Origin: a virus | DNA length: 42,846 nt | Virus record (IMG/VR): IMGVR_UViG_3300031951_000379 | Coordinates: 1 to 42,846 of that record | Reading direction: 5' to 3' (one strand) | Part shown: in pieces, positions 1-42,846 of the stretch | Position numbering within the stretch: position 1 is the stretch's first letter | How the letters are laid out: every line of letters begins with the position of its first letter | Program-made: the position numbers and the translations under genes | Notes under the pieces: generated by a model | Told to the model about the DNA's origin: nothing | What the model saw: only the letters and a program-made list of their open reading frames with translations | The model's database searches: none

Positions 1-1
1 C

Positions 2-229
2 GTGAGAGATTTTCCGAATTTTCTTCGGTCCGATATTTGCTCGGCCCGTTCGGGTTTTGGTCGGCCTAACAGAAGCCGAACAGCCAGACTGGCCGGCGGT
101 CCGGTCCGGGTCGGGGGCGGGCTCGGGCTCGGGCTCGGGCGCCGGGGGCGGCATCCATCACGCGCACGCACGCGCGGGCCTCGACTCGGAACGAAGCACC
201 ATCCGATAATTTGGTTCGCGCCTACTTGA
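2..229 (+). CDS. Possible small basic protein in the leader (doubtful)
   Basis: A 75-codon arginine- and glycine-rich reading frame that starts with GTG and ends at TGA. It is unlike any family I recognise. Its only support is that the diverged right copy (42242-42445) keeps the same frame: the 24-base length difference is exactly eight codons, and the single-base indel falls after the stop. In the right copy an AAGGGG sequence sits just before the GTG. The low-complexity Gly-Leu-Gly-Leu stretch comes from the microsatellite. It may equally be a chance open frame in GC-rich non-coding DNA. Confidence 0.25.
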   Translation: MRDFPNFLRSDICSARSGFGRPNRSRTARLAGGPVRVGGGLGLGLGRRGRHPSRARTRGPRLGTKHHPIIWFAPT

Positions 230-440
230 CGGGTACTTGATTGGCGCGCCATGCCCGGCAATCCGACGTGCCGAATGCGCGATCCAACAATTTTCTTTCG
301 ACCGTAACTCACGCGCACGCATACGCTTGCGCGAATACGGACCGAATTCGTTGGAGAATCTATCATGTAGGGGCTTGCATCGGTCGATATAGACTGTAGA
401 TTCCCACTATCGCGGCCAAGCCGCAGAAACGGAGCCACCT
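230..440 (+). promoter_or_regulatory. Leader and control region before the rightward early genes
   Basis: No gene is seen here. It contains two TACTTGA direct repeats (about 223-239), the element AATTTTCTTTCGA at 289-301 that recurs at three other intergenic places, an eight-base palindrome CGAATTCG at 343-350, and a weak sigma70-like pair TTGCAT (375-380), 16-base spacer, TAGATT (397-402). All of these are kept in the right copy. The GGAGCCACCT ribosome site at 431-440 directly precedes the first start codon. Which of these is the working promoter cannot be decided by eye. Confidence 0.45.
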
Positions 441-1115
441 ATGAGGACAGTGCAAGTCTACGCATACACGTTCGGAGACTTGATCCGGGAGCATGCGGCG
501 GGGAACGCCTCCGCGGCGGCGGTCGATCGGGCGCGCGAGTATCTGCGCCATTGGGCCGACGACGATTGGGCCGACGACATCATCTCGGATTGGATTGAAG
601 CGCTGGCCGACATCGGATTCCACGGCGCTGATATCCGGTGGACCGGATTCGCTTCGCAAGGCGACGGCGCATCGTTCGAGGCGAAGATCGAGGAAAGCGA
701 GCTCGTGCGCTTCGGCTGGGCCGGCGCGCGTCCCTATCCGAAGCGTCCCGATGGATCGCTCGAGGTTGACGGCGCGATTCAATGGGACCGTTGGATCTTC
801 TCGCGGATCGGCGAATGCTCGTGGGATGCGTTTGAGCGCGATTGGGTGAGCATGGCCGGCGAGGGAGATATCTCTATCCGTCTCCGGCGCGTCGATCATC
901 GCTACTCGCACGAGTGCACCGTCTCCGTCGACGTTGACGCGACGCGCGAAGAATCGGACATTCAGCGCCGCGTCCAGTCTCTCTACCGTGCCATCTGCCG
1001 CGCCATCTATGCAGACCTCGAGGCCGAGCATGAACGGCGCGAAACCGACGAGTTTCTTTGCAACCTTTCCGCGCACCATATCGTTGAATTCGACGATCGC
1101 GGACGCACCATCTGA
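441..1115 (+). CDS. Conserved phage protein with SQGDGASF motif (function unknown)
   Basis: This 224-residue protein starts at ATG behind GGAGCCACCT. The N-terminus (VQVYAYTFGDL) followed by a helix-rich segment rich in Trp and Asp, then DIRWTGFASQGDGASFEAKI at about residues 68-87, matches a widespread phage family whose members read 'FDELS...' then 'SGFxSQGDGASF'. Some relatives carry the label 'antitoxin', which I do not consider established. The C-terminal half is charged and helical with no known domain. It is the first well-supported gene of the rightward operon and 15 bases separate it from the next. The duplicated start at the right end encodes nearly the same protein. Confidence 0.85.
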   Translation: MRTVQVYAYTFGDLIREHAAGNASAAAVDRAREYLRHWADDDWADDIISDWIEALADIGFHGADIRWTGFASQGDGASFEAKIEESELVRFGWAGARPYPKRPDGSLEVDGAIQWDRWIFSRIGECSWDAFERDWVSMAGEGDISIRLRRVDHRYSHECTVSVDVDATREESDIQRRVQSLYRAICRAIYADLEAEHERRETDEFLCNLSAHHIVEFDDRGRTI

Positions 1116-1130
1116 CCACGGGAGCCACCT

Positions 1131-1865
1131 ATGTTCGCACTGATTGACCTCGACCTGACCGATACCCGCCAGTACGTCATTGATCGAATCGCGTCATCCG
1201 ACTGCGGCCACCTGCCGCCGGAAATCGCCATCGTTCGATTCTCCGATATCACGTCTCCGATCCTCACTAGGCGCGTTGTGAGCAAGCTGATCGCAATGGC
1301 GCGCGAAGCCGCAGCGGACGGCTACTGCGCGCCGCAGGATCGCCGCATCCGGGCCGGAATCCGCGTCGCGGGCGACGGCGCGATCGAGGCGACGATCCGC
1401 CACAATGGCGAGCACGTCGTCGTCGTCGTCGGCCTTGACGTGATCGGAGCTGGCAGCGGCCCCGAGGCGCTGCGCCTTGCCGCCACCGAAAGCCTCTGGC
1501 GCATCTGGGTCGCGCAAAGCGCGATCGACTCTGACTCGGCGCGACGGATCGCCGAACGCATCCGCAGGCGGTCGCGGCTCACGATGAATCATCGCGGCCA
1601 GTCCGAGCACGCCGCGACCGTGCCCGGTACGCCGGAGCATGGCGAGCGCGACGTTTGGATGCGTGCCGCGGCGCGCGCCGAAGCCCTTCGGCTTGACGCC
1701 GTTGCAGGATTGGGAAAGGCGATTGCGCGTCGCGCGGCCCTTGCCGCCGAGCCTGCACCGTGCGAGTGCTGCGGCGTACGCCCGCAGGCCATTCCCGCCG
1801 GCGATTGCGGTGGCGGCGTCGTCATCTGGTGCGAGCAGTGCCACCGGGACGGGGGCGCACAATGA
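1131..1865 (+). CDS. Hypothetical protein with C-terminal Cys cluster
   Basis: 244 residues, start behind a second perfect GGAGCCACCT site. I recognise no family. The first 150 residues look like a mixed alpha/beta fold with a strongly hydrophobic strand (HVVVVVGLDVIGAG). A basic alanine-rich helix follows. The C-terminus has CECCGVRPQ and, after a glycine-rich turn, WCEQC, a four-cysteine arrangement that could bind zinc. The stop overlaps the next start in an ATGA, so the two are probably translated together. Confidence 0.75.
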   Translation: MFALIDLDLTDTRQYVIDRIASSDCGHLPPEIAIVRFSDITSPILTRRVVSKLIAMAREAAADGYCAPQDRRIRAGIRVAGDGAIEATIRHNGEHVVVVVGLDVIGAGSGPEALRLAATESLWRIWVAQSAIDSDSARRIAERIRRRSRLTMNHRGQSEHAATVPGTPEHGERDVWMRAAARAEALRLDAVAGLGKAIARRAALAAEPAPCECCGVRPQAIPAGDCGGGVVIWCEQCHRDGGAQ

Positions 1866-2101
1866 CCCGATCCCGAATCATCATCGCCCGATACCCCGGC
1901 GTCGCCATTGACGGCACGATCGTCCACAAGGGCCGCGAAATTTTGTGGTGCGGACGGACGCGCCGCGTACTGACGGCCTGCCCGAATCGCATCGCCGAAT
2001 GGCGCGACGGTAGCGCACCCGACGCGATCGACCTGGCGCACGAGGATGCCTGCGCCCGGGCCTGCGGGATGGATTCCCTTTCCGCATTCGGCCGAGACTG
2101 A
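1862..2101 (+). CDS. Small hypothetical protein
   Basis: 79 residues starting at the ATG of an ATGA overlap with the previous stop, preferred over the longer upstream frame because coupling of this kind is the rule in this genome. The protein begins with basic and hydrophobic residues (MTRSRIIIARYPGVAIDG) and contains four cysteines spread along its length. No known domain. It is followed by 91 non-coding bases with a small hairpin. Confidence 0.65.
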   Translation: MTRSRIIIARYPGVAIDGTIVHKGREILWCGRTRRVLTACPNRIAEWRDGSAPDAIDLAHEDACARACGMDSLSAFGRD

Positions 2102-2146
2102 CCGCCGATCCTCCGACAGCGCCCGTATGCGACGCGGGCGCGAATC

Positions 2147-2161
2147 GGGCGACCGTCGCCC
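2147..2161 (+). other. Small hairpin before the next ribosome site
   Basis: GGGCGA, loop CCG, TCGCCC forms a perfect six-base stem in the 91-base gap between two plus-strand genes. It is followed by AAAA rather than T residues, so it is not an intrinsic terminator for the plus strand. It may affect read-through or mRNA stability. Confidence 0.4.
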
Positions 2162-2192
2162 AAAACGGACCGTATTCACCGAAGGAGCCCAA

Positions 2193-2525
2193 ATGAAGAG
2201 CCTTCCCCGCGAATCCTGCATCGGCCTCACCATCGCCGAGTTCAACCGTCGCAACCTACTCAAGCGCATCGACTGGACCGACCATTGGCCGGTTATCGAC
2301 CGTCGCGCGTCGTGGATCAATGGCCGTCGGGGGGGCTGGCGCATCATCGGCGTCTATGACGCTGCGGCCCTCGAGATCGAAGGATGCGTCCGCGTCCATA
2401 CGAGTCGAGATGGCCGGCGCGTCACGCTTGCCGACGACGGCGATTGCACCGACTTTTTCACGACCGCCCGCGCGGCCAAGTGGGAATGCTGGGGCCGCAA
2501 CGCCAAGATCGGCGGTGGCGCGTGA
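2193..2525 (+). CDS. Hypothetical protein
   Basis: 110 residues. The start chosen is ATG at 2193 because GAAGGAGCCC lies just before it; the open frame upstream is non-coding in character. The protein reads like a compact, tryptophan-containing alpha/beta domain (DWTDHWPVIDRRASWINGRRGGWRI in two pieces, then VRVHTSRDGRRVTLADDGDC). I do not recognise it. Its stop overlaps the next start as GTGA. Confidence 0.7.
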   Translation: MKSLPRESCIGLTIAEFNRRNLLKRIDWTDHWPVIDRRASWINGRRGGWRIIGVYDAAALEIEGCVRVHTSRDGRRVTLADDGDCTDFFTTARAAKWECWGRNAKIGGGA

Positions 2526-2728
2526 AGCTCTGCATTGAATTCAGAGACGCCGACCATGCGCGCGAATGGGTCGAGCGGTTCATCGCAGCATCCGATGCGT
2601 GCCACGGTCTATCCGAGGACGCCGACGACGATCTCTCCGAGAGCTGGAGGGACAACGCCAAGCTCCTGCGCGATCTCGCGCTGCGGATCGACAGCATCAT
2701 CGCCGGGAGGCAGGGGGATTCCCGATGA
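2522..2728 (+). CDS. Small acidic helical protein
   Basis: 68 residues from a GTG start overlapping the upstream stop (GTGA). The sequence KLCIEFRDADHAREWVER followed by long charged helices resembles many short phage proteins with no assigned role. It ends in an ATGA overlap with a tiny membrane protein. Confidence 0.6.
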   Translation: MKLCIEFRDADHAREWVERFIAASDACHGLSEDADDDLSESWRDNAKLLRDLALRIDSIIAGRQGDSR

Positions 2729-2823
2729 TCTCCGTATTCGATATCGCGTGGCTTGTCGCCGCGCTCGTGGCATTCACAATCGGCGCGCTTGCGCCAGTCT
2801 GGAGCGACAATGACAGGGAGTGA
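2725..2823 (+). CDS. Tiny single-pass membrane protein
   Basis: 32 residues with one hydrophobic segment (residues about 7-26, IAWLVAALVAFTIGALAPVW) and a short acidic tail. It starts in an ATGA overlap with the preceding gene. Its size and position in the early region are compatible with a small membrane-active early protein, but no family is recognised. Confidence 0.5.
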   Translation: MISVFDIAWLVAALVAFTIGALAPVWSDNDRE

Positions 2824-3073
2824 CCGAAACCGACCGACGAAGAGAACGCATCTGCAATCGGTCTGCATCGCCGCGAGGCATGGCGTTGACCGCAGGCTCC
2901 GTATTCTCGGGCGAAACTGGACATGGCTCTCCGAGCGCATGGAATCGCGCGGCATCGCGTCCCCGGCCCTTGTGCAGCAATGGAAGCGGGGCCGCATCCA
3001 GCAGATCGGATGCGGCGTCTATCTGGCGATCCTTGACGAGCTCGCCGCTGCCGAGAGGGGAGGGGAGCAGTGA
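2810..3073 (+). CDS. Small basic protein, possible helix-turn-helix regulator
   Basis: 87 residues; ATG at 2810 follows GGAGCGACA and overlaps the previous gene by 14 bases. The middle (LRILGRNWTWLSERMESRGIASPALVQQWKRGR) has the layout of a short Cro/XRE-type fold, where a tryptophan after the second helix contacts DNA, followed by a conserved-looking 'QQIGCGVYLAILDEL' helix. The assignment rests on pattern only. It lies next to a second, clearer helix-turn-helix gene and could be part of a genetic switch. Confidence 0.6.
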   Translation: MTGSDRNRPTKRTHLQSVCIAARHGVDRRLRILGRNWTWLSERMESRGIASPALVQQWKRGRIQQIGCGVYLAILDELAAAERGGEQ

Positions 3074-3393
3074 GAGGGCAAACGATCCAAGACATCATGC
3101 GCCAGGTCGACCCCCGCGTGCGGTTCCCGATCGGGCATGGCATCGTCTCTGCGGCCCGGGACATAGCCGGCATGGCGAGGGTTCCCGAGTGCGACAACGC
3201 GCCGATCTACGCCGAGTATGAGGACGAGCGCGATCTCGTCATCATCGGCATCGCGCGCTCGGAGGATTCTCCGGTCGATGCGAAGGAATGGCTCGAGATG
3301 CAGCTCGCATATCCAGTCCTGCGCTCGATCGACCGGGTGGACCTGTTCGGAAACATGCTCGAGGGAGGGGATTCCGATGCCGCGCAGTGCTGA
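3070..3393 (+). CDS. Hypothetical protein
   Basis: 107 residues starting at GTG in a GTGA overlap. It has a basic N-terminus with DIMRQVDPRVRFPIGHGIVSAAR, then acidic and hydrophobic stretches (YEDERDLVIIGIARSED). No family recognised. It sits between two DNA-binding candidates in the early operon and overlaps the next gene by 17 bases. Confidence 0.65.
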   Translation: MRGQTIQDIMRQVDPRVRFPIGHGIVSAARDIAGMARVPECDNAPIYAEYEDERDLVIIGIARSEDSPVDAKEWLEMQLAYPVLRSIDRVDLFGNMLEGGDSDAAQC

Positions 3394-3709
3394 TCTGACG
3401 CCCATTGCCATCCGGATGCACGCGCCGCCGGCGACTCGCCGCTTTGCGTCCATCGTCGCCAAGCTCATCCAGCAGGACATTTACCGCGCGATGGTGCTGG
3501 AGGGCAGCATCGGGGCCGAGATGATCGAGGCCGCGAAGCGCGGGCGATCGCTGCGTGAGCTCTCCCGTGCCGTCGGCCTGAGCCCGACTTACCTATCCCT
3601 CGTATCGACCGGAAGGCAGCGCATAAGCGTGTCTGCCATGCACAGGCTCTTGGGCGAGTGCGATGGCGTCGAGCGGATGAGCCTGCCGAAGAGAGGGGGT
3701 CGCAAGTGA
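3377..3709 (+). CDS. Helix-turn-helix (XRE-like) regulator
   Basis: 110 residues. Start at ATG 3377, preceded by GGAGGGGATTCCG. The C-terminal half, RSLRELSRAVGLSPTYLSLV and then STGRQRISVSAMHRLLGE, is a typical XRE-family helix-turn-helix: a first helix, the 'LSRAVGLSPTYLSLV' recognition pair and a following helix. The N-terminal half (RFASIVAKLIQQDIYRAMV) is helical and could dimerise. It is immediately upstream of the serine recombinase and overlaps it (GTGA), so it may control or accompany integration. Repressor function is inferred. Confidence 0.75.
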   Translation: MPRSADLTPIAIRMHAPPATRRFASIVAKLIQQDIYRAMVLEGSIGAEMIEAAKRGRSLRELSRAVGLSPTYLSLVSTGRQRISVSAMHRLLGECDGVERMSLPKRGGRK

Positions 3710-4440
3710 AGGCCGTCATCTACCTTCGTGTCTCGACCGACGAGCAGGCGAGCAGCGGCCTCGGGCTGGAAGCCCAACGCGCCGCGTGCATGTCCAAGGT
3801 TCCGGCGGGGGCGACCGTCTCCGTATTCGCCGACGAGGGCGTGTCGGGATCAACGGCCATTGCCGAGCGAGAGGGGTTGCCGCAAGCCCTCGAGGCGCTT
3901 GGGTCCGGCGATGTCCTCATCGTGGCGAAGCGCGACCGGATCGCCCGAGACTACATGATGGCCGGCTGGGTTGATCTAGAGGTGGCGCGACGGAAGGCAC
4001 GCTTGGTTTCCGCCGCCGGCGAGGGGACAGACTCGGACGATCCGATGTCTCGCGTGATGCGCGTGATCGTCGACGCATTCGCGCAGTACGAGCGCGACAT
4101 GATCCGGGCGCGCACAAAGGCCGCGCTCTCCGCAAAGAGAGCCCGGGGCGAGAAGACCGGCGGGGCCGTTCCGTTCGGATATCGGGTCTGCGGAGTCGAG
4201 ATCCGGGACGATGGAACGAAGCGCAAGCTCTTGGTTCCCGACGCCGGCGAGCAGGAAGCCATCCGCCGCGCGCGCGCCCTCCATGCCGAAGGTCTAGGCT
4301 ACCGGGCGATCTCGGAGCGACTGGCCTCGGAGGGCATCCGCGGACGCGACTGCTCGAGACTGGCGCACACGACGATCAAGCGCATCCTCGGGTCAGGCCG
4401 AGAAGCGCTTTCCGCAGTCGGGGCATCGGATGTAGCGTAG
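3706..4440 (+). CDS. Serine recombinase (resolvase/integrase family)
   Basis: 244 residues from GTG at 3706, chosen because it gives the canonical N-terminus VKAVIYLRVSTDEQ and a GTGA overlap. Ser10 in YLRVST is the catalytic nucleophile; AKRDRIARD at about 74-82 and the long E-helix (about 110-140, FAQYERDMIRARTKAAL) complete the resolvase domain. A short 'recombinase' domain follows (GAVPFGYRV, then EGLGYRAISERLASEGIR and a terminal helix). It lacks the large zinc-ribbon and coiled-coil arm of large serine integrases. It could integrate the phage or resolve multimers. The 3' end overlaps the oppositely transcribed winged-helix gene by 48 bases. Confidence 0.9.
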   Translation: MKAVIYLRVSTDEQASSGLGLEAQRAACMSKVPAGATVSVFADEGVSGSTAIAEREGLPQALEALGSGDVLIVAKRDRIARDYMMAGWVDLEVARRKARLVSAAGEGTDSDDPMSRVMRVIVDAFAQYERDMIRARTKAALSAKRARGEKTGGAVPFGYRVCGVEIRDDGTKRKLLVPDAGEQEAIRRARALHAEGLGYRAISERLASEGIRGRDCSRLAHTTIKRILGSGREALSAVGASDVA

Positions 4441-4662
4441 GGCGGTCGCCGGAGGCTTCAAGGCCGATCGACCGGCCTCTGTCATCCTGTAGTCGCCCTG
4501 CGCGTTCTTCGACAGGTAGCCGAGTACGACCAGGCGCTTGCACGCGGCGTTCACCGTCGATCGGTTCCGCCCGAGCTCGTGCGCGATGTCCGACTGCGTG
4601 ACGTGTGGCGTCCGGTCGTACCGGACGAGGATTTCCCGAAGGACCGAAGTGAACCTAGCCAT
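4393..4662 (-). CDS. Winged helix-turn-helix protein with terminal CxxC
   Basis: 89 residues. The layout (VTQSDIAHELGRNRSTVNAACKRLVVLGYLSKN then GDYRMTEAGRSAL) is that of an MarR/ArsR-like winged helix: two helices, the recognition helix RSTVNAACKRL and a wing. The end, RYIRCPDCGKRFSA, carries one CxxC pair, perhaps half of a zinc site. The ribosome site GGAGA lies eight bases upstream in GCGAATACGGAGAGACAC. It is the last gene of the leftward early operon and its 3' end is antisense to the recombinase 3' end, so the two transcripts can interfere. Confidence 0.75.
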   Translation of the reverse strand: MARFTSVLREILVRYDRTPHVTQSDIAHELGRNRSTVNAACKRLVVLGYLSKNAQGDYRMTEAGRSALKPPATALRYIRCPDCGKRFSA

Positions 4663-5113
4663 GTGTCTCTCCGTATTCGCTGACCGTGATTACCGCGCGC
4701 GGCGCTTCGCCGGCGTTCGCATAGAGCTTCATCTGCTCGCCGTGGAACACGATGGAATCGTTTATCAACACGCCGGCGTTCTCGAGGGCGTCCGCGACGG
4801 CCTTCTCGAGATTGTCCTTGTCGGGCTTGGCGATGTGGGGAACGTCGATGTGCCCGATCGTCTTCTTGGTCATCAGACGGGCTGGCCTCGGCATCCAGAA
4901 CACGATCTGGACGCTGACGGGGCATCGGATCGGAAGCCGTTCCTTCGGGATCTCCTCGAGCGCGGCGGCTCCGACCGCCTGCTTGAAGGCGTCGGCTGTC
5001 CTCGGCGTCCAGTACCTCGGCTTGGATCTGAAGAAGGACGCGCTTGCCCGGGGCTGGGCCTTCGGGCATTCGTTGACTTGGAACGACCACTCACTTATCG
5101 GCGCCCATCTCAT
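4655..5113 (-). CDS. rusA: RusA-like Holliday junction resolvase
   Basis: 152 residues. The family signature KPDKDNLEKAVADAL (residues about 96-110) followed by a downstream Asp (GVLINDSIVFHG) matches the acidic active site of RusA-type endonucleases, which cut four-way junctions made during replication and recombination. The N-terminus CPKAQPRASASF resembles the 'PKxRPR' segment of the family. The start is ATG in an ATGA overlap with the gene ending at 5110. It probably works with the exonuclease and Bet protein of the same transcription unit, to clear branches before packaging. Confidence 0.88.
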   Translation of the reverse strand: MRWAPISEWSFQVNECPKAQPRASASFFRSKPRYWTPRTADAFKQAVGAAALEEIPKERLPIRCPVSVQIVFWMPRPARLMTKKTIGHIDVPHIAKPDKDNLEKAVADALENAGVLINDSIVFHGEQMKLYANAGEAPRAVITVSEYGETHG

Positions 5114-5279
5114 ACTTGCCCTCCAGCCGGCGGATCTTCCGCTCCTGCGCCTCGAGATGCCTCCGCTGCCTGATGATCTCCTTGACGAGAATCGCCGTCA
5201 GCGCCGGCTTCAGCGATCTTCCCGTCTCCACCGCGGTCATCGCCGCCGCGATCACCCGCGTCATTCGTTCCTCGTCCAT
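5091..5279 (-). CDS. Small coiled-coil protein overlapping two other frames
   Basis: 62 residues, beginning at ATG 5279 eight bases behind a good ribosome site (GGAGAAGG). The sequence is regular amphipathic helix: RVIAAAMTAVETGRSLKPAL, then an extended basic coiled coil (EIIRQRRHLEAQERKIRRLE). It overlaps the C-terminal 170 bases of the gene at 5110-5652 in another frame and the first 23 bases of the resolvase. Its composition looks more protein-like than the overlapping frame, so it may be the real gene here. Confidence 0.6.
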   Translation of the reverse strand: MDEERMTRVIAAAMTAVETGRSLKPALTAILVKEIIRQRRHLEAQERKIRRLEGKYEMGADK

Positions 5280-5652
5280 GATCCTTCTCCGTATTCGCGC
5301 GCGCCCTCTGGGTTGAAACGATCTTCTTGATCCGCGCGGCCACCTCGGCATCGACCTGACCGGAGATGCTTGTGGGCTTCCCTGCGTCCAAGCGTTCGAT
5401 CTTGTCTAGTTCGACGGCGAGAGCCCTGTTGTCCGACACGAGGCCGCGCAGGATCTCCGCGGCCTTCATGGCGTCCCTGTACCGTCCGGTTTCCTCGGCG
5501 ATCTCCATGAGGCGCATGACTCGCTCGGCCAGCTTCTCGATGCCGTCCGGCATGAGGAACGGCTTCACCGCGCCGTCCCGGATCATTCGCTGGTAGATGG
5601 AGAGGTCGTCCCGTCCTTCGGGGAGGAAAAGTCGGACAGGGCGGGAAGCCAT
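5110..5652 (-). CDS. Hypothetical protein (C-terminal part doubtful)
   Basis: 180 residues from ATG 5652, which has AAGGAG six bases upstream. The first ~110 residues look genuine (SRPVRLFLPEGRDDLSIYQR, then a helical region ending in VAARIKKIVSTQ). The last ~65 residues are Gly, Asp, Arg and Ala rich and look like the shadow of the overlapping small gene. However, the stop makes an ATGA overlap with the resolvase start, as real neighbours do here. It also overlaps the previous gene by 70 bases. A frameshifted or shorter product is possible. Confidence 0.55.
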   Translation of the reverse strand: MASRPVRLFLPEGRDDLSIYQRMIRDGAVKPFLMPDGIEKLAERVMRLMEIAEETGRYRDAMKAAEILRGLVSDNRALAVELDKIERLDAGKPTSISGQVDAEVAARIKKIVSTQRARANTEKDHGRGTNDAGDRGGDDRGGDGKIAEAGADGDSRQGDHQAAEASRGAGAEDPPAGGQV

Positions 5653-5855
5653 ACCCATCTCCTTTGCTCCGTTCCCCTCCTCGTCGATCGGCTTGTCCGC
5701 ATCTCGACGATCGGATGCCCGAGCTGCATCAGATACCACACCGCTCCGAGGCACTTCGCCCCGAACTTGACGCGGCTGATCTCCATGTCGATCTCCCCCG
5801 CCGTCGCGAGGTAGTGCAGAACCTCGAGATCGCGAGGAGTTTCCCTGCCAGTCAA
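5583..5855 (-). CDS. Hypothetical protein, TTG start proposed
   Basis: 90 residues if translation begins at TTG 5855, which overlaps the upstream stop as TTGA; longer in-frame starts inside the upstream gene exist. The core (RDLEVLHYLATAGEIDMEISRVKFGAKCLGAVWYLMQLGHPI in two helices and a turn) followed by RRGTEQRRWVWLP looks like a small winged-helix or regulatory domain, with the basic, Trp-rich part in the position of a wing. No family can be named. The C-terminus overlaps the next gene by 70 bases. Confidence 0.5.
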   Translation of the reverse strand: MTGRETPRDLEVLHYLATAGEIDMEISRVKFGAKCLGAVWYLMQLGHPIVEMRTSRSTRRGTEQRRWVWLPALSDFSSPKDGTTSPSTSE

Positions 5856-6712
5856 TTTGACGCTTGCGGGCCATTCAAATTCCTCCGGCTTCTTGAACCT
5901 GTGAGCTGTTCCCGCCACTCTTTCATAGATCCACCGTGATTCAGTACCTCCCGTGCGTCCTTCATCCCCATCGGGGGGAGGAGCATCCGGACGGAGCGGG
6001 CCGATCCACGGAGCGTCCTTGTCAACTCTTGGGCGCCTTTCACACCAGGCCCATCGTTGTCCGCGACCACGAGCACGTCCATTCCTGCCGTCCATCGTCT
6101 GATCTCCTGTTCGCTGCCCATGCAGCTCGGCCTTCCGATTGCGTTGAGTCCCATCTCGATCATGGCGGCGGTGTCGGTCGGACCCTCCACGATCCAGACC
6201 TCACCGATACCCCGGGTGCGACCGATCGGGATGAACAAACCGGACCTCGAGCCCTTGATCGCGAACTTCGATCCGTTGTCGAACCGGGTTCGGAATCCGA
6301 CAATCTCCTCCCGGTCGTTCCTCATCGGAAACGTCCATGCGGAGCCGTTCCATCCCGTCCCCAATCGCTCGAGCGATTCAAGCGACAGGCCGAGCGACAT
6401 CGCGAGCAATCCTAGCCGGGGCGCTCCTTGGCGCACGAACCGCGGCTGCATCAGGTCGGCTCCCTCGAGCGACGGAACCGCCTTCTCGGGGTCTTTCGAC
6501 ACCTTGAACGCGGGTACATCTCCTCCGGTCGAGTGAAGCCAGCCGGCGCTTCCGATCTTCCGCTTGCCTTCGGTCCTCGGGCAGATCGCAAGGCCGCGGC
6601 ACTCATCGACCAGACACCAAGAATCGTGTCCGCACACCGGGCACAACCTGCCCCGGCAAGCCCTCTTTCCGTGGAACACGACGGTTCCGGTGGTCTGGTC
6701 CGAAAGGATCAC
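5852..6712 (-). CDS. Zinc-ribbon and Toprim protein (primase-like)
   Basis: 286 residues. The N-terminus has a zinc-ribbon (CPVCGHDSWCLVDECRGLAICPR in pieces, residues about 24-46), as in DnaG-type primases. A Toprim domain follows: VWIVEGPTDTAAM supplies the glutamate and VLVVADNDGPG the acidic pair, then LLPPMGMKDAREVL. There is no DnaB-like helicase domain and the primase core between the two domains seems reduced. It may prime replication or serve as a zinc-ribbon/Toprim nuclease-like factor. ATGA overlap with the methyltransferase. Confidence 0.82.
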   Translation of the reverse strand: MILSDQTTGTVVFHGKRACRGRLCPVCGHDSWCLVDECRGLAICPRTEGKRKIGSAGWLHSTGGDVPAFKVSKDPEKAVPSLEGADLMQPRFVRQGAPRLGLLAMSLGLSLESLERLGTGWNGSAWTFPMRNDREEIVGFRTRFDNGSKFAIKGSRSGLFIPIGRTRGIGEVWIVEGPTDTAAMIEMGLNAIGRPSCMGSEQEIRRWTAGMDVLVVADNDGPGVKGAQELTRTLRGSARSVRMLLPPMGMKDAREVLNHGGSMKEWREQLTGSRSRRNLNGPQASN

Positions 6713-7935
6713 GCCTTGGTCCTCTTGATGTCGAAAAGCGCGGGGTCGCCAGCCACCTTCGCGATCCGCCGTCGCGCAATCTCCGCGTATTCGGCCTCTC
6801 GCTCGATGCCGACAAAGCGGAATCCCTCAAGAACGGCGCCGCGTCCCGTCGATCCGCTGCCCGCGAACGGGTCGAGGACAAGGCCGTTCGGCGGCGTGAC
6901 GAGACGGCACAGGTAGCGCATGAGTTCGGTGGGCTTCACCGTGGGGTGGTGGTTGCGGCGAGGAATGTCTACGACAGGCTTCCCGGTCTTTGGGTTGATA
7001 GCGAGCCCTTCAGCACCTATAAGTACGGTCTTCGCCTCCAACCCCTCACACCCATCGTCCCTATCCCGCTTCCTGGCCTTGGCGCAGTAGAAGAAGCGCG
7101 CGGCGTCGTTGAGCAGCCCCACCACCTCCGCGCTGCCATCATGGATCAGGTTCGCGGGCCAGCGGCCTGCGGGGTGGGGGTCAACCCGTTGCCCGTCATC
7201 GCTCGGCGTCCAGCCATCGTCGTTCATGCGCCCGAGCGCGTTTGCTCCGCGCGTCGTGGTCGGCGCAAGCGTGCCCACTCTGCACCCGTCGATGTTCAGC
7301 GCGCCCGTTCCATGCTGCATCACATTGGCAGCCACCGTGCCGACGAGCGGCTTGCGGGCGACGATGATCGGCTCGACTGATGGCTTCAGTGCGGTTCCCC
7401 AGCCCTTCATGTCGCCGCGAAGGTTCAACCCCTTTGGGAATCCAGAACCATACACCCACATGATGCAATCGCGAATCTCCCAACCCGCGTCTTCTATTGC
7501 AGAGGCAAGCCGATGGAATGTTCTCGTAGCGCCAAATGCGAGCATGTGCGTTCCCGGCTTTGCTACGCGGATCGCTTCGCGCGCCCAACTTTCGCACCAT
7601 GCTTGAAATGCTGCGTTATCGTTGTCGGCGTACCCGCGTGAATGCGTGCCTTTTTCGTGCCAGTTTGCGGATACATGACCGAGCATCGACTTGCCGCCGT
7701 GCTTTGGATCTAACCGAGCGGCATTTCCAACAACTGAAAGGCAGTCAGAACAACAGGTGAAGCCTTCGCAAGCGTCGTCGTTTCCGCATTCGATGCAGAT
7801 ATGGTCGAATGTATCCCACTTCTTCCCCATGAACGACAGGCCGTACGGCGGGTCGGTCACGATGGCGTCCACGCTGTCCGCGTCCATGCCGCGCATCACT
7901 TCGAGGCAGTCGCCTTGTATCACTTCATGCGTCAT
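6709..7935 (-). CDS. DNA methyltransferase (beta-class, N4/N6 type)
   Basis: 408 residues from ATG 7935 (ATGA overlap). TDPPYG at residues 27-32 is the catalytic motif and DPFAGSGSTG at about 355-364 the AdoMet-binding motif; catalytic-before-binding order is the beta class, which methylates exocyclic amines of adenine or cytosine. Right after the DPPY motif there is an inserted cysteine cluster (CIECGNDDACEGFTCC then SDC, residues about 46-65), unusual and probably zinc-binding. No restriction endonuclease is adjacent, so it is an orphan, likely to protect phage DNA from host restriction. Confidence 0.9.
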   Translation of the reverse strand: MTHEVIQGDCLEVMRGMDADSVDAIVTDPPYGLSFMGKKWDTFDHICIECGNDDACEGFTCCSDCLSVVGNAARLDPKHGGKSMLGHVSANWHEKGTHSRGYADNDNAAFQAWCESWAREAIRVAKPGTHMLAFGATRTFHRLASAIEDAGWEIRDCIMWVYGSGFPKGLNLRGDMKGWGTALKPSVEPIIVARKPLVGTVAANVMQHGTGALNIDGCRVGTLAPTTTRGANALGRMNDDGWTPSDDGQRVDPHPAGRWPANLIHDGSAEVVGLLNDAARFFYCAKARKRDRDDGCEGLEAKTVLIGAEGLAINPKTGKPVVDIPRRNHHPTVKPTELMRYLCRLVTPPNGLVLDPFAGSGSTGRGAVLEGFRFVGIEREAEYAEIARRRIAKVAGDPALFDIKRTKA

Positions 7936-8129
7936 GCCTTGGTCCTCGGATTCTTTCTCTCTTCGGCGATCTTTGAATGCCACCTGATCGAATCGACGAT
8001 CCATTGGATCGCAGCGACCTCATTCGAGGTGACGGGTTGGAACCGTGCCGATATCGAATCAAGTCCGATGCGGACGCTCTTGCAGAACGATGGCTTGTTC
8101 CTGCGCTGGATCTTCTTGGAATCGCTCAA
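7932..8129 (-). CDS. Small basic hypothetical protein, TTG start proposed
   Basis: 65 residues. The only start that fits the coupling pattern is TTG at 8129, overlapping the previous stop (TTGA). The sequence is basic (SDSKKIQRRNKPSF) with a helical end (AAIQWIVDSIRWHSKIAEERK). Stop and next start overlap as ATGA. No family recognised. Confidence 0.5.
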   Translation of the reverse strand: MSDSKKIQRRNKPSFCKSVRIGLDSISARFQPVTSNEVAAIQWIVDSIRWHSKIAEERKNPRTKA

Positions 8130-8320
8130 CGACGCACCGCCTTCCTCATGTCTTCGATCGTGGTCAGCCATTCGACGGGAACGGTGAAGATCCAAGCGCC
8201 CTGCACGATCTTGCCCGACTTGTCGATCGGCTCGATGAGGACGCACTCGCGTCCCGCCGTCGTCTCATTGACCGTCGAGCATACCCGAGCGCGAAGGTAC
8301 ACGATGTCATCCGACTTCAT
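8126..8320 (-). CDS. Small hypothetical protein
   Basis: 64 residues, likely a small beta-rich domain (SDDIVYLRARVCSTVNETTAGRECVLIEP) ending in a helix. It overlaps the previous gene by 14 bases and the next by four. Function unknown. Confidence 0.6.
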   Translation of the reverse strand: MKSDDIVYLRARVCSTVNETTAGRECVLIEPIDKSGKIVQGAWIFTVPVEWLTTIEDMRKAVRR

Positions 8321-8510
8321 TCATCGCCTCCCAGCTCCATCCGCGAGCCTCCGCGTACTGTCGCATGGCGTCCTCGGTCGCCGCGCCGATGCTCGTCGAA
8401 GGAGCCCTCAATAGGCACAACTCAAGCCGGAGGTTCGCGATCTCGACGGCGGCACGATGCGTCTGCTCGTGATTGAAGTCCTCCATCAGCTTGATGATGT
8501 CGTCTTTCAT
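8307..8510 (-). CDS. Small helical hypothetical protein
   Basis: 67 residues, mostly helical and amphipathic (DIIKLMEDFNHEQTHRAAVEIANLRLEL). The start overlaps the zinc-finger gene stop as ATGA. No family recognised. Confidence 0.6.
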   Translation of the reverse strand: MKDDIIKLMEDFNHEQTHRAAVEIANLRLELCLLRAPSTSIGAATEDAMRQYAEARGWSWEAMNEVG

Positions 8511-8677
8511 GCGTCTGTGTCCTCCTTGTCTTGCTTGAGTTGGTTTGGCGACCGCTTGAACGGTCGGCAGTCGTAGCAGGTGTCGCGGTCATCGCGCGTC
8601 GAGTCGAACGGATCGCCGCAGACCTTGCAGACGCGGACGAATGTGCGCGGCTTGGGTGGGTCAGGCTTCCGGGCCAT
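8507..8677 (-). CDS. Small zinc-finger protein
   Basis: 56 residues from ATG 8677, which follows GGGGAGGCCGC. It carries CKVCGDPF and DTCYDCRPF, two CxxC pairs 12 residues apart, a typical treble-clef or zinc-ribbon layout, with a basic tail. Small zinc-finger proteins of this kind are common phage accessory genes and may bind nucleic acid or host proteins. It overlaps the preceding gene by 17 bases. Confidence 0.7.
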   Translation of the reverse strand: MARKPDPPKPRTFVRVCKVCGDPFDSTRDDRDTCYDCRPFKRSPNQLKQDKEDTDA

Positions 8678-8993
8678 GCGGCCTCCCCGACCACGACGCG
8701 TTGAACGCCTCCGTCTCGTCACGGATCTCCGCGATGCATCCGGCGTACCCGGCCACGTCGGTCATGTTGTCCCGCTTCGGTAGGTGCTGCTCGCGCGCGC
8801 ACTTGTCGAGGACCATGAAGATTCCCCAGTCGGCTGGCTCCAGCGGCTCGCGGAGTTTGTGCGCGAAGACCGCGTTGATCGCGCCGATAGTCCTGGCGAA
8901 GTGGTCGCGCGGGGAGCCGTAGGACTGTCCGCGTTCGCGCGTTGCGGCTGCGGCGTCTAGGAGGAGGCGTTCGCGTGGTGATTCACTCGGCAT
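8661..8993 (-). CDS. DUF6378-like phage protein
   Basis: 110 residues. RERGQSYGSPRDHFARTIGA, then ADWGIFMVLDKCARE and KRDNMTDVAGYAGC are the conserved blocks of this family, found in many phages with unknown role. The conserved His, Asp and Glu residues resemble all-alpha nucleotide pyrophosphatase-like helices, but catalysis is not shown. AAAGGA precedes the start. Confidence 0.8.
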   Translation of the reverse strand: MPSESPRERLLLDAAAATRERGQSYGSPRDHFARTIGAINAVFAHKLREPLEPADWGIFMVLDKCAREQHLPKRDNMTDVAGYAGCIAEIRDETEAFNASWSGRPHGPEA

Positions 8994-9093
8994 CGTCGGT
9001 CCTTTCGTCGGTTTGCTTGTCGATCATGGAGCAGAGCATTGCGATGCCCAACGCCACGAACGAGATGAACGCGGTGAGTGCGGCGAGGATCAT
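8983..9093 (-). CDS. Tiny membrane protein
   Basis: 36 residues with one hydrophobic segment (ILAALTAFISFVALGIAMLC) and a charged tail. It starts in an ATGA overlap with the preceding stop, which supports it despite its size. Function unknown. Confidence 0.5.
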   Translation of the reverse strand: MILAALTAFISFVALGIAMLCSMIDKQTDERTDDAE

Positions 9094-9308
9094 GGGTTGC
9101 GCTCCTTGAGGCTCATCAGCACCGCTGCGACGCGCTGCGGCGTGCAGATCACGGAGTCCTTCGCGTAGACCGACCGGGGGACATCGGTTTCGTTCCACTC
9201 AACCATCAGCATCTCTTCCTCGTCGCTGAACACGCAGTAGATGGCGCGGCAGTTCACGATGTTGATCGCGGCCGGCTGGTAGTCGTTGTCAAGTCCGCAT
9301 AGGAACAT
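9090..9308 (-). CDS. Small hypothetical protein
   Basis: 72 residues from ATG 9308 (TGATG overlap; a GTG one codon earlier also fits). The content, INIVNCRAIYCVFSDEEEML, MVEWNETDVPRSVYAKDSVI and a short helix, suggests a small beta-rich domain. No family recognised. Confidence 0.6.
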   Translation of the reverse strand: MFLCGLDNDYQPAAINIVNCRAIYCVFSDEEEMLMVEWNETDVPRSVYAKDSVICTPQRVAAVLMSLKERNP

Positions 9309-9898
9309 CACTCACCCCCATTCTGCACTGGACCATCGGTCGCGTTCGCGTGCGGCGCGTCCCGCATGACCCACGCGCCGACCTGCTCGCCGTTCTCGTC
9401 GATCGACCTGGTCCAGCGCCATTCGTAGCCCATCGACTCGATGGCGGCGAAGGCGACGCGCATCATGCCGACGAACTTGTCGATGCAGTCGAAGTGCTGA
9501 GGCTCCGCGCCCGACGCCTCGTAGACGCGCACGAGCTTCTCGCTTTGGTGCGTGCGGACGGCGTCGATCTTGACGAGCACGCGCTGGGTGCGGTCGAGAT
9601 CCTCGCGCGCCTCGTCGCGCTCGGCGTTTGCCTTCGCGAGGTCTGCGGTGCGCTGAGATAGCGCGACAGTGATACCGTTGAGCACCTGCTGCGTGATGTC
9701 TCGATGTTCTATCGCCGCATTGCGGTGAACCGTCATTTGGTCGAGATCAGCGGTGCGCTGCGCGACCTCGGCGGTGCGCTGCGCGAGTTCGGCGCGGAGG
9801 CGGGTGATCTCGGCGGCGGCGGTGTCGAACAGATCGCGGGAGTAGTCTCCCCGCCGCAAGTCACGCAGCCTCTGCGGGATGTCGTTGGTGTCGCTCAT
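9308..9898 (-). CDS. Coiled-coil hypothetical protein
   Basis: 196 residues. Residues about 25-110 form a long coiled coil with repeated QRTA(E/D)xxQRTADL units, which also appear as short imperfect repeats in the DNA. The C-terminal 80 residues (IDKFVGMMRVAFAAIESMGYEWRWTR) make a separate compact domain. Phage genes with such a coiled coil and tail are common, with no known role. ATGA overlap at its start. Confidence 0.65.
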   Translation of the reverse strand: MSDTNDIPQRLRDLRRGDYSRDLFDTAAAEITRLRAELAQRTAEVAQRTADLDQMTVHRNAAIEHRDITQQVLNGITVALSQRTADLAKANAERDEAREDLDRTQRVLVKIDAVRTHQSEKLVRVYEASGAEPQHFDCIDKFVGMMRVAFAAIESMGYEWRWTRSIDENGEQVGAWVMRDAPHANATDGPVQNGGE

Positions 9899-10143
9899 CG
9901 CTGCGCCTCCTTATGCCACGACACGCGGAACATCGCAACGAGCAGGTAGAGCATGACCGTGCTTCCGCCCGCCTTGAGCCCCAGCGCCCAGTTCCATCCG
10001 CCGCCGAAGCGACCAAAAAGGCGGGACTTCAACCGCCAATCGAAACTGAACTTCACGCGCCCGATCTTCCGCTCGATGCGGAGGTCTTGCTTCTCGCCAT
10101 AGAACGCCTTTACCTGCTGGTAGAACGAAGTTGTGTCGCTCAC
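9895..10143 (-). CDS. Small hypothetical protein with one hydrophobic segment
   Basis: 82 residues with a basic Trp- and Phe-rich middle (VKFSFDWRLKSRLFGRFGGGWNW) and one hydrophobic stretch near the end (STVMLYLLVAMFRVSW). It is coupled to the alanine-repeat gene by an ATGA overlap. Function unknown; membrane association is possible. Confidence 0.6.
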   Translation of the reverse strand: MSDTTSFYQQVKAFYGEKQDLRIERKIGRVKFSFDWRLKSRLFGRFGGGWNWALGLKAGGSTVMLYLLVAMFRVSWHKEAQR

Positions 10144-10673
10144 GGCTTCGCCTCCTTGAGCATCCGCTCCAGTTCAGCGCGCTGCGCGGCGCGCTCGGTG
10201 TCCCACATCGCAGCCCGCGCCACAGCCCACGCCGCAGCCGACGCCGCATCCCCCGCCACAGCCCACGCCGCATTCCGCGCCACAGCCCATGCCGCAGCCC
10301 ACGCCGCATTCCGCGCCACAGCCCATGCCGCAGCCCACGCCGCATCCCGCGTCGCATCCGCCGCATCCCGCGTCGCATCCGCCGCAGCCCATGCCGTCGC
10401 GTCCGCCAAAGCCCACGCCGTCGCGTCCGCCAAAGCCCACGCCGCAGCCGACGCCGCATCCCCCGCCGCATTCCGCGCCGCAACCAGTTCCGCGTCCGTC
10501 GCCTCTCCGCGCAGATGCCGCGCCGCGACATCGAGCGCGTTCGTGCTGCGCGGGTCGGTCATCAGGTGGCGCACCCGCTCGGCGCACCACAGCGCGAACT
10601 CGCGGCGCTGGCGGTCGGACAGGCGGTCGATCAGGGTGTCGATGTCTATTTTGTCGCCTTTTGCATCTGTCAT
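10140..10673 (-). CDS. Alanine-repeat protein, Imm-5-like N-terminus
   Basis: 177 residues from ATG 10673 behind GGAGCCACT. The N-terminal ~70 residues (RREFALWCAERVRHLM, then TNALDVAARHLRGEATD) match a family labelled 'putative immunity protein' (Imm-5-like). The rest is a long helix-forming repeat of Ala with Trp, Asp, Arg at spaced positions (NAAWAAAWAVARNAAW), ending in a basic coil. It has its own promoter with a palindrome in the spacer, unlike its neighbours, so it can be expressed separately. Function unknown; an anti-defence or superinfection role is only a hypothesis. Confidence 0.75.
   Translation of the reverse strand: MTDAKGDKIDIDTLIDRLSDRQRREFALWCAERVRHLMTDPRSTNALDVAARHLRGEATDAELVAARNAAGDAASAAAWALADATAWALADATAWAAADATRDAADATRDAAWAAAWAVARNAAWAAAWAVARNAAWAVAGDAASAAAWAVARAAMWDTERAAQRAELERMLKEAKP
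10267..10440. repeat. Tandem in-frame repeats inside the alanine-repeat gene
   Basis: Three neighbouring tandem pairs: a 36-base unit (10267-10302, 10303-10338), a 21-base unit (10339-10359, 10360-10380) and a 24-base unit (10393-10416, 10417-10440). All lengths are multiples of three, so copy number can change without breaking the frame. Related degenerate units extend on both sides (about 10197-10500). Confidence 0.9.
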
Positions 10674-10692
10674 AGTGGCTCCTTGTTCGATG

Positions 10693-10720
10693 ATTGTATG
10701 GCAAGAATTCTTGCGGTCAA
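10693..10720 (-). promoter_or_regulatory. Promoter with palindromic operator before the alanine-repeat gene
   Basis: On the minus strand: TTGACC (10720-10715), a 16-base spacer and TACAAT (10698-10693), five of six bases of each sigma70 consensus box. The spacer holds a perfect 14-base palindrome GCAAGAATTCTTGC (10701-10714), placed where a repressor or activator would act. The -35 box overlaps the stop codon of the helicase gene. Transcription would start about 13 bases before the gene's ATG. Confidence 0.7.
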
Positions 10721-12381
10721 TGGCCTGCGGCAAGTTTCTTCGCATCTTCCAATCGACCGGACTTGACAAGATCAATGGCCGTGGATGCGGTCTTCCGGTC
10801 GAATCCCTTCGGGTCGATTCCCGCCTGACGAAGAACCCACGCCTGCTTCTCCGAAGGCTTGGACATGATCGCCTCGATGAGCTGCGATGCCCTACCCGTG
10901 TCCATGTCCTTGACCGGGATTCCGTTCCGCTCGAGCATCTGCTTCTGCTTGGCCGTCGCGGGGATATGCCTCTGCCACCACGGAACGCTCTTCGGAACGA
11001 TGCCAAGCTTCTCGAACGGGTCGATGTCCTGCGTCGAATACTTGGCCCTGCCGACGATATGGAGACGACGCTTCGCCTCCTCTGCCTTGATCCGCTCGGC
11101 CTCCGCGTGATCCAGCATCTCAAGGACATCGACCGCCTCCCCGATGCCCTTCTTCTCGCTTTGCTTCTTGGCGCGAGAAACCGTCTTCTCGTCCATGCTC
11201 CCGCCGAGAACGTCGCCGGCATGGATCAACTGGTGTCTGCCGCTGTTGCCGAGGAAGTCCAAGACCTCAACGTGGGTCTTGACGCTCGCCGCAATGGCCG
11301 CGCGCCGACCCGCCGAATCCTCAATGCCGTCAATAGTGCCCGGAAGAGTCCTCGTGCCGCGGCCAAGAACCTGCGAGTACAGGGCTCGGCTCTGCGTCGG
11401 GCGCATCATCGCAATCACCTGGACTCCGCGACCGTCAAGAGCAGGATCGTCCCAGCCCTCGGTCGCGACCGCGACGTTCACGAGATACTGGAGCTTGCCC
11501 TCGCTGAACTCGCGGAAGATTTCCCTGCGTACATCCCTCGGGGTTCCACCGTGGACGATCGCCGCCGCCCCGGATGAAATACCCGGCCTGTTGATGATCT
11601 CCGCGACCCGCTCCGCGTGCTTTACCGTCGCCGCAAAGACCAACGAGCGCCGGTCCTTCACGATCTCCACCATCGGCAGGACCATCTGCTGAAGCGACCG
11701 CTCGAGGGCTTCCTCAAGGTCGCACAGGGCGAAGTCTCCACCCGACTTCTTGCAAGCGGAAAGATCAAGTTCGTCGCATTGAACGAATCGCTGTCGGATC
11801 GGAACGAGCCACCCCTCCCTGATCCCGTCCACAACGTCGAACTGGTACGCCACGGTGTCGAAGACCATGCCGAGTGCCTTGCCGTCCAAACGGTCGGGCG
11901 TGGCCGTGACTCCGAGCATCCGCGATTCCGGATGCCTCATGTAGTGGTCGATCACGGACCGATAGGACGAACTAGTGGCGTGATGGCATTCATCGACGAT
12001 CACAAGCCACGGATGCTGATTGTCGAAGCGGTGCATCCGCTTGCGGTCGCCGCGCCCCGCATTCTGCGTCTGGATGCTCGACACCAAGACGGAGCTGCGC
12101 CCGTAGATGCCGTCCTCGTCGGATCGGTAGTCCCCCATCTCGATCGCAGACTCAAGCCCCGTGACGGACTTGATCTTGTCCGCAGCCTGCATAATCAGCT
12201 CCTCGCGGTGGGCAAGGACGATCGCCCTCCTGCCCGGAACCTCGAGGCCGCGGCGAATCACCTCGGCGAAGCAGACGGTCTTTCCGAGCCCGGTCGCAAG
12301 AACTGCCACGGTCGATCGGTTGTCGCGAAGCCTCGCGCAGATGGCGTCAACGCATTCCCGCTGGTATGGACGAAGGTTCAT
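10717..12381 (-). CDS. SF2 DEAD/DEAH-like helicase
   Basis: 554 residues, start behind GGAGCCACC. Motif I ATGLGKT (29-35), motif II DECH (130-133), GVTATPDR (motif III region), and QVLGRGTR (motif VI) identify an XPB/type I-restriction-like superfamily 2 ATPase that moves on or remodels DNA. After the two helicase lobes a ~150-residue tail contains a cluster of short helices (TAKQKQMLERNGIPVKDMD, then WVLRQAGIDPKGF) like those at the C-terminus of phage UvsW-type or similar helicases. It follows the Bet/exonuclease genes and probably supports recombination-dependent replication. Confidence 0.9.
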   Translation of the reverse strand: MNLRPYQRECVDAICARLRDNRSTVAVLATGLGKTVCFAEVIRRGLEVPGRRAIVLAHREELIMQAADKIKSVTGLESAIEMGDYRSDEDGIYGRSSVLVSSIQTQNAGRGDRKRMHRFDNQHPWLVIVDECHHATSSSYRSVIDHYMRHPESRMLGVTATPDRLDGKALGMVFDTVAYQFDVVDGIREGWLVPIRQRFVQCDELDLSACKKSGGDFALCDLEEALERSLQQMVLPMVEIVKDRRSLVFAATVKHAERVAEIINRPGISSGAAAIVHGGTPRDVRREIFREFSEGKLQYLVNVAVATEGWDDPALDGRGVQVIAMMRPTQSRALYSQVLGRGTRTLPGTIDGIEDSAGRRAAIAASVKTHVEVLDFLGNSGRHQLIHAGDVLGGSMDEKTVSRAKKQSEKKGIGEAVDVLEMLDHAEAERIKAEEAKRRLHIVGRAKYSTQDIDPFEKLGIVPKSVPWWQRHIPATAKQKQMLERNGIPVKDMDTGRASQLIEAIMSKPSEKQAWVLRQAGIDPKGFDRKTASTAIDLVKSGRLEDAKKLAAGH

Positions 12382-12399
12382 GGTGGCTCCAGAACTCGA

Positions 12400-13107
12400 T
12401 CACTTCTTCAAGGCTTCCATCCGGGTCTTGTTGACCCATCCCGTGTCAAGGCACTTCACGCACCCCGATCCCCCGCAGGCGGGGCAAAGACCCGCCGGCC
12501 TCGCGGCCTTGACGTGATCCCGGGCATCCCGGAGATGCTTGAGCAGCGCACTACCGCTCGTCAGGAGCCACGCCTTCGCACTCGTCGAGATGAGGGCGTC
12601 CGCTGCGTCGAAGGCGTGGGATATGGCTTCCAGCGCGTCCTTGAACGCGGGAGCCGCAGACTTCATGTTCTGATCCCCGAGCGTCTGAAAGGAATCCTCG
12701 GGCTCTTCTTCGGCCATCCGGCTCGCGGCCTCTTTCACGTCGCGCGCCGTGACGGGTCGGCCTTCCTCCTCGGCCTTCTCGCGCGCCTCGTTCCAGACAT
12801 CCGACCGCATCTCCTCATCGACAGCAGCCAAGGCAGAAGCCTGCGCGGCGTTCTCCGGCTTCGGAGAGCCCTCCGGAAGAGAAGCGATCGCCTCGACCGC
12901 CGACATCAACTGCCGGCCTCGAGCAGCCGTGAATTCCCATCGCTCGAGGCAGTAGTCCTCGAACGTGTCGTACTGAGCCCGATACAGGCGAGATTCCCTG
13001 ATCTCGCTGAGAGCCTGACCGACCGCCACGAAGGACTTCATCCCGCGGGAAATGACATCCTCAAGGTGCTCAAGCCTGTTCTGTTCCGGAGTGGTCAACT
13101 GGCTCAT
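12400..13107 (-). CDS. ParB/KilB-like phage protein with zinc finger
   Basis: 235 residues. The N-terminus, FVAVGQALSEIRESRLYRAQ and then FEDYCLERWEFTAARGRQLM, is the widespread phage domain in which a helix-turn-helix-like block follows 'VGQAL..IRESRLYR'. The C-terminus carries CPACGGSGCVKCLDTGWV, a DnaJ-like four-cysteine zinc motif. It is thought to be a DNA-binding accessory factor; partner unknown. It has AGGAG before ATG and follows a terminator-like hairpin downstream of bet. Confidence 0.75.
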   Translation of the reverse strand: MSQLTTPEQNRLEHLEDVISRGMKSFVAVGQALSEIRESRLYRAQYDTFEDYCLERWEFTAARGRQLMSAVEAIASLPEGSPKPENAAQASALAAVDEEMRSDVWNEAREKAEEEGRPVTARDVKEAASRMAEEEPEDSFQTLGDQNMKSAAPAFKDALEAISHAFDAADALISTSAKAWLLTSGSALLKHLRDARDHVKAARPAGLCPACGGSGCVKCLDTGWVNKTRMEALKK

Positions 13108-13117
13108 TCGATGCTCC

Positions 13118-13153
13118 TAAAGCCCGAAGGGGGCGGGTGTGCCCCCTCCGGGC
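13118..13153 (-). terminator. Hairpin between bet and the ParB-like gene
   Basis: Arms GCCCG (13122-13126) and CGGGC (13149-13153), a two-base internal loop, then GGGGGC and GCCCCC around a six-base loop. On the minus strand the hairpin is followed by TTTA and then the AGGAG ribosome site of the next gene. It is probably an attenuator that reduces read-through rather than a full terminator. Confidence 0.6.
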
Positions 13154-13169
13154 CGATTGGGGGAGAAGT

Positions 13170-14081
13170 TCAGACGATCTCATCGACGGACGAATCCGCC
13201 GGCGGTTCGGGGGTGCGAGACTTCTGGCTCTTGATCCAAGACTGGATGCGCGGCAACCACTCCTTCGGCCACGCAGTCATGTCCTCGCCGCCGTTCAGTT
13301 GTGCCTTCTTCATGGTGGCTTGCAGATCCTCGAGCGGGATGCTCTTGGCAGCGAGCGCCTTGATGATCCCCGCGGCGTCAGCCTTCGTCATCGTCTTCAC
13401 GGGCGACGGAGGCGGGGCGGGTGGAAGCACCGGGGTCGAGGCGTCCACCTGCGACTCGTCCTCCCGGTGATCCACCACGCCTTCTTCGGGAACGACGACG
13501 GGCTGCGAGAACGAGGGCGCAGATCCGGATTCCTGCGACCCTACCTCATCCTCGGTGTAGAGCCCACCCAACTCTGCGGGGAATGCCTTGCGGAGCGCCA
13601 ACGCCTCCGCGCACTTCGCGATCATCAGCGCTGGCATCTTCGCCCACATGTTGATGAGGCTTCCGTCCTTCTTGCGCTGCGCGTACTCGTTGAACGAAGC
13701 CACCGCCCAGATCGGAGCCACGAACCCCTTGCGGGACACGAACACCTTTGCGGCGCGCGGCGGGACGTGCGACATCCACACGTCCTTCCACACCCCGTCC
13801 TCGCCGCACCAGTACGGGCCGTCCTGACCCGCGTACTCGCCGCTGCGCTGCGCCACCAGCCGGAATCCGTCGATGGAAACCTGCGGCTGCATGACCTCGC
13901 GGCCAAGCTGCGAATCCCACCGCTTGACGGCGTAGATTTGACGGGCGAACGGGTCGAGCCCGGTGCGCTTGCAGATTTGCACGAACAGGGCCAGTTCGTC
14001 GGGAGTCGTTCCCTTGGCGATCGTGCGGCTGAGAAGCTGGATCTTGGGACCGTCCAGCATGACCGTTGCGAGATTGCTCAC
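13170..14081 (-). CDS. bet: Phage recombination protein Bet (RecT superfamily)
   Basis: 303 residues from GTG 14081, overlapping the exonuclease stop (GTGA). Conserved blocks: CKRTGLDPFARQIYAVKRWD, EVMQPQVSIDGFRLVAQRSG, YWCGEDGVWKDVW, WAKMPALMIAKCAEALALRK and AELGGLYTEDE. This single-strand annealing protein binds ssDNA made by the exonuclease and pairs complementary strands, giving homologous exchange and concatemers. After the ~195-residue core there is a proline-rich linker and a ~70-residue helical C-terminal module (TKADAAGIIKALAAKSIPL, then WPKEWLPRIQSWI), which may contact host ssDNA-binding protein. Confidence 0.93.
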   Translation of the reverse strand: MSNLATVMLDGPKIQLLSRTIAKGTTPDELALFVQICKRTGLDPFARQIYAVKRWDSQLGREVMQPQVSIDGFRLVAQRSGEYAGQDGPYWCGEDGVWKDVWMSHVPPRAAKVFVSRKGFVAPIWAVASFNEYAQRKKDGSLINMWAKMPALMIAKCAEALALRKAFPAELGGLYTEDEVGSQESGSAPSFSQPVVVPEEGVVDHREDESQVDASTPVLPPAPPPSPVKTMTKADAAGIIKALAAKSIPLEDLQATMKKAQLNGGEDMTAWPKEWLPRIQSWIKSQKSRTPEPPADSSVDEIV

Positions 14082-14890
14082 AGTCCGACCTCCTCTCCCT
14101 TGATGGACCACTTCGGAAGCGAGATGGTCTGAACGCCTTCGTCATACCCCGGCCAGTCGTTCGTCGTCATGCAGTTCGCAAGGATCGGCAGCGCCCGAGC
14201 GACGGCAATGCGGCCCTCCTCGATGGCCTGATCGTCAAGCGAGTAGCAGGCGACGCCGTAGGGTCCGGACTTCTCGATGGCGATGAAGATAACCGTCTCA
14301 ACGTCGAACCCAGCCGCGCGCATGGCGTCGATGTACCACGCCGCCTGGACGTGATACTTGAAGTTCGCGATGGATCTCGCGAAGGCGTCGGGAGACGCGT
14401 TCTCGCAGCTCTTGATGTCGATGATGGCGCGGTGCTCGAGGCTGTAGCCGTCGATCCGAGCCTTGCACCTGACTCCGATCTGCTCCCAAACGAGAGTCAG
14501 TTCGGTTTCCGTGAGGGTCGCGACGAGTTCGTGCGCCATGAGATGCCTCATGGCCGATTCTGCCATCCCGGACACGCAGAGCATCTGATCGTAGGTCAGG
14601 ATGACCTTGCCCGGATTGGCGTCAATGAACATCTGCCAAGCCGCCCTGCCGTCCTTCGTGCGCCTGTCCACGTCCGGAGCCGTGACGTACTGCTCCTTGA
14701 ATCGCAAAGGCTCGAGGATCGCGGCATGGACCGCCTCTCCCACCACAAGCGCGTCGGATGTCTTTCCGTTCTCGAGCGAGAACTTGACGTGGGCGGGAGA
14801 GCGAAGGATCTCCTTCAACTTGCTGGCATTTGCCGCCGTCATCGAGTGATACTCGACCGATGGCATTCCCCTGACGATCTTCATTGTCAT
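14078..14890 (-). CDS. PD-(D/E)XK exonuclease, RecE/exodeoxyribonuclease VIII type
   Basis: 270 residues; ATG 14890 lies behind GGAGCCAAGC. GEAVHAAILEP (51-61) with His55, CKARIDGYS with Asp147 and AIIDIKS with Asp158 and Lys160 are the nuclease core of the DUF3799-type RecE exonuclease, followed by the QAAWYIDA helix. It degrades one strand of dsDNA ends for Bet. Longer in-frame starts upstream run into the inverted-repeat leader and are not used here. The leader includes two interleaved inverted repeats and a short open frame that ends on the start codon. Confidence 0.9.
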   Translation of the reverse strand: MTMKIVRGMPSVEYHSMTAANASKLKEILRSPAHVKFSLENGKTSDALVVGEAVHAAILEPLRFKEQYVTAPDVDRRTKDGRAAWQMFIDANPGKVILTYDQMLCVSGMAESAMRHLMAHELVATLTETELTLVWEQIGVRCKARIDGYSLEHRAIIDIKSCENASPDAFARSIANFKYHVQAAWYIDAMRAAGFDVETVIFIAIEKSGPYGVACYSLDDQAIEEGRIAVARALPILANCMTTNDWPGYDEGVQTISLPKWSIKGEEVGL

Positions 14891-14982
14891 GCTTGGCTCC
14901 AAAGGCTCCCGACAGACGCGGCCAGACAGGAGCCACCTATGAACCGGCGCGTCTGTCGGGAGCTTGTTGTCCTTGTGGTCAT
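14887..14982 (-). CDS. Possible 31-residue leader peptide before the exonuclease
   Basis: An ATG inside the first arm of an inverted repeat opens a 31-codon frame whose TGA overlaps the exonuclease ATG (ATGA). The peptide is basic then hydrophobic (MTTRTTSSRQTRRFIGG, then ending in SLWSQA). No ribosome site is evident. The arrangement, peptide crossing a strong foldable RNA and ending on the next start, suggests translation-coupled control, but coding is unproven. Confidence 0.3.
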   Translation of the reverse strand: MTTRTTSSRQTRRFIGGSCLAASVGSLWSQA

Positions 14983-14989
14983 AGGTGGC
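14905..14989. promoter_or_regulatory. Two interleaved inverted repeats (pseudoknot topology)
   Basis: Repeat A: GCTCCCGACAGACGCG at 14905-14920 pairs perfectly with 14948-14963 (16 bases). Repeat B: GCCACCTATGA at 14932-14942 pairs perfectly with 14979-14989 (11 bases). The left arm of B lies in the loop of A and its right arm lies beyond A, so the order is A, B, A', B'. In minus-strand RNA this is an H-type pseudoknot or two mutually exclusive hairpins, ending 14 bases before the exonuclease ATG. The left B arm is part of a plus-strand GGAGCCACCTATGA sequence. Confidence 0.85.
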
Positions 14990-15055
14990 GCGCGAAGCGT
15001 AGCGGCGATCCGACAACAATGCAACAGGATCGAAAGAAAATTTGCGCTTTGCTCC
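14990..15055 (-). promoter_or_regulatory. Candidate control element before the exonuclease leader
   Basis: No gene. On the minus strand it contains CGCAAATTTTCTTTCGAT (15046-15029), which recurs at 40160-40177 and, in shorter form, at 289-301 and 42506-42518. A loose sigma70-like pair TTGCAT and TACGCT, 17 bases apart, follows. A promoter for the exonuclease-Bet unit would be expected here, since the upstream gene belongs to the virion block. Confidence 0.45.
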
Positions 15056-15349
15056 TCACCACTTGGATTCGGGACACTTCGCCGCTGGCATCGTCAGCTT
15101 CACCGTCAGCCGAGCGCGGGCATTCAGACCGCAGCCGCACTTCCGGCAGAACCCGATCTCGTCCGCTGGATTCGTGTCCTTCAGACGGTGTTCGCAGCCC
15201 ATGCACGCCGCCTTCCGCGCCTCGAACACGGCAGCATCCACCGGGCCTTGGATCGCGAGCGATGCCTCCGCCTTGACGTAACGGACCACGTTGCCGGGAG
15301 TGATCCGGGCGCGGGGAAGATTGTCATTGCTCGAGCGAAGGTAGGACAT
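15056..15349 (-). CDS. Small zinc-ribbon-like phage protein
   Basis: 97 residues. The sequence has CMGCEHR, CRKCGCGLNARARLTVKLT and CPESKW, the pattern 'CxxC...CxxCGC...K..CP..KW' of a small zinc-binding phage protein family (DUF6171-like) often next to virion genes. Role unknown. It follows the cysteine-rich protein with a three-base gap and is the last gene of the late block. Confidence 0.75.
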   Translation of the reverse strand: MSYLRSSNDNLPRARITPGNVVRYVKAEASLAIQGPVDAAVFEARKAACMGCEHRLKDTNPADEIGFCRKCGCGLNARARLTVKLTMPAAKCPESKW

Positions 15350-15352
15350 GAC

Positions 15353-17410
15353 TCATGGAGGCGTGGTGTCGCAGTCGATGTCGTGGCCGATGCACTCGAT
15401 CTGTCCGGCGGTCTGCGTCGGAGGGCAACGCTCGGTCGGAGCGCAATCGACCTTCTCCTGTCCGCAGCAGTTCGTCTGCGAAGCCCATGTTCCCAGCACC
15501 GGACAGAAGCCGCCGCAGCAGAGGTCATCGGTGCTTTGCAGATCACCGGGAAGAATCTGTGGATCAGGTATGAATCCCGGATCGGTTTGGGCCATGATCG
15601 CGGTGCAGAGCGGCGTCGGAGCCTGATGCGTCGCGACTAGTCCGGGATACTGATAGTTCGCCGGCAGCGGCGGGATCTCGGGACGGCACTGGAACGGAAT
15701 CGACTCGTCCCACGAGTTCGACGTGCGACGGGCCTCGATCAAGAACGACTGCGCGATCTTGCCGCATTCGTAGCGAATGTAGCCGCAACAGCCGCTTTCA
15801 TTCAGCTCGCATTGATAGGCGACAGGATTCGTCTTGTAGAGCGTGTACGCGAAGCGAATCCCGCCGCAGAACGCCGCGACGTTCAACGCGTCGCACCACT
15901 GGCCTCCGGTCCCTGTGTTGTTCCCGTCGCAGCGCGGCGTGAATCCGATGCCCCCGTTCTCCGTGGTCGGGCAGTCAAGAGACAGAACCGCGCACTCCGC
16001 ATCGGGCTCGAAGCAAGAGCACTGCACGGGGTTCTCGAACGTGTCCCAGCACGGATGCACGCACGTCGTGATCGTCGGCTCCGCGAGCGGGAAACCCTTG
16101 AGCGCCTGGATGCAATCGGGATCTTGGCGACCGCATCCGGCAAGGATGGCATCGTCTTCTCCCCACCCGAGGCACGCGCCGCTCGGTGCGTTCCATCCGA
16201 CCCACGTCCAACCGCCCGGAACGGCGCGGAAATACACCCACTGTCGATCGGCCCAGTACGCGTAGTCGGCTTCGTTGCCGGCGGTGAACAGACCCGGGTA
16301 GTCGATGAAGCACGCGAGGTCCACGTTTATGGTGAGTTGCGTTGCCGTCGCATCGGCGAGATCGAGGATCGGAGTCGGATTCGCGTCGGCGAATGCGCCG
16401 CACAGGCGACGCCGCACGGGGCCGAGCGCATCCATGTCCGCGACGTTCTGGATGCACGCGGCGTAGCCCGCGCCGGGGAACTCCGCGTTCAGATCGACGA
16501 ACGCCTGACGCTGCTCCGCGCGCCAGTCCTTCGTGTCGAAGTATCCACCCGCAGCCATGCGGAGCAGGATGTCCTGCGGCGGCTGCTCCTTCACCGCGGC
16601 GGCGTTGCGGATCGAATCGGCCTCCTCCGTCGTGATGAACTCCCGGTTCACCGCATCGGTGATGTCGAAGTCGAACAGCGGCACGCCGCTGCACGCGTAG
16701 ATCCAGAACTTAGGTACGAGATTGTCGCCCTGCACGGGCTGTCCGTCGCCGCACTGCCAGCCGTTCTCGGTCTCGATGCAATCGGGGACATGGATGCGCC
16801 ACTGCGCGCATCCCGCGCGCTTCGGGTCTGCGATTCTCCACCACCGCTCGAAGTGAACGACGCCGAGCAACTGGTCCTCGAGCCGCCCGAGCGTCGCGTT
16901 GAGGTTCGCGCCGCCCTTCCAGCAGATCATCTCCGGACCCCACAGCGTCCCCGGCTCCTCGCTCCACTTGTCGAGCTGATACTGGGAGTGCGTGGAATTG
17001 CAGACGCATCCGCTGAAGTTGGGGAACGGGAAATATGGAACGCAGTCCTCGCAGCCGCCGTAGCCCTCCTCGGGGCATGGGAACGGGCACTCGGGGTACG
17101 GAGCCATCCACGTCCGCAGTCCGGGCCGATCGTCGCGGTACGCGACACGGTAGAACGTCCCGTAGTGACGGTAGATCGCCTGCACCGGCGGCAGCGAGCT
17201 CCACGAATACTCGCAGCACAGCACGCGAGTCTGTCCGGGCGCCGGGTTCGGGTTGAACTGCGCGGCCATGTTCTTCTGCGTGTAGCCCGGGCGCTCGCAG
17301 AACAGGATCAGCGTGTCGCACGACGGGCAGCAGCCCGTGTCGATCGTGCTCCCGTTCAAGCAATCATGCGTCGGGCAGGAGGAGCAGCAGCACGACATTT
17401 GGAACGACAT
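15353..17410 (-). CDS. Large cysteine-rich protein (unknown, virion-associated?)
   Basis: 685 residues with about 52 cysteines by eye (near 7.6%), spread along the whole chain, many as CC or CxxC (start MSFQMSCCCSSC; end GCCPSC-like and LCCGGFC units). It also is rich in Trp, Pro, Asn and Gly and has no long hydrophobic segment or evident signal peptide. Such a load of cysteines is very unusual for a phage protein and suggests many disulfides or metal sites, perhaps in an exported or extracellular particle part. The start follows directly on the previous stop. No family recognised. Confidence 0.75.
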   Translation of the reverse strand: MSFQMSCCCSSCPTHDCLNGSTIDTGCCPSCDTLILFCERPGYTQKNMAAQFNPNPAPGQTRVLCCEYSWSSLPPVQAIYRHYGTFYRVAYRDDRPGLRTWMAPYPECPFPCPEEGYGGCEDCVPYFPFPNFSGCVCNSTHSQYQLDKWSEEPGTLWGPEMICWKGGANLNATLGRLEDQLLGVVHFERWWRIADPKRAGCAQWRIHVPDCIETENGWQCGDGQPVQGDNLVPKFWIYACSGVPLFDFDITDAVNREFITTEEADSIRNAAAVKEQPPQDILLRMAAGGYFDTKDWRAEQRQAFVDLNAEFPGAGYAACIQNVADMDALGPVRRRLCGAFADANPTPILDLADATATQLTINVDLACFIDYPGLFTAGNEADYAYWADRQWVYFRAVPGGWTWVGWNAPSGACLGWGEDDAILAGCGRQDPDCIQALKGFPLAEPTITTCVHPCWDTFENPVQCSCFEPDAECAVLSLDCPTTENGGIGFTPRCDGNNTGTGGQWCDALNVAAFCGGIRFAYTLYKTNPVAYQCELNESGCCGYIRYECGKIAQSFLIEARRTSNSWDESIPFQCRPEIPPLPANYQYPGLVATHQAPTPLCTAIMAQTDPGFIPDPQILPGDLQSTDDLCCGGFCPVLGTWASQTNCCGQEKVDCAPTERCPPTQTAGQIECIGHDIDCDTTPP

Positions 17411-17629
17411 TCATTCATCCTCTTCGACTTCGCACTGCTGCTCCGCGGTCCTCTCCACGAGGGCGTTGCAGAGTATCGCGTTCCCGATCTGATGCCGGAA
17501 GAACCTAGTCGCGCGCTTGGATCGCGATGTCCACAGGATGACCACGGCATCCGCGCCGGAATCCTCGATGAATCTCCGGGCGGCGGCTTCGGCCTTCTCA
17601 AGAGGTTCCATCTTGTCATCCTTCGGCAT
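17411..17629 (-). CDS. Small hypothetical protein
   Basis: 72 residues from ATG 17629 (TGATG overlap). A block AARRFIEDSGADAVVILWTS followed by TRFFRHQIGNAILCNALVE resembles a small conserved phage family seen near virion genes, of unknown role. It ends in an acidic tail. The longer upstream frame is a shadow of the neighbour. Confidence 0.6.
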   Translation of the reverse strand: MPKDDKMEPLEKAEAAARRFIEDSGADAVVILWTSRSKRATRFFRHQIGNAILCNALVERTAEQQCEVEEDE

Positions 17630-18162
17630 CAGAGAATCCGAACCGCCACGATGCGCGTGGCATTGCCCGTCGTGGCCCCAGAGCCCTGCTCCTGATGATA
17701 GACCGAAAGATCGGTGCTGCCGCGAACCTGCAAGGAAATCGTGCTTGTGGCCCCGATGGTCACGAGAGTCGATAGGGACGCACTCGTGATCTGGGCCGCG
17801 TTGGTCGTGGCGTCTCGGGCCACCGAGCCATGCACCGATGCGACCGGATTGGTTCCGTCGAAGATGCGGAGCCCATAGGTCGCCGAAGCGGCAAGGGTGG
17901 CCGCAAGATTCGTGGCCCCGATCGAGGCGTGCGCCACGACAAGCCACGTCCCAGCCGCCAAAGACACGCTCGCGCCGGCGGGGGTGGCGAACGATCCTGT
18001 GAGAGCCGTCTTTGCGGAAAGCGTCCCGGTGGCGCTGGACAGGCTTACCGCGAGCGTCTGCCCGGAATCGAAGCCGCCCGTCAACCCGTAGCCGACAAGG
18101 GCTCCGGCGCTCAGGATCTTGACAAGATCCGTGGTTTCGTCAATGGTGATGATGTCGCTCAT
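17629..18162 (-). CDS. Virion-like beta-rich protein
   Basis: 177 residues of Ala, Thr, Ser and Gly rich beta structure (FATPAGASVSLAAGTWLVVA, then ASLSTLVTIGATSTISLQV) similar to the jelly-roll/C1q-like domains of phage appendage proteins. It lies between other small structural candidates and is coupled by short overlaps on both sides. Exact role unknown. Confidence 0.65.
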   Translation of the reverse strand: MSDIITIDETTDLVKILSAGALVGYGLTGGFDSGQTLAVSLSSATGTLSAKTALTGSFATPAGASVSLAAGTWLVVAHASIGATNLAATLAASATYGLRIFDGTNPVASVHGSVARDATTNAAQITSASLSTLVTIGATSTISLQVRGSTDLSVYHQEQGSGATTGNATRIVAVRIL

Positions 18163-18521
18163 CGGTTCGTCTCCGGGCTGATGGTGAACGATCCCTCGAT
18201 CAGTCGCTTGACCTGACTTGATCCCGAGGTGAGCTCAAGGGCGTAGACGCCATCGCACGGGATCGCGCTCGTCATCGCCGCCGTCATGGTGACTGCAACG
18301 GTTCCGTTCGCCGGCGTAGGGATCGTCACCGACAGTCCCGTTGTGGGCGAAGCGCCTCCGCTGTCGAACAGGGTCGAACTCGACGAGACGAACGCTCGCG
18401 CCTGCAAGCGGGCAGTCCATCCGGTCAAGTTGTACGGAACCTCGCTGGCGTTCGCCCAAGCGAAGTTCTTGGTGAAGGTTTCGCCCTGGTTGATGGTGAA
18501 GTTGTAGATCGCTGCGGCCAT
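18159..18521 (-). CDS. Small virion-like protein
   Basis: 120 residues from ATG 18521 (TAATG overlap). The pattern FTINQGETFTKNFAWANASE, YNLTGWTARLQAR and AYALEL-type strands corresponds to a family of beta-rich phage proteins ('dLTGytv..qvR') often beside baseplate or receptor-binding genes. The upstream extension is a shadow and was not used. Confidence 0.7.
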   Translation of the reverse strand: MAAAIYNFTINQGETFTKNFAWANASEVPYNLTGWTARLQARAFVSSSSTLFDSGGASPTTGLSVTIPTPANGTVAVTMTAAMTSAIPCDGVYALELTSGSSQVKRLIEGSFTISPETNR

Positions 18522-19390
18522 TATCGTGCCTCTGTGATTTCCGATTGTACGAGGGAATTGTTGCCCATGTGAACGCGAAGCCAGAGAGCCCCCCGGGGCT
18601 TCGGCGGTCCGCCGCGCTCGACGTGCCATCCTTCGCCCGGACTGAACTCGTCCTTGTATCCCGGGGTGCGAACGTGGAGCTGACGGTCAAGATATGTCCG
18701 GTCGTAGTTCGTGACCCGATGCCGCTCGATCGGCATGATCCACTGATCGTGAGTATGCCCCGTCCAAACGATGTCGGCGTCCGGCAGGTAGACGGCCATG
18801 CGGGATGTCTGGATGGTTCCGCGCGTGACGGGACCGCCGCCTCCGTAGCCATGATGCCGGTACATCCACAGGCTACCGATCTTGCGGGTGTTGGGCGCAT
18901 GAATGACCACGCGAACCCACCCCGCGTATCCAACGGCATGTAGCCTCGTGGCCCCCGCCAGCTTCAGCCTCTCGACCGTCCTCTCGGTGAGGTTCGTCTC
19001 ATGGGCCTTCAGCATCGCCGTCTCGTGATTGCCAAGCCCCATCATGCACCAGTTGGGCGCATATGGGGTGTAGAAATCGACCGCGCAATCCACCAGACGG
19101 TCAATGTAGTTCCCGAACTGGTATTCGGGTCGGAGCGCGGAGCGGTCTGCCCTCTTGTCCCAGCGACCCTGCATCGCGCAATGCAGATCCCCATTGTCAA
19201 GAATAAGGGCTTCTCTTGAAAGAGCCTCGTCCAGATGCCGGCGCTCCATGCCGATGTCCGTGTGCGAGTTGTCGTGGTGCGCGTCCGACCGGAGGAGAAA
19301 CCAAAGATCGTCTCCGATCTTTCTCGGGTGGTAGTCGATCCGGAGAACTCCCTTGTCCGGCTTTGAGACTCGCACCCGATCGAGTTTCAT
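18521..19390 (-). CDS. Calcineurin-like metallophosphoesterase
   Basis: 289 residues from ATG 19390, behind GAGGAGGAAAG. Motifs in order: SDAHHDN (Asp36, His38), DNGDLHC (Gly-Asp at 67-68), GLGNHET (119-124), YRHHG (about 178-181), and WTGHTHDQW (209-217). This is the complete two-metal set of calcineurin-like phosphoesterases, which hydrolyse phosphomono- or diesters; substrate unknown. It lies in the position where an endolysin would be expected, directly downstream of the lipoprotein and holin genes, with an ATGA overlap. Confidence 0.9.
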   Translation of the reverse strand: MKLDRVRVSKPDKGVLRIDYHPRKIGDDLWFLLRSDAHHDNSHTDIGMERRHLDEALSREALILDNGDLHCAMQGRWDKRADRSALRPEYQFGNYIDRLVDCAVDFYTPYAPNWCMMGLGNHETAMLKAHETNLTERTVERLKLAGATRLHAVGYAGWVRVVIHAPNTRKIGSLWMYRHHGYGGGGPVTRGTIQTSRMAVYLPDADIVWTGHTHDQWIMPIERHRVTNYDRTYLDRQLHVRTPGYKDEFSPGEGWHVERGGPPKPRGALWLRVHMGNNSLVQSEITEAR

Positions 19391-19623
19391 CTTTCCTCCT
19401 CGACGAAGCTCGGCGGCACGCAGTACCACCCCTCGGGAATCTGCACGCGGTTCTCGCTCAACACCCACTCGTTCCCGACCCTCGTGTACACGCGAGCCTT
19501 AGTCTCCGGGCCGATCCTCACGGGACTCGACTCGGGGACCAATACTGCTCGACTGCATCCACTCGCGAACGCGAGCGCCAGCGCGGCGAAGACGATCGCG
19601 GTCCATGTCAGCGTCCACCGCAC
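19387..19623 (-). CDS. Putative lysis lipoprotein (outer spanin-like)
   Basis: 78 residues if it starts at GTG 19623, with GAGG nearby; the open frame reaches further upstream. A hydrophobic stretch (TAIVFAALALAFASGC) ends in a lipobox-like Cys23, after which the protein reads SRAVLVPESSPVRIGPETKA, then VLSENRVQIPEGWYCVPP. Similar short lipoproteins follow holins in several phages. It overlaps the 19499-19705 frame by 125 bases in another frame, the nested arrangement of Rz/Rz1 spanin pairs. That it acts in outer membrane disruption is inferred. Confidence 0.65.
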   Translation of the reverse strand: MRWTLTWTAIVFAALALAFASGCSRAVLVPESSPVRIGPETKARVYTRVGNEWVLSENRVQIPEGWYCVPPSFVEEER

Positions 19624-19705
19624 GATGCCTCGACTCCGCGCGGCTCTCAAGCCACCGAAACAGGCCGAGAGCGATGGCCGCGACGATGCGCTCGAGGGCA
19701 CTCAT
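19499..19705 (-). CDS. Small basic protein, possible inner spanin partner
   Basis: 68 residues, starting in an ATGA overlap with the holin-like gene. The N-terminus (ALERIVAAIALGLFRWLESR) is amphipathic and moderately hydrophobic, the rest charged and helical. The lipoprotein gene begins within it in another frame, as in Rz/Rz1. The hydrophobic segment is short for a full membrane anchor, so the assignment is tentative. Confidence 0.55.
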   Translation of the reverse strand: MSALERIVAAIALGLFRWLESRAESRHRAVDADMDRDRLRRAGARVREWMQSSSIGPRVESREDRPGD

Positions 19706-19887
19706 GCCCCCTTCTTCGCGATGCCGCGAGACACCGTGTAGCCGAGCGAGGCAAGCACCGTCGCCGCGAGGCCGAGGATGCGGTCGCCGCCAGAGTCAGT
19801 CTCGAACACCCCGCTTGCGAGTGCCGCTCCGACGATCATCGCCGCGAGCGAAAGCCAAAATTCCGTGGTCTTGTATCCGGGCTTCAT
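19702..19887 (-). CDS. Holin-like membrane protein
   Basis: 61 residues with two hydrophobic segments (TEFWLSLAAMIVGAALASGVF and ILGLAATVLASLGYTVS) separated by a short polar turn, and a basic C-terminus (RGIAKKGA). The 'KTTEFWLSLAAMIVGALLASG' type N-terminus is typical of a small holin family. It would form the membrane lesion that starts lysis. ATGA overlaps on both sides. Confidence 0.8.
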   Translation of the reverse strand: MKPGYKTTEFWLSLAAMIVGAALASGVFETDSGGDRILGLAATVLASLGYTVSRGIAKKGA

Positions 19888-20132
19888 CGTGATGTTTCCT
19901 TCCGTTCAAGTTCGGTCAGTCGGCGCTCGATCCCATTGATGCGCTCGCCGCTGATTGCGTTGAGAGTCCTCATCTCTCCCTTCACTTCGACGATCTGCGT
20001 CTCGATGCCGCTCGCGATGGAGCCGAGTTTCCACCCGACGCCGAGAATAGTGCCGACGATCGTGAAGAGTGACACGACTGCGCCAAGAATCAGCGTCGGA
20101 TTTGCGTGGGAATTCTGCTTCTGCTCGCTCAT
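19884..20132 (-). CDS. Single-pass membrane protein with coiled coil (lysis module)
   Basis: 82 residues: one membrane segment (TLILGAVVSLFTIVGTILGV) and a C-terminal coiled coil (VEVKGEMRTLNAISGERING, then IERRLTELERK). It resembles XhlA-type holin partners in layout. It lies upstream of the holin in the same coupled operon. Role in lysis is inferred from position. Confidence 0.6.
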   Translation of the reverse strand: MSEQKQNSHANPTLILGAVVSLFTIVGTILGVGWKLGSIASGIETQIVEVKGEMRTLNAISGERINGIERRLTELERKETSR

Positions 20133-20293
20133 GTCAAACCCTCCAGCTCTGCAATCGCCGCCTCAAGTTGCGCGATCTCCTCGTCAAGCGAAGCCACGCG
20201 CATCTCGTCTCCGATCTGCCAAGCGTGTTCGCGCTCCACTCGCGCCGTGCGGAGCCTGTTCCGCTTCAGCGTCAGTTGCCGTTCGTTCGACAT
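20129..20293 (-). CDS. Small coiled-coil protein
   Basis: 54 residues, almost fully helical and charged (RNRLRTARVEREHAWQIGDE, then LDEEIAQLEAAIAELEGL). It starts in a TGATG overlap. Similar small coiled-coil proteins lie between tail and lysis genes in many phages. Function unknown. Confidence 0.6.
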   Translation of the reverse strand: MSNERQLTLKRNRLRTARVEREHAWQIGDEMRVASLDEEIAQLEAAIAELEGLT

Positions 20294-21723
20294 CAGAACA
20301 CCATCATCCTTGCGTGGAGGTTCGTCGTGTTGCCAGCCATGCACAGGAAGACGATCTTGGTCGTTCCATCCGTGTAGGTCACGTCGTAGGCCGTGTCTCC
20401 GATGACCGCCGCGCCCTGAAGCATCGGCATGAACGTGAGGCCGTCCATCTCCGAGGTAACGAGGTTGAATCGGAACCATCGGCCAGTCACGTCCTTCTGC
20501 GCGTAGAGGAAGTCGCCGCTGTAGATCCACTTCGTTCCCGTGGTGAACGTCTCGACCTTGGGCGAGTAGGCGATGTCGTTCGTCCACGAGTTGCTGGGGA
20601 TGTCGTAGTAGTCGGCGACTGCGCCAGCCGCGCCACGGAACGAGTAGATGCGCCGTCCGTTGATGATCGCGCTCTCGTTGGTCCACGCGGCGTCCGTAGA
20701 GGCCCGCGCCCAGTTGCCGCTCATTCCCGCGCCCGGTGCGCCGCCTCGTGCGACGGTCGGCGTCAGCGTCGACCAAGTGTTCGACGTGATGCTGTAGCGG
20801 TAGAGCGTGACCGCGTTGTTTCCCATCAGGTAGATGAAGTCGTCGTTGCCCTCGATGGAGTAGGTCGAGGTCGCGTCCGGATTCGTACCCCATGCGGTTC
20901 CGACCGTGATGACCGTTCCGGTGTTGCTGGCGATGGTGCGGATCTGACCCGCGCCCGTGCCGCCGGTGATCCGGATTTGGTAGTTCGCCCACTGGTTCGT
21001 GTTCCAAGACTTCGCGGAGTTGGTCAGCGTCGTAGCCGCGCCAGCCGTCGCCGTCCCGGTCGCGAATTGGAGGTATCCGTTGTCCTCCCAAGATGGAGTC
21101 GCGACGAGCCGTGCGTCCGTTCCGATTGAAGCAGGACTGTTCGCGAGCGTCTGCCATGTGTTCGTCGCGAAGTCGTAGCACCGGAACGAGGAAGCCGCCG
21201 TCGAGCCGCCGTTGAGGACGTACCAGCGCGGGGTGACGAGACGGTAGACGGTGGAGGCGCTGAACGCAGACGCCTGAGCCGGAACGGTGATCGTCGCCGT
21301 TGCTCCGAGAGTGTTCGACTGGATCTCAAGCGTGACGCCCGCGTTGGGACCGGCAAGGATCTGGACGGAGTATCCGCGCAGGTCGCGCTGGAGGTTCTGA
21401 TTCGTCAGGATCGTGGTGGTGGTCCCGCCAGTCGCCGTCAGGCTGAACGCGCCGACCGTCGATCCGGTGCTGAACGATGTCGAGACTCCGCATGACCCTG
21501 CGGCAAGCGCGACGGCAAGCGCCGGAGACGGAAGAGCAACGAAGCCGTCCTCGTTCGGGTTGAACAGGAAGGCCGTAGTCTGTCCGGCGAGGTACAACTG
21601 CTGCTGCCGGTAGTGCCGCGAGGAGATGAGCGCAGCGCCCGCGCTTGTGTTCGCGGGCAACTGCTGAAGCGGTTCCCACCGCTTGAGGTCGAGGATCTTG
21701 CGATTGCCTTGTGTGGTTGGCAT
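20293..21723 (-). CDS. Virion structural protein, kelch-like repeats
   Basis: 476 residues, rich in Thr, Ser, Gly and aromatic residues. Repeated units of the type 'YDFATNTWQTLANSPAS', 'YRYSITSNTWSTLTPT' and 'YDIPSNSWTNDIAYSP' (about residues 200, 310 and 380) are kelch-like blades, so a beta-propeller is likely. Phage appendage proteins of this kind cover tail fibres or tails and may bind the host. It is one base downstream of the previous stop. Confidence 0.75.
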   Translation of the reverse strand: MPTTQGNRKILDLKRWEPLQQLPANTSAGAALISSRHYRQQQLYLAGQTTAFLFNPNEDGFVALPSPALAVALAAGSCGVSTSFSTGSTVGAFSLTATGGTTTTILTNQNLQRDLRGYSVQILAGPNAGVTLEIQSNTLGATATITVPAQASAFSASTVYRLVTPRWYVLNGGSTAASSFRCYDFATNTWQTLANSPASIGTDARLVATPSWEDNGYLQFATGTATAGAATTLTNSAKSWNTNQWANYQIRITGGTGAGQIRTIASNTGTVITVGTAWGTNPDATSTYSIEGNDDFIYLMGNNAVTLYRYSITSNTWSTLTPTVARGGAPGAGMSGNWARASTDAAWTNESAIINGRRIYSFRGAAGAVADYYDIPSNSWTNDIAYSPKVETFTTGTKWIYSGDFLYAQKDVTGRWFRFNLVTSEMDGLTFMPMLQGAAVIGDTAYDVTYTDGTTKIVFLCMAGNTTNLHARMMVF

Positions 21724-21724
21724 G

Positions 21725-22276
21725 TCAGGTCACCGAGATGTTGCGACGCAGGGAGTCTGCGTACAGGCCTTGGATTTGGTTCGCCGGGTACTGCGCCGGC
21801 ACTGCGCCGAAAGTAGCGACGTTGCCGACAGGGACGGCGTTGCTGACGGTGCTGACCGTCGTGAGGGTTCCCGAGGCGATGACGGCGCTCTCCGCGTTGA
21901 CTCTCATGCGTCCGGAGGCGTCCGGCAGCGCAGAACCCATGATCCTCGTCAGCGAGTTGATCGCCATGCGGAGCGATTCGACGGCGTTGCGAAGTTCCTC
22001 GAGTTCTCCGGGAACGTCGAGGATGATTTGGAGCACGTCCGATGCGCTGTGCGTCGAGGTGTCGTAGTCGAGCGTCAGGGTGTTCAGGCCGAACGACGTC
22101 GCGCCCGCAGTCGAATCCGCGAAGTTGTAGATGATCTCGTTCCGCGTGACGTTCGTGATGAGCTTGATGTTGTCCAGCGTCAGGTCGATGCCGGAGAAGG
22201 AGACGGTGCCGAAGCCCGGGCTGTCAGGCATGAACGCATAAGAACCCGAGACGTCGATTCCGAGAGTCTTGTTCAT
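21725..22276 (-). CDS. Conserved phage structural protein
   Basis: 183 residues. The block ITLTLDNIKLITNVTRNEIIYNFAD-like (here about residues 30-52) then NTLTLDYDTSTHSASDVLQI belongs to a family found beside fibre genes in many phages. The C-terminal half has a helical segment (ELEELRNAVESLRMAINSL) and a beta-rich end. Probably a distal tail component. ATGA overlap with the fibre gene. Confidence 0.7.
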   Translation of the reverse strand: MNKTLGIDVSGSYAFMPDSPGFGTVSFSGIDLTLDNIKLITNVTRNEIIYNFADSTAGATSFGLNTLTLDYDTSTHSASDVLQIILDVPGELEELRNAVESLRMAINSLTRIMGSALPDASGRMRVNAESAVIASGTLTTVSTVSNAVPVGNVATFGAVPAQYPANQIQGLYADSLRRNISVT

Positions 22277-24156
22277 AGTGCCACCGCCATCGCGATTACG
22301 AATGCCTTGCTCACGCCGCCGCCGCTAGGCGTCTGCCACGATGCGTTCGTGCCGTTGGTAGTCAGGACTTGGCCTGAAGATCCCGCCGTGGCAGGCAGGT
22401 CGAACCCGCCGCTCGGACCCTCGATGCGGACGACAGACGCTCCCTTCAGCCGGAGCTTGCCGTTCCCTGCCTCGATCAGACCGTCCGTGCGGTCGTGCGA
22501 CATTCGAACGAAGTCCAGAGCCTCGTTGGTGTCAGCGCTGTAGACGTAGAGGTGTGGGTCGATGTGGGCCGTGGTCGGGCTACGGTTGGCCGTGCCGAGG
22601 CTGCCGAGGTCGACCAGGGCGAAGGCGCCGCTGCTGCCGGCGTTGTTGACCAGGACCGACAGCTGAGCCGTGTCAAGCCCGGTGGACGTTCCCCGCAGCT
22701 GCATCCAGTCGTTGCTGTGGATCGACAGGCTCTTGTCGGTCGCGATCTGCGCCGTCGTGTCGAACACGATGTACGAGCCGGCTGGGTTCGCGATGTTCGT
22801 GTCGCTGTTGATGACGCCGAGCCGAACGCCCACGTTGAAGGACGTCATGTCCGCGTAGAGCCGCCACGCGGTAGATCCGGTCGGAGACGGGTTGAACTCA
22901 ATGCGCCCGTTGACGGCGTTCGTGATCGACTCGCCGTTGGGGAACGCCACGCCGGTGAACGTCGGGGTGTCGCCCGTGCCAAGCCCAAGGGCCGTCGCCC
23001 CCGCGGCGGCATTGGCCGCGCCCAGGATGGACAGTCCGAAGGTCGTTGCCTGGCTGTCGTCCAGTTTGGCATCCAGGGCGGTCTGCAGGCCGGTGACGTC
23101 GCCGATGATGTGCGTGTGGCTTGCCGCGGCGAGGCCGGCTTGCGCCGCCGTCTGGTTCAGCCACAGGCCAGAAGCCGAGTCGTAGGCCAGCAGGTCGTTG
23201 TCCGCCGGCGATGCTCCGATCAGGACGTCGTGGAGCTCTTCCAGCTCCTGGCCGTTGATGACCTTGATGTAGGCCCGGCCAGCCGCGCCGTTGCTGTTCG
23301 ACACGACCCAGCCAAGGAAGACCCTGTGGGCGGGCTGGGTGGGCGGCGTGGTGGTCCAGCCGCCTGCCGTCTGGCTTAGCCAAAGGGCGGCGCCGTTGGC
23401 GAAGCTGGTCGTATGGAGGTTGGACAGACCCTCCAGGTAGCCTTGGACGATGATGTATCCGCTCGTCGTGCTCGTGATGTTCTCGACGGCAACGCCGATC
23501 GTGGTTGCCGCAGTCGCCTCGCTGTCGGCATCGGCCAACTCAACGGTCAGGTGAGTCCCCTGAGAGCCGACGATGTAGACGACCTCGCCCTTCGCGATCG
23601 TGCCGGATGTGGACTTGCGGACGAGTTTCATCGTCGCTTCGTTCAGCAGAGACGAATGCGATCCCGTGACCGCAGACACCCCCTGCACCGTGCCGCCCGT
23701 CAGCGCGATCGCGCTCGCGTCCTGCGTGGCGACCGTGCCGAGTCCGAGCGTGGTTCGTTGGGCGGCAGCGTCCGCGTCGTCCAGCAGAGCCTTGCCTGCC
23801 GCCGTGATGTCGCCGCCGAGCTTGGCCTTGTCAACTGCGCCGGGGTCGATGGTCCATGTCGCTCCGGATGCGGAAACCGTTATGTCGCCCTTGTCGCCGT
23901 CCGTGACGCCGCCGCCACCGAACGTGGCCCATGTGTTCGGAAGGGCCGTGAGCTTGTAATGCGTCGAATCCGACTGGACATAGCAGACCATGCCGACGCG
24001 CCGGCGGTCCGACGCGATCGCATCTCGAGCGGCAATGTCCGCGACAGAGTGAAGTCCGCCTCTACCGTAATTGTCGATGTGCGTAGAGTTTCCGTCCGTC
24101 GGCTCCGTGGGAGCAATCGGAACTCCAAGAGGAAGGACGGATTCCGTGTGCGGCAT
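22273..24156 (-). CDS. Tail fibre/spike-like protein
   Basis: 627 residues. Low-complexity turns typical of phage fibres: GDKGDITVSASGATWTIDPG, LLAYDSASGLWLNQTAAQAG, SHTHIIGDVTGLQTALDAKL, and ALGLGTGDTPTFTGVAFPNG. Such modules build trimeric fibre shafts. The C-terminal part (SSGQVLTTNGTNASWQTPSG) is a common fibre repeat and the end (VSKAFVIAMAVAL) is hydrophobic. No enzymatic or chaperone domain seen. It would recognise the host surface. TGATG overlap with the upstream gene. Confidence 0.8.
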   Translation of the reverse strand: MPHTESVLPLGVPIAPTEPTDGNSTHIDNYGRGGLHSVADIAARDAIASDRRRVGMVCYVQSDSTHYKLTALPNTWATFGGGGVTDGDKGDITVSASGATWTIDPGAVDKAKLGGDITAAGKALLDDADAAAQRTTLGLGTVATQDASAIALTGGTVQGVSAVTGSHSSLLNEATMKLVRKSTSGTIAKGEVVYIVGSQGTHLTVELADADSEATAATTIGVAVENITSTTSGYIIVQGYLEGLSNLHTTSFANGAALWLSQTAGGWTTTPPTQPAHRVFLGWVVSNSNGAAGRAYIKVINGQELEELHDVLIGASPADNDLLAYDSASGLWLNQTAAQAGLAAASHTHIIGDVTGLQTALDAKLDDSQATTFGLSILGAANAAAGATALGLGTGDTPTFTGVAFPNGESITNAVNGRIEFNPSPTGSTAWRLYADMTSFNVGVRLGVINSDTNIANPAGSYIVFDTTAQIATDKSLSIHSNDWMQLRGTSTGLDTAQLSVLVNNAGSSGAFALVDLGSLGTANRSPTTAHIDPHLYVYSADTNEALDFVRMSHDRTDGLIEAGNGKLRLKGASVVRIEGPSGGFDLPATAGSSGQVLTTNGTNASWQTPSGGGVSKAFVIAMAVAL

Positions 24157-26198
24157 CAGCAGTATCCATCGACGGCGTTGGTCAGGCAGAAGTAGGCACA
24201 GGTCCGCGCCGTGCCGTCATTATAGCCCCGATAGAGCATTGCTTGCACCACGACATCGCGCTTATTTCCATCCCTGTCCTCGCCGATCGGGAGCACTTCA
24301 AACGTCGGCGGGTTGAATGGCAGCTTGTAGCCCGGAGAAGCAAAGGCGGCGCTGTTGTTTGTTTCAGCGATGTTGTATGCAATGACCTCATGCTCTGGCA
24401 ACGAGGAGGCGCAATCTCTGAACGCGGCGAGCCCACCCTGATACTCCGTCGCGTTGGCGGGAGCCGTTGCGTCCGCGCGGTTCTTCACGACGATCTTCGC
24501 CGTGTAGCGCCAAATGGGAATTCCTGCGTTGATCCGCGTGCTGTTCGTGATTCGGATGAGGCACGGGATACCGAACGGCCACTCGACGTGAGCATGGGTC
24601 TTGCCGTCGTCTCCGCGCCAAGTGCGGACCATTCCGCTGCCCTCGATCGCGGTGTCTCCGTCGGAGAACTGCGGACACACCAGCGAGTCCTCGAGGCTTC
24701 CGTGGATGCGCGTCGTGGGGAAGCCGAAGCCCTTGTCGTCGGTCTGCAACCGTAACTCGAGCCAAGATCCTCCGGCCCATCCGTTCTGGTAGGAAGGGCA
24801 CAGCCATCCGCTCAACCAAACGTCGCAGACGCCGGAGTTCAATCCCCAGATGCGCCGATCGGCTAGGTGCTGCTCGTACGGGCCGCTGGTTGGAGATATC
24901 GCCGACCCGGATGCTGCGATACAGGCGAATCCACCATACGGATCTGGCTCGATCACTCCATAGCCAGGACCGTTTGAGTAGATCGAATCGGCGGCGACGA
25001 TCGCTCCCCGCAGATCCCATCCTGTACCGCGGCGGTAGATGGGCGACAATTCCTCGAGATCGAACTTTCCGGTGTCGGAAGGAGTCGTGTAGTCGGAAAG
25101 CGAAGCCGATGGGTTGAAGACGGCGGGGGGGCGACCGTCCGGAGGATGCGCCGAGCTGCGCTTCAGATAGACCTGATTGGGCTGACCCATCTTCGTCGCT
25201 TGAAGCGGAATGACGAACCGCGCGAGATCCCCGCTCATGCCCGGAGGAGCCGATCCAAGATGCGAGATGGTCCCGGCGATGATCCGGTCGCGGATGCCGT
25301 CCAGATAGGAAACGGCGTTGGTCACGCCCTGATCTATCGCATGGATCGCGACGTAGTAGCTTCTGGAGTTCGCGCCCGTTCTGAAAGGGAACAGGCCAGC
25401 GGCGACTCCGGCGTTGCGAGCCATGTCGTCGATCACGTTCAAGAACGGCTTGTGGTCCGCGCTGCCAAGCTCCACTGGCTCGCTTAGGTAGGCGGCGAGC
25501 GAGATGGCTGCGGAGGATTCCCAGACGCTCTGCGGCCTGTAGATGGGCGGAAAGGAAACGCCAAGCCCATAGGACAGGGGTTCGTTTATCAATGCCGTCC
25601 CGACGGTGATGGCCGAGCAGTCGCAAAGGGACGTGATGGCGTTCCGGTAGGTGTTCGCCGCATTCGATGCCGACGAATTGCTCACCACCTTCCCGGGAAC
25701 CCAATCCCTGTCGGACAAATGATCGCCGCTTGAATTCCTCGAGCGCGCGCACCGCATGGCCCATCTCGGGCACTTGAACGTGACGACGTACATGGCCTCG
25801 CCGTGAATCGCGCTTCCGAATCCGGAAACCATGAGAGGCTGGACATGCGCCATCGACATGTTCCAGAAGGTGATCGGATCGTCCGGCTCGGACTCAAACG
25901 TGATGTCGAAGACCGCGGGAAGCGTGTTCGCCTGACTGGTGTTCATCGACTCCGTTGATTCGCCGTAACTGAGGAGGGCCATCACGTCGTTCTTCAGAAG
26001 CAGGAGCTTGCAGACTCCGTGCCTGCTCATGCCGAACAGCGGCCACTTCATGCAGTTGATGTCCCTGCAATCGACATTCTGCCTCTCGATGAGCCTCCGC
26101 AGCTCTTCCGTGAGAAGTCGCGCCGAAACCACAGCCTCCCGGCCCGTGTAGTCGGTGGCGTTGATTTCGCGGGATCTGACGGAGATCGCGCAGCTCAT
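24156..26198 (-). CDS. Tail protein, unknown (distal tail/tip candidate)
   Basis: 680 residues, soluble, no known domain. Mixed beta-rich composition with many aromatic residues and scattered cysteines; the first 130 residues (DYTGREAVVSARLLTEELRR) are more helical. Position between tape measure-downstream gene and the fibre gene is where distal tail and hub proteins lie. It starts in an ATGA overlap. It has nearly the same length as its upstream neighbour but no obvious sequence similarity. Confidence 0.65.
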   Translation of the reverse strand: MSCAISVRSREINATDYTGREAVVSARLLTEELRRLIERQNVDCRDINCMKWPLFGMSRHGVCKLLLLKNDVMALLSYGESTESMNTSQANTLPAVFDITFESEPDDPITFWNMSMAHVQPLMVSGFGSAIHGEAMYVVTFKCPRWAMRCARSRNSSGDHLSDRDWVPGKVVSNSSASNAANTYRNAITSLCDCSAITVGTALINEPLSYGLGVSFPPIYRPQSVWESSAAISLAAYLSEPVELGSADHKPFLNVIDDMARNAGVAAGLFPFRTGANSRSYYVAIHAIDQGVTNAVSYLDGIRDRIIAGTISHLGSAPPGMSGDLARFVIPLQATKMGQPNQVYLKRSSAHPPDGRPPAVFNPSASLSDYTTPSDTGKFDLEELSPIYRRGTGWDLRGAIVAADSIYSNGPGYGVIEPDPYGGFACIAASGSAISPTSGPYEQHLADRRIWGLNSGVCDVWLSGWLCPSYQNGWAGGSWLELRLQTDDKGFGFPTTRIHGSLEDSLVCPQFSDGDTAIEGSGMVRTWRGDDGKTHAHVEWPFGIPCLIRITNSTRINAGIPIWRYTAKIVVKNRADATAPANATEYQGGLAAFRDCASSLPEHEVIAYNIAETNNSAAFASPGYKLPFNPPTFEVLPIGEDRDGNKRDVVVQAMLYRGYNDGTARTCAYFCLTNAVDGYC

Positions 26199-28222
26199 GC
26201 GAGATACCCCTCCGGACTCCCGAGGCCATCCGTGTAGGCGGGCTGATTCTGCCCCTGCGTCTCGTCGTTGGGCATCAAGATGGACTTCGGGTTGAACGTG
26301 ACGATCCGGTATGTCTCGCCCTGATAGGTCCGATCCTGCAACTCAAAGGCTGGCTGCGTGGGCGATTCTCCCGTTCCTGCGAAATCGCCGGGGCAAGAGA
26401 TCGCCACCGTCCGGTCGTATCCAGCCGCCATGATCCTGTTGCCGTTCAAGTCGGAGGTTCCGGACGTGAACGAGTAGTTCATGTCGGTAACGACCGAGCC
26501 TCCCGGCACGTCGCCCATCGAACGGTTCGGCGGCTCGTTCTTCTTGGAGCCGTCGATGAAGTCGGTGTAGACGGCCATTGGAGCCGCCACTTGAAACACC
26601 CTGCTCTTGGCGCTCGGAGAGATGGGAGGACAGATCACGATGCCGGAGCGGACATTGATCTTCCTCCCCCCCTTCGACGAGAAGTTCGGGTTGGGAGTTT
26701 CGCTTGAGTTCGGGTTCCTCTTGTTCTTCTCGAGATCGCCCTTGTTCGGACCGGCGGGAACATACGGCTCCGTCTTCGGCGGAATGTACCTGTAGATCGC
26801 GTCTTCGTTCCCGGTCGTGTCGTTGGCCTGACCCTCGGAAGCATCGAAGTATCCGCCCGGGAACAGGTAGATCACCGGCTGCAATCCGCTTCCTTCGTCG
26901 TTCGGGATCTGGAACGTCGATGGAAGTCCGAACGACGCGGAAGAGAGCGTTTGCGTGTCGCGGTGGTCGAACGCATACGGGGTCACTCTGACAATCAGAC
27001 TGTTGCCGTACGCGTCCGGCATCTTCGCCGGGGTGAAGACGAACTTGCCTCCGGAGAGCTTGACCGGCGAAAGGATGTTCTTGAGGAGAAGGCTCGTGTC
27101 AAACGGAGAGACTTGACCGGACTTGTCCTCGGCGCTGTCGCCATTCGTCGCGACGAACGCCTGACTGGACGCCGAAAGGGCCAAGACCTCATACGAGATC
27201 GAGTTCTCCGTCAGCATGTTCTCCTCGGTCACGCGGATGCGCTGGATCACGTCCTTCGCATAGTCGATCCTGTTCTGAGAAAGGCGGATGCAGAGCGTCA
27301 ACAACGCTCCGGCGGTCACGAACTTGTCGCCCTTGACGGACGCGATGAAGTGCTTCGTTCCGATCGCGCTCGTCTTTCCATCAAGGCTCCGCTCGTAGGT
27401 GAAGGAGCAGTTTCCGACCTTCGCCGGCGCGGGAAGCCCTCGCGTGAATTCCTGATCCGTGATGTCGAAGATGAGACGCGTCCGGCTCTCGTCGATGGCG
27501 TATTCCTGACGGATTCGCCGGAAGCCCGGATAGAGGTTTCCCGCCGCGAACCGCCGGTAGCAGTCGGGGAACTGCCCGACGTTTCCCGGGATGTTCGACG
27601 TGATGAAGTCGGTCACGACATCCGACCGTACGGAATCCCCGAAGTAGACGCCGGTGTTCGACGCGCCCGCGCGGTCCTGATTCCTAGGAGCCACGCCCAT
27701 CGGCAGCGTGAAGCTCTCCTTTGCACGGATCTGCAAAGATCCGGTCTTCCTGAGCGTGACGTTTCCGATCTCGTCGATCGAGAACGACGACACGCAGTAG
27801 TAGGACCGGATCGCGTTCAGCGAGTCTCCCGATTCCGTCCACTGCGCCGTGAAGTTCACGAGCAGGCATCGAGTCCCGGTGATCGCAGTCACCTGCGCGG
27901 AGAAGAACGGGCCGTGGGCCTCGTCGAAGTTCTCCGTGTACACGGTGTTGTCGAACAGCGTGTACTTCGTCGTCGGAGACTGATTGGAGTCCTCGACCTC
28001 GATCTTCATTTGCTTCCGAGGCACATTCAGCTTGTTGATGACCGCCGAACGGAACGTCTGCGGGCTTACATCGTTGTCAACGAAGACAAGTGCCTCTCCC
28101 GTGACGAAGTGCTGAAGGATTCCCGTGTGCGGAGACTCGAAGTTCGCGGGAGACTCGACCCGGTACTCCGTGATGCGAACCTGCTCGAGCAGGACGGTGT
28201 TGTAGAGAACGGTCGTGCTCAT
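26195..28222 (-). CDS. Tail protein, unknown (tail tip/hub candidate)
   Basis: 675 residues from ATG 28222, chosen for its ATGA overlap with the tape measure stop. The sequence is beta-rich (STTVLYNTVLLEQVRITEY, then LRKTGSLQIRAKESFTLPMG) with a disordered linker at residues about 485-530 (PNKGDLEKNKRNPNSSETPN, then SSKGGRKINVR). No known domain. Its position directly after the tape measure suggests a distal tail or baseplate hub protein. Confidence 0.65.
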   Translation of the reverse strand: MSTTVLYNTVLLEQVRITEYRVESPANFESPHTGILQHFVTGEALVFVDNDVSPQTFRSAVINKLNVPRKQMKIEVEDSNQSPTTKYTLFDNTVYTENFDEAHGPFFSAQVTAITGTRCLLVNFTAQWTESGDSLNAIRSYYCVSSFSIDEIGNVTLRKTGSLQIRAKESFTLPMGVAPRNQDRAGASNTGVYFGDSVRSDVVTDFITSNIPGNVGQFPDCYRRFAAGNLYPGFRRIRQEYAIDESRTRLIFDITDQEFTRGLPAPAKVGNCSFTYERSLDGKTSAIGTKHFIASVKGDKFVTAGALLTLCIRLSQNRIDYAKDVIQRIRVTEENMLTENSISYEVLALSASSQAFVATNGDSAEDKSGQVSPFDTSLLLKNILSPVKLSGGKFVFTPAKMPDAYGNSLIVRVTPYAFDHRDTQTLSSASFGLPSTFQIPNDEGSGLQPVIYLFPGGYFDASEGQANDTTGNEDAIYRYIPPKTEPYVPAGPNKGDLEKNKRNPNSSETPNPNFSSKGGRKINVRSGIVICPPISPSAKSRVFQVAAPMAVYTDFIDGSKKNEPPNRSMGDVPGGSVVTDMNYSFTSGTSDLNGNRIMAAGYDRTVAISCPGDFAGTGESPTQPAFELQDRTYQGETYRIVTFNPKSILMPNDETQGQNQPAYTDGLGSPEGYLA

Positions 28223-29685
28223 GGCCTTGCTCCCCACCAGTTCGATGCGTTCGCCTTCGGGCCCATGTACGGGCTGGTGGTGCTGAACCTGCCTCCGGTC
28301 ATATCAACCAAGTCGCCTATGAACAGGGCGTTCGCAGATGCCGTGTTGTTGCCTCCCGCCAGCCGAAGGATGAGCGACTGGACGTACTGGTTGATCGAAC
28401 CGAGTCCGAACGCATGAAGGTTGATCGTTGACAGAGAAGCCAAGCCCAACAGGGCGCTCCTTGCGTCTCCGGAGATCGCGCCACCGAGAAGAAGCGAGCC
28501 TCCGAACATGGCCTGTTCATAGAGCGTGCCCACGGAGAACTTCGTGACCTCCCATGCCTTCCGGATGGGAACCTCGGCCCTCTGGCGGGCGAGTTGGGTG
28601 GCCGTGAACTGCGTGGCGGCACTGCGGACCGAAGGAGACGATGCAACGCGCATGTCGGCGAGCAGTTGACCGATCTGGAACTGTGCCTCGAGCGTCGCGA
28701 ACACCGGGTCGATCCGCGAGAAGTACGCTCGCGAAGCCATAGCCGCCTGCGAGAAAGAGCGCACCGCGCCCCAAATCTTCCCGAGAAGGCTCGTGACCAT
28801 TCCAGCCACGGACAGCACCCGTCCGACCATCGTGACGATCCGCATGACACCGCCGGCCATCGAGGAGAACCGACCGGGAGCCGGAGCGGGAGCGCCCTCC
28901 CCGGCCCCAAGCTGATCCACGATGCCGCCAACGGCCCGGAAGTGCGCCCGAGTTCCCGGAAGGCCAGATGGGCTTGCCTCCCCCGCCAGAACCGCCCTCT
29001 CCTCGTCGGTCAGACCAATGCTGGACACCGTGGCCCCGGGCATACCGGCTTGCCGACGAAGATCGGCAACCCTCTGCGCCATGCTGTTCGTCATGCGGCT
29101 CCGACTGGCACGAAGGTCGGCAGACTGCTGCGCCCGGGCGGCTCGAGCGGACTCGCGCTGCGCGCGGATCGCTTCCCTCTGAGCCTTCGCCTCCTGACGG
29201 GCCTTCGCCGCGGCTTCCGTGGCCGCATTCTGCGCCGCGACCGACTCGCCGAATATCTCGACGGAACGGAGCCTCGTGGCCGCGCGCAACTCTCGTGCGC
29301 TGAGAGATTCTCTGTTCGCCTTGTACCTAGCAAGCAGCTCCGCGTGAGACTGCCGCATCACTCCTCCGAGCGATTCTCCGCCGCGGATCATCTTGCGATA
29401 CTCAAGCAGATCGGCGGCGAACCGCGCGCGCGATCCGGCCTTCGGGGACACAGACGCCGCAACCGAACCGCCGCGCGCAGCCGATGACGGACCTCCCCGC
29501 ATGGATGACATGCGCTTCAGAACCTCGAGGATCGCCTTGACGTTCTGGTTGATGCTTCCGACGTTGAGCTGAACGCCCTTCATCACGTCGAGCATCGGAC
29601 CGAAGTCATAGCCACCGTCGCCGCCGGCGGGATCGCTTCCCGGAGGCATCTGAATGGTGATGATGTTGGTAGGGATACCGCTCAT
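28219..29685 (-). CDS. Tape measure protein (short)
   Basis: 488 residues. An N-terminal helical part with 'VKAILEVLKRMSSMRGGPSS', a long Ala/Arg/Gln coiled coil (EAAAKARQEAKAQREAIRAQ, then ESARAARAQQSADLRASRSR), then hydrophobic segments (VMRIVTMVGRVLSVAGMVTS, SVGTLYEQAMFGGSLLLGGA). This is the usual make-up of tail length proteins and the frameshifting pair lies two genes upstream. The length is small for the family, so the tail is probably short, of the order of 70-80 nm if the usual 0.15 nm per residue holds. Confidence 0.7.
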   Translation of the reverse strand: MSGIPTNIITIQMPPGSDPAGGDGGYDFGPMLDVMKGVQLNVGSINQNVKAILEVLKRMSSMRGGPSSAARGGSVAASVSPKAGSRARFAADLLEYRKMIRGGESLGGVMRQSHAELLARYKANRESLSARELRAATRLRSVEIFGESVAAQNAATEAAAKARQEAKAQREAIRAQRESARAARAQQSADLRASRSRMTNSMAQRVADLRRQAGMPGATVSSIGLTDEERAVLAGEASPSGLPGTRAHFRAVGGIVDQLGAGEGAPAPAPGRFSSMAGGVMRIVTMVGRVLSVAGMVTSLLGKIWGAVRSFSQAAMASRAYFSRIDPVFATLEAQFQIGQLLADMRVASSPSVRSAATQFTATQLARQRAEVPIRKAWEVTKFSVGTLYEQAMFGGSLLLGGAISGDARSALLGLASLSTINLHAFGLGSINQYVQSLILRLAGGNNTASANALFIGDLVDMTGGRFSTTSPYMGPKANASNWWGARP

Positions 29686-30488
29686 CCGGCCCTCACGTCA
29701 TAGGTAAGGCTCGCCGCCGTGGTCGGGAAGGCGCGCCTGTAGAGGTGATACGTCACGCCAGCCTGCGTCAGCGTCCCGATGGCGGGTCCGCTCGGCGGCG
29801 GGAATCCGGTCCGGTAGAAGGGCTCGAGGCCGGCAGCCGTGCGAATCTCAACGCCGAGCGAATGCAGTTCCGCCGGAAAGGCGAACCAAAGATACTCCGA
29901 AGCGGGAGTCCCCGGGCGCGTAGGCGTGGTGATCGAGTAGCGAGTCGAGTTCGCGTAGGATCGCTCCTCCGTCAGCTGCGCCCACGTCGGCTGCGTCGAT
30001 CGCCAGCCGAATCGGAAGATCCCGGCGACGGGCCAAGCCAGCGCGTACGAGCAGATGAACACGTCGGTCGCGGCCAGATACATCTGGGTCCGCGGCTCCT
30101 CCTTGACGGGGCCGCTCGAGACGAACCGGATTGGCACGGTGAGCATTCCGCCGAGATCGTGCTGGATGAGCGCCTGCCGGATCGCCGTCTGCCGATACAG
30201 GACGCCATGAGATTCGCCGGTCAACTGGCGGTTCTTCTTCACGTCGTTGTCCGATGCCGTCCGGACGAAAGTGGTCACGCTGAATCGCTCCGTCACGAAG
30301 CCGAGCCCCGCGCGGTTCAACTCGTTCGTGGCGCCGACCGCGATCGGCGAAATCTGAACCACGAAGTCCATGCCCTCCGCAAAGACGGGATCGTTCGTGA
30401 GATAGACGCGGCTTTCCGGCAGACCGAGCGTGTCGATCAGCCTTTGCCGGATGGCGCGGAGAACCTGGGCCTGCGTCGCGATGTTCAC
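29682..30488 (-). CDS. Tail-associated protein (terminator-like N-terminus)
   Basis: 268 residues. The N-terminus (TQAQVLRAIRQRLIDTLGLP, then VYLTNDPVFAEGMDFVVQIS) resembles tail terminator/completion proteins. The C-terminal ~100 residues (EYLWFAFPAELHSLGVEIRT, ending GVTYHLYRRAFPTT) match a beta-rich module that often decorates phage tail proteins. The two-part build suggests a fusion. ATGA overlap with both neighbours. Confidence 0.6.
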   Translation of the reverse strand: MNIATQAQVLRAIRQRLIDTLGLPESRVYLTNDPVFAEGMDFVVQISPIAVGATNELNRAGLGFVTERFSVTTFVRTASDNDVKKNRQLTGESHGVLYRQTAIRQALIQHDLGGMLTVPIRFVSSGPVKEEPRTQMYLAATDVFICSYALAWPVAGIFRFGWRSTQPTWAQLTEERSYANSTRYSITTPTRPGTPASEYLWFAFPAELHSLGVEIRTAAGLEPFYRTGFPPPSGPAIGTLTQAGVTYHLYRRAFPTTAASLTYDVRAG

Positions 30489-30739
30489 CTGACACCGGCC
30501 TTCTGCCTCATGGCGTTCAGCTTCGCCTTGATGATGTCCTGCGTCGGCGCGCCGCTGTCCTTCAAGAGCTCCGCGCTCGCTTCAGACGAGAAGCACACCG
30601 CCACGCCCCGGGCAAGGATGCCCGAGGAGATCGCCATTGACATGCGGAGGTTCTGCAACAGGCCCAACATTTCCTCCTGCGTCCCGCAAGCCGATGGAGG
30701 GAAACCGTAAGCGGCGGCGAACAGCGCCGCCGCCTTCAT
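30485..30739 (-). CDS. Tail assembly chaperone, frameshift-extension part
   Basis: 84 residues, overlapping the previous gene (ATGA). The sequence PPSACGTQEEMLGLLQNLRM, then SSEASAELLKDSGAPTQDII is helical. It is in the -1 frame relative to the upstream gene, directly behind the slippery GGGAAAA, so it is most likely made mainly as the C-terminal part of a 170-residue fusion, like lambda GT. Independent translation from its own ATG is also possible. Confidence 0.7.
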   Translation of the reverse strand: MKAAALFAAAYGFPPSACGTQEEMLGLLQNLRMSMAISSGILARGVAVCFSSEASAELLKDSGAPTQDIIKAKLNAMRQKAGVR

Positions 30740-30996
30740 CCTTTTCCCGCGTTCGTCATCGCCTTCGTCAGACGAACCGACATCGCGAAGATGAGGTGAT
30801 CGGTCAGCCCCTCGGTCGAATCAAGGGCTTCCTTCATCGCCTCGAGGATGACTTCCTTCGGAGGATCGTCGTCGCCCTTCGCCTTGTCCATGATGATCGA
30901 GGAGAACACGAGGGAATCGGCGCGGTATTCCTTGTCGCCGATCTTGAACACGACAACCCAAGGGTCGTCCAGCAGGTCGATCTTCTGAGCAGACAT
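30736..30996 (-). CDS. Tail assembly chaperone, short form
   Basis: 86 residues: a beta-rich start (PWVVVFKIGDKEYRADSLVF) and helices (PPKEVILEAMKEALDSTEGL). Size, position between major tail protein and tape measure, and the slippery heptamer three codons before its stop all fit a lambda G-like chaperone that coats the tape measure. AAAGGACCG precedes its start. Confidence 0.75.
   Translation of the reverse strand: MSAQKIDLLDDPWVVVFKIGDKEYRADSLVFSSIIMDKAKGDDDPPKEVILEAMKEALDSTEGLTDHLIFAMSVRLTKAMTNAGKG
30742..30748 (-). promoter_or_regulatory. Programmed -1 frameshift site GGGAAAA
   Basis: In the reading frame of the upstream gene the codons are GCG GGA AAA GGA TGA, so GGGAAAA is read as G GGA AAA, the X XXY YYZ pattern. 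A -1 slip continues as AGG ATG AAG GCG into the downstream gene without a stop. Lambda uses GGGAAAG at the same place. The stop codon is two codons further. No structural enhancer was checked. Confidence 0.8.
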
Positions 30997-31007
30997 TCAC
31001 GGTCCTT

Positions 31008-31544
31008 TCAAGTCGAGAGAGTCGTGGTGCAGATCGTGGTTCCGGATGCCGGAGCCACGGTCCCGAACGAAAGAGCGATGCGCTTGAGCGTGTTGCCGAG
31101 ATCCATGATCTCCGGGCCCGTGATGAGACGGACCAGCGGGAAGTCGTAGACCGTCTCGCCGGCGGTAGTCGGAAGGATCTTCAGCGCGATCGTGCGCGGA
31201 CTCGCGCCGTTCACGGTAGTTCCGCCGACCGTCGCGAAGATGCCCTCTTGGCCGATGGCATTGGTCGGAGTGCCGCCCTTGCGGACTCGGGAGATCAACT
31301 GCTGGAGTTGATCCTGATTCCACGAAACGAGGGTGAAGTCGATGATCGCCGAGGTTCCGCTCAACACGGTTTCGCCGATCATGTCGCCTTGATCGTTGCG
31401 GCTGAAAACGCGCTGATGGTCCGTGAACGTGATGCGGACAAGATCCTCGTTGTCGGAATAGCCGAGTTCGGTGGATGCCGTGGTGGTTCCCCACAGGATC
31501 TTGACCGGGCCTGCCACATGGAAGTCAGTAGACGCTGCTGGCAT
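31008..31544 (-). CDS. Major tail protein
   Basis: 178 residues from ATG 31544, preceded by GGAGGATGAC. The content is beta-rich (ASTDFHVAGPVKILWGTTTA, then LVRITFTDHQRVFSRNDQ, GETVLSGTSAIIDFTLVSW) as expected for a tail tube protein, and its position after the completion protein and before the chaperone pair is the standard one. No sheath gene is adjacent. The name is inferred from order and composition. Confidence 0.7.
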   Translation of the reverse strand: MPAASTDFHVAGPVKILWGTTTASTELGYSDNEDLVRITFTDHQRVFSRNDQGDMIGETVLSGTSAIIDFTLVSWNQDQLQQLISRVRKGGTPTNAIGQEGIFATVGGTTVNGASPRTIALKILPTTAGETVYDFPLVRLITGPEIMDLGNTLKRIALSFGTVAPASGTTICTTTLST

Positions 31545-31545
31545 G

Positions 31546-32085
31546 TCATCCTCCGATGCCCTTGACGGCATTCTCCGCGATTTCCCTGAGCCTGTCGCGC
31601 GTGACGCGATTCCACGGCCTACCCGGGACGTTCAGTTCCTTCTTCACCACGAAGTCTACACCCTCGGTCATGTCCCCGAAGGATCGGCTCCTTCGGATTT
31701 CCTTCGTCCTTCCGAGAAGAACATTGGTCGCCCTCCGGTCGGACGTGTGCTCGTTTCCATAGTCCGCCGCCGAGATCGTGATGTCATACCTTCGCCCCGT
31801 GGTTTCCGTGCCGGGGTGCATCACCACCTGCGTCACGTTGATCGAGCGGAGCAGGTTGCCCGTGTCAACGAGCGGCGGATCGGCGTTCGTTCGATCGGCC
31901 TTTTGCCAACGGCTTCCGGAACCCTTCCTGCCGGTGAACCGAAGGTCATCCCACACCCCGAGCGGAGCAAGCGGCTCGCCGTCGCCCTCGCTCTTGAGGA
32001 GATTGTCGCGAAGCGCCTTGAGCATCCCGTTCGCCACGGACTCGACGATCTGCACCTCACGGAACATGCTCCTGCGTCGGTTCAT
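31546..32085 (-). CDS. Virion morphogenesis protein, Mu gpG-like
   Basis: 179 residues. PPLVDTGNLLRSINV, then YDITISAADYGNEHTSDRRA and VKKELNVPGRPWNRVTRDRL are typical of the Mu gpG/HK97 gp10-like neck and tail completion family. It links head and tail. ATGA overlap with the DUF1320-like gene, one base before the tail protein. Confidence 0.75.
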   Translation of the reverse strand: MNRRRSMFREVQIVESVANGMLKALRDNLLKSEGDGEPLAPLGVWDDLRFTGRKGSGSRWQKADRTNADPPLVDTGNLLRSINVTQVVMHPGTETTGRRYDITISAADYGNEHTSDRRATNVLLGRTKEIRRSRSFGDMTEGVDFVVKKELNVPGRPWNRVTRDRLREIAENAVKGIGG

Positions 32086-32573
32086 GCCTCCGTGTACCTC
32101 CGGCGCGGGAAGAAGTCGCTGTCGGCGACCAACCCGAGCGCGCCACGCTGCTGCTGCGAGATGATGGAGAGCGACGGGCGGCTTGCGTCGATGCTCGAGC
32201 CGATCGGGAACACCCTGCGTCCGTCCCGCAGATCGACCAGCATGGCGTTCGCCTTGTCAACCCGGTCCTTGACCGAATCTCCGAACGGACCGCCTCTGCG
32301 GGCCACGAGGATGCCATAGGCAAGGTCGCAGACCGTGCCGATGAGAACCCAGTTCTCGCTCGACTGCATCTGGTCGAGATCCGCCTCGGTGTAGACGCCG
32401 CCGCGGAGCGCGAACGACTGGACCTCGTGCGACGCCCGGGTGAGCGCCGCGACGATGATCGCGTTCGTGCCATCGACGACCCCATCGGCCTCGGCGTCAA
32501 TTCCGAGTTCCGCAAGGAGCCGTTCGTCGATCGTCTTCGCAAACTGCGCGACCGTGGCGTATGGAATCGGCAT
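32082..32573 (-). CDS. Head-tail connector, DUF1320-like (Mu gp36 type)
   Basis: 163 residues. The start PIPYATVAQFAKTIDERLLA and the later SSENWVLIGTVCDLAYGILV match the helical adaptor family of Mu gp36. It would bind the portal ring. A strong hairpin with a T-run separates it from the capsid gene upstream. Confidence 0.75.
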   Translation of the reverse strand: MPIPYATVAQFAKTIDERLLAELGIDAEADGVVDGTNAIIVAALTRASHEVQSFALRGGVYTEADLDQMQSSENWVLIGTVCDLAYGILVARRGGPFGDSVKDRVDKANAMLVDLRDGRRVFPIGSSIDASRPSLSIISQQQRGALGLVADSDFFPRRRYTEA

Positions 32574-32584
32574 TGCCGCCTCCG

Positions 32585-32621
32585 AAAAGGGGGTGACGGG
32601 TCCAAAGCCCCGCCACCCCCC
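32585..32621 (-). terminator. Intrinsic terminator or attenuator after the capsid gene
   Basis: GGGGGTG (32589-32595) pairs with CACCCCC (32614-32620); after one mismatch CGGG (32597-32600) pairs with CCCG (32609-32612) around an eight-base loop. On the minus strand a run of four T residues follows (32588-32585). It lies between the major capsid gene and the next gene, so it probably lowers transcription of the downstream genes relative to capsid. Confidence 0.75.
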
Positions 32622-32639
32622 GCTTGAAAGGGAGTCCGA

Positions 32640-33686
32640 TCACCCGCCGATGTTCGCGACGTAGATGCCGGCGAGAGGAGCCGTGAGCTCCATCACGCTG
32701 TTGTCCACGATCGAGCCGACGGTGCGGCGGTTGCGCGGATCGTCGAACGTCTCAACCGTCATGTCCTCGTACACGAAGTTGGTGACGGTCGCGAAGTTCG
32801 CGCCGCCCTCAACCCCGGTGAGCCCCTGCGGACGCGACAGGAACAGCACGGCGTCGGTTCCGAGGATGTAGTCCGCGGAACGCGTCGCGCCCTTCTGGCT
32901 CGTGACGCGAACGGCGTCCTCGATCACGATGTCGCCGATGCCGAACAGCTGCGGCGCAAGGCCGTAGCGCGAGAACTGGCCGGAACCCTGCATCAGATTC
33001 ACGCCCTGCGTGAACTTGATGAGCTCGCGAAGCTCGAGGGTCTGAGACAGCTTGAACGCCGTCTTCGGAGACATCACCGCAACGATGTCCGACATCTGGA
33101 CCGCGCCGCCGGTGTTGACCATCAGCTTCTCGGTGGCGGTCTGGAAGAGGCGCTGGACGTAGGTGTTGTTCGCGCTCGGCGACGTATACACGCCGCTCGC
33201 AGCGGTGTCTCCGCTGAGAGCCTGATACGTCGCGAAGTAGTTGACGCTCGCCGTCCAGTTCGCCGCGGTCGTGAGCATCGAAAGCGCGCGGAACGTCCGC
33301 AGCGTCATCAGCTGCGTCGCTCGGCTACGGGCGTGCTGCGCCACGATGTCCCACGATGCGACCTTCGCCGTCTCGTAGGGGATGTGGAACCCCTTCTCGT
33401 AGCGACGGGTCGTGAACTGCGAGAAGTCGAAGTCGTTGTTCACGCCGGTCGGGCGGTCCTCGCCGTAGGCCCAGCGGAAGTCCTTCTCGTCGATCACGCG
33501 GACGGTTTCATCCGAGTTGATCTTGAGGTAGTAGCCACTGACGGTCGAGACGGGAACGAGCTTGGTGTAGCGGTTCAGCGCGAACGACTTGACGTTTCGC
33601 GTGAACTCGGTCTGGATGAGGCCGGTCGCCTCGCTGAAGGTGGGAACGAACGTCGAGAGTCCGCCACCGATGGTTGAGTCTGCCAT
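32640..33686 (-). CDS. Major capsid protein
   Basis: 348 residues, start behind AAAGGACACGCAC. Features: an N-terminal arm (SEATGLIQTEFTRNVKSFAL), then a fold with YYLKINSDETVRVIDEKDF, helices around MVNTGGAVQMSDIVAVMSPK, and the end VEGGANFATVTNFVYEDMTV then MELTAPLAGIYVANIGG. Its position between a decoration-like protein and the connector, its length, and the hairpin after it agree with an HK97-fold capsid. The family is not named with certainty. Confidence 0.8.
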   Translation of the reverse strand: MADSTIGGGLSTFVPTFSEATGLIQTEFTRNVKSFALNRYTKLVPVSTVSGYYLKINSDETVRVIDEKDFRWAYGEDRPTGVNNDFDFSQFTTRRYEKGFHIPYETAKVASWDIVAQHARSRATQLMTLRTFRALSMLTTAANWTASVNYFATYQALSGDTAASGVYTSPSANNTYVQRLFQTATEKLMVNTGGAVQMSDIVAVMSPKTAFKLSQTLELRELIKFTQGVNLMQGSGQFSRYGLAPQLFGIGDIVIEDAVRVTSQKGATRSADYILGTDAVLFLSRPQGLTGVEGGANFATVTNFVYEDMTVETFDDPRNRRTVGSIVDNSVMELTAPLAGIYVANIGG

Positions 33687-33714
33687 GTGCGTGTCCTTTT
33701 GTCAGGTGTGCGGA

Positions 33715-34125
33715 TCAGGTGATGCGCGGAGTCGAGAGGAGCTTGGCGCGGATGATGAGGTCTGCCGCAGAGCTCGGCTCGAGCGCGACGGCCCAGTTCA
33801 CGTCGCTTGCGGCGCCGCCGACGACGAACTTTCCGTTCGTGTCGATCTTGAGAAGCGAACCGCAGGAAATCGCGGTGGCCGAACCAGTCGTGACCTCGAC
33901 GATCGCGCCGCCCTGGAGGGTGATCGAATCGCCTGCCTCGGCGTGGTTGGAGCTGCTGAAGCTCTTGGTAGAGCCGTCGGAAACGCCGATCACGAAGTCG
34001 GTCGCGGCAGTGACCTGCGAACCGGAGTGACGGAGATAGCCCGCTCCGGACGATGCGCGGACCGCCCGGCGGGGCAGGATCGTGCCAGCCGCGGTCAGTG
34101 AGGGAACGTCAGAGAAAGAACCCAT
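33715..34125 (-). CDS. Head decoration-like protein
   Basis: 136 residues of Ala, Gly, Ser and Val rich beta structure (FVIGVSDGSTKSFSSSNHAE, then GDSITLQGGAIVEVTTGSAT). It matches the DUF2190-type or lambda gpD-like small head proteins that stabilise the shell and lies directly before the capsid gene. The ribosome site is weak. Confidence 0.7.
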   Translation of the reverse strand: MGSFSDVPSLTAAGTILPRRAVRASSGAGYLRHSGSQVTAATDFVIGVSDGSTKSFSSSNHAEAGDSITLQGGAIVEVTTGSATAISCGSLLKIDTNGKFVVGGAASDVNWAVALEPSSAADLIIRAKLLSTPRIT

Positions 34126-34146
34126 GTTTGATTCTCGCTTTCTTGG

Positions 34147-34758
34147 TCAGACGCCGCTCTTCGCGCGCGCCATGAGGGTCTTGAACTTCTCGGGATCGCC
34201 AGCCGCCTCGGCGACGAGCTTGGCAACGGTTTCCTTGTCGATGGCCTTCGGCTCCGGCTTGTTGCCGGAACGCGGGGCGATGCCGGCGCCGACGCGGACG
34301 CCGACCGGATCGCGGCGGAAGTTCTCCCGCCAAAACTTGACCTTGCGCTCGGGGTCCGGGCAGGATGCAAGTTCCTCGATCATCTCGTCGCGGCAGCAAT
34401 CGACCGCGAAGCCCTCGGAGGCCATCGCGTCGATCTCGCGGGAGAACCGCTCCTTCGCGAGCTGGGCCTCGAGCGCGGCGATCCGCTTCTCGAACTTCGC
34501 CTTCTCGCGGGTGAACTCGAGGCGAGCGCCGTCGCGGGCGTTCTTCGACTTCTTCGACTCGGACTTCTTCTTCTCGTCCTCGTCGCCTTCGTCGCCCTCG
34601 TCGTCATCCTCGTCCTCGTCCTTGTGCGAGCCGATGTCAACGTGGGTCTGGTTGTACATCTTGCGGTTCTCTTCCTTGAGCCGCGCGATCTCCGCGTCCT
34701 TCTCGGCGATGATCTTCGCCATCTCGTCCTTCTCGCCGGTCTTGGCTTCGTCCTGCAT
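34147..34758 (-). CDS. Possible nested scaffold from an internal start
   Basis: An in-frame ATG at 34758 (codon 199 of the protease gene) follows AAGGACAAGACC, a usable ribosome site, and opens exactly where the coiled-coil scaffold begins (MQDEAKTGEKDEMAKIIAEK). The product would be 203 residues without protease, as with Mu gpZ and lambda Nu3. The site is not proved by sequence alone. Confidence 0.4.
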   Translation of the reverse strand: MQDEAKTGEKDEMAKIIAEKDAEIARLKEENRKMYNQTHVDIGSHKDEDEDDDEGDEGDEDEKKKSESKKSKNARDGARLEFTREKAKFEKRIAALEAQLAKERFSREIDAMASEGFAVDCCRDEMIEELASCPDPERKVKFWRENFRRDPVGVRVGAGIAPRSGNKPEPKAIDKETVAKLVAEAAGDPEKFKTLMARAKSGV

Positions 34759-35352
34759 GGTCTTGTCCTTCTTCTTTGTGAGTGCGACGCCCGGAACGAA
34801 CACGTTGCCCGCTCCCGGTGCTGCCTCGAAGCACGTCTGGCACGAGAAGGAGAACTTCTCGCCAGTCTTGGTGAACCGCGTGTCGGGCAGCGGACGACGC
34901 GGCGTGTCGCGCCCCAGCAGGGCGATCTCGCTCATGTGGTCGTCCGACCAGATTTCGGCGCTGCGGCGCGGGAACCTGTTGCTCGCGACGTACTGCGCGA
35001 AGTCTTCCTTCGACATCTCCACGTCGCCGACGATGAACGGAACGCCGTTGCGCTCCTCCATCGCGATGTCGAGCACCGCGCCGACCGCTTCCTTCGGCTC
35101 GCTGTGGTCTTCCTGCGAGTGGAGGATCACGATGCGCGGATGCTGCTTCCGCGAGATGAACTGCTTCGTCCGATCGACGATGCGCGCCACCTTGCGACGG
35201 TCGAACTTGCGGATCTCCTCGTCCTTGCCGTCGTCGATAGTCGGATCGAATCCGGCGAACAGCTCGAGCCGCCGGATCACGACCTTATCGCCCTGCTCCG
35301 AGATGGAGTGTGAGGAGTCCACGACGCCATTCACGCCGATAAACACCACCAA
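34147..35352 (-). CDS. Prohead protease and scaffold (Mu gpI-like)
   Basis: 401 residues from a weak TTG/GTG start; the true start may be a little downstream. The N-terminal ~160 residues (VILHSQEDHSEPKEAVGAVL, then IVGDVEMSKEDFAQYVASNR, RRSAEIWSDDHMSEIALLGR) resemble the Mu gpI-type protease domain. The rest is scaffold-like: a coiled coil (EMAKIIAEKDAEIARLKEEN), an acidic run (DEDEDDDEGDEGDEDE), a second helix and a Lys-rich end. Such fusions process the prohead and template its assembly. An internal start may make scaffold alone. Confidence 0.72.
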   Translation of the reverse strand: MVVFIGVNGVVDSSHSISEQGDKVVIRRLELFAGFDPTIDDGKDEEIRKFDRRKVARIVDRTKQFISRKQHPRIVILHSQEDHSEPKEAVGAVLDIAMEERNGVPFIVGDVEMSKEDFAQYVASNRFPRRSAEIWSDDHMSEIALLGRDTPRRPLPDTRFTKTGEKFSFSCQTCFEAAPGAGNVFVPGVALTKKKDKTMQDEAKTGEKDEMAKIIAEKDAEIARLKEENRKMYNQTHVDIGSHKDEDEDDDEGDEGDEDEKKKSESKKSKNARDGARLEFTREKAKFEKRIAALEAQLAKERFSREIDAMASEGFAVDCCRDEMIEELASCPDPERKVKFWRENFRRDPVGVRVGAGIAPRSGNKPEPKAIDKETVAKLVAEAAGDPEKFKTLMARAKSGV

Positions 35353-35383
35353 GGCAAGCGGTTATGGCCTTGCGTGAGGATAA

Positions 35384-35405
35384 TTTCGGGCTTTATCAGC
35401 CGAAA
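35384..35405. other. Hairpin upstream of the protease gene
   Basis: TTTCGG and CCGAAA flank a short loop with further G-C pairs if one base bulges. It lies in the 77-base gap between the minor head and protease genes, just before the weak start. It may be an attenuator or translational control element; no T-run follows on the minus strand. Confidence 0.4.
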
Positions 35406-35429
35406 CTAACACACAGATGCAACTATCAT

Positions 35430-36308
35430 TCAACGGAAGATCGGATCGGGATACAGGCCGCGGTCGATATAGCCCTGCCGGTCGCCGTTCCATTGGCGTA
35501 CCGCCGCCCGATCGACAAGACCATCGGCTCCGATCAGCCCGAGCGATTCCGCGCGCTTCCACGACACGGGGCGAAGCACGGCACGGCAGTTGCGACCGCA
35601 TGGCGGCACGCACCCCTGTCGCACGATCTCGTCGATCGTGTTTATGTAGCCGTTCACCTGCCAATGGAAACCGCCGTCGGGGAAGTCTCCGTGCGGATTC
35701 CCTCGCGTGCGCCTGTCCATCATCTCCGAAATCTGCCACAGCGGATGATCCGTCTCACCCGTCGAAACGCGCTCGGAAACAGCGCCGTCCGCGATCCCGA
35801 GATTCAACGCGCGCCTCACCTCGTCGAGCGCGACGAGTTCCGATCGCATTGGGATCGTCCTCACGAGCGTCTTCGCGTCGGCGTCGTTCGCGACGATCTC
35901 GTGCGCGCGACGCGCCATCTCCATCGAAACGCCGCCGGCGCGCGCCTTCCGCGCCGTAGCCGAGGGAATGCCGCGGACCAATGGCCGGAACACGCCTTCA
36001 TCGTCCTCGTCGAAGAACAGCAGGAACAGCGTCGCGAGCATCGTGAACCCATAGCCCTCGGCGATCGCCTCGCGCCTGACCGAGCTCTCGACCATCGTGC
36101 GGTGCGAAAGCGCGCGCGCTCGCTCGAAGATCGGAGTCATGTCCGACATCATCGGAGGAGCGGACGCGCGGAACGCGGAGCGCCCGGACTGGAACGCTCC
36201 GACCATCGCGCCCTGGACCTCCGACTCCATGCGAATCCAGTCTCCGGTCCGATGCCCGAGCCTCCATGCACGGGACATCCGGCGCTCCGCCTCGCTCATC
36301 CGGAGCAT
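35430..36308 (-). CDS. Minor head protein, Mu gpF/SPP1 gp7-like
   Basis: 292 residues from ATG 36308 (TGATG overlap with portal). The C-terminal part HPLWQISEMMDRRTRGNPHG, HWQVNGYINTIDEIVRQGCV and PPCGRNCRAVLRPVSW is the recognisable head morphogenesis block, with three cysteines near the 'PPCGxxCRA' motif. The N-terminal half is helical. It binds inside the shell, and is often ejected or helps portal attachment. Upstream residues in the open frame belong to the portal gene's shadow. Confidence 0.8.
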   Translation of the reverse strand: MLRMSEAERRMSRAWRLGHRTGDWIRMESEVQGAMVGAFQSGRSAFRASAPPMMSDMTPIFERARALSHRTMVESSVRREAIAEGYGFTMLATLFLLFFDEDDEGVFRPLVRGIPSATARKARAGGVSMEMARRAHEIVANDADAKTLVRTIPMRSELVALDEVRRALNLGIADGAVSERVSTGETDHPLWQISEMMDRRTRGNPHGDFPDGGFHWQVNGYINTIDEIVRQGCVPPCGRNCRAVLRPVSWKRAESLGLIGADGLVDRAAVRQWNGDRQGYIDRGLYPDPIFR

Positions 36309-38473
36309 CAATCGCCCTCCTTCTCGACGATGCCGCGCGCCCAAGACCATCCCTCGTCGCCGCCCCAGCCGTTCCACGCCTGCCAGCCCTTGCCCTGCTC
36401 GTCCCAAGTCTCGCCCTTCTTGTCCACCTCGTGCCGCTCGAAGAACGACACCATGCGCCGGATCGTCTCGATGGAAACCGACTTGCGATTCGCAAGGTCA
36501 CGCGCGCGCGCGATGCCCACCTGCGTCATCCCGCGCTCCGACTCCGGCTTCGTCTCGCGCACGTCGAGCGCGCGACGCGCGTTCGCGGCGACGGACTCCG
36601 GCGGCACGAATCCATCGCCGCCCTTCTCCATGAGCCCCTTCATCCTGCGCTTCACGACCTGCGAAGCCTGCTCCTCGCTCATGCCGCCGCGCACCAGCTC
36701 TTCCACCATTTCCCGATGGGCCTTCGAGTCGCGGGCATGCTGCGGACTGCTCCGCTCATGCACGCCCTTCTGAACCATGTCGTAGGCGATGGCCCACGCC
36801 TGATCGTCGTCGTAGCCCTCCTCGAGAAGAACACGATGCTTGCGGATCACCTCCTCGCCGATCTCGCGGGAGTTGCGCGACTTCTTGCGCGGGCTCTTGC
36901 GGGTCGCCGGATAGTCGTGCGGACCGGAGGCGCACTTGTTCGAGTCGGTGAACCCGCCGAACCCATTCCCGCAGTTCCCGGTTGACTTTCGCCCCTTGCG
37001 CCGCCGGCGTCGAGCCTCGCGCCGCAACTCCTTCTCGCTCATGCCGCCGAAAACCTGCCTCGCGTTCAGCATCGGACCGTCTGCCTCTTCGTCTTCCACG
37101 CCGCCGTTCTCGCCGATCTCCGGCATCACGTCGCGGACCTTGCCCGTCAGCACAGGCTCGTCCACGTCTGGGATCGCGAGCCCGAGCATCTTGCGAGTCT
37201 CGGCCTCGCTCACCGTGCCGCCAAGCTCGTTCACGAAGATGCGGATGGCCTCTAGGCGCTTCTCGCTCTCCGGACTCTCCACCGAGAACTCGAACCGCGG
37301 GTAGAACTCCTGCGGACCGTAGTTCATGTCCACGATCTCGCGCACGAGGTTTTCCGTGATCGTCTCGCCGAGCCCGTCCGCGACGAACCGCATCTGCCGC
37401 GTGAACGTCTTCTGGTGCTGCGTCCCGATGTTCGACCCGATGCCGCTCGACACCGCTTCGCTCGTCGCGCTCTGGCCGACGATCAGCTCCTTGATGTTCT
37501 TCGCGAGCCATTCGGTCAGGTCGGCGAACACCTGCGCGCGCGCCGCGCCCGGTTCCTTGATCTCGATTTCGTAGTCCTTCTGGCCGGGAGTCGCGCGCGG
37601 AACCACCGCGCTCACGTCGCCCACGAGGTTCCGGAGGATGTCCTCCATCTCCTTCTTGCCTTCCTTGTTCGCCATCGGGTAGTAGCCGACGCGGATGCCC
37701 TGCGCGTACCGCTCCGCGTACGTCGCCCAGTTCTGAAGCACCGCCTGCTTCAAGTTCCAGTACCACCACACCACGTCGCGCACGCCCCTGCCGAGGTACG
37801 CGTACGCCGTCTCGTAGGGATCGTCGAAGTCCGGACCCTGCACCATGTACCGATGCCACACCACCGCGCGGCGCTCCACGTCCGTCAGCCTGTGCACGCG
37901 AGAGTCGAAGCCCTGCACCGTCTCGCCGCCCGTGCCGTCCATGTCCGCGTAGTACCTCGGGCCGACGCGGATCGCCGGCGCGCCCTCGAGATCGACCGTC
38001 AGCGTGTCCGGATGGAACGGAATCCAATCCTTGACCTCGATGATCCCGTTCGGACGGCGGTGATAGATGATGTTCGCCGCGCTCGACCCGTACCACACCG
38101 CCTCGAGAAGATGACGGCTCAAATCCGCGAGCCGCGGAATTCGCTTGATGATCTCGGCGGTCCTCTCGGCGATCTCCTCCTGCATCGGGTCGCGCGAGTC
38201 GAACGGCTTCACCTGCCACTCGAGCCCCGCGATCGACACCTGCAACTGCTGGAGCGGAGCCATGCAGTCCGGATCGTTCCGCATCTGCTTCATCAACTGG
38301 CGGTCCTTGCGGTACGCCAGCGACGGGTTCCTCAGCATCTTCGCGACGCTCGCGAAGAACGTCCGCTGCATCTCGATCGGCAGCGCCACCGGCTGATCCA
38401 TTCCCGCAGGAACGACGCCCTTCGGCGAAGCGGCCTCCGACTCGTCACGGTCCTTGTTCAGCAACTCGTCCAT
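36308..38473 (-). CDS. Portal protein (DUF935/Mu gp29-like) with long C-terminal extension
   Basis: 721 residues. The first ~430 are portal-like: MRNDPDCMAPLQQLQVSIAG, EWQVKPFDSRDP, GSSAANIIYHRRPNGIIEVK, NWATYAERYAQGIRVGYYPM, IKELIVGQSATSEAVSSGIG and LVREIVDMNYGPQEFYPRFE. The extension has a Cys module (NCGNGFGGFTDSNKCASG), coiled coils with repeated 'GGMSE' starts, and an end (IETIRRMVSFFERHEVDKKG, then GWGGDEGWSWARGIV) known as a separate module in other phage head proteins. The portal forms the DNA entry ring; the extension may add head-internal functions. Confidence 0.85.
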   Translation of the reverse strand: MDELLNKDRDESEAASPKGVVPAGMDQPVALPIEMQRTFFASVAKMLRNPSLAYRKDRQLMKQMRNDPDCMAPLQQLQVSIAGLEWQVKPFDSRDPMQEEIAERTAEIIKRIPRLADLSRHLLEAVWYGSSAANIIYHRRPNGIIEVKDWIPFHPDTLTVDLEGAPAIRVGPRYYADMDGTGGETVQGFDSRVHRLTDVERRAVVWHRYMVQGPDFDDPYETAYAYLGRGVRDVVWWYWNLKQAVLQNWATYAERYAQGIRVGYYPMANKEGKKEMEDILRNLVGDVSAVVPRATPGQKDYEIEIKEPGAARAQVFADLTEWLAKNIKELIVGQSATSEAVSSGIGSNIGTQHQKTFTRQMRFVADGLGETITENLVREIVDMNYGPQEFYPRFEFSVESPESEKRLEAIRIFVNELGGTVSEAETRKMLGLAIPDVDEPVLTGKVRDVMPEIGENGGVEDEEADGPMLNARQVFGGMSEKELRREARRRRRKGRKSTGNCGNGFGGFTDSNKCASGPHDYPATRKSPRKKSRNSREIGEEVIRKHRVLLEEGYDDDQAWAIAYDMVQKGVHERSSPQHARDSKAHREMVEELVRGGMSEEQASQVVKRRMKGLMEKGGDGFVPPESVAANARRALDVRETKPESERGMTQVGIARARDLANRKSVSIETIRRMVSFFERHEVDKKGETWDEQGKGWQAWNGWGGDEGWSWARGIVEKEGD

Positions 38474-38485
38474 CGCATACCTCCA

Positions 38486-39919
38486 TCATCCATAGAGACG
38501 CCACAGTTTGCCCCGCCCGCTCTGGGATAGGTTCGGCTTCGCCGTCAACCCGTACCCAGCCCTCGTGCAAGCCTCCATCAGATCCACCGCCGCGTCAACC
38601 GCGTCGTCGTGATCGCCGGCAGGAAACGTCGTCATCTCGTCGTACAAGACCGCGTGCTCGCGGCATTCCCTCCCGTCAACCCTCCGGAGACGGAAGCGAC
38701 CCTGCTCGACGAACGCCTGCTTCTCGCTCGCACGGCTCAACTTGTCCTTCGTGCGGATCACCGGAACCACCGACAGCTCCCCGCAAGACTGCGCCAACTG
38801 CTGCACAAGACCCGCCTGCGGACCGTTGCCCTCGGCCATCAGCACCGTCACGCCGCCGGCGCGGCACTCGCGCGCGCAGATCCGCTGCCACTCCGGGAAC
38901 GTCACCCGAGCGCGGACCACCCGATCGACGTAGCAGTACCCGTCCATCGACCGAACGCCCGTCACCAGCACCGAATAGTCCGGGTCGCCCTTCTTCACCG
39001 ACTTGTCGCTGAACGCGAAGTCCGTCGCCGCGATCGTCTGACCCGTCAGCCTCACGATCTCAGGGATCTCGCCCTCGTACATCGACCTGTCCAGCCACGC
39101 ATGGTCGAACACCAACTGGTCGCTCGACACCGGCGACAGCTCGTACGCGCGCCCATATGCGATCGGCCCGTACTGCTTCCGCAAGTCGTCCATCATCTCC
39201 GGCCTGTACACCTCGCCCCACGGACTGCGGTTCCCGATCACCGGCCTCCGGAACAACCCGCCCGCGTCCCTGTGGTACGAACGCCACTCCGCCGTGATGT
39301 CCGCGACGTGGTACGGCGTCCCGAACTTCCAGATCCGCGGCCTCTTCCCGCTCCGGTCAAGAGTCGGCAACCAAATGCTCTTCCAGGCGTCCTTCACCTG
39401 CTCGCGAAGGCTCGGCTGCTGCACCGCATTCCGAAGGTCGCAGATGTCGTCCGCGATCAGCAGATCGCTTCGACCGCCCGCTCTACCGAACACGCTCACC
39501 GCCTCCACAGTCGGGTCACGAAGGAACCGACTCCGCTTCACCGTGAAACTCGTGTTCCCCCACGTCGAGTCCTTGTCGGCCTCGATCGACGGAAACACCT
39601 TCCGGTATTCCTCCGACTGGATCACCTTCCGGATCATCGTCACCGTCTTCGTCGCCTCGGGGTCCGACGAACCAACGATCTTCACCCGGATCAACGGGTT
39701 CTTCCCGATCTCCCAAGACACCCGACCAGCCATCTGGTTCGTCTTCCCGTGACCGCGCGGCAACTCGCAGTACGCGTTGTCGCTCGAGTCCAAGTGGAAC
39801 TGAAGGTCGTCGTGCATCGGCGCGTTGTCGAACCCAAGCACGAACGGAACGAACCAGTGCGGAGCCTCGCGGCAACCGTACAGAAACTCGTCCATCGTCA
39901 AGCCACCCGCTTCGTCCAT
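38486..39919 (-). CDS. terL: Terminase large subunit
   Basis: 477 residues from ATG 39919, which has TTGGAGG five bases upstream; the longer frame was rejected. Walker A LPRGHGKT (53-60), Walker B LLIADD (153-158), then the nuclease half with AATDFAF, MAEGNGPQ and HDDAVDA carrying the acidic metal-binding residues. It is the packaging motor and cuts concatemers. No small subunit gene is recognisable next to it. It heads the late operon, 12 bases before the portal. Confidence 0.93.
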   Translation of the reverse strand: MDEAGGLTMDEFLYGCREAPHWFVPFVLGFDNAPMHDDLQFHLDSSDNAYCELPRGHGKTNQMAGRVSWEIGKNPLIRVKIVGSSDPEATKTVTMIRKVIQSEEYRKVFPSIEADKDSTWGNTSFTVKRSRFLRDPTVEAVSVFGRAGGRSDLLIADDICDLRNAVQQPSLREQVKDAWKSIWLPTLDRSGKRPRIWKFGTPYHVADITAEWRSYHRDAGGLFRRPVIGNRSPWGEVYRPEMMDDLRKQYGPIAYGRAYELSPVSSDQLVFDHAWLDRSMYEGEIPEIVRLTGQTIAATDFAFSDKSVKKGDPDYSVLVTGVRSMDGYCYVDRVVRARVTFPEWQRICARECRAGGVTVLMAEGNGPQAGLVQQLAQSCGELSVVPVIRTKDKLSRASEKQAFVEQGRFRLRRVDGRECREHAVLYDEMTTFPAGDHDDAVDAAVDLMEACTRAGYGLTAKPNLSQSGRGKLWRLYG

Positions 39920-39960
39920 CGAACCTCCAAGGGCATTCTCGCAGCGGAAATGACACCACA

Positions 39961-40007
39961 TGCGACTTTGGTCGCACAATTCAAGCCCCAAGAGCCGAGA
40001 ACATCAA
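39961..40007 (-). promoter_or_regulatory. Probable late promoter with palindrome at the start point
   Basis: Minus strand: TTGATG (40007-40002), 17-base spacer, TTGAAT (39984-39979), each four of six consensus bases. A perfect palindrome TGCGAC-N4-GTCGCA (39961-39976) covers the expected start of transcription, about 45 bases before the terminase ATG. It is a candidate operator or a 5' hairpin in the late mRNA. Confidence 0.5.
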
Positions 40008-40680
40008 CCAAGCATGAAGCGCAGTCGAACAAAACTGCCGCACGAAGGGCATCTTCAACCCCGAGTCTCGTCCATCCATGCAACGGGAAGTTCCCGAACT
40101 GGATTTTTGCACATACGGGGGGTCAGAGAAACCGTCCCGGATTTCTGAACACCCCGAATCGCAAATTTTCTTTCGATACAAACGTGCAACAAGAGTTGCC
40201 GTTGGGTGGTTGCGGGAGGAGGAGGGTTTGTTGGGGGGGGGTGGGGGGCTTGATCGGTGTATCTACCCGTCGCCATTCGCGCGGATGGCGTATCGGATCG
40301 ACCGATCCACTACGCGGGATTGCTTCGCGCATCACGCTCGAGCGCAGGCCGGCAGCGCGTGCGCGGTCCTCTCGCTGTTCGCCCCCCTCTCTTCCCGTCC
40401 ATCGTTCCCGCGTTCCCGCCTGTCCGACTCGCGCGTCGGTTCTTCGCGTAGGATCGTAGGTGGGTTTCCAGTTCGCGCCATGTCCGGCGCGCGACTACCC
40501 CGAGCGCCTGGCATGGCGTCGGCTCGTCCCCTCTTTACGTCGCGGATTCGTTTGGAGTCTATCGGCTCGTTCGGAACGGCTGAAGACTCCCGGATAGCAA
40601 CTCGTTCGCGCTGTGTGCTACGGGAGTAGATGCTACGGATAGCCGGTTCCGGAAGTCAAGCGAGAATTTTTGCCGAGTCG
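39985..40680. other. Region without a convincing gene between late and right-end operons
   Basis: About 700 bases upstream of the late promoter. It holds CGCAAATTTTCTTTCGAT at 40160-40177, a short hairpin GCAAC-AAGA-GTTGC (40186-40199), a G-rich tract with runs of nine and six G around 40229-40251, and an imperfect inverted repeat (CTCCCG at 40587-40592 with CGGGAG at 40621-40626). Long open frames occur on both strands but have no protein-like character. It may contain the packaging site, an untranslated RNA or an origin; none can be shown. Confidence 0.6.
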
Positions 40681-40716
40681 AAAAAAGAGAAGGCCCGCGC
40701 GCGAGCGCAGGCCTTC
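40681..40716 (-). terminator. Intrinsic terminator of the right-end operon
   Basis: On the minus strand, GAAGGCC (40710-40716 side) and GGCCTTC (40689-40695 side) form a seven-base stem, continued by GCGC and GCGC around a four-base loop, followed by TTTTTT (40686-40681). It is 29 bases past the stop of the clamp-like gene. Confidence 0.88.
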
Positions 40717-40744
40717 CGTCTAACGTTCATCGAATCGGGGCCAG

Positions 40745-41434
40745 TTACGGCGTTTCGCCGGCCAAGATTCGCTTCGCCTTGCCGACGATCTCGATTGCAG
40801 CGGTTCGCGCGTCGGTCTTCTCGTCGTTCAGAGCGCAGGGAATGACCATGCCCACGGACTTGGCGTATCCGCGGACCAGGATGGCGCGGCCCTTCGCGTT
40901 CCCGGCGTCGTCGATCTCGAAGGCGAGCTCTACTATCGATTTGGTGCTATCCCGGTGAGGCTTGATAGCCTTGTGCAGCTCCGCCAGAAGTTCCGGATTG
41001 AATGCGACGCGCGCGAATCGCGCGGATGTCTCTGGCATTTTCCACAGGCCCGCTACGGGAGGGAACGGCAAAGACTGGTCCGACTTGTCGAACGCTTTCC
41101 CCTCGCAGGTGATTCCCGATTCTCCCGCTACGATCGCCGGCATCGGCCCCTTGGCCTTGGCGCGGATGTCGCAGGCCGGGGCCGGAATCTGAAACTTGTA
41201 CCCTTCCTGTAGGTTGTGGGCCTCGGGATCGACTCGAACGATGGCGAGCGCGCGACCATCCGTCGCGGTCGCGTAGGCCGCCGGCGACGTGTACGGACGG
41301 TGAACGAGAACGCTATTCATCGCGTATCGGTGCGCGTCGTCGGCAGCGATCGCGCCGATTCTCGAGGGGAGAGAGAATCGCATAGGCGCGGTGGTGGGGG
41401 CGATGGGTGCGGACGTTTGGGTGAGGTCTTGCAT
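40745..41434 (-). CDS. Sliding-clamp-like protein (DnaN-type pattern)
   Basis: 229 residues from ATG 41434, behind GGGAGCCCCAACC. The stretch IGAIAADDAHRYAMNSVLVH, then YATATDGRALAIVRV and a second block MPETSARFARVAFNPELLAE resembles a domain of the beta clamp of DNA polymerase III, in which 'ATDGxRLA' is typical. The protein is shorter than a bacterial clamp (about 370 residues), as if made of two domains, so it could be a phage clamp or clamp-like inhibitor. The family assignment is by pattern only. It is the last gene of its operon. Confidence 0.55.
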   Translation of the reverse strand: MQDLTQTSAPIAPTTAPMRFSLPSRIGAIAADDAHRYAMNSVLVHRPYTSPAAYATATDGRALAIVRVDPEAHNLQEGYKFQIPAPACDIRAKAKGPMPAIVAGESGITCEGKAFDKSDQSLPFPPVAGLWKMPETSARFARVAFNPELLAELHKAIKPHRDSTKSIVELAFEIDDAGNAKGRAILVRGYAKSVGMVIPCALNDEKTDARTAAIEIVGKAKRILAGETP

Positions 41435-41493
41435 GGTTGGGGCTCCCGTCAATGGGTGAGAGTAGATCCGCGCGAACGTCGCGCGGTGTTTGG

Positions 41494-41937
41494 TTAGGTG
41501 CTGGCCGGCGCTGGCGCTGGCGTGCGTTCGTCGATCGCGCGGCGCGCCCGCTCGATCTCGTCTACGCTCCATCGCTCGAGCTCCTCGAGCGACGCGAGAT
41601 TCACGCCGCGCGCGTCGATTTCCTCAAGGATTCCGGGAATGGCCCTACGCGCCGCGCGCGTCGACCTAAACCAGTGCGCCGCGCGCGAATGATGCACAAC
41701 ATTTCCGGCGAGATTGAACACGACTACGCGCATTCCGCGCCGGCCATCCTTCGCGTCGATCCCGCGCGACTCGACGACGACGTAAAGCATGCCGCGCGCG
41801 ACGTGCTCGGCGTGTAAGATTTTGGAGCGGAAATAGCGCAGCGTCTCGGGGTCGACGTAGTGGGTCCGTCCGTCGAGATTCCTTTGCGCGTCGATCTCGG
41901 GGTACGCTGACTCGCAGCGGTAGGGGTGGAGCCTCAT
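41494..41937 (-). CDS. Hypothetical protein
   Basis: 147 residues, basic, with a beta-rich centre (ARGMLYVVVESRGIDAKDGR, then MRVVVFNLAGNVVHHSRAAH) and helical ends. It has no known domain. It overlaps the preceding gene by ATGA, and 59 bases separate it from the clamp-like gene. Confidence 0.6.
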   Translation of the reverse strand: MRLHPYRCESAYPEIDAQRNLDGRTHYVDPETLRYFRSKILHAEHVARGMLYVVVESRGIDAKDGRRGMRVVVFNLAGNVVHHSRAAHWFRSTRAARRAIPGILEEIDARGVNLASLEELERWSVDEIERARRAIDERTPAPAPAST

Positions 41938-42152
41938 CGGGCAACCTCCGCTCGGTAAGCGCGATCGACCAAACCGGCGAGCGCGCGGTAGTACGATGCG
42001 CCGAGCTGGAGCGTGTCAGCCGCGCGGAGACCGGCGAGATATCGCGCGGATTCTTCAGCGTCATACGCTGCCAGTGCGCGGATAGCGTCGATCGCTCGGG
42101 AGCGCTCTCGGGTGCGATCGTCTGCGGGCAGAGTGAGAGTGATTCGTGGCAT
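41934..42152 (-). CDS. Small hypothetical protein, first gene of the right-end operon
   Basis: 72 residues from ATG 42152, behind AGGAGCCACGCC; the longer frame ignores this site. The protein is helical and Ala/Arg rich (DRTRERSRAIDAIRALAAYD, then ESARYLAGLRAADTLQLGAS). No family recognised. Confidence 0.6.
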   Translation of the reverse strand: MPRITLTLPADDRTRERSRAIDAIRALAAYDAEESARYLAGLRAADTLQLGASYYRALAGLVDRAYRAEVAR

Positions 42153-42205
42153 GGCGTGGCTCCTGTGGTTGGGGGGTCGGTCCTGCGCGACGTTCGCGCT
42201 GTAGG

Positions 42206-42234
42206 ATACTACCATATGTATCGGCACGCCGCAA
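42206..42234 (-). promoter_or_regulatory. Promoter of the right-end leftward operon
   Basis: Minus strand: TTGCGG (42234-42229), 17-base spacer ending in ATGG, TAGTAT (42211-42206), with the TGn extension of the -10 box. Start of transcription falls about 47 bases before the ATG at 42152. With the terminator at 40681-40716 it bounds a three-gene transcription unit. Confidence 0.6.
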
Positions 42235-42241
42235 GGGGAAC

Positions 42242-42445
42242 GTGAGAGATTTTCCGAATTTTCTTCGGTCCGATATTTGCTCGGCCCGTTCGGGTTTTGG
42301 TCGGCCTAACAGAAGCCGAACAGCCAGACTGGCCGGCGGTCCGGTCCGGGTCGGGGCGGGCGTCGGGCGTCCATCACGCGCACGCACGCGAGGGCCCGGA
42401 CTCGGAACGACGCACCATCCGATAATTTGGTTCGCGCCTACTTGA
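42242..42445 (+). CDS. Possible small basic protein, right copy (doubtful)
   Basis: This is the counterpart of the frame at 2-229, with 67 codons before the stop. The likely start is GTG at 42242, three bases after AAGGGG, a plausible ribosome site. It lacks eight codons relative to the left copy and differs by a few residues, some of them non-conservative, so selection on the protein is not obvious. It reads away from the divergent minus-strand operon that starts at 42152. Confidence 0.25.
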   Translation: MRDFPNFLRSDICSARSGFGRPNRSRTARLAGGPVRVGAGVGRPSRARTRGPGLGTTHHPIIWFAPT

Positions 42446-42657
42446 CGGGTACTTGATCGGCGTGCCGATACCCGGCAATCCGACATGCCGAATGCGCGAT
42501 CCAACAATTTTCTTTCGAACGTAACTCACGCGCACGCCTACGCTTGCGCGAATACGGACCGAATTCGTTGGAGAATCTATCATGCTGGCGCTTGCATCGG
42601 TCGATATAGACTGTAGATTCCCACCATCGCGGCCAAGCCGCAGAATAGGAGCCACCT

Positions 42658-42846
42658 GTGAGGACAGTGCAAGTCTACGCATACACGTTCAGAGACTTGA
42701 TCCGAGAGCATGCGGCGGGGAACGTCTCCGCCGCGGCGGTCGATCGGGCGCGCGAGTATCTGCGCCATTGGGCCGACGACGATTGGGCCGACGACATCAT
42801 CTCGGATTGGATTGAAGCGCTGGCCGACGTCGGATTCCACGGCGCT
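42658..42846 (+). CDS. Second, diverged copy of the SQGDGASF-family gene (cut by window end)
   Basis: Begins at GTG behind GGAGCCACCT and is 63 codons long before the window ends. It matches the gene at 441 except for the start codon and three residues. Either this is the same gene reached again on a circular molecule from a variant population, or a real second copy. Confidence 0.85.
   Translation, partial: MRTVQVYAYTFRDLIREHAAGNVSAAAVDRAREYLRHWADDDWADDIISDWIEALADVGFHGA

What the first reader, a model, noticed from the sequence alone, without database searches (positions are those of the whole stretch)
10693..10720. Promoter with a perfect 14-base palindrome in its spacer
TTGACC and TACAAT boxes with 16-base spacing drive the alanine-repeat gene separately from the helicase, with GCAAGAATTCTTGC between them. 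Such a placement suits a repressor or MerR-like activator. The candidate binders are the two helix-turn-helix proteins at 2810 and 3377 and the winged-helix protein at 4393.
Basis: partly seen in the sequence, partly recalled or inferred. Interest (0 to 1): 0.55.

Follow-up and report, generated by a model that had tools for sequence, protein, structure and literature searches.

The report
Phage operator shared by several promoters
The small palindrome inside this viral promoter is one copy of a DNA switch that the virus and its relatives place at several of their promoters, so it very probably is where a virus-made repressor sits to keep the neighbouring genes off.

Summary
As a palindrome it is not rare (5 perfect ones of 14 bp or more in the window, about 6 expected) and occurs once in the genome. 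It is still real: the promoter recurs behind the helicase in related phages, and the palindrome belongs to a dyad family, TCGCAAG-AAAA-CTTGCGA, found in relatives upstream of the terminase, the exonuclease/RecT operon and the left operon. A matrix built only from relatives' sites ranks it third of 42,829 window positions (21.0 bits; next non-member 8.6). The other two strong sites (15030-15047, 40159-40176) are noncoding and precede operons. I read it as a repressor operator in the spacer of an accessory-gene promoter. MerR-type activation is not supported (16-bp spacer; no MerR gene found). The best-fitting binder, not shown, is gene 12400-13107: a predicted ParB/Noc-like DNA-binding fold without the ParB clamp domain. 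Only one relative, L022, has the dyad at this promoter, in weak form.

The parts
10715..10720 (-). -35 hexamer TTGACC; contains the TGA stop codon of the helicase
   Evidence: TTGAC in all 8 aligned sequences, window included
10699..10716 (-). operator-like dyad CCGCAAGAATTCTTGCCA (perfect 14-bp core 10701-10714) filling the promoter spacer
   Evidence: matrix from relatives' sites 21.0 bits, rank 3 of 42,829; 1 of 200,000 random 14-bp palindromes with free flanks scores as high with the terminase-site matrix
10693..10698 (-). -10 hexamer TACAAT
   Evidence: TACAAT or TACATT in L022, L003, L004, L008 and L117
10140..10673 (-). alanine-repeat protein, 177 aa, first gene behind the promoter
   Evidence: phrog_18326, E 8e-18, unknown function
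4393..10143 (-). accessory and replication genes on the same strand behind the alanine-repeat gene, many with overlapping stop/start; putative extent of the unit
   Evidence: extent inferred
10717..12381 (-). DEAD/ResIII helicase upstream
   Evidence: PF04851, PF00270, PF00271; 68-81% identical in 7 relatives
15030..15047 (-). second strong copy of the dyad, upstream of the exonuclease/RecT leader
   Evidence: 22.0 bits
40159..40176 (-). third strong copy of the dyad, in the noncoding stretch before terminase large subunit
   Evidence: 26.2 bits; terminase PF17289
284..301 (-). degenerate copy at the left + strand operon, where G003 and G007 have strong copies
   Evidence: 8.1 bits; weak
12400..13107 (-). 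candidate binder: residues about 5-135 modelled as a ParB/Noc-like DNA-binding fold, then long helices and a Cys-rich C-terminus; no ParB_N domain found in the record
   Evidence: inferred role
2810..3073 (+). rival binder: small helical protein, HTH-like model
4393..4662 (-). rival binder: winged HTH with CPxC

Best explanation
The palindrome is a repressor operator. It is one of three strong copies in this phage of a dyad (consensus TCGCAAGAAAACTTGCGA) that marks promoters or leader regions of the main transcription units of this phage group. Here the 18-bp site exactly fills the space between -35 and -10, so a bound dimer would keep RNA polymerase off the promoter of the alanine-repeat gene and the accessory genes behind it; release of the repressor opens that unit apart from the helicase operon. 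Shown: promoter, dyad, its family and positions. Inferred: binding, repression, extent of the unit. The most likely binder (my estimate about 0.4) is the protein of gene 12400-13107, whose model resembles ParB/Noc DNA-binding domains and whose operon itself follows a copy of the dyad.
For: A matrix from 10 sites of relatives only ranks window 10699-10716 third of 42,829 positions (21.0 bits; the other two 26.2 and 22.0; next 8.6), reached by 1 of 200 shuffled windows. Matrices from AAAA-type sites, terminase sites or exonuclease sites alone rank it 3, 1 and 3. 1 of 200,000 random perfect 14-bp palindromes with free flanks scores as high. The dyad lies before the terminase region in 8 of 8 genomes where that region was held (window, G001, G002, G003, G004, G005, G007, G020), and abuts or lies 9 bp before a TTGAC(A/G) hexamer in 5 of 5 relatives' sites measured (G001, G003, G007, G005, G004). 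The reversed-pattern control gives 1 match in all 15 virus records, against 13 for the pattern. Window against L022: palindrome 12/14 identical while fourfold sites are 84/225 in the helicase and 17/28 in the Ala gene. No special RNA fold: z -0.27. HTH block of 12400 is the most conserved of the three candidates (22 of 33 columns invariant, against 7 of 30 and 9 of 31), as the dyad's GCAA/TTGC half-sites are nearly invariant.
Against: At this promoter the dyad is seen in one relative only, L022, where it scores 8.2 and ranks below chance-level hits; eight other close relatives have the promoter without it. L022 shows no strong copy anywhere in its partial record. G002 has one borderline copy (17.6) and the 9-kb locus of G006 none. 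L117 has a 17.6 hit at an unexamined place. In the window's other two sites no good sigma-70 promoter follows at once (15030: best -35 match 4 of 6). 12/14 against 17/28 is only P 0.045. The ParB fold match (Z 8-9.5) is below what the tool calls safe for helical models and Rubisco factor Raf1 scores 10.8; no sequence family links the protein to ParB. I noticed the resemblance by eye before building the matrix.
Confidence: 0.68

Rival explanations
1. The dyad is a centromere-like, replication or packaging site bound by a ParB-like phage protein, scattered in noncoding DNA; any effect on promoters is a by-product.
For: The most widespread copy lies in the long noncoding stretch before terminase (8 of 8 held), near a conserved ACCCCC..TATGTG word seen there; the candidate binder resembles ParB/Noc DNA-binding domains.
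Against: Copies abut -35 hexamers in relatives and fill a spacer here; no ParA (PF13614) and no ParB_N domain found in the record.
Confidence: 0.15
2. The regulator is one of the reader's proteins, 4393-4662 (winged HTH) or 2810-3073 (small HTH), acting as the repressor.
For: Both are present in all 7 relatives G001, G002, G003, G004, G005, G007, G018; 4393 lies at the end of the unit behind this promoter; 2810 lies in the left operon, which has strong copies upstream in G003 and G007.
Against: Their recognition regions vary (7 of 30 and 9 of 31 columns invariant) although the half-site is nearly fixed.
Confidence: 0.35
3. MerR-like activator site that untwists the spacer.
For: A dyad between -35 and -10 is the MerR position.
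Against: Spacer is 16 bp, not stretched; no MerR_1 match in the record.
Confidence: 0.03
4. Chance palindrome with no function in a real promoter.
For: Palindromes this long are expected about 6 times; eight other relatives do without it.
Against: Its seven half-site letters match an independent family of promoter-region sites.
Confidence: 0.1

Closest known systems
KorB operator (OB) regulon of plasmid RK2
   Same: Several copies of a 16-bp operator upstream of promoters of different operons; OB-proximal sites lie 4-10 bp upstream of promoters and repress locally (PMC11790492, passages read); here copies lie 0-9 bp before -35 hexamers in relatives. The candidate binder has a ParB-type DNA-binding fold.
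   Different: No ParB_N clamp domain found, no KorA-like partner sought, sequence unrelated, a phage, and here the site is inside the spacer. Binding not shown.
Multi-site operators of temperate phages (for example stoperators of mycobacteriophage L5; recalled)
   Same: One regulator site scattered at several transcription units of one phage.
   Different: Those are asymmetric and more numerous (recalled; the abstract of PMC1934351, seen in a search listing, says mycobacteriophage repressors bind multiple asymmetric operators); these are symmetric, three strong copies per genome.
ParB-parS and Noc-NBS
   Same: Palindromic sites and similar predicted DNA-binding fold (Z 9.5, 9.2, 8.5).
   Different: No CTPase domain and no ParA found in the record.

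Membership tests
sigma-70 type promoter | -35 and -10 near consensus with 16-18 bp spacing | tested here: met
   10 of 12 matches, spacing 16
sigma-70 type promoter | conserved in relatives while the spacer varies | tested here: met
   TTGAC in 9 of 9 close relatives, TACAAT/TACATT in 5 of 9
sigma-70 type promoter | transcript start near 10686 | not testable with these tools
   no RNA data
multi-site repressor operator | several copies of one dyad at promoters of different units | tested here: met
   three strong copies in the window, more in relatives
multi-site repressor operator | a phage protein binds it and represses | not testable with these tools
   needs binding and reporter assays
MerR-type promoter | dyad within a stretched 19-20 bp spacer (recalled) | tested here: not met
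   spacer 16
MerR-type promoter | MerR-family regulator encoded | tested here: not met
   PF13411: 0 matches in the record, found in 12 of 14 control genomes; a host MerR is not excluded
ParB family (gene 12400-13107) | ParB-type helix-turn-helix DNA-binding domain | tested here: inconclusive
   residues 5-135 align to ParB, Spo0J and Noc at Z 7-9.5; Raf1 10.8; below the safe level for helical models; no sequence match
ParB family (gene 12400-13107) | ParB_N CTPase domain | tested here: not met
   PF02195: 0 matches in the record
KorB regulon | ParB-family repressor with CTP clamp and partner KorA | tested here: not met
   no ParB_N match; KorA not sought

The most novel reading that the evidence does not exclude
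A ParB/Noc-type DNA-binding domain that has lost (or never had) the CTP clamp serves as the master repressor of a whole phage group: it binds an 18-bp dyad at the exonuclease/RecT, terminase, left and accessory operons, controls its own operon, and the accessory unit is brought under it by placing the dyad in the spacer of a promoter that relatives use without it.
Probability: 0.25. Interest if true: 0.62.

Novelty: new member of a known kind. Interest (0 to 1): 0.45.

Why it matters
These phages are known only from metagenomes: the best cultured-phage terminase matches listed are under 25% identical. The dyad gives a first map of their transcription units and a probable master regulator. It also shows how a variable accessory-gene cassette is put under the control of the core regulator by a single small site in its promoter, and it points to a testable ParB-like repressor without a clamp.

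Tried and rejected
Rarity of the palindrome itself: rejected as an argument. Exact palindrome with TTGAC in viral contigs: 0 matches; looser spacer pattern: 1, the L022 record. Dyad abutting TTGAC in viral contigs: 2, both already known, G003 and G007. RNA hairpin or terminator: rejected (the terminator-like hit at 10711-10730 is on the other strand). A spacer motif ACCATCRAACA seen in relatives' promoters: pattern search gave few hits at up to 2 mismatches, not pursued. Ribbon-helix-helix autoregulators: the first genes behind the promoter in L003, L004, L005, L008, L118 looked like RHH proteins by eye, but Pfam gave no such match. Alanine-repeat homologues elsewhere (L021, L023-L038) do not share the promoter by eye. 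Sequence search of solved structures gave no useful relative for the proteins 12400 and 2810 and weak ones for 4393. Foldseek on the 2810 model: 0 matches at E 0.001 or better. Cultured relatives: none close. The near-identical contig G008 ends inside the helicase, so it cannot test the site.

Rows set aside: the 9 matches in MAG genomes G019 and G020 were not used to train the matrix, nor two matches in virus records (L136, 3 mismatches; L144, 2 mismatches); the terminase-only matrix used one G020 site and one site each for G001, G002, G003, G005. In one search only hits above 7 bits were listed. Only 12 records were scanned there, some held in part (G005, G006, G008, G019, G020).

Full report
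What is there. The finding is exact. On the minus strand the helicase gene (10717-12381; PF04851, PF00270, PF00271) ends with TGA inside TTGACC, the -35; sixteen bases later comes TACAAT; the spacer holds GCAAGAATTCTTGC; then AAGGAG and the ATG at 10673 of a 177-aa alanine-repeat protein (phrog_18326, function unknown). The window is a whole IMG/VR virus record, GC 63%. The genes behind it run on the same strand to 4393, so the promoter may serve a longer accessory unit; that extent is inferred.

Is it more than chance? Not as a palindrome: 5 perfect palindromes of 14 bp or more occur, 6.1 +/- 2.5 are expected, and the exact 14-mer occurs once. Not as a promoter scan hit either (1 against 0.5). 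Comparison changes this. Close relatives of the helicase (68-81% identical) keep TTGAC next to the helicase stop in 9 of 9 loci read and TACAAT or TACATT in 5 of 9, although the gene that follows differs. In the ten loci of about 50% identity (L010-L019) the next gene starts at once by eye. The spacer is not conserved: only L022 (helicase 81%, same alanine gene) has GCAAGAACTCTTGT; eight others do not have the dyad.

The dyad family. Reading the second promoter of the relatives (before the exonuclease/RecT genes) showed TCGCAAGAAAACTTGCGA directly upstream of TTGACA. The window has TCGMAAGAAAATTTGCGA at 40159 with no mismatch and at 15030 with one; 0.03 matches at up to 3 mismatches are expected. 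In 15 virus records the degenerate form has 13 matches at up to 3 mismatches against 1 for the reversed control. I noticed the likeness by eye, so I tested it with a matrix built only from ten sites of relatives: the finding ranks third of 42,829 positions with 21.0 bits, after 40159 (26.2) and 15030 (22.0); the next is 8.6; 1 of 200 shuffled windows has any site so high. Matrices from three different subsets rank it 3, 1 and 3, and 1 of 200,000 random 14-bp palindromes with free flanks scores as high with the terminase-site matrix. The alignment of 17 sites is.

Where the family sits. Before the terminase region in all eight genomes where that region was held (window, G001, G002, G003, G004, G005, G007, G020); scores run from 17.5 to 29.7, and the two lowest (G002 17.6, G020 17.5) are near the 95% point of shuffled maxima, 17.2. 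Before the exonuclease/RecT leader in the window and its near-identical G008, G001, G003, G007; not in G002 or G006; weakly (8.6) in G018. At the left operon in G003 and G007, degenerate (8.1) in the window. In G003, G007, G004 and G005 the dyad abuts a TTGAC(A/G) hexamer; in G001 it lies 9 bp before one. In the window at 15030 the following promoter is poor. L117 has a 17.6 hit whose place was not examined.

Mechanism. A dyad that fills the space between -35 and -10 is most simply a repressor site. An activator of MerR type would need a stretched spacer (recalled) and a MerR protein; the spacer is 16 bp and none was found. The variable distance to the -35 at other promoters (0 or 9 bp) also suits repression. 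The RNA does not fold unusually (z -0.27). Against L022 the palindrome is 12/14 identical where fourfold sites are 84/225 in the helicase and 17/28 in the alanine gene; against the latter P is only 0.045, and the sharp change at the promoter could also reflect exchange of the cassette.

Which protein. The HTH protein 3377-3709 had no match in relatives, and in G001, G003, G004, G005 and G007 the gene before it is followed directly by the recombinase, so it is unlikely to be the common binder. Genes 2810, 4393 and 12400 occur in the relatives where their regions are held. The half-site is nearly fixed; the HTH block of 12400 is too (22 of 33 columns invariant), those of 2810 and 4393 are not (7 of 30, 9 of 31; blocks chosen by me). 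The model of 12400 (mean pLDDT 77.8) aligns over residues 5-135 to Caulobacter ParB (Z 9.5), Spo0J-parS (9.2) and Noc (8.5), but also to Raf1 (10.8), and the tool warns that such Z values can be a common helical arrangement. No sequence family supports it, and no ParB_N or ParA was found in the record. Its operon lies behind the 15030 copy, which would make it self-controlled.

Comparison. It works most like OB-proximal control by KorB of plasmid RK2 (PMC11790492, passages read), but it is not filed as a member: the clamp domain is missing and binding is unknown. Two other paper searches were read only as listings; I make no claim about what is not in print.

Verdict. A real promoter with a real operator, ordinary in kind, that opens up the regulation of an uncultured phage group.

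Noticed in passing
window 14888-14993 (-); L159:6259-6367, L149:6566-6685, L152:8348-8479, L155:6487-6587 (-), L157:5955-6051, L007:1016-1156: The leader of the exonuclease/RecT genes has two interleaved stems (A-B-A'-B', an H-type pseudoknot) in 7 of 7 phages, 8-11 and 13-16 Watson-Crick pairs, with changing sequence in the long stem (10 of 2100 shuffles have interleaved stems of 8 or more). Its A' arm GGTGGCTCC is complementary to the Shine-Dalgarno word GGAGCCA(CC) seen before several genes of the phage. No Rfam match reaches its gathering score.
   Followed up: partly
window 2729, 3818, 4668, 5286 (+); also 332 and 42549 (-) for the 9-mer: The 12-mer TCTCCGTATTCG occurs four times exactly on one strand within 2.6 kb, and CCGTATTCG six times against 0.24 expected; in G003 and G007 a palindromic ATACGGTCCGTATTCG lies beside the dyad of the left operon.
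   Followed up: partly
window 1-629 and 42241-42846: The two ends are 92% identical direct repeats with indels, so not a clean assembly overlap.
   Followed up: no
L125:8629-8949 and 11978-12376: The L022 record holds two copies of the alanine-repeat gene in its accessory region.
   Followed up: no
window 39992-40744; matching stretches of G001, G002, G004, G005, G020: A long noncoding stretch before terminase with a shared ACCCCC..TATGTG word, possibly a packaging or origin site.
   Followed up: no
L002, L003, L004, L008 promoters: Promoters of relatives share an extended TTGACA.CC.TC.AAC just after the -35.
   Followed up: partly

Follow-up and report, generated by a model that had tools for sequence, protein, structure and literature searches.

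The stretch of phage DNA analysed here, referred to as the window, covers positions 1 to 42,846 (42,846 nucleotides) of the IMG/VR virus record IMGVR_UViG_3300031951_000379. Its minus strand carries an exonuclease gene (14078..14890) of the DUF3799, RecE/exonuclease VIII type (PHROG exonuclease VIII), the start codon of which (ATG, 14890-14888) matches the starts in relatives. It is directly followed by a gene for a RecT-family annealing protein (PF03837; 13170..14081, minus strand), which likely starts from a GTG at 14081 overlapping the exonuclease stop codon (GTGA), and this overlap suggests translational coupling. A sequence-only reading of this DNA had named the two an exonuclease-Bet pair; the RecE-type exonuclease stands, and the partner belongs to the RecT family, not to Bet. 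GGAGCC at 14900-14895 on the minus strand is taken from its spacing to the ATG as the Shine-Dalgarno (SD) sequence of the exonuclease gene. The gene upstream has its stop at 15056, and the leader is the minus strand between there and the exonuclease ATG. Elsewhere in the window, a coding stretch at 10140-10640 is rich in short repeats, which on the minus strand are Ala/Trp-rich (e.g. AAAWALADATAWA), and is open in several frames.

The leader contains two perfect inverted repeats (100% identity), one of 16 nt (14905-14920 / 14948-14963) and the other of 11 nt (14932-14942 / 14979-14989). They interlock just as the sequence-only reading described, its coordinates being exact, and their order on the minus strand, that of the exonuclease, is 5'-S1-S2-S1'-S2'-3'. 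S1 is made of GCCACCTATGA (14989-14979) and its perfect complement S1', TCATAGGTGGC (14942-14932), and S2 of GCTCCCGACAGACGCG (14963-14948) and its perfect complement S2', CGCGTCTGTCGGGAGC (14920-14905), giving the mRNA-sense layout GCCACCTATGA-15 nt-GCTCCCGACAGACGCG-5 nt-TCATAGGTGGC-11 nt-CGCGTCTGTCGGGAGC-CTTTGGAGCCAAGC-ATG. The structure ends, also as noticed before, beside the GGAGCC site, after which the exonuclease ATG comes. No other place in the window has perfect helices of at least 13 bp and at least 9 bp that cross, nor does any of 60 dinucleotide shuffles. Nested folding, which cannot show a pseudoknot, gives about -26 to -36 kcal/mol for S2 and -12 to -17 kcal/mol for the S1 stems of the leaders described below.

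A search with the exonuclease alone returned one 98% identical contig, L004; its leader is identical to that of the window, as are 30% of equal stretches in that alignment, and is uninformative. Queries with the RecT protein and the helicase yielded six further phage contigs, and an exonuclease alignment added an eighth member, L241, a metagenome-assembled genome and the only further one among GTDB genomes. The S1-S2-S1'-S2' layout lies directly before the exonuclease gene in all eight leaders (the window, L014, L094, L098, L016, L017, L015 and L241), with the DUF3799/RecE exonucleases of the seven relatives being 49-60% identical to that of the window. The element spans about 75-115 nt with an S2 of 13-16 bp, and a pattern scan finds it once per phage record, except that L098 is missed because its spacing exceeds the pattern. 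The S2 sequences differ among the leaders, each with its own complement (GTCCCCGACCGAC, CGCCTCTGTCACCGC, CCCCCGTCCCGCGCG, TCCCCCTGCTGCC and others). The arms were aligned by hand, since MAFFT misaligned the window leader, and their register was set by complementarity. In this alignment the eight leaders share 13 S2 pairs, which are standard pairs in 104 of 104 cells; 12 of the 13 show changes in both partners. The covariation score reaches 0.682 versus 0.159 for shuffled data, and 0 of 500 shuffles reach any of the measures, the totals of this computation taking in six S1 core pairs as well. Pairing falls to 38-57% when the partner is slid by 1-3 columns, and S2 arms swapped between phages pair only at 61%. 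The compensatory arm changes that the sequence-only reading would look for in homologous leaders are thus there, and a conserved structure with such changes in diverged homologues, the mark of a structured cis-regulatory RNA, stands before the exonuclease gene in each of these phages. The same reading had offered a pseudoknot or a choice between two hairpins; a single pseudoknot fits, and the hairpin choice is less likely because both helices are kept in 8/8 leaders.

The six S1 core pairs (GCCACC/GGTGGC) are identical in all eight leaders, and since the core never varies it gives no covariation signal of its own. Its extensions vary with their partners (TATGA/TCATA, AAG/CTT, ACA/TGT, C/G, TG/CA) and are mostly complementary, above chance (P about 7e-5, inner extensions). 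Unpaired letters are also conserved: a loop-1 motif, GGACAAC in the window (14966..14972, minus strand) with the consensus GNACAMC, sits 9-10 nt before S2 in seven of the eight leaders; TCC follows S1' invariably (14929..14931, minus strand, within GGTGGCTCC in all eight); and 2-3 T after S2' are conserved. Such letters, conserved beyond the needs of pairing (GNACAMC, GGTGGCTCC and TT after S2), together with a freely varying S2, resemble the conservation of an aptamer, and pseudoknot aptamers beside an SD sequence are common. The pseudoknot could then be a small-molecule riboswitch, in which a ligand, e.g. a nucleotide or cofactor signalling the state of infection, gates the exonuclease ribosome-binding site. 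This seems rather unlikely, however, as the element was found only before one gene type in one phage clade and has no Rfam match, whereas a riboswitch for a metabolite would usually recur before several metabolic genes. A possible third helix, T, between loop 1 and loop 3 reaches a Fisher P of 0.0026 over the eight leaders and has 6-7 bp (GAAC.../...GTTC) in L094, L098, L015 and L241; it consists mostly of conserved sequence with little independent covariation, and it is only a candidate because mismatched arms pair almost as well in those four leaders. Continued pairing of S2 across the loop motif, termed P2a, is not significant over the eight leaders (P 0.15).

The position of the element in its transcript can be predicted. 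A putative sigma-70-like promoter lies at 14996..15024 on the minus strand, with a -35 box TTGCAT (15024-15019), a 17-nt spacer and a -10 box TACGCT (15001-14996). Its match to the consensus is weak and the promoter scan did not detect it at its threshold, so that this weak assignment leans on agreement with the relatives, which hold TTGACA or TTGACT and -10-like hexamers at the same place with 17-nt spacing (16 nt fits better in L098). The -10 box ends 6-9 nt before GCCACC in 8/8 leaders, and transcripts are therefore expected to start at S1, in the window at about 14989-14991. The distance from the end of S2' to the exonuclease start codon is 13-21 nt in the eight leaders. The promoter, the start site and the abutment on the ribosome-binding site are thus suggested by position, and would place the element in the 5' untranslated region between the promoter and the ribosome-binding site of one gene. 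With S1 at the predicted 5' end in 8/8 leaders and the stems very stable, a constitutive element without any ligand has to be considered, either a structured 5' cap against 5'-end-dependent decay or a standby structure that fixes the level of translation; a purely structural role in protecting the mRNA 5' end would give a similar picture. We consider this unlikely, since a simple hairpin would be enough for protection, and the loop motif, the invariant TCC and the conserved crossing topology exceed what it needs.

Just upstream of the -35 box lies an imperfect 20-bp palindrome, ATCGCAA-N6-TTGCGAT (ATCGAAAGAAAATTTGCGCT, 15029..15048), which resembles an operator for a phage repressor or activator. 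A second copy of ATCGCAA-N6-TTGCGAT is present in the window at 40158-40177, and the records of L015, L016 and L017 have three such sites each, one of them at the exonuclease promoter. Since the palindrome stands at the promoter and recurs elsewhere in these phages, transcriptional control probably acts too. The separate operator-like site also bears on whether the interlocking repeats could themselves work in DNA, as an operator or as DNA hairpins for replication or recombination. Long inverted repeats do adjoin recombination genes here, and the authors of the STAXI motif weighed single-stranded DNA structure for pseudoknots near DNA-handling genes (PMC2864571). Nevertheless, a role in DNA is very unlikely: an operator-like palindrome already exists upstream of the -35 box, the position of the repeats is locked to promoter and ribosome-binding site, and S2 has just two wobbles, both of them U-G when read in the sense strand, which would be A-C mismatches in the other.

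A 31-codon open frame (14887..14982, minus strand) runs across the pseudoknot to a TGA that overlaps the exonuclease ATG, and this had made it a candidate leader peptide. The frame exists and stops as described, but a function is doubtful: none of the other seven leaders has a frame that matches it in start, length or phase, and if the transcript starts at S1, its ATG would lie only some 10 nt into the predicted transcript and would have no SD sequence. The frame is therefore probably incidental, and ribosome-coupled attenuation by the peptide, for which its extent across the pseudoknot and the overlap of its stop with the exonuclease ATG might speak, is most improbable for these same reasons. 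An intrinsic terminator or attenuator was rejected as well, since only 2-3 U follow S2 in all leaders; none was found in the window region.

Scans of IMG/VR with S1 and the loop motif, or with S1 and the promoter, gave at least 100 matches. Among the matches listed, S2 is 10-16 bp in the eight exonuclease leaders versus at most 8 bp in all others, and the full element occurs only before the DUF3799 exonuclease; several other matches are tRNA genes, the acceptor end of which shares the S1 letters. No such leader precedes exonucleases 30-41% identical to that of the window, the element was not found in GTDB genomes elsewhere in the order of L241, and a similarity search of phage-record DNA gave no match. 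A crossing repeat in L065 and L069 was rejected because it falls within a coding tail and has an S1 that is not conserved. Other phages have a roughly 50% identical helicase and an annealing protein with a related C-terminus, but encode YqaJ and ERF; in those of their loci that were inspected, the nuclease gene is not preceded by a leader of this kind. The element thus follows the DUF3799/RecT module and not the neighbouring genes. In sister phages (L102-L110, e.g. L103:2039-3698, L108:2187-3769 and L110:2106-3709) a YqaJ nuclease and an ERF annealing protein replace the DUF3799/RecT pair, and several of these annealing proteins keep a C-terminal domain resembling that of the window RecT (about residues 240-300), which suggests module exchange with retention of this domain.

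In Rfam 15, nothing scores above the gathering score for the window leader or its relatives; the best matches, all below their cut-offs, are microRNA models, which are explained by a long hairpin, and other models. In translational riboswitches such as SAM-II and preQ1-II and in ribosomal-protein operators (alpha operon/S4, S15), a pseudoknot gates the ribosome-binding site. These differ from the exonuclease leader in sequence, size and gene context, and no Rfam model fits. The acceptor end of tRNA-Thr (GCCACCT...AGGTGGC-TCCA) has the same letters as the S1 core plus TCC; tRNA mimicry was nevertheless judged a coincidence, as there is no D, anticodon or T arm and an A follows TCC in one leader only. 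An HDV-like ribozyme was rejected because it needs a P3 hairpin between P2 and P1', where the window, L016 and L017 have a loop 2 of only 2-6 nt, and also a cleavage site on the 5' side of P1, where the predicted transcript starts at S1 with nothing to cleave. By position and gene type, the closest studied case is gene 32 of T4, whose leader pseudoknot serves as the nucleation site for binding of gp32, and gp32 represses its own translation through it (PMC535899). Like the exonuclease leader, the T4/RB69 gene 32 operator is a phage pseudoknot upstream of the ribosome-binding site of a gene that encodes a DNA recombination/replication protein (PMC535899). On the other hand, it is about 28 nt long, in contrast to about 75-115 nt here, and a less structured tract of more than 40 nt, containing UUAAA repeats, comes after it, whereas S2 nearly reaches the SD sequence in the exonuclease leader and the 13-21 nt between S2' and ATG hold no UUAAA/UAAA tract of the gene 32 type in any of the eight; gene 32 also encodes a different protein family from exonuclease or RecT, and the resemblance is not one of shown homology. 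The STAXI motif is likewise a pseudoknot RNA near genes for DNA-handling proteins, but it is built of pseudoknots in tandem, two or three of them and often with UUCG loops, in contrast to the single one at the predicted transcript 5' end here (Weinberg et al. 2010; PMC2864571). The view of the sequence-only reading that the layout has no described example agrees with our searches of Rfam 15 and the open-access literature, in which no description of such an element was found within their partial coverage. Apparently, these leaders form a family of structured RNAs from uncultivated phages that has not been described before.

Our favoured reading, with a probability of roughly 0.65, is that the leader of the exonuclease-RecT mRNA forms an H-type RNA pseudoknot at its 5' terminus and that this fold controls how translation of the exonuclease is initiated. 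The transcript would start with the S1 5' arm or slightly upstream of it; S1 would close first as a long-loop hairpin of 7-11 bp, and S2 (13-16 bp) would then close through the S1 loop to lock the pseudoknot, the 3' strand of which would end a few nucleotides before the SD sequence. A bound factor may stabilise or destabilise this fold, by which the ribosome site would be blocked or opened, and RecT would follow the exonuclease via translational coupling. Nested folding gives low accessibility of the SD sequence in most leaders when S1 is unformed, because free S1-arm or loop bases pair with it; a further pairing, of the conserved GGTGGCTCC with the GGAGCC site (CTCC with GGAG), is possible in the window and L014. 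Competing pairings of an S1 arm with the SD sequence are thus possible in some leaders, and a switch between the pseudoknot and SD-sequestering folds is plausible. We infer that the pseudoknot regulates, and likewise the direction of its effect and its ligand. The best guess, by analogy to the autogenous control by gp32 of T4, is that the factor might be Exo or RecT itself, both of which are tied to the RNA by gene association alone, which is also expected from the common descent of a small phage clade; a different factor of phage or host, or a metabolite, might act instead. Somewhat speculatively, the element might be a new class of ligand-sensing pseudoknot, gated by a protein or a metabolite, that times the phage recombination nuclease, and the third helix in the longer leaders would give it a rare ABCABC topology.

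The element is tied to an exonuclease-annealing-protein pair, the module type from which recombineering tools are drawn. Little is known of how phages restrain a potentially harmful nuclease, and this leader is a compact, testable candidate for a control element; it would join gene 32 of T4 as a second case in which a phage recombination gene has a pseudoknot in its leader.
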